Positions 1-37,882 of a stretch of 37,882 nucleotides of DNA are shown one piece after another. This DNA comes from Thiocapsa sp. KS1 (GTDB lineage Bacteria > Pseudomonadota > Gammaproteobacteria > Chromatiales > Chromatiaceae). The DNA lies in the NCBI RefSeq assembly GCF_001499735.1, contig NZ_LN848257.1, positions 3,468,013 to 3,505,894 on the forward strand, read 5' to 3'. The notes beneath the pieces were generated by a model. It saw nothing but the letters and a program-made list of their open reading frames with translations, was not told where the DNA came from and made no database searches. Numbering within the stretch: the stretch's first letter is position 1; the number at the start of each line of letters is the position of its first letter. The position numbers and the translations under genes are program-made.

Positions 1-468
1 GATGAGCGGGAACGGGCGGAGGCGGAGCTGGCCCTGGCCCTGGCCCGACTTCAAGAGGCGCATGCGGTCTTCGAGAAGTCTTTGGTGCGCAGCCCGATCG
101 ACGGGGTCGTGCTGCGGCGCTTCCGGCGCGCCGGCGAGCAGGTCACCGAGATGGGCGATACGCCGATCCTGGCCGTGGGCGACCTTTCGCATCTGCGGGT
201 GCGCGCCGAGGTGGACGAGGCCGATATCGCGCTCGTGCGCCCGGGACAGGATGCCTATATCCAGGCCGATGCCTACGGGGATCGCCGCATCTCCGGCACG
301 GTCGGGCGGCTCGGAGAGCTCATGGGCCGCAAGCAGATCGTCTCGGACGATCCGGCCGAGCGCAAGGACAGACGCGTGCTGGAGGTCCTGATCGATCTGG
401 AACCCGGGGTTTCGATGCCGGTCGGGCTGCGGGTCGATGCCTATATCCGGCTCGCGCCCTCGCCCTGA
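1..468 (+). CDS. HlyD/DevB-type periplasmic adaptor of an ABC exporter (5' end outside window)
   Basis: Membrane-fusion protein linking an inner-membrane ABC exporter to the cell envelope. The frame is open from base 1 without a credible start, so the N-terminus lies upstream. The visible part starts with an Ala/Glu/Leu-rich helix, the end of the adaptor coiled-coil hairpin. It continues into the second half of the biotinyl/lipoyl-like domain (VRSPIDGVVLRRF, then GEQV) and the beta-barrel domain (LRVRAEVDEADIALVRPGQDA), ending with a conserved-looking GLRVDAYI segment. Family assignment follows from this domain order. The permease and ATPase genes follow at 12 and 16 bases, as in devBCA-type exporters. 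The substrate cannot be read from the sequence; DevBCA of heterocystous cyanobacteria exports glycolipid. Confidence 0.85.
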   Translation, partial: DERERAEAELALALARLQEAHAVFEKSLVRSPIDGVVLRRFRRAGEQVTEMGDTPILAVGDLSHLRVRAEVDEADIALVRPGQDAYIQADAYGDRRISGTVGRLGELMGRKQIVSDDPAERKDRRVLEVLIDLEPGVSMPVGLRVDAYIRLAPSP

Positions 469-480
469 GCCTGCCCGGCG

Positions 481-1641
481 ATGAAGGGCCAGCGCACCCG
501 GTGGGGCCTTGGAATGGCCGGGCTTCTCGCCTGGCGCAACCTTGCGCATGATCGCTCGCGCTTCATCGTCACGCTGGTGGGGATCATCTTCGCCGTGGTG
601 CTGATCGCCATGCAGATCGGGCTTTTCCTGGGGTTCTCCGACAGCACCACCAACGTCATCCGCCATACACGCGCCGATTTCTGGATCGTGGCGAAGGGCT
701 CGCAGAACTTCGAGGTCACCCTGCCCATCAACGAGCGCGAGATCTACCTGGCGCGCTCCGTCCCGGGGGTCGCCGCCGCGGAGCCGCTGCTGGTCCAGTT
801 CGGCAATTGGAAGCGGCCCGGCGGCGGCGACGAGAGCGTCCTGGTGGTCGGTACGGATCTCAACACGGGGCTGGCCGGGCCATGGAACATCGTCGCCGGC
901 CGCCTCGAAGACCTGCGGCGGCCGGATGCCGTGATGATCGACCTCGTCTTTGCCGACAAGCTCGGTGTCCACGAGGTGGGAACGACTGTCGAGATCCTCG
1001 GTCGGCGAGCGCGGGTGGTCGGGTTTACCCGGGGCATCCGTTCCTTCACCACGTCGCCCTGGGTTTTCGCCTCCTATCGCACGGCGCAGCACCTGACCGG
1101 CTTCCCCGAGACCGACACCAATTATGTCATCGGCACTTTGGCGCCCGATGCCGACCCGGCCGAGGTCCGTGCGGCCTTGGTCGCCGCCCTGCCGCGCACC
1201 GATGTCTATTTAAGCGAGCAGTTCGCCGCCCGGACCCGCGATTACTGGATGTTTACGACCGGTGCAGGGGCGTCGGTGCTGGTCTCCGCCGTACTGGGTC
1301 TCCTTGTCGGCATGGTGATCGTTGCCCAGGTGCTCTACGCCACCACGGTCGACCATCTCCCGGAGTTCGGGACGCTACGGGCCATGGGGGCCCCGCGTGC
1401 CTTCGTCTACAAGGTGATCCTGGGGCAGGCCGTCCTGAGCGCCACCCTGGGGCACCTGCCCGGGATCCTGCTGGCGCTGGCGGTGGCCAAGGCCAGCGAG
1501 GCCGGGGCCGCCGTCATCCTCATCCCGTGGGAGCTCGCGGTCGGACTCTACGGGGTTACGCTGGCGATGTGCGTGCTGGCCTCGGTGGTCTCCATTCGCA
1601 AGGCGATGGACATCGACCCGGCCATGGTCTTTCAGCGCTGA
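481..1641 (+). CDS. DevC-like/FtsX-family ABC transporter permease
   Basis: Inner-membrane permease of 386 residues. The layout is FtsX/MacB-like: one membrane helix near residues 30-52 (FIVTLVGIIFAVVLIAMQIG), a large periplasmic domain of about 200 residues, then three hydrophobic segments between about 255 and 380. The opening GLLAWRNLAHDRSRF and the following helix are typical of the DevC subgroup, as is LPEFGTLRAMGAP before the third helix, the cytoplasmic coupling region. The gene lies 12 bases after the adaptor and 16 bases before the ATPase, so the three form one exporter operon. The ATG at 481 is the first start after the adaptor stop and gives a complete first helix. Confidence 0.87.
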   Translation: MKGQRTRWGLGMAGLLAWRNLAHDRSRFIVTLVGIIFAVVLIAMQIGLFLGFSDSTTNVIRHTRADFWIVAKGSQNFEVTLPINEREIYLARSVPGVAAAEPLLVQFGNWKRPGGGDESVLVVGTDLNTGLAGPWNIVAGRLEDLRRPDAVMIDLVFADKLGVHEVGTTVEILGRRARVVGFTRGIRSFTTSPWVFASYRTAQHLTGFPETDTNYVIGTLAPDADPAEVRAALVAALPRTDVYLSEQFAARTRDYWMFTTGAGASVLVSAVLGLLVGMVIVAQVLYATTVDHLPEFGTLRAMGAPRAFVYKVILGQAVLSATLGHLPGILLALAVAKASEAGAAVILIPWELAVGLYGVTLAMCVLASVVSIRKAMDIDPAMVFQR

Positions 1642-1657
1642 GCAGAGCACAGACGTC

Positions 1658-2341
1658 TTGCCGCAAACGAATGCACATCCGGGATCCGCTTTGGAAACCT
1701 GCGGTTTGTCGCTGGTCTACGGCAGCGGGGAGACCGCTGTGACGGCCCTGGACGGGGTGGATTTTGCGGTCTCCGCCGGCGAGGTCCTGGCACTGATGGG
1801 CCCCTCGGGGAGCGGCAAGACCAGTCTGCTGATGATCCTGGGTTGCCTGTTGCGTCCCAGCAGCGGGGAGGTTTGGGTGGAAGGACGGGCCATCGCCAAC
1901 CTCCCCGACCGGGATCTGGGTCGGCTGCGCCTCCAGCGGATGGGTTTCATCTTCCAAAGCTACAATCTCTTCCCGGCCCTGACGGCAGCGGAGAACGTCC
2001 AGGTCGCACTCGAGCTCAAGGGCCGGGACCTGAACGATGCAGCCGGGCTGCTGGAGCGTGTCGGGCTGGGCAAACGCCTGCACAACTTCCCGCGGCAGTT
2101 GTCCGGGGGGGAGAAACAACGCGTCGCCATCGCTCGGGCCCTCGCGGGCGACCCGCCGATCTTGCTCGCCGACGAGCCCACCGCAGCCCTGGATTCGACC
2201 AACGGCCGTGCAGTGGTGAACCTGCTCTGCGAGTTGGCCCACGAGCAAGGCCGCGCCGTGGTCGTGGTCACGCATGACCCTCGGGTCGGGGACTTGGCGG
2301 ACCGCGTGGTACGGATCGAAGACGGCCGACTCTGCTCCTAA
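1658..2341 (+). CDS. DevA/LolD/MacB-type ABC transporter ATPase
   Basis: Cytoplasmic ATPase driving the exporter, 227 residues, a complete single nucleotide-binding domain. Visible motifs: Walker A GPSGSGKTS near residue 48, a Q-loop in IFQSYNLFPALTAAENV, signature LSGGEKQRVAIARAL, Walker B ILLADEPTAALD and a switch His in VVVVTHDPRV. The order and spacing match the LolD/MacB/DevA group. I used the TTG at 1658, because no in-frame ATG precedes the first conserved strand and the frame is closed by the permease region upstream. A second TTG at 1691 is possible. The substrate is unknown. Confidence 0.88.
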   Translation: MPQTNAHPGSALETCGLSLVYGSGETAVTALDGVDFAVSAGEVLALMGPSGSGKTSLLMILGCLLRPSSGEVWVEGRAIANLPDRDLGRLRLQRMGFIFQSYNLFPALTAAENVQVALELKGRDLNDAAGLLERVGLGKRLHNFPRQLSGGEKQRVAIARALAGDPPILLADEPTAALDSTNGRAVVNLLCELAHEQGRAVVVVTHDPRVGDLADRVVRIEDGRLCS

Positions 2342-2781
2342 GGGAGCAATACTCCGCGTCTCGGGGATCGCGAAATCGGCCGAGCCGCACTGCCCGGCCG
2401 GTTCGGCGACGTCGCCAAAACGAGACCGATTGAACCCGACCCTTCCTACTCTCGCACCGTCCAACTCGGTGCATGGACGCCCTTGCGGCGCACCGCTCGC
2501 ACCATATCGATGCGCTCGCGGCTGACTGCCGATTCAACCGATCCCCGGAAAAGGAAACCCCACCGAACCGAAAGCGAGACCCGTATGGCCACGTTTTCAA
2601 TGGCCTGTGCAGAAGGCGAAAAGCCGATGTCTCGGCAAACGGCATCCCTCGGCGTCGCCGCCCTTGGCGACTGATGCAGTCCGAGGTTCCGTCGGCGTGC
2701 TTGCCATCGTCCGGCACGTTTCCTGCTGTCGGCTGCACCAATTTCGCACACAATCATCAATCCACACAGAGGTCGTTTTCC
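2342..2781. other. Intergenic region upstream of amt
   Basis: 440 bases without a supportable gene. The amt frame stays open back to 2473, but that stretch has no recognisable protein features and a good ATG with an upstream AGAGG lies at 2782. It contains a sigma-54-like promoter at 2712-2727 and, about 240 bases further up, an inverted pair GCACC (2454-2458) and GGTGC (2468-2472). The half-sites resemble NtrC half-sites, but their 9-base spacing is wider than the canonical NtrC site. No terminator hairpin was seen after the ABC operon. Confidence 0.6.
2712..2727 (+). promoter_or_regulatory. Candidate sigma-54 (RpoN) promoter for amt
   Basis: CGGCACGTTTCCTGCT matches the -24/-12 consensus TGGCACG-N4-TTGCW at the invariant GG (2713-2714) and GC (2725-2726), with exactly 10 bases between them, and keeps GGCACG. 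Predicted transcription would start near 2738, about 44 bases before the amt ATG. Ammonium transporter genes are classic NtrC/RpoN targets, so the context fits. The match is by eye. Confidence 0.5.
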
Positions 2782-3987
2782 ATGGAAGCACTCAGGGGCG
2801 GCAGCGACGTCCTATTTATCCTGATCGGCGCCGTGATGGTGCTCGCCATGCACGCCGGCTTTGCGTTCCTGGAGCTGGGCACCGTCCGCGCCAAGAATCA
2901 GGTCAATGCCCTGGCGAAGATCATGAGCGATTTTGCCGTCTCGACCATTGCCTATTTCTTCATCGGTTATTGGATCGCCTACCAGGTCGATTTCTTCAGC
3001 GACGCCGCTTCGCTCCAGGTCGAGCATGGCTTTGCGTTGGTCAAATTCTTCTTCCTCCTGACCTTTGCCGCCGCCATCCCGGCGATCGTCTCGGGCGGTA
3101 TCGCCGAGCGGGCGCGGTTCCACCCGCAGTTGCTCGCGTCCTTCATCATCGTCGGCCTGCTCTATCCCTTCTTCGAGGGCATGGTCTGGAACAACAATTT
3201 CGGCGCTCAGGATTTCATCACCGGGGTCTTCGGCGCGCCCTTTCACGACTTCGCCGGCTCGGTCGTCGTACACGCCGTCGGCGGCTGGATCGGGCTCGCC
3301 GCCGTCCTGCTGCTTGGCCCGCGCCAGGGACGCTATCGCACCGACGGCGGCATCACCGCCCATCCGCCGTCCTCGATTCCCTTCCTTTCGCTCGGTGCCT
3401 GGACCCTCACCGTGGGGTGGTTCGGCTTCAACGTGATGTCCGCGCAGACCGTCGAGGCCGTCAGCGGTCTCGTGGCGGTGAACTCGCTCATGGCCATGGT
3501 CGGCGGCATCCTGGCGGCACTGGTCGTCGGCAGGAACGACCCCGGCTTCCTGCACAACGGACCGCTCGCCGGGTTGGTGGCGGTTTGTGCGGGCTCCGAC
3601 TTGATGCACCCGATCGGTGCGCTGGTCACCGGTGCCGTTGCCGGTGCCATCTTCGTCTACGCATTCACCTTGACCCAGAACAAATGGCGCATCGACGACG
3701 TGCTGGGCGTTTGGCCGCTCCATGGGCTGTGCGGGCTCTGGGGTGGCCTTGCAGCCGGAATTTTCGGGCTCAAGGCACTCGGCGGCGTCGGCGGAGTGAC
3801 CTTCGGCAGCCAACTGGCCGGTACATTGAGCGGCGTCGCCATCGCCTTCGGCGGCGGCTTCCTGATCTACGGCGGCATCAAGGCGGTCATGGGGTTGCGG
3901 CTCAGCGAAGAGGATGAATACATCGGCGCGGATCTGAGCATCCATAAGATCACCGCGCAGCCCGATTACAACCGCGGGGAGGTGTAG
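2782..3987 (+). CDS. amt: Ammonium transporter (Amt family)
   Basis: Inner-membrane ammonium/ammonia channel, 401 residues, with about eleven hydrophobic segments. The pore twin-histidine pair appears at His164 (DFAGSVVVHAVGG, with the conserved Asp156) and His314 (WPLHGLCGLWGG). ELGTVRAKNQVNALAKIMSDF near the N-terminus is an Amt family signature. I chose the ATG at 2782 because AGAGG lies just upstream and the first helix starts directly after it. The protein has no obvious cleavable signal peptide, unlike many bacterial AmtB proteins. No glnK gene lies next to it, which is unusual for amtB loci. Regulation by nitrogen status is suggested by the upstream sigma-54-like site. Confidence 0.93.
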   Translation: MEALRGGSDVLFILIGAVMVLAMHAGFAFLELGTVRAKNQVNALAKIMSDFAVSTIAYFFIGYWIAYQVDFFSDAASLQVEHGFALVKFFFLLTFAAAIPAIVSGGIAERARFHPQLLASFIIVGLLYPFFEGMVWNNNFGAQDFITGVFGAPFHDFAGSVVVHAVGGWIGLAAVLLLGPRQGRYRTDGGITAHPPSSIPFLSLGAWTLTVGWFGFNVMSAQTVEAVSGLVAVNSLMAMVGGILAALVVGRNDPGFLHNGPLAGLVAVCAGSDLMHPIGALVTGAVAGAIFVYAFTLTQNKWRIDDVLGVWPLHGLCGLWGGLAAGIFGLKALGGVGGVTFGSQLAGTLSGVAIAFGGGFLIYGGIKAVMGLRLSEEDEYIGADLSIHKITAQPDYNRGEV

Positions 3988-4013
3988 ACCGATTCCTCGG
4001 GGTTGAGAGGAGA

Positions 4014-4034
4014 CCTCGGGGTCTTTCCCCGAGG
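4014..4034 (+). terminator. Stem-loop after amt
   Basis: CCTCGGGG-TCTTT-CCCCGAGG forms a perfect 8-bp GC-rich stem with a 5-base loop, 27 bases after the amt stop. There is no run of T after it, so it is a possible but not classical intrinsic terminator. Confidence 0.5.
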
Positions 4035-4140
4035 TATCGATCCGGCTTTCGGGGCATCACATCGGAGAGGCTGTCCGTGTTGTCGGCGCCGCCGGATCGT
4101 TATCCTTCGTGTACCAACACCATCCTTGGCGTCTTTCCCC

Positions 4141-4836
4141 ATGCCTGCACCTCGCTGTCTACCGGCACTCCTCCTGCCGCTGATTCTGCTCGGCTATCCC
4201 ACCTCGCGCGCCGAGGTTCCGGCCGTCGCCCCGGACATGAACGCCTACTATCACGGGGCCGACCATGACCGGTGGCGGGACATCTTCGAGAGCGACGGTC
4301 GGGAGGTCTACGATCGGCGGTTCGAAATCCTGGAGGCTCTGAAGATCCGACCCGGCATGCGGATCGCGGACGTTGGCGCCGGTTCGGGGCTCTACACGAT
4401 GCTGTTTGCCGAGGCGGTCGGTCCGGGCGGACGGGTGTTCGCGGTGGATATCTCGGAGAGCTTCGTCACGGCGATCGCGGCTCGCGCGGCGCAGGCGGGC
4501 CTCGGTAATGTGCTCCCGGTGCTCAGCCAGCAGAAGAGCACCGAGCTGCCCCCCGAAAGTGTGGATCTGGTGTTCACCTCGGATACCTATCACCACTTCG
4601 AGTATCCGCGCGCCATGCTCGACTCGATCCGCACGGCGCTGGTGCCCGGCGGGATACTGGCGATCATCGATTTCAGGCGTGAGCCGGGGGTGAGCAATCG
4701 CTGGATCCCGGGGCACGTGAGGGCCGGTCGGGAGGAGGTGATCGGCGAGGTGGAGCAGGCGGGTTTCAAGCTGATCGACGAGCCGATCAAGCTGCGCGGG
4801 AATTATTTCCTGCGCTTCCGCAAGGTGGACGGCTGA
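4141..4836 (+). CDS. Exported class I SAM-dependent methyltransferase-like protein
   Basis: 231 residues. Residues 1-24 look like a signal peptide (PALLLPLILLGY core, then Ser-Arg-Ala before the mature part). A Rossmann methyltransferase domain follows: motif I DVGAGSG at 77-83, acidic strand-2 end AVDIS near 101-105, and the strand-4 segment SVDLVFTSDTYHHF. SAM binding is inferred from these motifs. Export is odd because SAM is cytoplasmic, so the signal may act as a membrane anchor, or the protein may bind another ligand in the periplasm. The ATG at 4141 is the only start giving a sensible N-terminus, although no clear ribosome-binding site precedes it. The substrate is unknown. Confidence 0.75.
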   Translation: MPAPRCLPALLLPLILLGYPTSRAEVPAVAPDMNAYYHGADHDRWRDIFESDGREVYDRRFEILEALKIRPGMRIADVGAGSGLYTMLFAEAVGPGGRVFAVDISESFVTAIAARAAQAGLGNVLPVLSQQKSTELPPESVDLVFTSDTYHHFEYPRAMLDSIRTALVPGGILAIIDFRREPGVSNRWIPGHVRAGREEVIGEVEQAGFKLIDEPIKLRGNYFLRFRKVDG

Positions 4837-4960
4837 CATGCGGCACCCGCGTGTTTTCACACTCTCTGCAACTTCAGGTGCTTCAATTAGGGATGTAGAG
4901 GTGAGTGGATCACGCCGATACCGGCGCGGACCTTCACCCGATCGACCCACGGAGGTTTCC

Positions 4961-5614
4961 ATGAAGACGACGATGCGTAGATCCATCATGGCAGTGACGG
5001 TCGCGGCGGCCTTCGCCGCACCTTTGGCGCTCGCTCAGCAACCCCCGCCACCGCGCGGACCCATGACCTTCTCGGCGTTCGATCTGGACGGAGACGGGAT
5101 CGTGACCGAGGTGGAGTTCGACACCGCACGGGCTCAACGCATGGCCGAGCGTGCCGCTCAGGGCGCGCCGATGCGGGGGGCGGCCAACGCCCCGGCGTTC
5201 TCGGCCTTCGACCTGAACGGCGACGGGCGACTGACGCCGGAGGAGTTCGCGACGGCTCAACAATCCCGTATGCAGGGGCGGCCCGGCGGGGGGATGGGAC
5301 CGGGCGGCGGCATGGGTCCCGGCGGCGGCATGGGACCAGGCCCGGGGATGGGGCCCGGAGCGGGCATGGGCCGCAACATGCCGGCCTTTGCCGAGTTTGA
5401 CCTGAACAGCGATGGTGTTCTGATCGAGCAGGAATTTTACGAGGCGCGGGCCAATCGCATCAAAGAGCGCTCGCAACAAGGCTATCCGATGCGAAACCTA
5501 GCGAACGCGCCGTCGTTCGAGGCGATCGATCTGAACGCCGACGGGCGAATCACACCCGACGAATTCACGGCAGGTCAGGCGCAGCATCTCCAACAGCGGA
5601 TGCGGGCGCCCTGA
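4961..5614 (+). CDS. Secreted EF-hand calcium-binding protein with Gly/Met/Pro-rich linker
   Basis: 217 residues: a signal peptide (about 1-25, ending ALALAQQ) and four EF-hand loops starting at Asp41, Asp84, Asp147 and Asp190, each DxDGDG- or DLNxDG-like with a Glu/Asp at position 12. The two halves are a duplication: MAERAAQGAPMRGAANAPAF is repeated as IKERSQQGYPMRNLANAPSF. Between the halves, residues 109-137 are a tandem GGGMGPG-type repeat. Start chosen at 4961 because GGAGG lies 7 bases upstream and the signal peptide begins there. It probably binds calcium in the periplasm or outside the cell; its partner is unknown. Confidence 0.8.
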   Translation: MKTTMRRSIMAVTVAAAFAAPLALAQQPPPPRGPMTFSAFDLDGDGIVTEVEFDTARAQRMAERAAQGAPMRGAANAPAFSAFDLNGDGRLTPEEFATAQQSRMQGRPGGGMGPGGGMGPGGGMGPGPGMGPGAGMGRNMPAFAEFDLNSDGVLIEQEFYEARANRIKERSQQGYPMRNLANAPSFEAIDLNADGRITPDEFTAGQAQHLQQRMRAP

Positions 5615-5711
5615 GTCGCGATCGAGCTGTCCCCGAGCGCGCGCTCGATGTCCGGTGGGATGACCGCTTCGACGGCTGCATCGGGAAGAGCGATCGGCGG
5701 TAGATTCGGAG

Positions 5712-6767
5712 TCATCGCCCGGACCACTCCTCGAGAACAGCGACGATGTGCGGGATCGCCTCCGGCTGCGGGTCGTTCGGGAACAGGCGTGCGAGCATCC
5801 CGCGATGGGAGGCACGGACCAGGACCGGCGGCGCGGCGCCGGGGATCCGCAGCGACGCGAGGGGGACGACGCCGTCGCCCAGACCCTCGCCGAGGCTCGA
5901 CCACCAGTCTTCGAGCACCTCGGCGAGATCGGTCGATCCGAGCTCGGCGGAGATGGCTTCGAGACTCGCGGCCATCGACTCGGGCGGCTCCGTGAGCAGA
6001 CCGCCGATCAGTCGGACGGGGACGGACTCGGGCCAAGGGCGCGCGTTCAGATCCTCCAGAAAGGCGCTGCCGGGTCGCAGGTCGACCTTGGCCTCGCCGA
6101 TGCCGTCGCGCAGTCCGGCGAAGAGCGAGAAGCGTCGCTCCGGTCCGGCGGCCAGATGGTCGCGCATCTCGAGCCAGATGCGCAGACGCGCCCATTCCGA
6201 GCCCTGATTTGGTGTGCCGACCAGGATGACGCCGCGCACGGCGGCACCCTCGACCCGCGCGGGCGCGCCCACCGGGTTGCGCCAGCGGGTGACGAAGTCG
6301 CGGATGATCAGCCCGCCCATGCTGTGTCCGATCAAGGCCACCGGCCGGTCGGAGGCAAGCTCGGGCCAATGCGCGGCGAGCAGATCGGTGCTGCGATCGA
6401 CCCCTTGATCGTTCGGGTAACGGAATTCCCAGACCTCGAAACCGGCCGAGCCGAGCACGGGGATGAGGTCGTCCCAGATGTCGCCGGGCTCGTCGAGCCC
6501 ATGGACAAGCAGGACCCGCGGCAGGGCAGGCTCTGCCCCGTCGGGGACGACCTGGATGCGCGGGATCAGACCATGCCAGCCGTCCACCGGCGCCATCGCC
6601 TGCGGAAACCATTCATCGAGCCGGTCATGGACGAGCACCCGTAGGCGGCGCTCCTCGCGCGGATGCCCTTCGGCCCACCAGGTCCAGGCTGCGACCGCAA
6701 GCAGGAGACCGATCGGGATCAGGAGAAGCGCCAAGCGACGGCGGAACCGCACGGATTTCACGTTCAT
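5712..6767 (-). CDS. Membrane-anchored alpha/beta hydrolase (triacylglycerol lipase-like)
   Basis: 351 residues. Basic residues 7-11 and a hydrophobic stretch at about 12-32 form a signal anchor. The alpha/beta hydrolase fold shows the oxyanion-side segment VLLVHGLDEPGDIWDDLIPVL (about 86-106) and the nucleophile elbow GHSMGG with Ser149. A late Asp (GDGVVPLA) and His (ASHRGML) could complete the triad. The pattern matches lipase/esterase proteins of the PGAP1/EstA type; the substrate is not known. The gene is convergent with the EF-hand gene and divergent from speA. Its ATG shares bases 6766-6767 with the speA ATG, so one of the starts may be slightly downstream; in-frame GTG codons exist at residues 3 and 6. 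Confidence 0.78.
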   Translation of the reverse strand: MNVKSVRFRRRLALLLIPIGLLLAVAAWTWWAEGHPREERRLRVLVHDRLDEWFPQAMAPVDGWHGLIPRIQVVPDGAEPALPRVLLVHGLDEPGDIWDDLIPVLGSAGFEVWEFRYPNDQGVDRSTDLLAAHWPELASDRPVALIGHSMGGLIIRDFVTRWRNPVGAPARVEGAAVRGVILVGTPNQGSEWARLRIWLEMRDHLAAGPERRFSLFAGLRDGIGEAKVDLRPGSAFLEDLNARPWPESVPVRLIGGLLTEPPESMAASLEAISAELGSTDLAEVLEDWWSSLGEGLGDGVVPLASLRIPGAAPPVLVRASHRGMLARLFPNDPQPEAIPHIVAVLEEWSGR

Positions 6768-8694
6768 GCCTTACCATCCTCCCATCGACATCACCGAACG
6801 AGACCTCCTCGCAATGGACCAAGGTGTGAAGCGCTGCAATCAGATCTATGCCATCGACCGCTGGGGCGAGGGTTATTTCGGGATCAACCCCGCCGGCCAT
6901 CTCTATGCGCGACCGAATCCGAACGGCGCGACCGAGGTGGATCTGGCCCTCTTGGCCGAGCAGCTCGACGCGGAGGGACTCTCCCTGCCGGTGCTGGTGC
7001 GCTTCAACGATATCCTGCGTCATCGCGTCGAGTCGCTTCACCATGCCTTCGTGGATGCGAGCGCGGCGAGCGGCTACAGCGGCCGCTACCAGCCCGTCTA
7101 CCCGATCAAGGTCAACCAGCAGGCCGGCGTGGTGCGCGAGATCCTGCGCTCCGGTCATGCGGGTCTGGAGGCCGGCAGCAAGCCCGAGCTGATGGCGGTG
7201 CTGGCTCTCTCGCCGCCCGACGGTCTGGTGGTCTGCAACGGCTACAAGGACCGCGAGTATATCCGGCTCGCCCTGATCGGCAGGCGGCTCGGGTTGCGGG
7301 TGCAGATCGTGATCGAGAAGCCCTCGGAGGTTGCGCTCATCCTGGAAGAGGCCGAGCGGCTGGGCGTGGAGCCCCTGCTCGGCGTGCGGGCGCGACTCGC
7401 CGCCGCGGCGGCCGGGAACTGGCAGAGCAGCGGCGGGGAGAAGGCCAAGTTCGGTCTCTCGGCCAATCAGATCCTGGACCTGGTCCGCACGCTGGAGTCC
7501 GCAGGACGGCTGCATTGGCTCAATCTATTGCATGCACACCTGGGCTCTCAGATCCCGAATCTTCAGGACATCCGCTCCGGTGTCTCCGAGCTGGTGCGTT
7601 TCTACGCCGAGCTGCGCCGACTGGGCGCGCCGATCGCCATCCTGGATGTCGGCGGCGGGCTGGGTGTCGACTACGAGGGGACCCGCACGCGCAATTACTG
7701 CTCGGTCAACTACAGCTTCGCGGGTTATGCGAGCGCGATCGTCGAGAGTGTCGCGGCCGAATGTCGGCGACGCGGCCTGCCCGAGCCGGACCTGCTGAGC
7801 GAATCCGGCCGCGCACTCACGGCACATCATGCCGTCTTGATCACCAACGTGATCGATCGAGAAGAGGCCGGCGGCCAAGGTGTCCAGCCCAAGACCGACG
7901 AGGGGGATCCGCTGCTCGATGCGCTGGCCGGACAGCTTCGGGCCGCGGACGAGGCACCGCCGCAGGAGGTCTATTCGGAGGCACGTGAGCTGATGGTGGC
8001 CGCGCGCGAGCGCTTTGCGGCGGATCGACTCGACCTGACCGGCCGGGCCCGCGCGGAGGAGCTCTTCTTCGCCATCTGTCGGCGCCTGGCCGGACGGTTG
8101 GATCCGGCCATCCGACGCCACCGCGAGCTGGCCGACGAGGTCAACGCACTGCTGGCGGACAAGCTCTTCTGCAACTTCTCCTTGTTCCAGTCGATGCCGG
8201 ACGTCTGGGCGCTCGACCAGATCTTTCCGATTGTCCCGATCCAGCGTCTCGACGAGCTGCCGGACGCCCGGGCGATGGTGCATGACCTGACCTGCGACTC
8301 CGACGGCTGTATCGATCACTATGTCGACGAAGGCGGCGTGGAGGCGAGTCTCCCGGTGCATGCCGGCGCCGGCTCGGACGCACCCTATCTCATCGGCTTC
8401 TTCATGGTCGGTGCCTATCAGGAGATCCTCGGCGACATCCACAACCTCTTCGGCGACACGGATGCCGTGAACGTCGAGCTGGATGCGAGCGCGCCGGGCG
8501 GCTACCGTCTGCTCGATGCCGAGCGCGGCGACTCCACCGACGAGCTGCTGAGCTATGTGCATTTCGAGCCGCGGACCCTGCTCGCGCACTATCGACGCAA
8601 GCTGGACGCCGCCGGTCTGGACCGGGCGACCCGCGAGCACTTCTTCGTCGAGCTCAAGGCCGGGCTCTACGGCTACACCTATCTGGGCAGTTGA
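6766..8694 (+). CDS. speA: Biosynthetic arginine decarboxylase
   Basis: PLP enzyme converting arginine to agmatine, the first step of the arginine route to putrescine. 642 residues, close to the family length of about 630-660. YPIKVNQ carries the PLP lysine (Lys115). [89 protein letters not shown] and [21 protein letters not shown]-like blocks follow in the order seen in Escherichia coli SpeA. The start is uncertain: the ATG at 6766 overlaps the divergent hydrolase ATG, and Met17 (6814) would still keep the conserved region. hypA begins 3 bases after the stop, so the two are probably cotranscribed. Confidence 0.94.
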   Translation: [642 protein letters not shown]

Positions 8695-8697
8695 GCC

Positions 8698-9048
8698 ATG
8701 CATGAGCTTTCCATCTGTCAGGCGCTGCTCGATCAGGTCGAGCGGATCGCCGCCGAGCATGGCGCCAGCGGGGTCGAGCGCATTCTGCTGCGGGTCGGCC
8801 CGCTCGCGGGTGTGGAGGGATCCTTGCTCCGGCACGCCTACCCGCTGGCCGCAGCGGGGACCATCGCCGAGAACGCGGAGCTGGTGATCGAGACGGCCCC
8901 GGTGCGGGTGGCCTGCAGCGACTGCGGCGCGGAGACCGACGCGACCCCGAATCGACTGCTGTGCGGGGACTGCGGCAGCTACAAGACGCGGCTGGTGAGC
9001 GGGGATGAGCTGTTGTTGGCAAACCTGGAGCTCACTATCCCGGACTAA
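8698..9048 (+). CDS. hypA: Hydrogenase maturation nickel metallochaperone HypA
   Basis: 116 residues, full length for HypA. It delivers nickel, with HypB, to the large subunit of [NiFe] hydrogenase. The N-terminus MHELSI is the invariant Ni-binding sequence (Met1, His2, Glu3). Two CxxC pairs, CSDC and CGDC, form the zinc site in the C-terminal half. The gene starts 3 bases after speA, giving likely translational coupling. No hydrogenase structural gene lies in the window, so the target enzyme must be encoded elsewhere. The TAA stop overlaps the first copy of the CTAAANCGCG repeat in the spacer downstream. Confidence 0.95.
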   Translation: MHELSICQALLDQVERIAAEHGASGVERILLRVGPLAGVEGSLLRHAYPLAAAGTIAENAELVIETAPVRVACSDCGAETDATPNRLLCGDCGSYKTRLVSGDELLLANLELTIPD

Positions 9049-9236
9049 ACCGCGTTTTTGCGTTCATCCGGAGCCTTTGGCGCGGAATTTGGCCTCGCAT
9101 GAATCCTAAACGCCGGCGCGACGCGGTTTAGGAAAAAAAGAAAATTTTCTAAAACGCGTCAACACCGAGCTCTTGGATGGATACCGGGGCAAGCCCAGAC
9201 CGATCAGCGTGCATAACATGCTTGACGCGTTTTAGA
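9045..9236. repeat. Alternating CTAAANCGCG palindromic repeats between hypA and hypB
   Basis: The hypA-hypB spacer (9049-9383) holds no gene. It has at least five copies of a CTAAA(A/C)CGCG-like motif in alternating orientation: 9045-9054 (+), 9106-9115 (+, degenerate), 9122-9131 (-), 9149-9158 (+) and 9226-9235 (-). The last two belong to a perfect 15-base inverted repeat, TCTAAAACGCGTCAA (9148-9162) and TTGACGCGTTTTAGA (9222-9236), separated by 59 bases. An A-rich tract lies at 9133-9144. This could be a REP/BIME-like chromosomal repeat or a set of operators; the sequence alone does not decide. The remainder, 9237-9383, shows only the hypB ribosome-binding site. Confidence 0.7.
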
Positions 9237-9383
9237 GGCGTACACTCGGACTCATGCGCTCGCCCGGAGCGGCGACGCGCGACGAACCCGGAGTCGGCCT
9301 CGCTCGATGTCGAGATCCGAATGCCCCGGCCCCACCTGGCCCCTAGAGCCCAGGTCGGGGCGGTGTCTATGGAGCCATCACTC

Positions 9384-10310
9384 ATGTGCGATACCTGCGG
9401 CTGCAACATCACCCCCGGCAACGAGCATCTGGTCCGGGCGGACGGCAAACACGCCAAGACGGCCGACGGCCGTGCGGCGGTGACCGTGCTCCAGGCCCTG
9501 CTCTCGGAGAACGATCACGAAGCGGCCCACAATCGGGAGCATTTCGATCGTCATCAGGTGCTGGCGTTGAATCTCATGTCCTCGCCCGGTGCCGGCAAGA
9601 CGAGTCTGTTGGAGCGGACCATCGACGCCCTTGCCGGTCAGGTGCGCATCGCCGTCATCGAGGGCGATCTCGAGACCGAGAACGACGCCGAGCGCATCCG
9701 CGCCAAGGGTGTTCCGGCCGTGCAGATCTCCACCGGCAGCGCCTGCCATCTGGATGCGCACATGGTGCACGACGCGCTGCATCGGCTTGACCTCAACGAG
9801 GTCGACATCCTCTTTATCGAGAATGTCGGCAACCTGGTCTGCCCCGCCAGCTTCGATCTCGGGCAGCACCGCAACGTCACGCTCCTGTCGGTACCCGAGG
9901 GTGACGACAAGCCGGCGAAATACCCGGTCATGTTCCGCGCGGCGGACCTGGTGCTCTGCACCAAGTCGGATCTGCTCACAGTCCTGCCCGAGTTCTCGGT
10001 GGAGCGCGCGGAGCACCATCTGCGCCGGCTCGCCAGCGTGGTGCCGTTCGAGTCGGTCTCCACACGCGGCGAGGGCAATATCGAGCCTTGGCTGAATTGG
10101 CTGAGCGACGAGCTGGCGGCCCAGCGCTCGCGCCTTGAGCTCGGGCGGACCATTCGCCCCGCGGTGCAGCCAGACGGGGCACGCCTGCACGGCCACGCGG
10201 CAGACGGACACACCCATGACCATCAGCAGGGCCATCTCCATGATCATCATCATGACCATGAGCACGGTCACGCCCGTCATCATCACACCCACGCCCACGA
10301 GCGGGACTGA
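9384..10310 (+). CDS. hypB: Hydrogenase nickel incorporation GTPase HypB
   Basis: 308 residues. It is the GTPase that works with HypA to load nickel into [NiFe] hydrogenase. The N-terminus MCDTCGC holds the high-affinity metal site (Cys2, Cys5, Cys7). The G domain shows the P-loop SSPGAGKTS (about 66-74), EGDLETENDAERI, GSACHLDAHMV (the second metal site Cys-His), ENVGNLVCPA and TKSDLL. The last 40 residues contain 18 His. Many HypB proteins carry such a nickel-storing His stretch near the N-terminus; here it is C-terminal. The start at 9384 has GGAG about 9 bases upstream and gives the canonical N-terminus. Confidence 0.94.
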   Translation: MCDTCGCNITPGNEHLVRADGKHAKTADGRAAVTVLQALLSENDHEAAHNREHFDRHQVLALNLMSSPGAGKTSLLERTIDALAGQVRIAVIEGDLETENDAERIRAKGVPAVQISTGSACHLDAHMVHDALHRLDLNEVDILFIENVGNLVCPASFDLGQHRNVTLLSVPEGDDKPAKYPVMFRAADLVLCTKSDLLTVLPEFSVERAEHHLRRLASVVPFESVSTRGEGNIEPWLNWLSDELAAQRSRLELGRTIRPAVQPDGARLHGHAADGHTHDHQQGHLHDHHHDHEHGHARHHHTHAHERD

Positions 10311-10348
10311 GCCTATTGCGACGCCTTGCCGTTGGGTGTAATTAGTGG

Positions 10349-10378
10349 TCGGGTTGCCGCCGACAGGCGGCAACCCGA
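10349..10378 (+). terminator. Strong hairpin between hypB and the sulfur-globule-like gene
   Basis: TCGGGTTGCCGCC-GACA-GGCGGCAACCCGA forms a perfect 13-bp stem with a 4-base loop, starting 38 bases after hypB. There is only a short T stretch (GATTT) 7 bases later. Likely an end of the hypB transcript or a processing/stability element for the next mRNA. Confidence 0.6.
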
Positions 10379-10434
10379 GAAGATTTCCGAATGCGCGACA
10401 CGAGAGAAATCACACCAACCCCGGAGGAACCCCG

Positions 10435-10944
10435 ATGCCGATCAAACCGATCAGGACCCTGTCCGCCGTGTCACTCGCCGCACTGGCTGCGCTGACCGTC
10501 TATGCCCCGGTCAGCCAAGCCTTCAACTTCGGCAACATGATGAATCCGAGCCGCTGGATGGGCGGCGACCGCTACGACGACTACGACGAGGGCTATTACG
10601 GTGGTCCTTACGGCGGCCCCGGGTTCGGCTATCCCTACGGCGGCTACGCGCCCGGATACGGTGCCCCGGGGCCATACGGAGCACCCGGTTACGGTGCCCC
10701 TGTCCCGGGGTATGCTGCACCGGCTTATCCCGGCGTACCGGTCGCGGCCCCCGGAGTTGCGCCTGCTCCGAGCCAGGCACCGGCGGCGGGTGTCGCCCCC
10801 GCGGACAGCGCCGAGGTCCAAGCGCTCAAGCGGCGGGTCGAGGAGCTGGAGGCGGCACAACAGCAACGCTCGGCCTCGCCGCCGGCACCGCCTGCGGGCG
10901 ACTGGCCGTCCGCACCGGCCTTCCGCCCGATGAATCAATACTGA
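10435..10944 (+). CDS. Sulfur globule protein-like secreted Tyr/Gly-rich protein
   Basis: 169 residues. Residues 1-28 form a signal peptide (AAL-rich core ending SQA). The mature protein starts FNFGNMMNPSRWMGGDRYDD, followed by a Gly/Tyr/Pro-rich repeat region (GGPYGGPGFGYPYGG and GYGAPGPYGAPGYGAP types), an Ala/Pro-rich region and a short coiled coil (EVQALKRRVEELEAAQQQR). The Asn-Met-Met-Asn-Pro-Ser-Arg-Trp start plus Gly/Tyr repeats resembles the Chromatiaceae proteins that envelop intracellular sulfur globules, which are secreted and small. The coiled-coil tail is an addition to that plan. GGAGGAA lies 5 bases before the ATG. The role is inferred from composition and start motif, not from a recognised catalytic domain. 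Confidence 0.65.
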   Translation: MPIKPIRTLSAVSLAALAALTVYAPVSQAFNFGNMMNPSRWMGGDRYDDYDEGYYGGPYGGPGFGYPYGGYAPGYGAPGPYGAPGYGAPVPGYAAPAYPGVPVAAPGVAPAPSQAPAAGVAPADSAEVQALKRRVEELEAAQQQRSASPPAPPAGDWPSAPAFRPMNQY

Positions 10945-10973
10945 CCGGTCGGCCTTCCGGCCTTGTCGCCCGT

Positions 10974-10995
10974 TGCCCCGCCGCTCGGCGGGGCA
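10974..10995 (+). terminator. GC-rich hairpin after the sulfur-globule-like gene
   Basis: TGCCCCGCCG-CT-CGGCGGGGCA is a perfect inverted repeat (10-bp arms) 30 bases after the stop. No T run follows. A smaller GGCC-TTCC-GGCC hairpin lies just before it. Plausible transcript end. Confidence 0.5.
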
Positions 10996-11107
10996 TCCGC
11001 GTCCGAGCAACAGCGACCGCAAGGCGGACGGACCATCGGCGACCGCAATCCGGCAGCAGGCCGGCATCGCGGGCGAGACGCGGATTAACCAGCGAGGATC
11101 CAGACGG

Positions 11108-11584
11108 ATGTCCAAACTCAAACGGTGGTTGATCGGTGTATCGCTGGCCGGGGGCGTGATCTCCGGGACGGCCGTCGGGGGAGGCGGCTATGCCGTCTAC
11201 ACCAGTGACTCCGAGTTCGCCGACGTGCTCGAAGGGCTTAAGATGGCGATCCAAGAGCGCGGCATGTACATCAACAACGTGATGAACATGGGCGAGATGC
11301 TCGAACGCACCGGCAAGGATCTCGGCACGGATACGCCGCTCTACGCGCAAGCCGAATCCATCGAGTTCTGCAGCGCCGTGCTCTCGCGCGAGATGAGCAC
11401 CGAGAACCCGGCCCATGTGGTGAATTGCCCCTTCATCATCGCCGTCTACACACTGCCCGAGGAGACCGGGACGACCTATGTCGCCCACCGCGAGATCCCG
11501 GCCGATCAGGTCGAATCCAGCCCGGCGATGGCCAAGGTCGCGGACATGCTCAAGGCGATCTCGGAGGCCGCCGTCTCCTGGTAG
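11108..11584 (+). CDS. DUF302 domain protein with N-terminal membrane segment
   Basis: 158 residues. A signal anchor or signal peptide covers about residues 4-26 (WLIGVSLAGGVISGTAVGG). The remainder has the DUF302 pattern: YINNVMNMGEML, an ESIEFCSAVLSREM segment, then NCPFIIAVYTLP and VYVGYR-like TTYVAHREI. The biochemical function of DUF302 is not established; these proteins are common in sulfur oxidisers and in envelope contexts. The start at 11108 is supported by GAGGA 10 bases upstream and by the membrane segment. The next gene begins 8 bases after the stop. Confidence 0.72.
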   Translation: MSKLKRWLIGVSLAGGVISGTAVGGGGYAVYTSDSEFADVLEGLKMAIQERGMYINNVMNMGEMLERTGKDLGTDTPLYAQAESIEFCSAVLSREMSTENPAHVVNCPFIIAVYTLPEETGTTYVAHREIPADQVESSPAMAKVADMLKAISEAAVSW

Positions 11585-11592
11585 ATGGTAGG

Positions 11593-13710
11593 ATGGCGGC
11601 CGTCGGATCGACTGCCGGAACGCACGCCCTGGACATCATCCTCCGTTATTTCCCTCGCGCCCTCCATGTCCTGCGCACGGAGGGCGTCGCCGTCCTGCTG
11701 CGCAAGCTCAAGCGCCGCCTCGGCACCACGCCGCTGCGCGTGGCCGACCCGCCGCGTCTGCTCGCGCTCGCCGAGCCCTTCGAGCCCGTCGACCTGGCGC
11801 CGAGCGCTGCGCCGCTGGTCTCGGTGGTGATCCCGGTCCATAACCAATTCAGCTACACACACCACTGTCTCGCCGCGCTGGCTCGGGTCGGCGCCGAACG
11901 GCCCTTCGAGACGATCGTCGTCGACGACTGCTCGGGCGACGGGACCGCCGAGCGTCTCGCGCGCTACCCCGGTCTGCGTCTGATCCGCAACCCCGAGAAT
12001 CTGGGGTTCGTCGGATCCTGCAATCGCGGGGCCGAGGCCGCGCAGGGTGCCTATCTGGTCTTTCTGAACAACGACACCCAGGTCCAACCCGACTGGCTGG
12101 ATGCGCTGATCGACACCTTCGAGGACGCGCCCGACGCCGGGATCGTCGGCAGCCGCCTCCTCTATCCGGACGGCCGGCAGCAAGAGGCCGGGGCCATCCT
12201 CTTCGCCGACGGCACGGCCTGGAACTACGGTCACCTCGACGCCCCGGACAAGCCCCAATACAGCTATCGGCGCGCCGTCGACTATTGCTCGGGTGCCGCA
12301 CTCGCCATCGAGACCGCGCTCTTCAGGCGTCTCGGCGGATTCGACAGCGCATTCGCACCCGCCTATTACGAGGATGTCGATCTGGCCTTCCGGGTGCGTG
12401 CAGCCGGACGTGCGGTCTACTACCAGCCGCTGTCCCGCGTCGTACACTTCGAGGGGATCAGCGCCGGACGCGACGAACGGACCGAGACGGGTTTGAAGCG
12501 CTATCAGCGCATCAACGCCGAAACCTTCCGAACGCGCTGGGCCGATGTCCTGGCCGGCTTCGGCGAGCGCGGCGAGGATCTGGAGCAGGCGAAAGAGCGC
12601 GGCGTGCGACGCCGGGCCTTGGTGGTCGACAACTACATGATCACCCCGGATCGCGAGTCCGGCTCGGTGCGGATGATCAACCTCTTCCGCATCCTGCAAG
12701 GGCTCGGCTTCAAAGTGACCTTTGCCGCGGCCAACTTGGAGGCACCCGAGCCCTATGTCGCCGACCTGCAGCGCATCGGCGTGGAGGTGCTCTACCGGCC
12801 CTACGTGCGCCGGATCCGCGACCATCTGGTGAGCCGAGGCGCCGATTACGACCTAGTAATCTTGAGCCGTGCCGATGCGGCGGCGGCCACACTCGACGCG
12901 GCCCGGACCCATTGCGCCAAGGCACGCATCGTCTTCGATACGGTCGATCTGCACTTCCTGCGCGAGCGGCGGCTCGCGCAGCTGCAAGGTGATCGCGCGA
13001 CCCTGCGTGTCGCCGAGCGACGCAAGGCGCAGGAGCTGGACCTCATGCGGCGTGCCGATCTGACCTTCGTGGTCAGCGAGGCCGAGCGCGACATCCTGGC
13101 CGCGGAGGCGCCGGATGTCCGCGTCCATGTCGTCTCGAACATCCACCGCGTCTTCGGCTCGGCCAAGCCGTACGATGCGCGGCGCGGCATCCTCTTCATC
13201 GGCGCCTTCGCACACCCGCCGAACACGGACGCCGTCCTCTTTCTCTGTCGCGAGATCATGCCCTTGTTGCGTGAGCGGATCCCGGACATCCGGCTCAGCG
13301 TCATCGGCGCGGATCCGCCGCGCGAGGTCCTTGCCTGCGCCGGGCCGGACATCGAGATCCTTGGATACGTCCCGGATGTCGAGCCCTTCTTCGCCGGATG
13401 CCGTGTCTCGGTCGCGCCCCTGCGCTACGGCGCCGGCGTGAAAGGCAAGATCAACCAGAGCCTCGCCCACGGGCTTCCCGTCGTTGCGACCCGCGTCGCC
13501 GCGGAGGGCATGCACCTCGTCGACGGCGAATCGGTCTTGATCGCGGACGATGCGCCCGCCTTCGCCGAGGCGATCGCGCGGCTCGCCCGGGATCAGGTGC
13601 TCTGGCAGCGTCTCTCAGACGGAGGCATCCGGGTGATGGAAACCCATTTCGGCTTCGCTGCGGCCGAACAGGCGCTGCGACATGCGCTCGATCTGGAGGC
13701 AAACGCATGA
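11593..13710 (+). CDS. Two-domain glycosyltransferase (GT2 fused to GT4-like)
   Basis: 705 residues. A GT2 domain covers about 73-320: VSVVIPVHNQF, VVDDCSGDGT near 110-118, LNNDTQVQPDWLDALI near 158-172 and the acceptor-side motif YYEDVDLAFRVRAAG. A C-terminal GT4-like domain covers about 370-695, with LFIGAFAHPPNTDAV, APLRYGAGVKGKINQSLAHG and VVATRVAAEGM. Such fusions add successive sugars to cell-surface polysaccharide from nucleotide-sugar donors, in the cytoplasm. The start at ATG 11593 follows the DUF302 stop by 8 bases with TAGGA-like sequence just upstream. The stop overlaps the next glycosyltransferase start (ATGA). The sugar specificity cannot be read from the sequence. Confidence 0.85.
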   Translation: MAAVGSTAGTHALDIILRYFPRALHVLRTEGVAVLLRKLKRRLGTTPLRVADPPRLLALAEPFEPVDLAPSAAPLVSVVIPVHNQFSYTHHCLAALARVGAERPFETIVVDDCSGDGTAERLARYPGLRLIRNPENLGFVGSCNRGAEAAQGAYLVFLNNDTQVQPDWLDALIDTFEDAPDAGIVGSRLLYPDGRQQEAGAILFADGTAWNYGHLDAPDKPQYSYRRAVDYCSGAALAIETALFRRLGGFDSAFAPAYYEDVDLAFRVRAAGRAVYYQPLSRVVHFEGISAGRDERTETGLKRYQRINAETFRTRWADVLAGFGERGEDLEQAKERGVRRRALVVDNYMITPDRESGSVRMINLFRILQGLGFKVTFAAANLEAPEPYVADLQRIGVEVLYRPYVRRIRDHLVSRGADYDLVILSRADAAAATLDAARTHCAKARIVFDTVDLHFLRERRLAQLQGDRATLRVAERRKAQELDLMRRADLTFVVSEAERDILAAEAPDVRVHVVSNIHRVFGSAKPYDARRGILFIGAFAHPPNTDAVLFLCREIMPLLRERIPDIRLSVIGADPPREVLACAGPDIEILGYVPDVEPFFAGCRVSVAPLRYGAGVKGKINQSLAHGLPVVATRVAAEGMHLVDGESVLIADDAPAFAEAIARLARDQVLWQRLSDGGIRVMETHFGFAAAEQALRHALDLEANA

Positions 13711-14624
13711 GCGCGGGCACATCGGTCCCCGCCGTCAGCGTGATCGTCGTCAACTACAACGCCGGCGATCTGCTGAGCGAGTGTGTCGGGGCGGCGCTCG
13801 GATCGGATGTACCGGTCGAGGTCGTCGTCAGCGACAACGGGTCGGACGACGGGAGCCTCGCACATCTGCGCGCGCTGTTCGGCGCGGATCCGCGCCTGAG
13901 CATCCTCGAGAACCGGGCCAATCTAGGCTTCGCCGCGGCCAACAATCGTGCCTTGCCGCTGGTCCGGGCCGATCGTCTGCTGTTCCTGAATCCCGACTGT
14001 CTGGTCGGCCCCGACACCCTGGGGCGGATGCTCGCCTTCATGGACAGCCGACCGGACGTCGGCATGGCCGGCTGCATCGTGCGCAACCCGGACGGGAGCG
14101 AGCAGGTGGCCAGCCGCCGCGCGATTCCGGACCCCTGGATCGCGCTCAAGCGCATCCTGCAGCTCGATCGTCTCTTGCCCAATCGGGGCGGACGCCGCCT
14201 GAATCTGCATCATGAACCGTTGCCCGCCGAGCCGATCGAGGTCGAGGCGATCTCGGGATCCTTCATGCTGGTGAGCCGGCGCGCGCTCGACGCGGTCGGG
14301 CCGCTCGACGAGGGTTATTTCCTGCACTGCGAGGATCTCGACTGGTTCGTGCGTTTTCGACAGGCCGGCTGGACGATCGCGCTCGTCCCGGAAGTCGACG
14401 TCATCCACCATAAGGGCGCATGCAGTCGACGTAGCCCACTCCTGGTCGAGCGTCATAAGCATCGCGGGATGGAGCGCTTTTATCGCAAGTTCCAGGCGCA
14501 GGGGTATCCGACGCTCTTCAATGGGTTGGTCATCTTCGGCATCCGAGCGCATTACTGGAGCCGCGCCCTCGTCGACACCCTGAGCCGGATGTTCGGTCGC
14601 CCGAGACCAGGGAAAGCAGACTGA
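13707..14624 (+). CDS. GT2 glycosyltransferase (WbbL/rhamnosyltransferase-like)
   Basis: 305 residues, a single GT-A fold domain. VSVIVVNYNAGDLL, SDNGSDDGS, ENRANLGFAAANNRAL, FLNPDC and HCEDLDWFVRFRQAGW are the usual order in the WbbL-like branch of GT2. It transfers a sugar from a nucleotide donor to a lipid-linked glycan at the inner face of the membrane. The start overlaps the previous stop by 4 bases, indicating translational coupling, and the epimerase gene follows after 2 bases. Rhamnose as donor is only a family-level suggestion. Confidence 0.86.
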   Translation: MSAGTSVPAVSVIVVNYNAGDLLSECVGAALGSDVPVEVVVSDNGSDDGSLAHLRALFGADPRLSILENRANLGFAAANNRALPLVRADRLLFLNPDCLVGPDTLGRMLAFMDSRPDVGMAGCIVRNPDGSEQVASRRAIPDPWIALKRILQLDRLLPNRGGRRLNLHHEPLPAEPIEVEAISGSFMLVSRRALDAVGPLDEGYFLHCEDLDWFVRFRQAGWTIALVPEVDVIHHKGACSRRSPLLVERHKHRGMERFYRKFQAQGYPTLFNGLVIFGIRAHYWSRALVDTLSRMFGRPRPGKAD

Positions 14625-14626
14625 TC

Positions 14627-15667
14627 ATGGACCGAGACTCAAGCACGCCGCTCGGATCGATCCTGGTCACCGGGGCGACCGGCAAGGTGGGCCGACGGCT
14701 GGTCGCGGAGCTGCTGCGGAACGGTCATCGGGTGGCGATCGTCACGCGCTCCTCGGATGCGGCGCAGACACTCTGGCCGGGTCCGGGTCCCGAGATCCGC
14801 ACCGCCGACCTGACCGCCCCGTCGACCCTGGCCTCGGCCTGCGACGGCATCGACACCCTGTTCCACCTCGCGAGCTACTCGCCGCGCCCGGACGAGCCGG
14901 ACATCTACGAGGCACCCTCCCACTGGCCGGTGACCGCCGAGGGCACCGCCAATCTGATGGCGCAGGTCGCTCAGTCCGAGATTCGGCGAGTCATCTATCT
15001 CAGCAGCATCAAGGCGATGGGCGACCGAGCCGGTGCGCTCGGGCGGCCCGCGGACGAGTCGGTTGTCCCGGCTCCGGACAGTCTCTACGGTCGCGCCAAG
15101 CTGGCCGCCGAGCGCAGTGTCCTCGACCTTGGTCGGACAACCGGCCGACAGACCGCGGTCCTGCGGCTTCCGATGGTCTACGGGCTCGGCGACGGCGGCA
15201 ACATCCCGCGCATGGTCAAGGCGGTTGCGGCGGGACGCTTCCCGCCCTGGCCTCGAATCGAAAACCATCGCGCCGCGATCCACGTCGAGGACGCGGTCGC
15301 CGCCGCAATCCTGGTCGCCGGCCATCCCGAGACCGCCGGCGAGATCTATCTCGTCACGGACGGCCGTGCCTATTCCACCCGGTGGATCTACGAGCAGACT
15401 CTGATCGCACTCGGCCGATCCCTGCCGCGCTGGACCGTGCCGCCCGGAGCGCTCCGCGCCGCGGCCGCCGTCGGCACGCTCGGCGAACGCCTGACGGGGA
15501 GACGGATGCCGCTGACCCTGGACGGGCTCGGCAAGCTTACGGGCGATGCCTGGTTTTCGTCGACGAAGCTGGAGCGCGACTTGGGCTTTCGGCCTCGGTG
15601 GACGCTCGAGACGGAGATTCCGGCGCTGGTGCGCACGCTCGCGGCTGGTCCGGGAGACAATACCTGA
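14627..15667 (+). CDS. NAD(P)-dependent sugar epimerase/dehydratase (extended SDR)
   Basis: 346 residues with an N-terminal Rossmann fold: glycine-rich GATGKVG at 16-22, FHLAS near 79, the Ser-Ser pair at 126-127 and the catalytic YGRAK (Tyr154, Lys158). The C-terminal half is the substrate domain. The family interconverts nucleotide-activated sugars. The gene starts 2 bases after the GT2 stop and is the last of the three-gene set, which suggests it makes or modifies the sugar used by the two glycosyltransferases. The exact substrate is unknown; related SDRs also act on steroids or other lipids. Confidence 0.82.
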   Translation: MDRDSSTPLGSILVTGATGKVGRRLVAELLRNGHRVAIVTRSSDAAQTLWPGPGPEIRTADLTAPSTLASACDGIDTLFHLASYSPRPDEPDIYEAPSHWPVTAEGTANLMAQVAQSEIRRVIYLSSIKAMGDRAGALGRPADESVVPAPDSLYGRAKLAAERSVLDLGRTTGRQTAVLRLPMVYGLGDGGNIPRMVKAVAAGRFPPWPRIENHRAAIHVEDAVAAAILVAGHPETAGEIYLVTDGRAYSTRWIYEQTLIALGRSLPRWTVPPGALRAAAAVGTLGERLTGRRMPLTLDGLGKLTGDAWFSSTKLERDLGFRPRWTLETEIPALVRTLAAGPGDNT

Positions 15668-15694
15668 GCCGGTCGACCGGACTGGCTCGGGTGG

Positions 15695-15712
15695 CTCGGC
15701 GTCGCTGCCGAG
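15695..15712. terminator. Possible bidirectional hairpin between convergent genes
   Basis: CTCGGC-GTCGCT-GCCGAG is a 6-bp GC stem in the 66-base space between the convergent epimerase and DUF1631 genes. The palindrome CCGGTCGACCGG (15669-15680) lies next to it. Short and without a T run, so weak. Confidence 0.3.
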
Positions 15713-15733
15713 AACCGCAAACGGGTCGGGACG

Positions 15734-18106
15734 TCAGTCCGATGTCTTCGCCATCTCCGGCATGACCTGCTCGAACACCTGGGCCACCGCACGGTCGGTC
15801 AGCGGATCCTGACTCAACACCCGCGCCGTGCCCTTGCGCAGATGTCCGGCGAGGCTGGTGGTGGCCAAGGTCAGGGCGTTGTCCCCCTGACGGTTTGTGA
15901 AGAGATAAACCCCGCGATATTTGCTGACCCAGCCGAGCCGCAAGGTCTTGCGCGTGCCGCGAAAACTCTGAAACTCCACCCAATCGCCGACCTCGAGCGA
16001 TCGCGCGAGTAGGAGATACTGATCCGGTGACTCGGTGTCGTCGGACGACGGCCGCGAATCCTCGCCGAGCACCAACTCATCGGCGGCGGAAGACGCCGTC
16101 GCCGCCGCCGAGGTTGCTTGCGCCTCGGACGCAGGCGCGCTGAAGACATCCTGGTCCGACGCCTGGTCGGGCGGCAGCTCCTTGTGCAGGGCGCCCATAT
16201 GAAGCCGGATCAGGCGGTCAAAGAAGGGATCCCAAGCCTCTTCGAGATGGACGGTTTCCAGACCCCGGCGCAGCCGCTTGAGGAGATCCGGGAGCGCCGT
16301 CAGAAGACGGTTGCGCTCCTGCGCCGTGTCCTTCGGCTTGACGCTCCAGATGAGGTCGTCCATCGTCGCCAGCGCGTCTCGCCACGGCTCGCCTGCGTCG
16401 CCGCTTCGGATGAAGACGTCGCTCAGCACCCGCCGCCAAAAACGATCGAAAAACGCCGTGACCAAGACGGGAAGCGCCGTGTCGGCGGTGCGCGCCGCCA
16501 ACTCCTCGCCGACCCGCGTCGCGGCGATCTCTTGGCGATCGCGTTGCTCGAGCTGATCGAAGACGCGCTTGGATTTGCTGTGGGCACGCTCCTCTTCCTC
16601 GCGCAGGAACTCCTCGAGCTTGAAGGTCTGAATCGCAAAGACGTTCAAGTCCGAATCGAAACCCTCGACGACCGCGTCGACGATCTCGCGGACCTTGTCG
16701 ACTAGATGCGGCTCGTCCTTCTCGTTGCGACCGATGCCCGAGCTGGCGACCACGTCGAGCAACCGCCGTGCGGGGTGTCTGCGGTCCGAAAAGAAGGACT
16801 TGTCAACCAAGGCGACCTTGAGCACGGGGATCTGCAGCTTGGCCAGCTCGGCGCGGACGGTCGCCGAGAGCTCGGGGTCGTTGAAGATGGCGTCGAACAG
16901 CATGGCGACGATGTCGATGGTCATGGCATCGAGCGGCCGCGACCACATCATCATCGGCGTCGCGCGAATCTGTTGAAGCACGTTTCCGCTCCGCGGATCG
17001 ATGTTCGCGGATCTCAGGCCCGGAATCTGCCGAACATCCGTATAGCCCCGCTGAAGCCCGTTCAACGCCTCGATCAGCTGGGCGAGTCCAAGCGCAGGGG
17101 ACTCCGGCATGGCCGTCGCGCCGACCTTGGGCGTGCCGCCCTGCATCGTCGGTCGGGAGATACGTCCGCGACTCGCGGTCTGGATCGCACGGGCCAACTG
17201 GCCGAAGACATCGTCGTTCGGAAGACGCGCGATGCGCTCCAAACCGATTTGCGCTTCGGCCGGCCCACCCTGATCGGCGAGTGCCGGCTCCTGCTGCTCG
17301 GTCACTGCCGGATCCTCCGACGGCTCGAACCCGGTCCACCCGGACATCCCGTCGACGCTGACGGCTTGATCCGGGGTCTCGCTGCGCGGGGCCGACACAG
17401 GTCCGGCAAGCGGAATGGTCGGAAGGACGCCGGCCTGAACGAGGAAGCGATTCAGATCCGCATAGACAGCCGGAAGCTCGACGGAGGTCTGGCGCTCGAA
17501 CGCGTGCAGGAGGATCAGGGCGAGCTGCTCGCGGACATCCATCTCGTTGAGGGCCTGGAGCATGGCGCTGAACAGGGTTCGCGGATAGAGCGGATTGTCG
17601 TCCTGACTGATCCGCGGAACCCGTAGGAGTGCTGCGAGACGACGATCAAGGGCGGTGAGCTGTTGAGAGCAATTGCAGGCGGCGCGCGCGGATAGCTTGC
17701 CGATGGCCAGATCACGCTCGAAGTCGTCGGTGTCGACCAAACGCAGCTCGTCGGTTTCGCGCATGACCACCGCTTCCGGCGTCGACCGCAAGACCGCGAT
17801 ACTGGCGTCGAAATAGGCGACATAGGCACTGCGGAACTGCTGCAGGAGCTGTTGGCCGCGGTTGTCGAGAAAATTCATTGCCGAGAAATAGAGCTGCTGG
17901 TGCTCCATACTGGTCGCCCGGTCGGCCATGCCGAGAAAATCCTCGCTCGCACCGCCGAGATGCTGCGCGAAAACGGTCGCCAAACCGTGTGCAAGCCGAT
18001 CCCGACAGCCGGTCAGCAGGGCGGTCGCATCCGTCGGCGCCAATCCGCCGACGACGTCGGGCGTCTCGAGCGGAGGAGCTGTGGAGGTGGTGGAAGTGTC
18101 GGCCAT
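15734..18106 (-). CDS. DUF1631 family protein
   Basis: 790 residues, mostly helical, typical length for DUF1631. Recognisable family segments are the N-terminal LAHGLATVFAQHLGGASEDFLGMADRA-type region, YFDASIAVLRS, LRLVDTDDFERDLAIGKLSARA, DNPLYPRTLFSAMLQALNEM and MMWSRPLDAMTIDIVAMLFDAI. The C-terminal part (SLEVGDWVEFQSFRGTRKTLRLGW, YLFTNRQG) is beta-rich and resembles the DUF1631/PilZ-like end. Function not established; some database entries call this family thymidine phosphorylase without support. The gene is monocistronic and preceded on its strand by an AT-rich region (about 18140-18260) likely to hold its promoter. Confidence 0.8.
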   Translation of the reverse strand: MADTSTTSTAPPLETPDVVGGLAPTDATALLTGCRDRLAHGLATVFAQHLGGASEDFLGMADRATSMEHQQLYFSAMNFLDNRGQQLLQQFRSAYVAYFDASIAVLRSTPEAVVMRETDELRLVDTDDFERDLAIGKLSARAACNCSQQLTALDRRLAALLRVPRISQDDNPLYPRTLFSAMLQALNEMDVREQLALILLHAFERQTSVELPAVYADLNRFLVQAGVLPTIPLAGPVSAPRSETPDQAVSVDGMSGWTGFEPSEDPAVTEQQEPALADQGGPAEAQIGLERIARLPNDDVFGQLARAIQTASRGRISRPTMQGGTPKVGATAMPESPALGLAQLIEALNGLQRGYTDVRQIPGLRSANIDPRSGNVLQQIRATPMMMWSRPLDAMTIDIVAMLFDAIFNDPELSATVRAELAKLQIPVLKVALVDKSFFSDRRHPARRLLDVVASSGIGRNEKDEPHLVDKVREIVDAVVEGFDSDLNVFAIQTFKLEEFLREEEERAHSKSKRVFDQLEQRDRQEIAATRVGEELAARTADTALPVLVTAFFDRFWRRVLSDVFIRSGDAGEPWRDALATMDDLIWSVKPKDTAQERNRLLTALPDLLKRLRRGLETVHLEEAWDPFFDRLIRLHMGALHKELPPDQASDQDVFSAPASEAQATSAAATASSAADELVLGEDSRPSSDDTESPDQYLLLARSLEVGDWVEFQSFRGTRKTLRLGWVSKYRGVYLFTNRQGDNALTLATTSLAGHLRKGTARVLSQDPLTDRAVAQVFEQVMPEMAKTSD

Positions 18107-18829
18107 GGAAGCAGGTCTCGAATGTAAAGCCCAGACGAGACTAGTCTAGTGTTCTCGCCTAATTAAGTCGGTAATTTTGCCACGCCCAACTAACTGATTT
18201 AATTGATAACCGAATTTCGTACAAACAAATTAAAGTCTGTACCAAATTTGCCCCCGAAATAGGGGCATTCCGAACCCCTGCAGATGTCTGCGCTGGACCA
18301 TACCCGCATCACTTCGGCGAGGGTCCGAGCGGCCGGAAACCAACGCGTCGCGAACGGCACCCCGGCGACAGACACGTCGGATGCTCCGATGCCTGGTTTT
18401 CCCGAGACGCCATGGTGTGCTGGAAGGACGGTGCAATCCGGAGATGGTGCGATGGCGAAAACGCGCGACACCCCACAGAAGACTAGCACCGCTCAGCGCC
18501 AGCGCCCCATTTCCGGAGGGCGCTACAGCCAAGTACGGTGCATCGTGAGAATGCTCCGGCGGCCGAGCATCCTGCTCGGCCCCGATCAGCAAGTCGAGCC
18601 GTGGCCCGGCAATCGCAAGTGGCTTTGCAGCCCGACACCACCGGCGTCGGTAGAGATATTTCCAAGCCGAGCCGTGGCTCGGCATTCGCAACGATGCTCC
18701 AACTTTGCCGCAAGCCTTAGGGGACTTCCCCTTCGTGAGAATATCAAAAAACGGAGCGGACCGAGGGTTCAGCCACGACCGCGCGGATTTCGTCCTCATC
18801 CGATCGATCTTAAGGCGAATCCCTCGCAG
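18107..18829. other. 723-base gene-free region between DUF1631 and brxL
   Basis: No supportable gene on either strand. Bases 18140-18260 are clearly AT-richer than the surroundings and probably carry the promoter for the DUF1631 gene, which reads leftward; ACTAGTCTAGT (18139-18149) is a small palindrome there. The right half holds several GC hairpins and a near-identical 24-base direct repeat, described separately. brxL ends at the right border and no clear terminator with a T run was seen. Confidence 0.6.
18561..18691. repeat. Hairpin-bearing direct repeat cluster
   Basis: 18561-18581 is a perfect hairpin, GGCCGAGCA-TCC-TGCTCGGCC. A 24-base direct repeat occurs at 18595-18618 and 18668-18691, starting CGAGCCGTGGC and ending CGCAA, with two differences. 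In the second copy the sequence becomes the perfect hairpin GCCGAGCC-GT-GGCTCGGC (18666-18683). These look like REP-type palindromic elements; copy number elsewhere in the genome cannot be judged here. Confidence 0.6.
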
Positions 18830-20803
18830 TCAGGTCAGCCCCAGCGCCTTGAACGCCGCCTGGCGCATGTCGCCGAAGAACACCGGATCGACGTGCTCGA
18901 GCACGTCCGGGTTCACGTCCAGGAACTGCCGCTTGTTTTCGATCGGAATCAGCGCGCGTTTGCCGCCGTTGTCCATGGCGACTTGCAGCGGCTCGGTGAG
19001 AGAGCGCACGGGCTTGATGTTGCCTTGGATGCTCATGTCTCCGAGCACCAGCAGTGCAGGCTGGGGCGGCGCCTTACGCAACGCGGAATAGGCCGCGACA
19101 AAGAACGCAACGCCGATCTCCGCCTCGACCTTGTTGCCGAGCAGATCGATGACCTCGACGTGGAAGTCGGAGGTGTCCAGCTCGCGCGGCACGCCGAAGG
19201 CGCTCTTGCTTGCACAGAGAAAGCTGAAGGCGCGGTTGACGGACTCCTTCATGGATCCGCTCACGCCACCGGCGAATTTCAGTTTCCCGGTTCCCGACGA
19301 GAGCGTGATCTCGACCCGGTAGAGTCCGACCGTGCCGTCTCCGCTGACCGAGGCGGTGTAGAGCGTCCCGGGCGGCAGCGGATCGGCCGAGATGAGATCC
19401 CGACCGCCTTGCTCCGCCACCCCGACGAACCTCTCTTCGCCCGTGTCGTTCACCAGATAGCTGAAGGAGGTCTGGTAGTACTCGAAGGAGCCCATCTTCT
19501 TGAGCTGCTCCTTCACCCGGCGACGGCCTTCCAGGGCCAGCTCGAGAAGCTCCGCGAGATCCTCGCGAGACACCTGCCCATGCGGGTGCAGAATCTTCAC
19601 CAGGCCCGAGACGGTTCGCCGCACCGCCTTGCGATCGCGGGCGTTCAGGTGTGATCCCAGAGCGAAATAATGGTCGATGATCTCGGTGAAATTATGCTTG
19701 CGCAGCTCCCGCAGGGCCTCGGCCAGATAGTCGATCACGAAGCCATAGTGGTCGGTAAAGTGCTCGTTGCGCATCTTCGGCACTTCCCAACCCGGCAGGT
19801 AGAAGTGCAGCCGGTCGATAAAGGCCATGTCGTCGCGGATCACGTCCGGCATGGGCGCGAACAGGTGACCGATCTGCACCATGACGTCGATCGGCTGCTG
19901 GGTGTTGCCGAACATGGCGATGCTGGCGTAGCCCGCCATCGCCTCCTGGCCGCGCTGGAACTGGCCGGACTCGCAGAAGGTCTTCAGCGTCGTGATGACC
20001 TCCTTGGGCATCTTCTGCAGATCGGCGACCTCGTCGAAGCCGACCACATCCCAGATCATCAGCATGCCCTTCTGCTTGCCGTTCATGTGGCCGAACAGGT
20101 TGGCCACGGTCGTCGGGCCGGTGAGCAGGGCGGCGTAGGGCGAGAGCTCCTGCACCGCGTAGCTCTTGCCGGTGCCGCGCGGACCGAGCTCCACCAGGTT
20201 GTAGTTGCGCTCGCAGAGCGGGATCAGGCGGATCAGGAACAGAAGCTTGAGCCGCCGCTCCATGGCCGTCGGCTCGTAACCCATGCTGCGCAGGATGAAG
20301 TCGAGCCACTCCTCGGTGGTGAACTCCGCGCGCAGCCGACGGTACTCATCCAGATCGAAACTGGCGAGCTGGATCGGCGTGAGCTTGTCGATCCAGAACG
20401 GGTTCTTACCCTTGGTCTCCTCGTCGTATTCGAAGCGCATGTCCACCTGCGCCCAGATGCCGCCGGTCAGAAGCCGATCGAAGTCGCGCACGTAGTGGTC
20501 AGGGATGTGGACGTGGTTGTGCCCGAAATTCGTCACGTCGGCCCGGTACTGGGAGTCCACCAGACGGACCTTCACCTTGTCGATGAAGGTGTGACGACCG
20601 TTCTCTTTGACCTTGCTCTGGGCCTTCGTACTCTCGTCCGGGCGGATGTAGTTGTCGGCCAGGGTGTCGTTGACCACCTGCAGACCCATCTGGATCGCCA
20701 TCTCGTCGGATGACGCGCAGTACTTCCCGAGCAGGTACTCCAGGACGAAGACCGGGACGTTGGCGCCGACTTTGACCTTGCGGACCAGATCTTTGCGGAC
20801 CAC
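18830..20803 (-). CDS. brxL: BREX phage-defence Lon-like protein BrxL
   Basis: 657 residues from GTG 20803. BrxL is the AAA+/Lon-like component of type I BREX. Visible: N-terminal region (GANVPVFVLEYLLGKYCA), FIDKVKVRL, Walker A GPRGTGKS (207-214), Walker B region MLMIWDVVGFDEV (247-259) and a C-terminal Lon-like fold (about 545-657). Aligned by eye with Lon, the catalytic Ser and Lys positions are Glu562 and Thr603, so peptidase activity is doubtful. Homology extends upstream in frame (ALDDKTNRVFAGK before the GTG), but no usual start codon lies there; tandem GGGTTCG heptamers occupy the place. The gene is therefore either started at the GTG, shortened by about 15 residues, or impaired. pglZ lies upstream beyond an inserted toxin-antitoxin pair. 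Confidence 0.9.
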   Translation of the reverse strand: MVRKDLVRKVKVGANVPVFVLEYLLGKYCASSDEMAIQMGLQVVNDTLADNYIRPDESTKAQSKVKENGRHTFIDKVKVRLVDSQYRADVTNFGHNHVHIPDHYVRDFDRLLTGGIWAQVDMRFEYDEETKGKNPFWIDKLTPIQLASFDLDEYRRLRAEFTTEEWLDFILRSMGYEPTAMERRLKLLFLIRLIPLCERNYNLVELGPRGTGKSYAVQELSPYAALLTGPTTVANLFGHMNGKQKGMLMIWDVVGFDEVADLQKMPKEVITTLKTFCESGQFQRGQEAMAGYASIAMFGNTQQPIDVMVQIGHLFAPMPDVIRDDMAFIDRLHFYLPGWEVPKMRNEHFTDHYGFVIDYLAEALRELRKHNFTEIIDHYFALGSHLNARDRKAVRRTVSGLVKILHPHGQVSREDLAELLELALEGRRRVKEQLKKMGSFEYYQTSFSYLVNDTGEERFVGVAEQGGRDLISADPLPPGTLYTASVSGDGTVGLYRVEITLSSGTGKLKFAGGVSGSMKESVNRAFSFLCASKSAFGVPRELDTSDFHVEVIDLLGNKVEAEIGVAFFVAAYSALRKAPPQPALLVLGDMSIQGNIKPVRSLTEPLQVAMDNGGKRALIPIENKRQFLDVNPDVLEHVDPVFFGDMRQAAFKALGLT

Positions 20804-20870
20804 CTTGCCGGCGAAGACGCGGTTGGTCTTGTCGTCGAGGGCGTCGCGGGCGAGTGGGGAGTTGGTAATA

Positions 20871-20901
20871 GGGTTCGGGGTTCGGGGTTCGGGGTTCAGG
20901 G
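20871..20901. repeat. Tandem GGGTTCR heptamers, copy A
   Basis: Four perfect 7-base units on the plus strand: GGGTTCG three times and GGGTTCA once, then GGG. The array overlaps the last codon of the DUF3368 gene and covers the expected start region of brxL. Same orientation as copy B at 21675. Confidence 0.85.
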
Positions 20902-21396
20902 CTCACCCAAGATGGCATGGAAGGCATGGGCGACCGCTCGCTCATCAAGGCGTAGACCAACATCACGCAGTGCCTGGACCAGCATTGCCGGCGATTCAAC
21001 GCGCCCATCACGCGTAGCCTGCAATACGAGACCCAAGGTGCCCACCACCGGCACACCCAACGCGTGTGCCGCCCGCCGCGCCTCGCGATCATCGATCACC
21101 GCGACAGCACCACTGGTGACCGCCAGACTCAGGACAGCGGTCTCTCCTGCCCCCAACCCCCACTCCATGACCATCGGGAGCACATCGACGTGGATAGGCT
21201 CCCCGAATCGCCCCGACTCGAGAGCGACCCGCGCGGGGTCCTGCACCGGGCCGGCACGAATCTCGTCTGCGACCGCGGATGGAACTAGCAGCGCCTTCGC
21301 AAACTCCCGCAACAAGTCCAGCCGATCGACCTTGCTGAGGACAACGAGTGGGGAGGTGTCGACGACGAGCGCCGTAACAGCAGGCTGTTCAGCCAT
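20896..21396 (-). CDS. DUF3368 PIN-domain toxin
   Basis: 166 residues. PIN-fold ribonuclease-like toxin of a type II pair. The pattern is that of DUF3368: VVDTSPLVVLSKV with the first acidic residue, VPSAVADEI, GAGETAVLSLA, VIDDREARRAA and VVGTLGLVLQA. I used the ATG at 21396, which overlaps the end of the UPF0175 gene by 8 bases; an earlier ATG at 21411 is also possible. It lies immediately between heptamer arrays A and B, so the pair looks like an inserted cassette inside the BREX locus. RNase action is a family-level inference. Confidence 0.85.
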   Translation of the reverse strand: MAEQPAVTALVVDTSPLVVLSKVDRLDLLREFAKALLVPSAVADEIRAGPVQDPARVALESGRFGEPIHVDVLPMVMEWGLGAGETAVLSLAVTSGAVAVIDDREARRAAHALGVPVVGTLGLVLQATRDGRVESPAMLVQALRDVGLRLDERAVAHAFHAILGEP

Positions 21397-21664
21397 TCTC
21401 AGGACCGTCAACGCGTTTCAGCGCATCCAGGTCGGCCAATATCTCTTCCCCGGTCTGCTGGAAAGGTGTCACGCCGTATTCGCCGAGGGCATCGATGAAC
21501 TCGGCGCGGGAAACGCCGGCGATCTCCGCAGCACGGCCCTGACTGACACGTTCCAGTTCATACCACTTCACCGCTGCCGCCAGGCGCAGTTCGCGAACGA
21601 ATTCCTCGGGATCCCGGCGGACGCTGGCCAGAACGCTTGGATCGATGTCGAAGGCTAGGTTCAT
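21389..21664 (-). CDS. UPF0175 family antitoxin
   Basis: 91 residues, typical for UPF0175. A helical N-terminus (VLASVRRDPEEFVRELRLAAAVKWYELERVSQ) is followed by a helix-turn-helix-like block, GRAAEIAGVSRAEFIDALGEYGVTPF, the conserved family core. UPF0175 genes are usually partnered by DUF3368 PIN genes, as here, and act as antitoxin and repressor. The ATG is preceded by GAGG at about 6 bases. The gene begins 4-10 bases downstream of heptamer array B, which probably lies in its leader. Confidence 0.85.
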   Translation of the reverse strand: MNLAFDIDPSVLASVRRDPEEFVRELRLAAAVKWYELERVSQGRAAEIAGVSRAEFIDALGEYGVTPFQQTGEEILADLDALKRVDGPENG

Positions 21665-21674
21665 TGGGGCCTCG

Positions 21675-21705
21675 GGGTTCAGGGTTCAGGATGCGGGGTT
21701 CAGGG
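21675..21705. repeat. Tandem GGGTTCR heptamers, copy B
   Basis: GGGTTCA, GGGTTCA, a degenerate GGATGCG, GGGTTCA, then GGG. Same orientation as copy A, so A and B bracket the UPF0175/DUF3368 pair as direct repeats. Confidence 0.8.
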
Positions 21706-21795
21706 AAAATGTAACGCATCCTGTTGCAGCGAATAGAAAAATCTTAGCGGAGGGTTAACCGATCGAATCTGGAGCAAGTTCTGCCGCACCGGGCA

Positions 21796-21825
21796 CCCTG
21801 AAGCCTGAACCCTGAGCCCCGAACT
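21796..21825. repeat. Tandem heptamers, copy C (inverted)
   Basis: CCCTGAA-GCCTGAA-CCCTGAG-CCCCGAA is the reverse complement of degenerate GGGTTCR units. It lies 7 bases beyond the stop of pglZ and is inverted relative to copies A and B. The 90 bases between B and C (21706-21795) are AT-richer and probably hold the toxin-antitoxin promoter. Confidence 0.75.
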
Positions 21826-21832
21826 CCATCCC

Positions 21833-24361
21833 TCAAATCCCCAGGTTGACCGGCAGTTCGTCGGACTCGGCCAACACGCTGTCCGTATGTGCATCCAGCA
21901 CCACGACGCGCAGCGATTGGCAGGTGTCGTTCGTCAACATCATGCCCACACTCGCCTCGCTCCCCAGCGCCAAGGTCAGGGTGCCGGTCACGCGATCGAG
22001 GTCGGCGCCGACCGCCATCCCGGCGCGCCCGACCTCCTCGGCGCCGGCCATCAGAAGAACGCGGACCAGGAGCGGCTCGGTTGCCAGCAGATCACCCGCT
22101 GCGGCGAGCTTGAGCCCGAAGGTGCGATTGGTCACCGCCGTCGGATAGCCTTCGATGCGCACCTGAATGCCGGGCATCGCGGCCGGTTTGCCGGCGGTCA
22201 GGCGCAGGCTGATCACCGGGATAACCAACTCCTGCAGGCTGAATCCGCCATGGTGGAAGCTCAAACCCCCGCCGGCCTTGAAGACACCGAGACCGCTCGG
22301 AAAGACCGCATCCAAATCGGTCCGATAACCGAGCTCGGCGCAGGGCACGCGCACCGCACCCGAGGGCGTGCTGCCGCCGTGTCCGATCCAGCAGCGCCGA
22401 TGCAGATCCAGGGTGACCCCGCCGGGGCTGTCGGTCTTCATGTCGTCGTCCTTGCGGATCGAGAACTGGTGCCCGTGATCGGCCGTGATCACGAAACGCT
22501 CGATACCGGCGGCGGCGAGCTTCTTCACCGCGCGGGCGAGGTTGCCGATGAGACTGTCCATGATCTGGCGCGCGATCAGGTCGACGTCCATCTCGCCGAC
22601 GAGATCGATCTCCTGAGAGCGGATCACGACCAGCGGCGCCGTGCCGATCTCCTTCGCAACCTTGGCCTGAGCGCTGTCGAGCAGCTTGCCCAACGTCATC
22701 TCCACCGCGTCCGGGACCTTGGTCTTGAGAAAACGCATGCGGTCGGGTGATTCCTTGAGCTCGGTGCCTTCGATCCGTGCCGCGAGCTTCCCCTTGGCGT
22801 CGACCACGTCGAAGCTTGCCGCCGCTCCGGGCAATAGCGCCGCCATGCCGACCGGGGTGATCGAGGGCAGCGCCGCGATCGCCGCGCGCACCGTCAGATC
22901 TCTGGCCCCCTCGATCTGGCGCGCCAGCTCTACGCCCATCTCGTAGCGCATGGCATCGGCGAGGAAATAGGCGACCCGTCCGCCCATGGTCTGCACGACC
23001 TCCGGATAGATGCGGGTTTGGTGCAACACCCCGGCGACGGTCCACCCGGACGCTCTGAACGCCTTGGTAAAGCCGTCGGCCATCGCGCGCAGCAGATGCT
23101 CATGCTCCTGCCGAACAACGGCCAGGGCCTGTTCCGCCTCGGGCTCGTCGTCCATCCCGGCTACCCAGGTCTCCAGCCGCCGCCGCAGACCGTCGGCACG
23201 GTGCCATCCGTCCTCCGCGACATAGGCCGCCAGCCACTTCGCGGGATCGTTTCCCATCCGGCCGAGCGCCGACCGAATTCCCTCCAGCGCATGCCCAAGC
23301 TCGGCCATCAGCCGACAGGCGCCCCACTGCGCCTGGCGTCGTACGTCGCGGTCGACCCAGAAACTGCGCACGCGCGCGTCGATGATCGCGAGTGCCGCGT
23401 CGTAGCCTTTTCCGGCAATCAGCGCCGCGGCATGGGCAAGGAGCCGCTCCTCCTCGAAACGGAAGGTGTCGATGGCACCCAGGTTTGCGGCCTGGATACC
23501 GGCCCCGCGAGACCCTGGTCCTGTTCTACGGAATCCGCCAGGCCGATGTACGCATCCGGGAAGCGCCGTCGCAGACCCTCCGCGATATCGCGGATACGCT
23601 CGGCGTGCTCCTGGCCCGGTGGGTCCGGCACCATCCCGATAAATTTCGGCGGCGCGCAGGAGAGATCGGCACGGAACTCGTTCACCAGCACATAACGGCA
23701 GGTCCTCTCGCGTGCCTTCGAGAGACTTGAGTCCGCCGTGAGGTCCAGGCCCAATCGGACCTTGATCAGCTTGAGCAGCTCGGGCAGCGCATCCTTCTCC
23801 AGCAGGGCCCCGTCCTTGGCGTCGGACGCCAACCACTCGGTTAGCAGCACCTCGCCTTGGGCGCCGCCGAACAGGGTGTGGAGCACCGAAGCCACCTGTC
23901 CGCCCTGGCCGAGGAAGGCAACGATATCGTCATAGGTGACTGCGGAGGGCCTCAGCATCTCGTCGATCTGCCCGTCGGTGAACCGCTGCCGCAGCACGTT
24001 GAGCCCCAGCCGCTTGAGTTGCGGCTCGTAGCAGGTTCCGGCCCGCTCCAGCTCCATCAGCACGGAGCCCTGCCGATCCTTGGCAATGCCCGGCAGATAC
24101 AGGATCAAGGGTTCCGGCTGATCGGCCGCCACGATCGACTCGACCGCCCCGCGCAGACCGAAGAAGCTGCCTTCGTAGCGGGCGAGAAAGGGGGAGCTGG
24201 TGCCGATCGTCACACGCGGCAGCGGACCGCCATCGAGCAGCTCCAGCTCACGGTCGAAAAAGGGGGGTGAATTCACTGCGCGGGTCGTAGAAGACGACCA
24301 CCGAGCGCCTACGGAGCAGGTCGTCCAGGTGCCGGCTAAGGTAGTCGTGGAAAGGGTGCAT
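21833..24361 (-). pseudogene. pglZ: pglZ of BREX, split by two compensating frameshifts
   Basis: PglZ is the alkaline-phosphatase-fold component of BREX. Reading starts at ATG 24361 (MHPFHDYLSRHLDDLLRRRS), runs to the G6 tract at 24262-24267, shifts frame (one extra base), continues with FFDRELELLDGG through FPDAYIGLADSVEQDQGLAG, then shifts back at the C4 tract 23503-23506 (one base missing) into GIQAANLGAIDTFRFEEE and onward to 21833. Corrected, it would encode about 842 residues, normal for PglZ. Metal-site motifs are intact: YFLADAMRYE and ITADHGHQF. Both shifts lie in G/C runs, so they may be sequence errors; otherwise the gene is dead. The rest of the frame has no stops, which favours recent damage or error. 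Confidence 0.8.
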
Positions 24362-24434
24362 GGGCAGCTCTGTTTCCTTTGTCCTCGTCACTGAGCAGGT
24401 GTCCCCAGCGCAGCGGTTGTTCTCGCTTCTCGAA

Positions 24435-25010
24435 TCAGATCAGGTCGATTCGAGCTTCGAGAAAAGCAGCGACCCCAGGCAATTGCTGGCGACGCAAGGT
24501 GGCGACAAATGACTCCGCGTCGATCGACGGATTGCGCAGTGCCATCCGTTGTTCTTTTGCGACCCGTTCCAACACTTGCGGCTCGAGATCGGCGAGGTCG
24601 AGGATGAAATCATCCGGATGGATCGCGAAGATCCCGAACTCATCCAAAATCCTACTCGGGAAGTCTTTCAGGTTCATGGTCACGATTGCGCCCGCGCCCG
24701 CGCCCGCGCGTATCGCGGCAGCAAGCACATGGCGATCCTGCGCATCCGGTAGATCCAGACGGTCGATAATGTGCTCGTAACCGGTAATCAAACAATCAGG
24801 CACGGCCCGATTGATTAAGTCGGCGACCTCTTCGAGCTTTTCCCGGGCGATCTCGGGCCTTTTGGCATGCAGGCTTGCGATCCACTCGGCGTGGATTTGC
24901 GCAGTCCATCGCGCACGGAAACGCCGCGTCAGCGCGAGACGCACCAAGATGTCGCGAAGGGGTGCCGGATAGAAGACGCAGGCATCATAGACAACCGTGA
25001 AGTTGGCCAA
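24435..25010 (-). CDS. PIN-domain toxin of an HTH/PIN toxin-antitoxin pair
   Basis: 191 residues. PIN-like fold: FTVVYDACVFYPAPLRD with the first acidic residue at Asp9, WTAQIHAEWI with a second acid, DLPDAQDRHVLAAAI and AIVTMNLKDFP with the remaining ones. This subgroup (PIN with a longer C-terminal extension) is usually paired with an excisionase-type HTH protein, as here. The start appears to be TTG 25010, directly after the antitoxin stop TAG (25013-25011), so translation is probably coupled. It ends 73 bases before pglZ. Ribonuclease activity is inferred from the family. Confidence 0.8.
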   Translation of the reverse strand: MANFTVVYDACVFYPAPLRDILVRLALTRRFRARWTAQIHAEWIASLHAKRPEIAREKLEEVADLINRAVPDCLITGYEHIIDRLDLPDAQDRHVLAAAIRAGAGAGAIVTMNLKDFPSRILDEFGIFAIHPDDFILDLADLEPQVLERVAKEQRMALRNPSIDAESFVATLRRQQLPGVAAFLEARIDLI

Positions 25011-25463
25011 CTAGTACCCCATGCCGAGATCTTGGGCCGTCCGGCTCAGGGTATCGACCGACTGGCGGCTGTTGTCGTCGACCTTTTCCATGTAGGCCAT
25101 CAGATCCTGATATTTGATGCGACGATGACGCCCCACCTTGGTGAATCCGATCTCTCCGGCCTCGAGGAGCTTCACCAGATACGGTCGGGAGACGTTGAGC
25201 ATATCGGCCGCCTGCTGCGTTGTCAGGGTGTGCCCGATGGGCAGCAGAGACACTGCATTCCCTTGTGCCATCTGGTTCAGGATGTCCGCCAGCAGCCGGA
25301 TGGCGGACACTGGAACGACGAGCTTTTCATCGCCATCGATCAGACACAGTCGTGCCTTGTCATCGTTTCCGATGATCGCCGCAAGTTTTCGGCTGCTCTC
25401 GGCGGCGAGCAGAACGTCGTTATCGGTTGGAAGGCTCGGACTTTTGACGGATGACATGGACAT
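25011..25463 (-). CDS. Excisionase-type HTH antitoxin
   Basis: 150 residues from ATG 25463. The C-terminal half holds a MerR/excisionase-like helix-turn-helix with wing: LTTQQAADMLNVSRPYLVKLL, then IGFTKVGRHRRIKYQDLMAYM. The N-terminal half is probably the toxin-binding or dimer part. I preferred 25463 over the longer frame from 25535 because AAGG lies 10 bases upstream and the candidate promoter at 25525-25552 would fall inside or beyond the longer version. ATG 25457 is an alternative. Likely represses its own operon through the TTCGAA sites upstream. Confidence 0.82.
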   Translation of the reverse strand: MSMSSVKSPSLPTDNDVLLAAESSRKLAAIIGNDDKARLCLIDGDEKLVVPVSAIRLLADILNQMAQGNAVSLLPIGHTLTTQQAADMLNVSRPYLVKLLEAGEIGFTKVGRHRRIKYQDLMAYMEKVDDNSRQSVDTLSRTAQDLGMGY

Positions 25464-25524
25464 GAGTGGCTTGCCTTCTAGCTGATGTGGGCTTGTTATT
25501 CGCGCTACGCGTTTAGACATATCC

Positions 25525-25552
25525 ATCTTAGCCACATTCGAAATATTCGAAA
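25525..25552 (-). promoter_or_regulatory. Candidate promoter with twin TTCGAA operator for the HTH/PIN pair
   Basis: Two palindromes TTCGAA lie at 25537-25542 and 25546-25551, 9 bases apart. On the minus strand, TTTCGA (25552-25547), 16 bases and TAAGAT (25530-25525) resemble weak -35 and -10 boxes. A transcript would give a leader of about 55 bases before ATG 25463. Autorepression by the antitoxin at these sites is inferred. Confidence 0.35.
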
Positions 25553-26060
25553 TCGTCTTTCGCTATCGTTTTTGCTTTTTCGATAGGGAGTGTGGGAGTC
25601 ACTTTGTTCCAGGGGGTTCGGGAAAGGATCCCTCGTCCACGGCTTCGAGGAATCTCGGAGACATCGCGGCTTTCGTCGCGAGATCGCGATCATGTCTCGC
25701 ATTGGTCGGTCCAGCGATCGACCCTGCGCCCGATCGCCGGCACCTGATCCGGATCGTCGATCTTGACCGCCACCGACGAGGACGGATGTTGAAACCGTGA
25801 CACTCGACCTCTGCCACTAGCCCCGGAAACCTCGGTGGCTGAACCTCGCCGATCAGCGTCGCCCACCGGGTTCACCGCGACGTTCTCCAGTGCGTTCGGA
25901 ACTGCCGCTCGACAGAGCGGCAGCTTCCTGCCGCCTCCGGGCAGGCCCGATACTCGAGGCGAGTGCCCGGCAACGACGCGATGACACGCGCATTCAGCCG
26001 ACCGACGTGCGTGTGCCGCGCCCGAAGCGGCGACTCATGACACGAGTCTTTGGTCTACCC
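25553..26060. other. About 500 bases without a recognised gene
   Basis: Lies between the HTH/PIN pair and the GST-fold gene. Short open frames exist on both strands but show no recognisable protein. Two hairpins are visible: CTATCG-N12-CGATAG (25563-25586, T-rich loop) and CTGCCGCTC-GACA-GAGCGGCAG (25902-25923, perfect 9-bp stem). The second lies 138 bases beyond the stop of the GST-fold gene and may end its transcript. Otherwise I see nothing in it. Confidence 0.5.
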
Positions 26061-26789
26061 CTAAATGGAGGTCGTTTCCCCGGGCAATCGATTCCTGGGG
26101 ACGCTTACGAGCGCATGGATGTCACGGCAGTGGCAGACGAGATTTTCATGCTCATCGACGAATCGCCTCAAGGGCGTATCGATTTCGTAGAAATGGATGT
26201 TGGCAATGAAGCCATAGATGTTGGCGTCGATGCTGGTTGGCGTGTCGCCATGTGCGTAGCCCTGGGTCGGAATAAGATCGGCGAGCACCCCCAGATCGGC
26301 AAGTCCGCGCGCCATCGCATCATCGGGCTCGTAACGGCCGATGCCCTGAAAGTAATAGCGCTGGCGGTTGAATTCCTTGGCCTTGAGCAGATCGTCGTCG
26401 GTCAAGCTCGGGTGCTCGCGTTTCAGTGCCGAACTGAAGGCGGGCCAGTAGCGATCGTCCTGCCAGCGTGAATAGGACATAACCCAGTAAAGATCGTCCA
26501 GCATGCGGGTCATCAGCAGATTCGTGTTGCGCTGTGAGCGGGTGAGTGCGGAATCGATGGTCAGGCTATGCTTGCGGATGAGATAGGCAATGATGGTTTC
26601 GCTGTCCCCAACCGTATCGCCGTCGTCGACAATGTAGGGGAGCTGGCCGCGCGGAGCGTTCGATGAGTCGAAGATGTGCACATGCTCGAATTGCAGCCCG
26701 ACGAGCCGTAGGAATGCGTAAACCTTCAGCCCATAGGCATTGTTGTCTGCAACGCCGAACAGCGACGGGAAAGAATAGAGCGTCAGCAT
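26061..26789 (-). CDS. Metaxin-like glutathione S-transferase family protein
   Basis: 242 residues. N-terminal thioredoxin-like domain: LTLYSFPSLFGVADNNAYG, KVYAFLRLVGLQFEHV, APRGQLPYIVDDG and GDSETIIAYL, the last being the Glu-Ser dipeptide that binds the glutathione gamma-glutamyl group in this superfamily. The C-terminal half is helical (RMLDDLYWVMSYSRWQDDRYW, GLADLGVLADLIPTQGYAHGD, TSIDANIYGFI). The DNNAYG start and the SIDA block match the metaxin/failed-axon-connections-like subgroup. There is no Cys or Tyr in a typical catalytic place that I can identify. It lies 310 bases downstream of the CocE-type hydrolase in the same direction; a functional link to the NHLP genes is possible but unproven. 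Confidence 0.78.
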   Translation of the reverse strand: MLTLYSFPSLFGVADNNAYGLKVYAFLRLVGLQFEHVHIFDSSNAPRGQLPYIVDDGDTVGDSETIIAYLIRKHSLTIDSALTRSQRNTNLLMTRMLDDLYWVMSYSRWQDDRYWPAFSSALKREHPSLTDDDLLKAKEFNRQRYYFQGIGRYEPDDAMARGLADLGVLADLIPTQGYAHGDTPTSIDANIYGFIANIHFYEIDTPLRRFVDEHENLVCHCRDIHALVSVPRNRLPGETTSI

Positions 26790-27099
26790 CGTGCATTCTC
26801 CGTTGTGGACTCAGGATCGCTCGGAGCTGTCACTGCCGAGCTTGCCAGCGCCGGTGATACAGAAGGAACTGCCGCGCTTATCGCCAGACACATCCGGGAA
26901 TGGAAGCCGCTCTTCAGGGCGGCCCTGGCGGCGACGCCGACGGCCGCGAGGGCCCCGGTCCCTCGGTAACGACCGAGGTCCGTATTGCCTGCGCTTGGTC
27001 CATACGGCAGAGCCAGACTCCAAGCCATCGAGGGATAAGGACCGGTCTTCGGCTTGTTGGCCGGCCGCCGGAGAGCGCTCCTGCGCCCTCCGCCGAGGT
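26790..27099. other. 310-base spacer between hydrolase and GST-fold gene
   Basis: No gene recognised. It contains one hairpin, CCTCGGT-AACG-ACCGAGG (26961-26978), near the middle. It may end the hydrolase transcript, which would leave the GST-fold gene as a separate unit. The codon-like composition on the minus strand suggests possible remnant coding, but no family was recognised. Confidence 0.45.
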
Positions 27100-28893
27100 C
27101 TAGGCCGCGCTGCGCTGCCGCATCTGGATGAAGCTGTCCGGGCCGTAGTGCAGGGTGTTGCGCGAAAAATAGGGCGGCACCTGCATGTCGAACTGGGCGT
27201 GCCCGTGGCTTACGTCGCTGCGCAGGAGATCGGTGCGGCTGGCGATGTCCAGGCGCAGTCGCTCGCCCGGCTTCAGCACCACCGGCTGCGGCGTGAGGCT
27301 GAAGCGAAGCGTCACCGGCACGCCCGGCACCAGGGGCTCGGGCCGATCGATGTCGATGGCGATCTCGGTGGCGGTGGAGCGCGCCTCGTCGATCCTGCGG
27401 CAAGCCGGGCGGATCGTACCCAGGGACAGGAGCTGGTAGGAACCGTCCGCCAAGACGAGGCCGGTGCGGGCCACCACGTGGGAATCGATCTCGTTGGAGC
27501 TGAAGGAGAGGCTCAGGGTCACAGGGCCGGTCAGCTCGATTTCCTCCTCGACGCCCATCTCGTAGCTGAGGCACTGGTTGGCCACCTCGTCGAAGCCGGC
27601 TGTCACCGTGGCGCCGAGGGGGACGGCTGCCCATCGGTTCGCCCCGGTCTGTCCCGGCTCGCGGACGAGCCGGTGCGTCTCGGCATCCGCTCCGTTCGAG
27701 CCCAGGTAGAGTCGAATCGGCGTGCTCCCCGGAATCGGCCAATCGTCGGCAGATCCATAGACACCGGCGCCTTGCGTCCAGTATCGCACCCGGGCTTGCG
27801 CGGAGTAGCCGTTGTCGGCTCCGTAAAGAAGGTAATCGAAGAAGGCGAGGGCCTCCAGCTGCCAGTGATAGACCGGCAGATCGTAGCTCGCAGGTCCGAC
27901 GATCAACCACCTTCGATCGCGCGGGGTGCCCGCATTCTCGAACAGGTCGTAAGCACCGAACTGGTGCAGGTTGAGGTAGCCCGGATTCTGTACCACCACG
28001 AATGGAACCACGATGTCGGAGAGCCTGCCGCTCGGGCCTTGAGGCATCGGAAAGGTCGCCCGTGTCTTGCCGTCGAGCATGAGCTCGGCGAACAAGTCCC
28101 GAGTCGCCCGTGTCGGAATCTGCCGCTGGAATCCCTTCATGATCCGCGTCATGCGCTTTTTCAGCTGCGGCCACCACAGCCGCTTAAGCGGCGAGTTGGT
28201 GATGTGGCTCACCAGCGCGCGGACGAGCGGCGACACGCGCAGGGCGAACTGAAACGGCGTGAAGTTCGCGCCCATCCAGAGCGCGAAGAAGTCGGGCTGC
28301 GGCGCGCCGCCGAACATGGCGATGTGGCGGAAGAAGTCCGTGCACATCTCATTGGCGAAGAAGCCCTTCAGCGCGGGCGGACGAAGGCGAGCGACCTGGG
28401 GCTGGGTCAGTCCGTAATAGGAGGTGCCGAAGAGCACCACCTGCCCATCGCACCAGGGCTGCGCCGCGGCCCAGGCGATCGCTCGGGCGTAGTCTTCCAC
28501 GTCCGTGTCGTTGAGATAGACGGCCTCGGCCCCGCCGGAACGCCCCATGCCGCGACGGGCGACGATGACATGGACATAGCCCCGGTCGGTGAAGGCCGGC
28601 GGGCTGCCGGTTTCGTTGCTGCCCGCGGGTACGCCGGCGGCCTGCAGCTCCTTCGAGTAGGCCCCAAAGGAGACGATGGCCGGATAACGGGCCGAGACCT
28701 TCGGCAGATAGACGTCCGCCGCCAGGGAGACGGATGGGGCGACCTCGATCGCCTGGTCCGCCAGGATCCGGCAGCCAAGTCCCGATTTCGCCGGCGGGCC
28801 GGGCGTCCAGCCCGCCAGCTGCTCCCCGAAAAGCCCGCCCTTGAGCGGAATGAGGTTGTCCCAAGAACGGCGCTTGCCGCGATTGGCTTTCAT
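27100..28893 (-). CDS. CocE/NonD family hydrolase (X-Pro dipeptidyl-peptidase-like)
   Basis: 597 residues. Serine hydrolase with an N-terminal alpha/beta domain and a C-terminal jelly-roll (about 370-590). Family marks: SLAADVYLPKVSARYPAIV, VIVARRGMGRSGG, DVEDYARAIAWAAAQPWCDG and the nucleophile elbow GTSYYG with Ser158; SYDLPVYHWQLEALAFFDYLLYG follows before the jelly-roll. The family includes cocaine esterase, glutaryl acylases and alpha-amino-acid ester hydrolases. It could cleave an ester, amide or X-Pro bond. ATG 28893 is preceded by GGGGGAGG at about 5 bases. There is no signal peptide, so it is cytoplasmic. It follows the NHLP pair by 94 bases. Confidence 0.87.
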   Translation of the reverse strand: MKANRGKRRSWDNLIPLKGGLFGEQLAGWTPGPPAKSGLGCRILADQAIEVAPSVSLAADVYLPKVSARYPAIVSFGAYSKELQAAGVPAGSNETGSPPAFTDRGYVHVIVARRGMGRSGGAEAVYLNDTDVEDYARAIAWAAAQPWCDGQVVLFGTSYYGLTQPQVARLRPPALKGFFANEMCTDFFRHIAMFGGAPQPDFFALWMGANFTPFQFALRVSPLVRALVSHITNSPLKRLWWPQLKKRMTRIMKGFQRQIPTRATRDLFAELMLDGKTRATFPMPQGPSGRLSDIVVPFVVVQNPGYLNLHQFGAYDLFENAGTPRDRRWLIVGPASYDLPVYHWQLEALAFFDYLLYGADNGYSAQARVRYWTQGAGVYGSADDWPIPGSTPIRLYLGSNGADAETHRLVREPGQTGANRWAAVPLGATVTAGFDEVANQCLSYEMGVEEEIELTGPVTLSLSFSSNEIDSHVVARTGLVLADGSYQLLSLGTIRPACRRIDEARSTATEIAIDIDRPEPLVPGVPVTLRFSLTPQPVVLKPGERLRLDIASRTDLLRSDVSHGHAQFDMQVPPYFSRNTLHYGPDSFIQMRQRSAA

Positions 28894-28987
28894 ACGTGCC
28901 TCCCCCTCTACGTCAGCCTGTCGCCGCCCATGTCTGCTGCGAGCCCGCGCCGCTTGGGAGCCGACCGCCATCCCTTCGCGGGAGCGG

Positions 28988-29356
28988 CTAAGTCTCGGAG
29001 AGATCGAGACCGCTCTTCTTCTGCGAGGCCAGCCTCATCTCGCGCAGGACCCACTTCTGGGCGTCGTCCGGAACGAAGAAACCGCCGATCCCGGACGAGA
29101 ACAGCAGGTCGAAGGACTGCTCCGTCACCCGGACCAGCGCCGACTCGAAGTCCTCGCCTGCCTCCGGCTTGGGCGGCACCAGGATGACGATCGTGTCTTC
29201 CGCCTGCTCGACGATCTCGATCCTCAGATCGGGACCAGGCGTATAGCCAAACTCCTCGCACACGACCGCGACCGGGTCGGCGAGCAGCTTGGCGCGATAG
29301 TCGGGATCGCTTGCGATACGCTCATAGTGTTGCTCGACGAAATCGGCTTCGCTCAC
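28988..29356 (-). CDS. NHLP (nitrile-hydratase-like leader peptide) family protein 1
   Basis: 122 residues from GTG 29356, with GGAGG 7 bases upstream; the start overlaps the stop of NHLP protein 2 (GTGA). Residues 9-61 form the NHLP domain, derived from nitrile hydratase alpha subunit: SDPDYRAKLLADPVAVVCEEFG, then LRIEIVEQAEDTIVILVPPKP. Such domains serve as leader peptides of RiPP precursors. The remaining 60 residues would be the core side, but hold no Cys and are not Ser/Thr-rich. They contain FDLLFSSGIGGFF, matching FDLWSSAGLFVW of protein 2. So it may be a RiPP precursor of an unusual kind, or an NHLP domain reused as a small partner protein. Confidence 0.75.
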   Translation of the reverse strand: MSEADFVEQHYERIASDPDYRAKLLADPVAVVCEEFGYTPGPDLRIEIVEQAEDTIVILVPPKPEAGEDFESALVRVTEQSFDLLFSSGIGGFFVPDDAQKWVLREMRLASQKKSGLDLSET

Positions 29357-29685
29357 GATCGATCCTCCGTTCGGGCGGCGTTGCGCAGGGCCAGGAGCTT
29401 GAACTTGGCGGCGACGGGAACAACCCAGACGAACAGCCCCGCGCTGGACCAAAGGTCGAACTGATTGAGTGGTGCGGTTGGCGTTGGCGCCCGAGGTTCG
29501 CGGGCGGGGGGAATGGTGAAGTAGATCGTGTCGCGTCGCTGCACCACGACCTTCACCGTGACGCCGGACGGCACCTCGACGCCCATGGACTTGAGGGCCT
29601 CGACCGGATCGCGCTCCACCCTTGCGGCGAACGCGTCGTCTGTCCAGATGCGCTTGGTCAGCTCACGTTCGAAATCGCCGGACAT
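29353..29685 (-). CDS. NHLP (nitrile-hydratase-like leader peptide) family protein 2
   Basis: 110 residues from ATG 29685, with GGAGGAG 6 bases upstream. NHLP domain at about 5-60: ELTKRIWTDDAFAARVERD, PVEALKSMGVEVPSGVTVKVVV and DTIYFTIPP, a close fit to known NHLP leaders. A Pro-rich hinge (APTPTAP) leads to a hydrophobic C-terminus, NQFDLWSSAGLFVWVVPVAA, then KFKLLALRNAAR. There is no GG or GA cleavage-type site before a Cys-rich core. The ThDP enzyme gene ends 73 bases upstream and protein 1 overlaps by 4 bases, so all are probably one operon. Function is unknown; see the finding on this cluster. Confidence 0.75.
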   Translation of the reverse strand: MSGDFERELTKRIWTDDAFAARVERDPVEALKSMGVEVPSGVTVKVVVQRRDTIYFTIPPAREPRAPTPTAPLNQFDLWSSAGLFVWVVPVAAKFKLLALRNAARTEDRS

Positions 29686-29758
29686 TGAAGTCTCCTCCAT
29701 CCAGCTGCGATTGCGTTGCGTCGTGCAGACGCCGGTGCCGCCGCGGACCCGGCGGCGG

Positions 29759-31366
29759 TCAAGGCTCGCGATCGAGGATCAGGAAGCTCGGACCGGGATG
29801 GGAGATCGCGCGCGCCAGAACGTCGCCGATCCCGGCCAGATCCTGGATCCGTTCGGTGCGCGCGCCGAAGCCCTCGGCGATCCGCTGCAGATCCACATTC
29901 GGATCGCTGAAGTCCAAGCCGACAAAGCGCGTGGTCTCGATGGTGGTACCCATCGCATTGCACCACAAGTCTTTCAGCAGCCGATATTCGTTGTTCACGA
30001 AGCAGACGAAGATGGAAGGGATGCGGTACTTCGCCGCCGTCCAAAGCGCGTGGATCGAAAACAGGCTGCCGCCGTCGCCCACAAAGCAGACGGCCGGCTT
30101 TCCCGTCGCCAGCCCGATCCCGACGCCGAGCGGCATGGCCCAGCCCAGCCCACCGCCGCGGGGCGAGAAATGCACGTTGCGAAATCCCAAGCGGACAGCC
30201 ATGTCCTGCACGATCGCGTCCTCGGAGGATCCTTCCGTGACGATGTGGGTCGCCCGGTCGAGACGGCGGAGCACGCCGAGGATCAGCGCATCGGTCGGAC
30301 GCTCGCCCGAGGCGGGATAGCGCGCATCCAGCGCCGCCTCGTCGACCGTCCGCGTGCCGGTCGGCTCGGCCGGAGCGCCCAGCGCCGTCGCCAGCGCGTC
30401 CAGGGTCGCACGGATGTCGCCGAGCACCGCCATGTCGCAGGGAAAGTCGAACCCGAGCTGGTTGGCCGCGGGCGCGATCTGGATGACCTGCAGTGCAGAA
30501 GGCAGCGCGGAGAGGCCGTCGTAGGTGAAGCTGTCGACCTTCTCGCCGATCAGCAGCAGGGTTTGGTACCGACCGAGCGTCTCGTTGATCTTGCGCGTCG
30601 TCGGCGGGAGCTGACCGCGAAAGTTGGGATGCAGCGGATCCACCGTTCCCTGAACGTGGAAGGGGGCCGCGTAGAGGTCCGCGCCGAGCCCGGTGGCAAT
30701 GCGGCTTATAGCCTCGATGCCGTGCGCCGCGCCCACGGCATAGTCTGCGACGATGGCGAGCTGGCCCCTGGGCACCGCCTCGAGCGCACCGGCAACCTCG
30801 CCGATGGCACAGGGCACCGTATCCTCGACGATCCGCGTCTTCTTGAAGCGCGTGTGCTCGGTCTGCTCCAGCATGAAGTTCATCGGGATCGACAGGAACA
30901 CCGGCCCGGTCGGCTGGAGCCTTGCCTGCAGGTAGCAGCGCTGCAGGGCGACGGCGAGATCGTCCGTGCGCGTCACCTCGTAGGCGTATTTGGTGGCGGT
31001 CTCGGCCAGCCGGGTGTTGGGCGCACCGAGGACCGGATTGTGGATCAGAAAGCGCGAATCCTGCTGCCCGGCGATCACCAGCATCGGCACGCCGGACATG
31101 AGGGCATTGCGCATGTTGAACATGCCGTTGGCAAGGCCCGGATAGGTGTGCAGGCTGACGATGGACGGCTTGCCCGCGATGAGCGCATAGCCAGCGGCGA
31201 TACCCACGGCGCTCGATTCGTGCAGGGACAGGACATAGGTGGCTTTCGATGCCGCCACCGCCGCCAGGAAGGTCGTTTCCGTGGTCCCGGGATTGCCGAA
31301 GACGAACGGAATTTCGTAGGTTTCAAGGAAATCCTGGATGAGCTCGCCGCCGGTTCGGGTCTTCAT
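29759..31366 (-). CDS. Benzoylformate decarboxylase-like ThDP-dependent enzyme
   Basis: 535 residues from ATG 31366. Three-domain ThDP fold. FGNPGTTE (23-30) matches the GNPGSNE segment of benzoylformate decarboxylase; Glu50 in LHESSAVG is the cofactor-activating Glu; His73 (SLHTYPG) and His246 (LHPNFRG) align with the active-site His residues of that enzyme; the ThDP motif runs from GDG (430-432) to NN (458-459). It probably decarboxylates a 2-keto acid or performs carboligation. There is no FAD-binding sign specific to acetolactate synthase that I can identify. The longer frame to 31438 lacks family features. First gene of the set that continues with the two NHLP genes. Confidence 0.85.
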   Translation of the reverse strand: MKTRTGGELIQDFLETYEIPFVFGNPGTTETTFLAAVAASKATYVLSLHESSAVGIAAGYALIAGKPSIVSLHTYPGLANGMFNMRNALMSGVPMLVIAGQQDSRFLIHNPVLGAPNTRLAETATKYAYEVTRTDDLAVALQRCYLQARLQPTGPVFLSIPMNFMLEQTEHTRFKKTRIVEDTVPCAIGEVAGALEAVPRGQLAIVADYAVGAAHGIEAISRIATGLGADLYAAPFHVQGTVDPLHPNFRGQLPPTTRKINETLGRYQTLLLIGEKVDSFTYDGLSALPSALQVIQIAPAANQLGFDFPCDMAVLGDIRATLDALATALGAPAEPTGTRTVDEAALDARYPASGERPTDALILGVLRRLDRATHIVTEGSSEDAIVQDMAVRLGFRNVHFSPRGGGLGWAMPLGVGIGLATGKPAVCFVGDGGSLFSIHALWTAAKYRIPSIFVCFVNNEYRLLKDLWCNAMGTTIETTRFVGLDFSDPNVDLQRIAEGFGARTERIQDLAGIGDVLARAISHPGPSFLILDREP

Positions 31367-31730
31367 AGGGATCGCACTCTTGCCCTTGACGTATCCGCAC
31401 ACTTGCGAAACCGTATACCTCCGCGGGATGGCAATCAACAGATGCGCGTAATCGCGCAGCCGCTGCCGATCCGCGATCCGATCGAGAAGAACGACGTGCT
31501 CGCCTACATCGCGAGGGACCGCAGCTGTCCGAGATGTCGGCGTCGCGGGCAGAGAACGCGCACCTCACCCGGGCAATCATGGGACTGCGTTGCGAGATGC
31601 GTTTGTGCGGCATCGACTCGCCCGTTGGGCGCGATCGCCCGCCTGCCCGTGCCGAATAGCTTCGTCCCCACGCGGGCGGAGCGACTGGATCTCTTGATCC
31701 GTTCACAACCCCGACGAGGAGCAACACCCG
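31367..31730. other. Divergent intergenic region, ThDP enzyme / hemerythrin
   Basis: 364 bases between two divergently read genes; should hold both promoters. On the minus strand TTGATT, 15 bases and TATACG (about 31438-31412) resemble weak -35/-10 boxes. On the plus strand from 31441 a short Cys-containing frame can be read, but it resembles no family I know. No operator-like palindrome stands out. Confidence 0.4.
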
Positions 31731-32435
31731 ATGGCCACAGCGCAGGAACCCGTCCGCATCGCCGGACCGCTCAAGACCTGGTACGACCTCCACGAGGCCC
31801 TCGGCCACGAGATCGGTGTTCTCGCCGACCTCGCCGCCCACCTGACCCTCGACTCGCTCGACGCGTTCGCCGAGCGGTTCGCTTACTTCGAGCGGGAGCT
31901 GCGCAACCACTCGGAGGTCGAGGACGGGATCATGTTCCCCGCCGTTGCCGAGCGCGGTGGCGCGGTCGATCCGCGACTCGGCGCCGAGCACCGCGAGGAG
32001 CAGGGACGCACCTACGACCTCGGCTGCGCGCTCCTGCATGCCAAGGCAGCCAGGACGCCGGAGGCCCTGGCCGCGCTCGCGGGTGCGACCGCCGCGCTGC
32101 GCGACTCCCTGCGCCATCACCTCGCGCTCGAGGAGGACGAAGTTCTCGGCCAGGTCGATCGTCTCTTTGCGCCCGACGAGCAGGCCCGTTTGCTCGGCAC
32201 CATCTTCTCTGCGCTCCCTGCCGATCCCGGGCTCCAGCCATGGGTCGCCGCTGCCCTCACGCCCGAGCACCTCGAGGCTCGCCTCCGGAACATGGCCGCG
32301 TCTTTGCCCCGGGGCGCGCTGGTCGCGGCGCTCGCCCAGATCCGCGACGGCGTCGATGCCGCAACCTGGGCCGAGGTCCAGTCGCGGACGCCGGATCTGG
32401 CCGCGCTTGCGGCTCCCGACACGGACGGCGGCTAA
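31731..32435 (+). CDS. Hemerythrin-like (HHE cation-binding) domain protein
   Basis: 234 residues. The first 145 form a four-helix bundle with the expected di-iron ligands: His21 and His26 (DLHEALGHEIG), His60 and Glu64 (RNHSEVEDG), His87 (EHREEQ), His129/His130 and Glu134 (RHHLALEEDE). Such proteins bind oxygen, NO or iron, or sense them. The C-terminal 90 residues are helical and of unknown role. GAGGAG lies 11 bases before the ATG. The carotenoid oxygenase remnant starts 5 bases after the stop, so the two once formed an operon. Confidence 0.85.
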   Translation: MATAQEPVRIAGPLKTWYDLHEALGHEIGVLADLAAHLTLDSLDAFAERFAYFERELRNHSEVEDGIMFPAVAERGGAVDPRLGAEHREEQGRTYDLGCALLHAKAARTPEALAALAGATAALRDSLRHHLALEEDEVLGQVDRLFAPDEQARLLGTIFSALPADPGLQPWVAAALTPEHLEARLRNMAASLPRGALVAALAQIRDGVDAATWAEVQSRTPDLAALAAPDTDGG

Positions 32436-32440
32436 GGCCC

Positions 32441-33541
32441 ATGAGCGCACCCGTCTGGACCTCCGACGATCCCCATCTGCCGGGGAACTTCGCGCCGATC
32501 CAGGAGGAGATCGACGCGGCGGAACTCGCGCCGGGCTCCGGCGCCATCCCGCCCACGCTCGACGGCGTGTACATGCGCAACGGCCCCAAGCCGCGCTTCA
32601 AGCCGCTCTCCTATGCCTCTCCGTTCGACGGCGACGGCACATGATCCACGCGCTCGCTCTCTCCGGCAGCAGGGCACATACCGCAACCGGTTGGTACGCA
32701 CCCGCGCCTTCCGGGCGGAGCAACGGGCGGGGCGGGCGATCCACGGCGGGGTGATGCGGCCGCGGCCGGTCGACCCGGCGTCCCTTCGCCCGGGCGACGA
32801 CCCGGGTCCGTTCACAAACGGCGCCTTCATCGACGTGCTCGCTCACTGCGGCCATCTGCCGGTGCTGCCCGAAGCCGATATCGCCTACGCGATGACGATG
32901 GATCTCGGCACCCCGGGCGAGCGGCGGGCGGGCACGGACCGGCCGATTGCCCCGGGGGCTCACAACCGCCGCTATCCATCGACGGGGGCGCTGCTCGCCA
33001 TCGCCTACGACGTGGAGAACCCCTGGGTCGAGCTCCGCCACATCGACACGGGCGGCACGCCGGTGGCCTCCCGCACCGTCCCGCTGGAAGCGCCGACCAT
33101 GATGCACGACTTCGTGCTGACCGAGCGGCACGCGGTGCTGTTCGCCTGCCCGGCTGTATTCGACCTTCAGGCGGCCTTTTCCGGGGGGTCGCCGCTCGAC
33201 TGGCGACCGCAGATGGGAACCCGCATCGCGCTGGTGCCGCTGGACTGATCGCCGCTGCGATGGGTCGATACGAACGCCTTCTTCGTCTTCCATTTCGCCA
33301 ACGGATTCGAGCTGAGCGGGGAGATCGCGATCGACTACGTCCGCCACGCCAACCTCGATCTCGCGGAGCGGGGGAGACAAGGCGGGGATCCGCCGCGGCT
33401 TCACCGCATGAGGATCGATCTCGCGACCGGTGCCGTGCGCGACGGCCGGGTGGATGGCCCGGAAGCGGAGTTTCCTCGCGGCGACGATCGCCACGAGGCA
33501 CGGGCGACGCGCTGGGTCTACTTGCCGACACGCACCGCCGC
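32441..33541 (+). pseudogene. Carotenoid (RPE65/CCD family) oxygenase pseudogene
   Basis: Starts intact at 32441 with MSAPVWTSDDPHLPGNFAPI and LDGVYMRNGPKPRF, PFDGDGT, then stops at TGA 32642-32644. The homologous reading resumes in another frame (TYRNRLVRTRAFRAEQRAG, NGAFIDVLAHCGHL, APTMMHDFVLTERHAVLF) up to a TGA at 33246-33248, where the family needs a Gly (GGA to TGA). It continues in the same frame (NAFFVFHFANGFEL, DYVRHANLDLAERG) to about 33541. The C-terminal part, including the last iron-ligand His region, is missing where mobile-element debris begins. Intact members cleave carotenoids or stilbenoids with an Fe(II) centre. A frameshift, a nonsense codon and a truncation together mean the gene is dead. 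Confidence 0.82.
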
Positions 33542-35038
33542 GCTATCCGGAAAGTCCATCCGGCTGACCATCAGGTCGAACGGCGAGCGTCGGAAAGGTA
33601 CCGACAATATGGTCGTCTCGCCGGCCGCGAGCACGATCCTGCGGGCACCGCCACCGTCGATGCGAACGATGTAGGTTCCAGGCGCCAGCTCGATTGCCGA
33701 ATCGCCCGCGATGCCCGTGGCGACCATAAGGGGTTTGGCGCGACGCTCGCGGTTCTGCACCACCCGTTGGCGATGCCGCTCTTCGTCGTAGGGCGCTCCC
33801 GGATCGCTGTAGTCCATTCCATGGCGAAGCGTGTTGTAGAAGAGCACCGCGAGCTTGCGTGCGGTGGCGGTGATGGCCTTGGACTTGCCCACACCCATCG
33901 CCAGGCGACGATAGCAGGCGCCAAGGGCACTGTCGGTTTTGCCGACGTTGACGGCGGCCAAGCGCAGCAAGGCGCTGGCGCGATTGTGCGAGCGGCGGGT
34001 GCGTGCCGAGAGCACCTTGCCGCCGGAGATCTTGTTGCCGGGCGAGAGGCACAGCCAGGAGGTGAAGTGCTTGGCCGTCGGCCAAGCGGACAGGTCGGTT
34101 CCGCATGCGCCGACGAGCCTGAGCGCCGGAGAGGGGCCGAAGCCGTGGATCTGCGTCGGATCCACGCCGATGACGGCATGCAGCGCGGCGCGAACATCGA
34201 AGTTGACGGCATTGGGCTGGCGAGTCTTGTGCCGGGGGGCGGGCAACGGCTCGGGAGGCGTCAGCTGTGCGAGCCCCGCTTCGATGCGCCGATCACAGGC
34301 GGCGACCCGTTCCTGATCGGCGTCGTAGAGCGCGACCGCCTGCTCCAAGGCGAAGAGGTGCTCGGGTCGATCGTTGCGCTCGAGCGCCTGCGCGATGGTC
34401 TCGACCGATGCCTTGCAGCGCCCGTCGCGATCGCTCGCGAGCACCTGCGGATCCCGTGTCCCGTCAAGAATCGCACGGATGATGCGCCTCCCGGTCTTGC
34501 CGGTGCTGTCGGAGACGACATGGTGCAGCTGCGAATTCATCTGCGTCGGTGCCTTCTGCATGTGCTGGATATGGGAGGCTGCGTCATCGAGCAGACGCTC
34601 GCGCCGGCGCAGGTCGGCGCGCAAGGCGGCGATGTCGCCCGGAGGATGACATCTGCCGCGCAGCAGGCCATAGGCATGCAGCTGCAGTAGCCATCGGGCG
34701 TCGTTGACGTCGGTTTTGCGCCCCGGCACAGGCTTGACGTCGCGGGCATTGACGACGACCACACGGATCCTGCGTGCCTCGAGGATTGCGTAGAGTGCAA
34801 TCCAGTACACCTCCGTCGACTCCATGGCGACCGTCTCGATCCGGCAGGCGACCAGCCAGTCCGCGAGTCGATGCAGATCGCCGGTGAAGCTTCGGAAGGT
34901 GCGCACCGCCTCGGCATCGCACTCCGGCGGGACGGCAACAACATGGAATTCCGCACCGACGTTGATCCCCGCCGCACGGGGATTGACGGTGGACAGCGGT
35001 TCGGCACGACGGCTCTTCTTGGACGGGATCGGCTTCAT
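33518..35038 (-). mobile_element. IS110-family transposase, chimeric C-terminus and altered catalytic site
   Basis: 506-residue frame from ATG 35038. N-terminal DEDD RuvC-like domain: the first acidic position is Asn26 (AAGINVGAEFH) where IS110 members have Asp; Glu73 (AMESTEVYW), Asp110 and Asp113 (GRKTDVNDARW) are present. The C-terminal transposase_20 region shows IHGFGPSPALRLVGACG, AKHFTSWLCLSPGNKISGGK and ACYRRLAMGVGKSKAI. IS110 proteins normally end near VVQNRERRAKPL; here 66 further residues (from about 33718) come from flanking DNA, with an unrelated ELAPGTYIVRIDGG domain piece. The element is therefore truncated on that side and probably inactive. The exact ends cannot be set; IS110 members lack strong terminal repeats and carry a bridge RNA in a non-coding end. 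Confidence 0.82.
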
Positions 35039-35240
35039 GGCATGGCTCTCGACAGGAGAAACAGGATCGAGAGCAGGGACAGCGAGAGCAATCACCTTCC
35101 TATTCGGGATCGCCAAACGGCGTCACCACACGCAGACTCGCAACAGTCCCCGGGCCACGTTTTTTACGGGGTCAGCGCCACCGAAAAGCAGACGGCCTCG
35201 GCTCTCGAAGGCGCCCCAAAGTCTATGCCGAAAGGAGTTT

Positions 35241-35265
35241 GTGCGCCTACAGGAGCGGGGCGCAC
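35241..35265. repeat. Stem-loop in junction DNA between IS110 and IS3 remnants
   Basis: GTGCGCC-N11-GGCGCAC (7-bp stem). The 35170-35276 stretch belongs to neither recognisable transposase. A T6 tract follows at 35277-35282, but that is the A6 slippery tract of the IS3 orfA remnant read on the other strand. Confidence 0.4.
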
Positions 35266-35276
35266 CCCGAGGAGGG

Positions 35277-35602
35277 TTTTTTAAGATCTCGACCTCGCGC
35301 TTGAGACGCGCGTTCTCCGCGCGCAGACGCGACAGCTCCATCGCCTCCGGCGTGACGTTCGCTGCGCCCGCACCGTTGAGCCTGCCGACGTTGAACGCCT
35401 TCACCCGGTTGCGCAGGGCCTGCTCGACCAGACCCATCTCCTTGGCCACCGCGCTTACGCTCTTGCCGTCCTTGACCCGCTTGACCGCCTGTTCTTTGAA
35501 CTCGGCGGTGCACTCTTGCTTCGGAATCTTCCGCATCATCGTCTCCAGTGTGACAGTCAGTCTACGTCACCCTTGGAAGACTAAATTTCGGGGGAACCTC
35601 AC
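35277..35602 (-). pseudogene. IS3-family orfA remnant with left end
   Basis: ATG 35539 or 35536 starts a typical IS3 OrfA: CTAEFKEQAVKRVKDGKSVSAVAKEMGL (helix-turn-helix), then the Leu-zipper part LSRLRAENARLKREVEILK. The reading is cut exactly at the A6 tract (35282-35277 on the minus strand), where IS3 elements shift frame into orfB. orfB is absent and unrelated sequence follows. Upstream, 35602-35583 on the minus strand reads TGAGGTTCCCCCGAAATTTAG, a plausible IS3-type terminal repeat. So this is the left part of a dead IS3 element. Confidence 0.75.
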
Positions 35603-35696
35603 TATCGACCTGGCCTCTTACTTCACGGCACAGCCCAGACCGGATTTCGGCGCGAAGAGCAAGGACTGGCCAAAGGGCGGCCGGCCTGCGGATGCG

Positions 35697-35715
35697 CGAT
35701 GACCTCAGGTCATCG
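35697..35715. repeat. Perfect palindrome CGATGACCT-C-AGGTCATCG
   Basis: 9-bp arms around a single base, 46 bases after the stop of the leftward hydrolase gene. It could be the end of that transcript or a regulator site left from a lost gene. The stretch 35603-35760 holds nothing else recognised. Confidence 0.4.
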
Positions 35716-35760
35716 GACGCCAGACCCCGGTCCGTAGAGATCCGGGATCGGCATTCGTCG

Positions 35761-36918
35761 TCATTCTTTCGTCGCCGCGTCGAGCTCGGCGTCAAGCGCC
35801 ACCGCCCGGCCGCGCAGGTCCTTCAGCGCCGCGACCGTGGCCTTTGCGCCTGTCTCGCCGACGAAGAACATGTGATTGCCCTGCATGACAATCGTCAGGC
35901 GCGCTGGCGCGCCATAGACCAGATCATTGATCCGTCGCCACCGGTCCGGCGGGAGTTTCAGCAGGTTCTTCACGCGCGCGAACACGTGCGTCTCCGACAG
36001 GTTCTGCGAGATGTAGAAGCCCCAGGTGGAGCGATCCATCAGGGCGTGGCGCGCATCGGCCGCCGCTTCGTGCGTCAGCAGTGCCAGCGGCGGGAAGGAC
36101 GCATATCGCCACGCGCCGGTGCCGTCTTGATCGCCGAGCAGATCGGGCATGAACGCGCTGTTCTCGAACTTGAGCGCGGCGGCCGCGAGCCGGATCGGAT
36201 AGTCGCCCATGAACTGCGCGGGGAAGATCGCGGGATCGATGACGGTGTGTCCGGTCTCGGCATTGCGCTCCCTGAGATTGAGCAGCAGCGCGTCGGTGTA
36301 GGCGCCGGCCACGCCCGCGAGTCCGGAGGGCTGCGGCTTCACCGTCGCAAGCCCCGGCAGGAGATTCGGCAGCGCGGTCGCGGCTGCCATCGCAACGAAC
36401 AACTCGATCTCGATGCCGCGCTTGCGCAGCGACGCCGCGATCGGCTGCGCTATGCGTCCCGCCATGCTCCAGCCCAGCACGACGACGCGGGCGGGAAGAT
36501 CATTCGCCTTCACGTGCCGCGCGACGATCTCGGCGCTCTGCTCGCCCCAGTCGGTCATGGAGAAGTCCGGATAGGCCTTGGCGAAAACCGGATGACCCAT
36601 CGGATAGGAGATGGCGAGGAAAGGAGTCCCCTCCTGCTTCAGCCAGTGCGCGAGAAAGTCGGCCGACCTTCCTTCCGGATGCCCGTAGGCAACGCGCGCC
36701 AGCACACCGCCTCCGGTGATGAAGACGACGAGCGGCGCGTTCGCCGCGCCGGGCTCGAATTTGACAAGAGCGGGATAGCCCGCGGCCTCGATGATCGATT
36801 CGCCGGGATACACGACTTTCTGAGGGTTGGCTCCGGGATGCGGTGCCTGAGCGTGCGCGATGTTTGTCATGAACGCCCAAAGGAGTGCGACGCCGATCCG
36901 ACGGATCTGAACATGCAA
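35761..36918 (-). CDS. Secreted alpha/beta hydrolase
   Basis: 385 residues if started at TTG 36918, which gives a signal peptide (about 1-24, RRIGVALLWAFMTNIAHAQA). The mature protein has an alpha/beta hydrolase fold: APLVVFITGGG near 61-71 (oxyanion side), ISYPMGHPVFAKAYPDFSMTDW, and nucleophile elbow GWSMAG with Ser151. A late His in MQGNHMFFVGE could complete the triad. The substrate is unknown. The frame stays open upstream to 37149, but that part is Pro/Arg-rich and has no family features, and no ATG in frame precedes the signal peptide, so the start is uncertain. The gene is intact although surrounded by mobile-element debris. Confidence 0.72.
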   Translation of the reverse strand: MHVQIRRIGVALLWAFMTNIAHAQAPHPGANPQKVVYPGESIIEAAGYPALVKFEPGAANAPLVVFITGGGVLARVAYGHPEGRSADFLAHWLKQEGTPFLAISYPMGHPVFAKAYPDFSMTDWGEQSAEIVARHVKANDLPARVVVLGWSMAGRIAQPIAASLRKRGIEIELFVAMAAATALPNLLPGLATVKPQPSGLAGVAGAYTDALLLNLRERNAETGHTVIDPAIFPAQFMGDYPIRLAAAALKFENSAFMPDLLGDQDGTGAWRYASFPPLALLTHEAAADARHALMDRSTWGFYISQNLSETHVFARVKNLLKLPPDRWRRINDLVYGAPARLTIVMQGNHMFFVGETGAKATVAALKDLRGRAVALDAELDAATKE

Positions 36919-37140
36919 AGGGATAGGAAATCCAACCGCACGGGCGGCTGAAGCCGGCTGAAACGTAGCATCGCCGGGAGGGGTGTGGCAAGCCCCGGCA
37001 AGTCCGGCGAGGGCGCCGACGAGGGGAGGAACGGGGCGAGGTAGCCCTCTCGGAGGGGGCCGAGGGGGCGTGAGGGGTGGTTTGCCGGGACCTGGATGCA
37101 GGGAGGGGTAGGTCGCTGGTGGGTGGCGACGACGGAAGGA

Positions 37141-37882
37141 GGCTACCATTGCACTTCCTGGTTGAAGACGGTAGCCCGCGGGCCGGGCCGATCCGCGGCG
37201 GCTCGGCGGGCTCGCCTAGGGCCAAGAGAATCCGCCGCACCGGGCGGCCTCGGTACTGAAGGCGACGATGCGCATGTCCGCACCGCAGTTCGGGCAGACC
37301 AGGGGCAGGGTGAGGAATAGGCGGGCGATGAGCAGTGCCCAGGGGTAGCGCGCCGGGGAGCGGCCGCTTGGTGCCGCGGCAGCGGGCGGTGAAGGTGGCG
37401 GCGAAGCCGCCACAGGCGGTGGGTGAATCAGATCCGGGTCCGCATCGCGCGCGTAGGCGGTGGCGGCCAGACGCAGCGGCGCATTGGGTGCGAGCACGCC
37501 ATGGTAGCGGTGGCGGTGCAGCCGTGGCGGCGGGATCAGGGCGACGAGGTGATCGATGAGCTCCAGCGGGGTGAGGGACAGCGCGGTGCGCCCGTCGCGT
37601 TGGGGCTTCGGCAGGCGATAGACGATCCGCTCCTCGTTGACCTGTTCGATGCGCTCAAGGGCGAAGGGGGGCGGGCGCAGTAGCGCAGCAGCCGTTCCAG
37701 TCCGGGCCGGTCGTGGCCGGCGATGCGCACCGAGGCGTCGAGCGAGAAGCCGCTGTTGTCCCAGGCGAGCATGTCGCGGGCGTCTTCGGGATCGAGCAGG
37801 CCGTGGCGGGAGAACCAGCGCAGCACCCGGCGGCGCACCTGCGCTTCGATCGTGGCCACCGTTTCTGGCGTCAGTGCCAAGG
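37141..37882 (-). pseudogene. IS91-type transposase, frameshifted, cut by window edge
   Basis: The C-terminal part of an IS91-family (Y2/HUH-type) transposase. Segments in order: LTPETVATIEAQVRRRVLRWF, LERLLRYCARPP, then after a one-base loss in the C6 tract (complement of 37666-37671) FALERIEQVNEERIVYRLPKP, LTPLELIDHLVALIPPPRLH, YHGVLAPNAPLR and CPNCGADMRI. A second one-base loss near 37238-37245 shifts to VRRILLALGEPAEPPRI. The N-terminal zinc-binding and catalytic Tyr region lies beyond the window. GGCTACC (37141-37147) and GGTAGCC (37170-37176) form an inverted repeat near the end of the homology, possibly the element terminus. It may be a dead copy or carry base-call errors. Confidence 0.72.

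What the first reader, a model, noticed from the sequence alone, without database searches (positions are those of the whole stretch)
26061..31366. NHLP-ThDP-CocE gene set: a possible undescribed NHLP-dependent pathway
A benzoylformate-decarboxylase-like enzyme (31366-29759), two NHLP proteins (29685-29353 and 29356-28988, overlapping by 4 bases), a CocE/NonD hydrolase (28893-27100) and a metaxin-like GST-fold protein (26789-26061) run in one direction with gaps of 73, -4, 94 and 310 bases. NHLP domains are established RiPP leaders, normally near YcaO, radical SAM or LanM enzymes. None is present here. A ThDP enzyme and an acyl/peptide hydrolase as the only enzymes suggest a different chemistry, for example acyl or keto-acid modification of a carrier-like small protein, or a leader reused as a scaffold. 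The first three gaps argue for one operon; the GST-fold link is weaker.
Basis: partly seen in the sequence, partly recalled or inferred. Interest (0 to 1): 0.78.

Follow-up and report, generated by a model that had tools for sequence, protein, structure and literature searches.

The report
Paired leader-like proteins with catabolic enzymes
Two small proteins that look like the front halves of antibiotic-peptide precursors turn out to be a conserved protein pair found, in distantly related bacteria, beside enzymes that probably break down small molecules, so a protein module known from peptide-antibiotic biosynthesis may have an unrecognised second role.

Summary
The gene set is real and conserved, but its small proteins are probably not RiPP precursors. 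The two NHLP-like genes (N1, N2) are full-length paralogs. One genome scan plus plasmid hits gave 55 further loci in Proteobacteria, Actinomycetota and Bacillota. Both genes occur in 53 of 56 loci, always neighbours on one strand; they form one protein in Gulosibacter, and N1 is fused to RidA in 8 Streptomyces loci. Their tails, where a precursor would carry a variable core, hold invariant residues and evolve under constraint like the leader part. No RiPP cleavage motif or nitrile hydratase metal claw was found in the aligned sequences; the own genome has no YcaO and no NHLM transporter over cut-off. Partners: CocE in 26, ThDP in 24, both in 23 of 56. Two ThDP subfamilies (26-31% identical) and two CocE subfamilies (24-28%) occur in all four combinations, which argues for a functional link. 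Other clades pair with a flavin monooxygenase, RidA, alpha/beta hydrolase and nitrilase. Best reading: a heterodimer, a "split nitrile hydratase alpha" without metal, acting as small-molecule-binding adaptor (or subunit) in catabolic cassettes. Heterodimer, substrate and reaction are inferred. Seven literature searches listed no description.

The parts
29759..31366 (-). ThDP enzyme, subfamily 'a' (benzoylformate-decarboxylase-like)
   Evidence: Pfam TPP_enzyme N/M/C; 79-86% identical to the ThDP protein beside N1-N2 in Chelatococcus, Xanthobacter, an alphaproteobacterial MAG and a Roseiarcus MAG, 59% to that of L048; Glu, His and GDG positions kept in 24 of 24 ThDP proteins of the loci
29353..29685 (-). 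N1: NHLP/NHase-alpha-like module (about residues 1-60) plus conserved tail (NQxDLWxS...FxW...K..LL..R)
   Evidence: TIGR03793 39.6 bits, below cut-off; 41-sequence alignment A10; entropy
28988..29356 (-). N2: paralog of N1, NHLP/NHase-alpha-like module plus conserved tail (DxLxxxGxGGxxxPDD...W.LR.MR); start overlaps the N1 stop by 4 bases
   Evidence: 27-sequence alignment A6; aligns with N1 over its whole length
27100..28893 (-). CocE/NonD-type hydrolase, subfamily 'a'
   Evidence: TIGR00976 184.6 bits; nucleophile motif GxSY in 25 of 25 clustered CocE proteins of the loci; 54-84% identical to the 21 other subfamily-a proteins
26061..26789 (-). GST-fold protein
   Evidence: GST_N_4/GST_C_6; homologs beside N1-N2 in both Methylocystis plasmids, Methylocapsa and an alphaproteobacterial MAG
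31731..32435 (+). Hemerythrin-domain protein, divergent from ThDP; possible associate
   Evidence: PF01814; 66% identical homolog (218 aligned residues) directly beside the ThDP gene in L048, a Propionibacteriales MAG contig
35761..36918 (-). Protein of unknown family, possible distant associate, separated from the set by two transposase genes
   Evidence: no Pfam match; 52-56% identical homologs in 7 other N1-N2 loci
33518..35038 (-). IS110-family transposase between the set and the previous item
   Evidence: PF01548, PF02371
35123..35539 (-). HTH_Tnp_1 transposase orf
   Evidence: PF01527

Best explanation
N1 and N2 are not peptide precursors but two paralogous subunits of one protein: each is an NHLP-type module (as in proteusin leaders and, probably twice over, in nitrile hydratase alpha) followed by a conserved tail. 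Together they would rebuild a metal-free, nitrile-hydratase-alpha-like body whose asymmetric, Trp/Phe-rich tails form one small-molecule pocket. In the window's lineage this heterodimer serves an ester/amide-type hydrolase (CocE) and a 2-keto-acid-type ThDP lyase; I think it most likely holds and hands a reactive pathway intermediate to the hydrolase, the commonest kind of partner. Shown: conserved neighbouring pair, paralogy, natural fusions, conserved tails, repeated association with hydrolase/ThDP or monooxygenase/RidA/nitrilase, absence of the RiPP hallmarks tested. Inferred: heterodimer, pocket, catabolic role, order of steps, adaptor role rather than catalysis.
For: 53 of 56 loci carry both N1 and N2, neighbours on one strand; the other three (L057, L060, L061) hold only a partial N2 match. 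N1-N2 fusion in Gulosibacter, one 267-aa ORF; RidA-N1 fusion in 8 loci. N1 and N2 align over full length with shared invariant Gly, Pro, Asp, Arg (47 rows). Both profiles match NHase alpha chains in the PDB (N1 best E 8.7e-9; N2 2.9e-9); the N1 profile matches each of the three best chains in two consecutive places (each place alone is weak, i-Evalue 0.012-0.036). Tails: zero-entropy columns D77, W79, F85, W87, L98, R101 in N1 (41 rows) and P64, D83, L85, G89, G92, P96, W102, R105, R108 in N2 (27 rows); pN/pS 0.25-0.30 in leader and tail alike (19 sequences each). N1 and N2 distances correlate (rho 0.74, n=39, best of 500 permutations 0.17); N1-CocE 0.78 (n=17, best 0.51). CocE in 26, ThDP in 24, both in 23, CocE or alpha/beta hydrolase in 44 of 56 loci. 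ThDP-a/b and CocE-a/b occur in all four combinations; at least 5 changes of ThDP presence on the N1-N2 tree of 45 loci.
Against: No biochemistry. AlphaFold models of the single chains are weak (mean pLDDT 65.1 and 70.4) and Foldseek gives nothing at E<=0.001, so fold and heterodimer are not modelled. The genome scan used two peptide patterns in the N2 tail, so N2 tail conservation is partly built in; N1 was not used for that retrieval. 12 of 56 loci show no CocE or alpha/beta hydrolase in the census, and 8 of 56 none of CocE, alpha/beta hydrolase, ThDP, monooxygenase or nitrilase (several are short contigs or contig ends, and such ends also inflate the 5 changes on the tree). One CocE of the 26 (L032) is a weak match outside the cluster of 25. 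The a/b combination rests on one 5.6-kb MAG contig (L048). The N1-ThDP distance correlation is weak (0.40, n=17, permutation best 0.35), and several deep branches of the tree are poorly supported.
Confidence: 0.5

Rival explanations
1. N1-N2 is itself a cofactor-free two-subunit enzyme (hydratase, isomerase or ring-opening type) that catalyses a step beside the monooxygenase/ThDP enzyme and the hydrolase.
For: Besides shared invariant positions, each subunit has its own conserved polar or aromatic residues (N1: Y55, W79, W87, nearly K94; N2: R21, E47, W102, R105), as expected of one asymmetric site; the pair is the constant element while the enzymes around it change.
Against: Cys occurs in only 12 of 41 N1 and 15 of 27 N2 sequences and no CxxCxC motif in any; no His is among the columns conserved in 90% or more. 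I recall no enzyme of this fold that works without the metal claw.
Confidence: 0.25
2. Covalent carrier: an acyl or keto-acid group is loaded on a conserved Lys/Ser of N1 or N2, worked on by the ThDP enzyme and released by CocE.
For: K94 and S81 of N1 nearly invariant; Streptomyces goshikiensis has a compact CocE-N1-N2-ThDP set; a PapA_C acyltransferase-like gene lies in 7 alphaproteobacterial loci.
Against: No other ligase, acyl-CoA or phosphopantetheinyl loading enzyme showed among the 39 representative neighbours scanned; many loci of other clades have no ThDP enzyme.
Confidence: 0.1
3. RiPP-type precursors with an invariant core, for example for a cofactor or a two-peptide product like the tandem NHLP-Burk pairs.
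For: NHLP homology; tandem pairs and fusions are also reported for NHLP-Burk (PMC2887384, passages read); N2 has a GxGG stretch; 14 of 29 genomes tested do hold a YcaO somewhere.
Against: No VAGG-type motif in 41 N1 and 27 N2 sequences; no YcaO in the own genome and in 15 of 29 other genomes; no RiPP enzyme among scanned neighbours; RidA placed in front of the 'leader'.
Confidence: 0.08
4. Hitch-hiking: the pair is an unrelated mobile passenger next to catabolic genes.
For: Five loci are plasmid-borne and some lie near transposases.
Against: Repeated association with the same enzyme types in different gene orders and from distant subfamilies, and fusions to RidA.
Confidence: 0.05

Closest known systems
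NHLP / proteusin RiPP precursors (TIGR03793; Haft et al. 2010, PMC2887384)
   Same: N-terminal module; all 41 N1 and 24 of 27 N2 sequences scanned match the model at E<=0.01
   Different: Window proteins score below the cut-off; no Gly-Gly cleavage motif at the leader end, no hypervariable core, no RiPP enzyme among scanned neighbours
NHLP-Burk pairs (TIGR03795, BMA_0021/BMA_0022)
   Same: Tandem pairs, fused in some species, no Gly-Gly motif (PMC2887384, passages)
   Different: 16.5 bits for N2 against cut-off 41; only 1 of 41 N1 and 4 of 27 N2 match at E<=0.01; the described pairs sit near cyclodehydratase genes
Nitrile hydratase alpha / thiocyanate hydrolase gamma
   Same: Sequence similarity to the module, which the N1 profile finds twice in NHase alpha
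   Different: No CxxCxC metal claw; split over two genes; extra conserved tail
Benzoylformate decarboxylase (ThDP)
   Same: Match over nearly the full length; Glu, His and GDG positions kept
   Different: Below equivalog cut-off; Thr where solved benzoylformate decarboxylase 4q9d has Ser in subfamily a
Cocaine esterase / CocE-NonD hydrolases
   Same: Family match over cut-off, GxSY nucleophile motif
   Different: The Asp/His motifs recalled for cocaine esterase are not seen (the alignment to cocaine esterase does not cover them); nearest solved relative 3ib3/3iii

Membership tests
NHLP RiPP precursor (TIGR03793) | Score over curated cut-off 50.9 bits | tested here: not met
   39.6 and 24.9 bits for the window proteins
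NHLP RiPP precursor (TIGR03793) | ELSDEELEAVAGG-type cleavage motif | tested here: not met
   0 of 41 N1 and 0 of 27 N2 with an [LV]xx[VIL][AST]GG pattern; N2 has GxGG inside its conserved tail
NHLP RiPP precursor (TIGR03793) | Hypervariable core after the leader | tested here: not met
   Mean column entropy leader/tail 1.36/1.70 (N1) and 1.62/1.60 (N2), with invariant columns in the tails; 8 Azospirillum precursors as control 0.25/1.77. The control is paralogs of one plasmid, so only the leader-core contrast counts
NHLP RiPP precursor (TIGR03793) | YcaO/LanM/radical SAM or NHLM transporter nearby or in the genome | tested here: not met
   Own genome: no YcaO, no TIGR03796 match over cut-off. 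LanM and radical SAM were not searched genome-wide; none showed among 39 scanned neighbours
NHLP-Burk (TIGR03795) | Tandem pair or fusion | tested here: met
   53 of 56 loci; Gulosibacter fusion
NHLP-Burk (TIGR03795) | Score over cut-off 41 bits | tested here: not met
   16.5 bits for N2; N1 of the window not listed
Nitrile hydratase alpha | CxxCSC metal claw | tested here: not met
   0 of 41 N1 and 0 of 27 N2
Nitrile hydratase alpha | Hydration of nitriles | not testable with these tools
   Needs an assay
Benzoylformate decarboxylase | Equivalog score over 493 bits | tested here: not met
   288.6 bits
Benzoylformate decarboxylase | ThDP-site Glu and GDG, active-site His | tested here: met
   Positions kept in 24 of 24; residue roles recalled
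CocE/NonD hydrolase | TIGR00976 over cut-off 66.3 | tested here: met
   184.6 bits
CocE/NonD hydrolase | Ser-Asp-His triad | tested here: inconclusive
   Ser motif in 25 of 25; recalled Asp/His motifs not seen, an LH motif in 25 of 25; the alignment to cocaine esterase does not reach the Asp/His region

The most novel reading that the evidence does not exclude
A new protein class: an obligate heterodimer of two NHLP modules, in effect a split, metal-free nitrile hydratase alpha, that is a catalytic or substrate-handing core of interchangeable catabolic cassettes in at least three phyla. The fold known as a RiPP leader would then have a second, metabolic career, and RiPP mining could mis-call these genes.
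Probability: 0.4. Interest if true: 0.85.

Novelty: new variant of a known kind. Interest (0 to 1): 0.68.

Why it matters
NHLP domains are usually read as a sign of a RiPP pathway. Here a family with the same module keeps parts of its C-terminal tail fixed, occurs in pairs and follows degradative-looking enzymes. If confirmed it adds a protein family with a new role, gives testable genes in culturable Xanthobacter and Streptomyces, and names a possible false-positive class for RiPP mining. It may also bear on how nitrile hydratase alpha arose, since two parts of it each resemble one NHLP module.

Tried and rejected
ThDP as query: no match at E<=1e-80 in 193 other family genomes nor at E<=1e-85 in 397 other phylum genomes sampled, nor at E<=1e-80 in plasmids; N2 was the productive query.

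RiPP reading: set aside on motif, core, neighbour and genome tests. The two other NHLP hits of the own genome are a short lone ORF (337.4 kb) and a thiocyanate-hydrolase-like subunit with a CTLCSC motif (354 kb).

Folding the natural N1-N2 fusion: the alignments put N2 rows wholly or partly on the N1 half, or N1 rows on the N2 half, so single chains were folded; models weak, Foldseek uninformative.

RidA as imine deaminase: nearest solved relative of the Streptomyces RidA part is 5v4f; the catalytic Arg of E. coli RidA (recalled) was not tested. A Xanthobacter-type monooxygenase gave no match in the own genome at E<=1e-20; the tool warns that without a positive control this empty answer shows little.

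Literature: searches listed no description of the pair or cassette; one search listed 30 of 100 papers and 10 of 19. PMC2887384 and PMC12455567 were read in found passages only; all other papers were seen only in search listings.
Full report
OBSERVATION. Domain labels hold, except that both small proteins match the NHLP model below its cut-off (39.6 and 24.9 against 50.9 bits). The window lies in a 10.38-Mb assembly of 43 contigs. It is probably gammaproteobacterial in the GTDB sense: a genome given as same class, G958, matches on a 79,571-base contig with the same N2 protein as L030, a Gammaproteobacteria MAG contig of the same length.

RELATIVES. N2 as query found 17 plasmid records, among them 4 of Methylocystis (79-80%), 5 of Streptomyces (42-53%) and one Neorhizobium (40%); 6 Rhodococcus records match weakly, 5 of them annotated as nitrile hydratase alpha. 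I fetched six regions; five hold the pair, and the sixth, Azospirillum B510, holds ordinary NHLP precursors and served as control. One scan of named genomes with a six-sequence N2 alignment matched 111 stretches, of which 50 encode relatives: Alphaproteobacteria, Gammaproteobacteria, a deltaproteobacterial MAG, many Actinomycetota, Cohnella and Paenibacillus. With the window and the five plasmid regions this gives 56 loci. The family is rare: with an N2 profile 5 of 369 class genomes match at E<=1e-6, and only two strongly, the own genome and G958; the three weak ones were not examined.

THE PAIR. N1 and N2 both occur in 53 of 56 loci, always neighbours on one strand, matches overlapping by up to 2 or separated by at most 167 bases. 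The exceptions are L057 and L060, with partial N2, and L061, where a called ORF joins monooxygenase and N2 pieces. In Gulosibacter N1 and N2 are one ORF of 267 aa. In 8 loci, all Streptomyces, N1 is the C-terminal part of a RidA fusion of 266-318 aa. N1 and N2 are homologous over their whole length (47-row alignment). Profiles of both match nitrile hydratase alpha chains in the PDB. In the three best chains the N1 profile matches two consecutive places, for example residues 45-96 and 118-166 of 4zgd; each place alone is weak (i-Evalue 0.012-0.036). So one NHase alpha may consist of two NHLP-like modules, and N1 plus N2 may rebuild that arrangement; this step is inference.

NOT A PRECURSOR. In the tails, six N1 columns (D77, W79, F85, W87, L98, R101; 41 rows) and nine N2 columns (P64, D83, L85, G89, G92, P96, W102, R105, R108; 27 rows) have zero entropy. 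Leader/tail mean entropy is 1.36/1.70 and 1.62/1.60, against 0.25/1.77 in the eight Azospirillum precursors. That control is a set of paralogs on one plasmid, so only the leader-to-core contrast is comparable. The tails also have variable stretches. Among 19 sequences each, from the window and its close relatives, pN/pS is 0.28 in both halves of N1 and 0.25 and 0.30 in N2 (uncorrected proportions). Caveat: the genome scan used two peptide patterns from the N2 tail, so N2 tail conservation is partly due to retrieval; N1 was not used there. None of 41 N1 and 27 N2 sequences has a VAGG-type motif or the CxxCxC claw. The own genome has no YcaO and no NHLM transporter over cut-off. Of 29 other genomes tested (of the 50 scan loci), 14 hold YcaO. 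Of the 22 matched places I compared contig lengths for 18: three, in two genomes, lie on the contig of the pair, at least 0.2 Mb away whichever way the contig is read, and 15 on other contigs; four were not checked. No RiPP enzyme appeared among 39 representative neighbour proteins; a few of those had no family match at all.

PARTNERS. Within 9 kb, of 56 loci: monooxygenase 28, CocE 26 (one, in L032, a weak match), ThDP 24 (both CocE and ThDP 23), alpha/beta hydrolase 19, RidA 17, cupin 11, nitrilase 8, pirin 8, FAD lactate-dehydrogenase-like protein 8, rubredoxin 7, tautomerase 7, GST 5. Eight of 56 loci (L021, L030, L033, L042, L049, L051, L053, L060) show none of CocE, alpha/beta hydrolase, monooxygenase, ThDP or nitrilase; several are short contigs or contig ends. 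Of these, L021 has a PHB-depolymerase-type esterase next to N2, L042 an alpha/beta hydrolase of another type on the opposite strand, and L053 two ThDP fragments on the other strand. The order differs: ThDP-N1-N2-CocE in the window and Xanthobacter, CocE-N1-N2-ThDP in Streptomyces goshikiensis and Actinomycetospora. There are two ThDP subfamilies, a (10 of 24) and b (14 of 24), 26-31% identical to each other, and two CocE subfamilies, a (22 of 25) and b (3 of 25), 24-28% identical. All four combinations occur: a/a in the window, b/a in Methylocystis, b/b in S. goshikiensis, a/b in L048, the last known only from one 5.6-kb MAG contig. On an N1-N2 tree of 45 loci the ThDP trait changes at least 5 times; deep branches are partly unsupported and contig ends may add false absences. 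N1-N2 distances correlate (rho 0.74, n=39), N1-CocE 0.78 (n=17), N1-ThDP only 0.40 (n=17), close to the permutation maximum of 0.35. The repeated pairing of ThDP and CocE genes of different subfamilies with N1-N2 is, I think, the strongest evidence for a functional module.

WINDOW-SPECIFIC FEATURES. The GST gene recurs beside the pair in four other loci. The divergent hemerythrin-domain gene has a 66% identical homolog directly beside the same ThDP subfamily in L048. A protein at 35761-36918, beyond two transposase genes, is 52-56% identical to proteins in seven other loci. The window set may therefore be part of a larger cassette interrupted by insertion sequences.

HOW IT MIGHT WORK. The partners act on small molecules: 2-keto-acid or C-C lyase (ThDP), hydrolases, aromatic-ring-type monooxygenase (nearest solved relatives of the Cohnella enzyme are polyketide oxygenases), nitrilase (nearest to the Neorhizobium enzyme is NitA, 6zby), with MFS- and DMT-type transporters and IclR- and MarR-like regulators in the two loci scanned for them (L055, L062). 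Several loci add phenolic acid decarboxylase (cluster of 7) and UbiD (cluster of 5), scanned in L014 only. I infer a catabolic or detoxifying role on aromatic or 2-keto compounds, with the N1-N2 heterodimer holding an intermediate for the hydrolase. That N1-N2 is itself an enzyme is the main rival. The CocE proteins keep the Ser motif, but the Asp/His motifs that I recall for cocaine esterase are not seen and the structural alignment does not cover them, so even their chemistry needs an assay.

STRUCTURE. Single-chain models reached mean pLDDT 65.1 (N2) and 70.4 (N1), best in the leader helices, poor in much of the tails. The best Foldseek hits, a proteusin NMR structure and NHase alpha for N1, have E above 0.3; for N2 the top hit is another proteusin at E 1.3. 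An obligate partner would explain this but it is not proof.

KNOWN OR NEW. Tandem and fused NHLP-Burk pairs are described (PMC2887384, passages) but sit with cyclodehydratase genes and score far from this family. Seven literature searches listed no account of this pair or cassette in the open library searched; subscription papers are mostly outside it.

Noticed in passing
window 18830-24276 (-): BREX-type genes: BrxL (PADLOC 926 bits) and a PglZ whose N- and C-terminal parts lie in two separate ORFs, with a PDC-S70-type protein between PglZ and BrxL; looks like a decayed or partial defence locus.
   Followed up: partly
window 32441-33248 (+): A carotenoid-oxygenase-like (RPE65) gene in two pieces in different ORFs, ending near an IS110 transposase gene.
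   Followed up: partly
own genome, C1 about 351.5-362 kb (L065): A thiocyanate-hydrolase-like gene set with CTLCSC motif, near a cyanase-like ORF and ABC transporter genes; the names are my reading of the ORFs, not a family scan.
   Followed up: no
own genome, C1 337393-337575 (L064): A short lone NHLP ORF (89 aa, 60.6 bits) with a Cys-containing end; no RiPP enzyme recognised by eye nearby, transposase-like ORFs around it.
   Followed up: no
L013 (Azospirillum sp. B510 plasmid): Eight NHLP precursors with near-identical leaders and different cores after VAGG.
   Followed up: partly
L032 (Nocardia transvalensis), 9582-12578: Two N1-N2 pairs in opposite orientation within 3 kb, beside an alpha/beta hydrolase and a primary-amine-oxidase-like gene.
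   Followed up: no
Nitrile hydratase alpha chains 1v29_A, 4zgd_A, 4zgj_A: The N1 profile matches each chain in two consecutive places, each weak alone: a possible internal repeat of the NHLP module.
   Followed up: partly
CocE proteins of 25 loci: Ser motif kept, recalled Asp/His motifs not seen, a conserved LH motif in all 25.
   Followed up: partly
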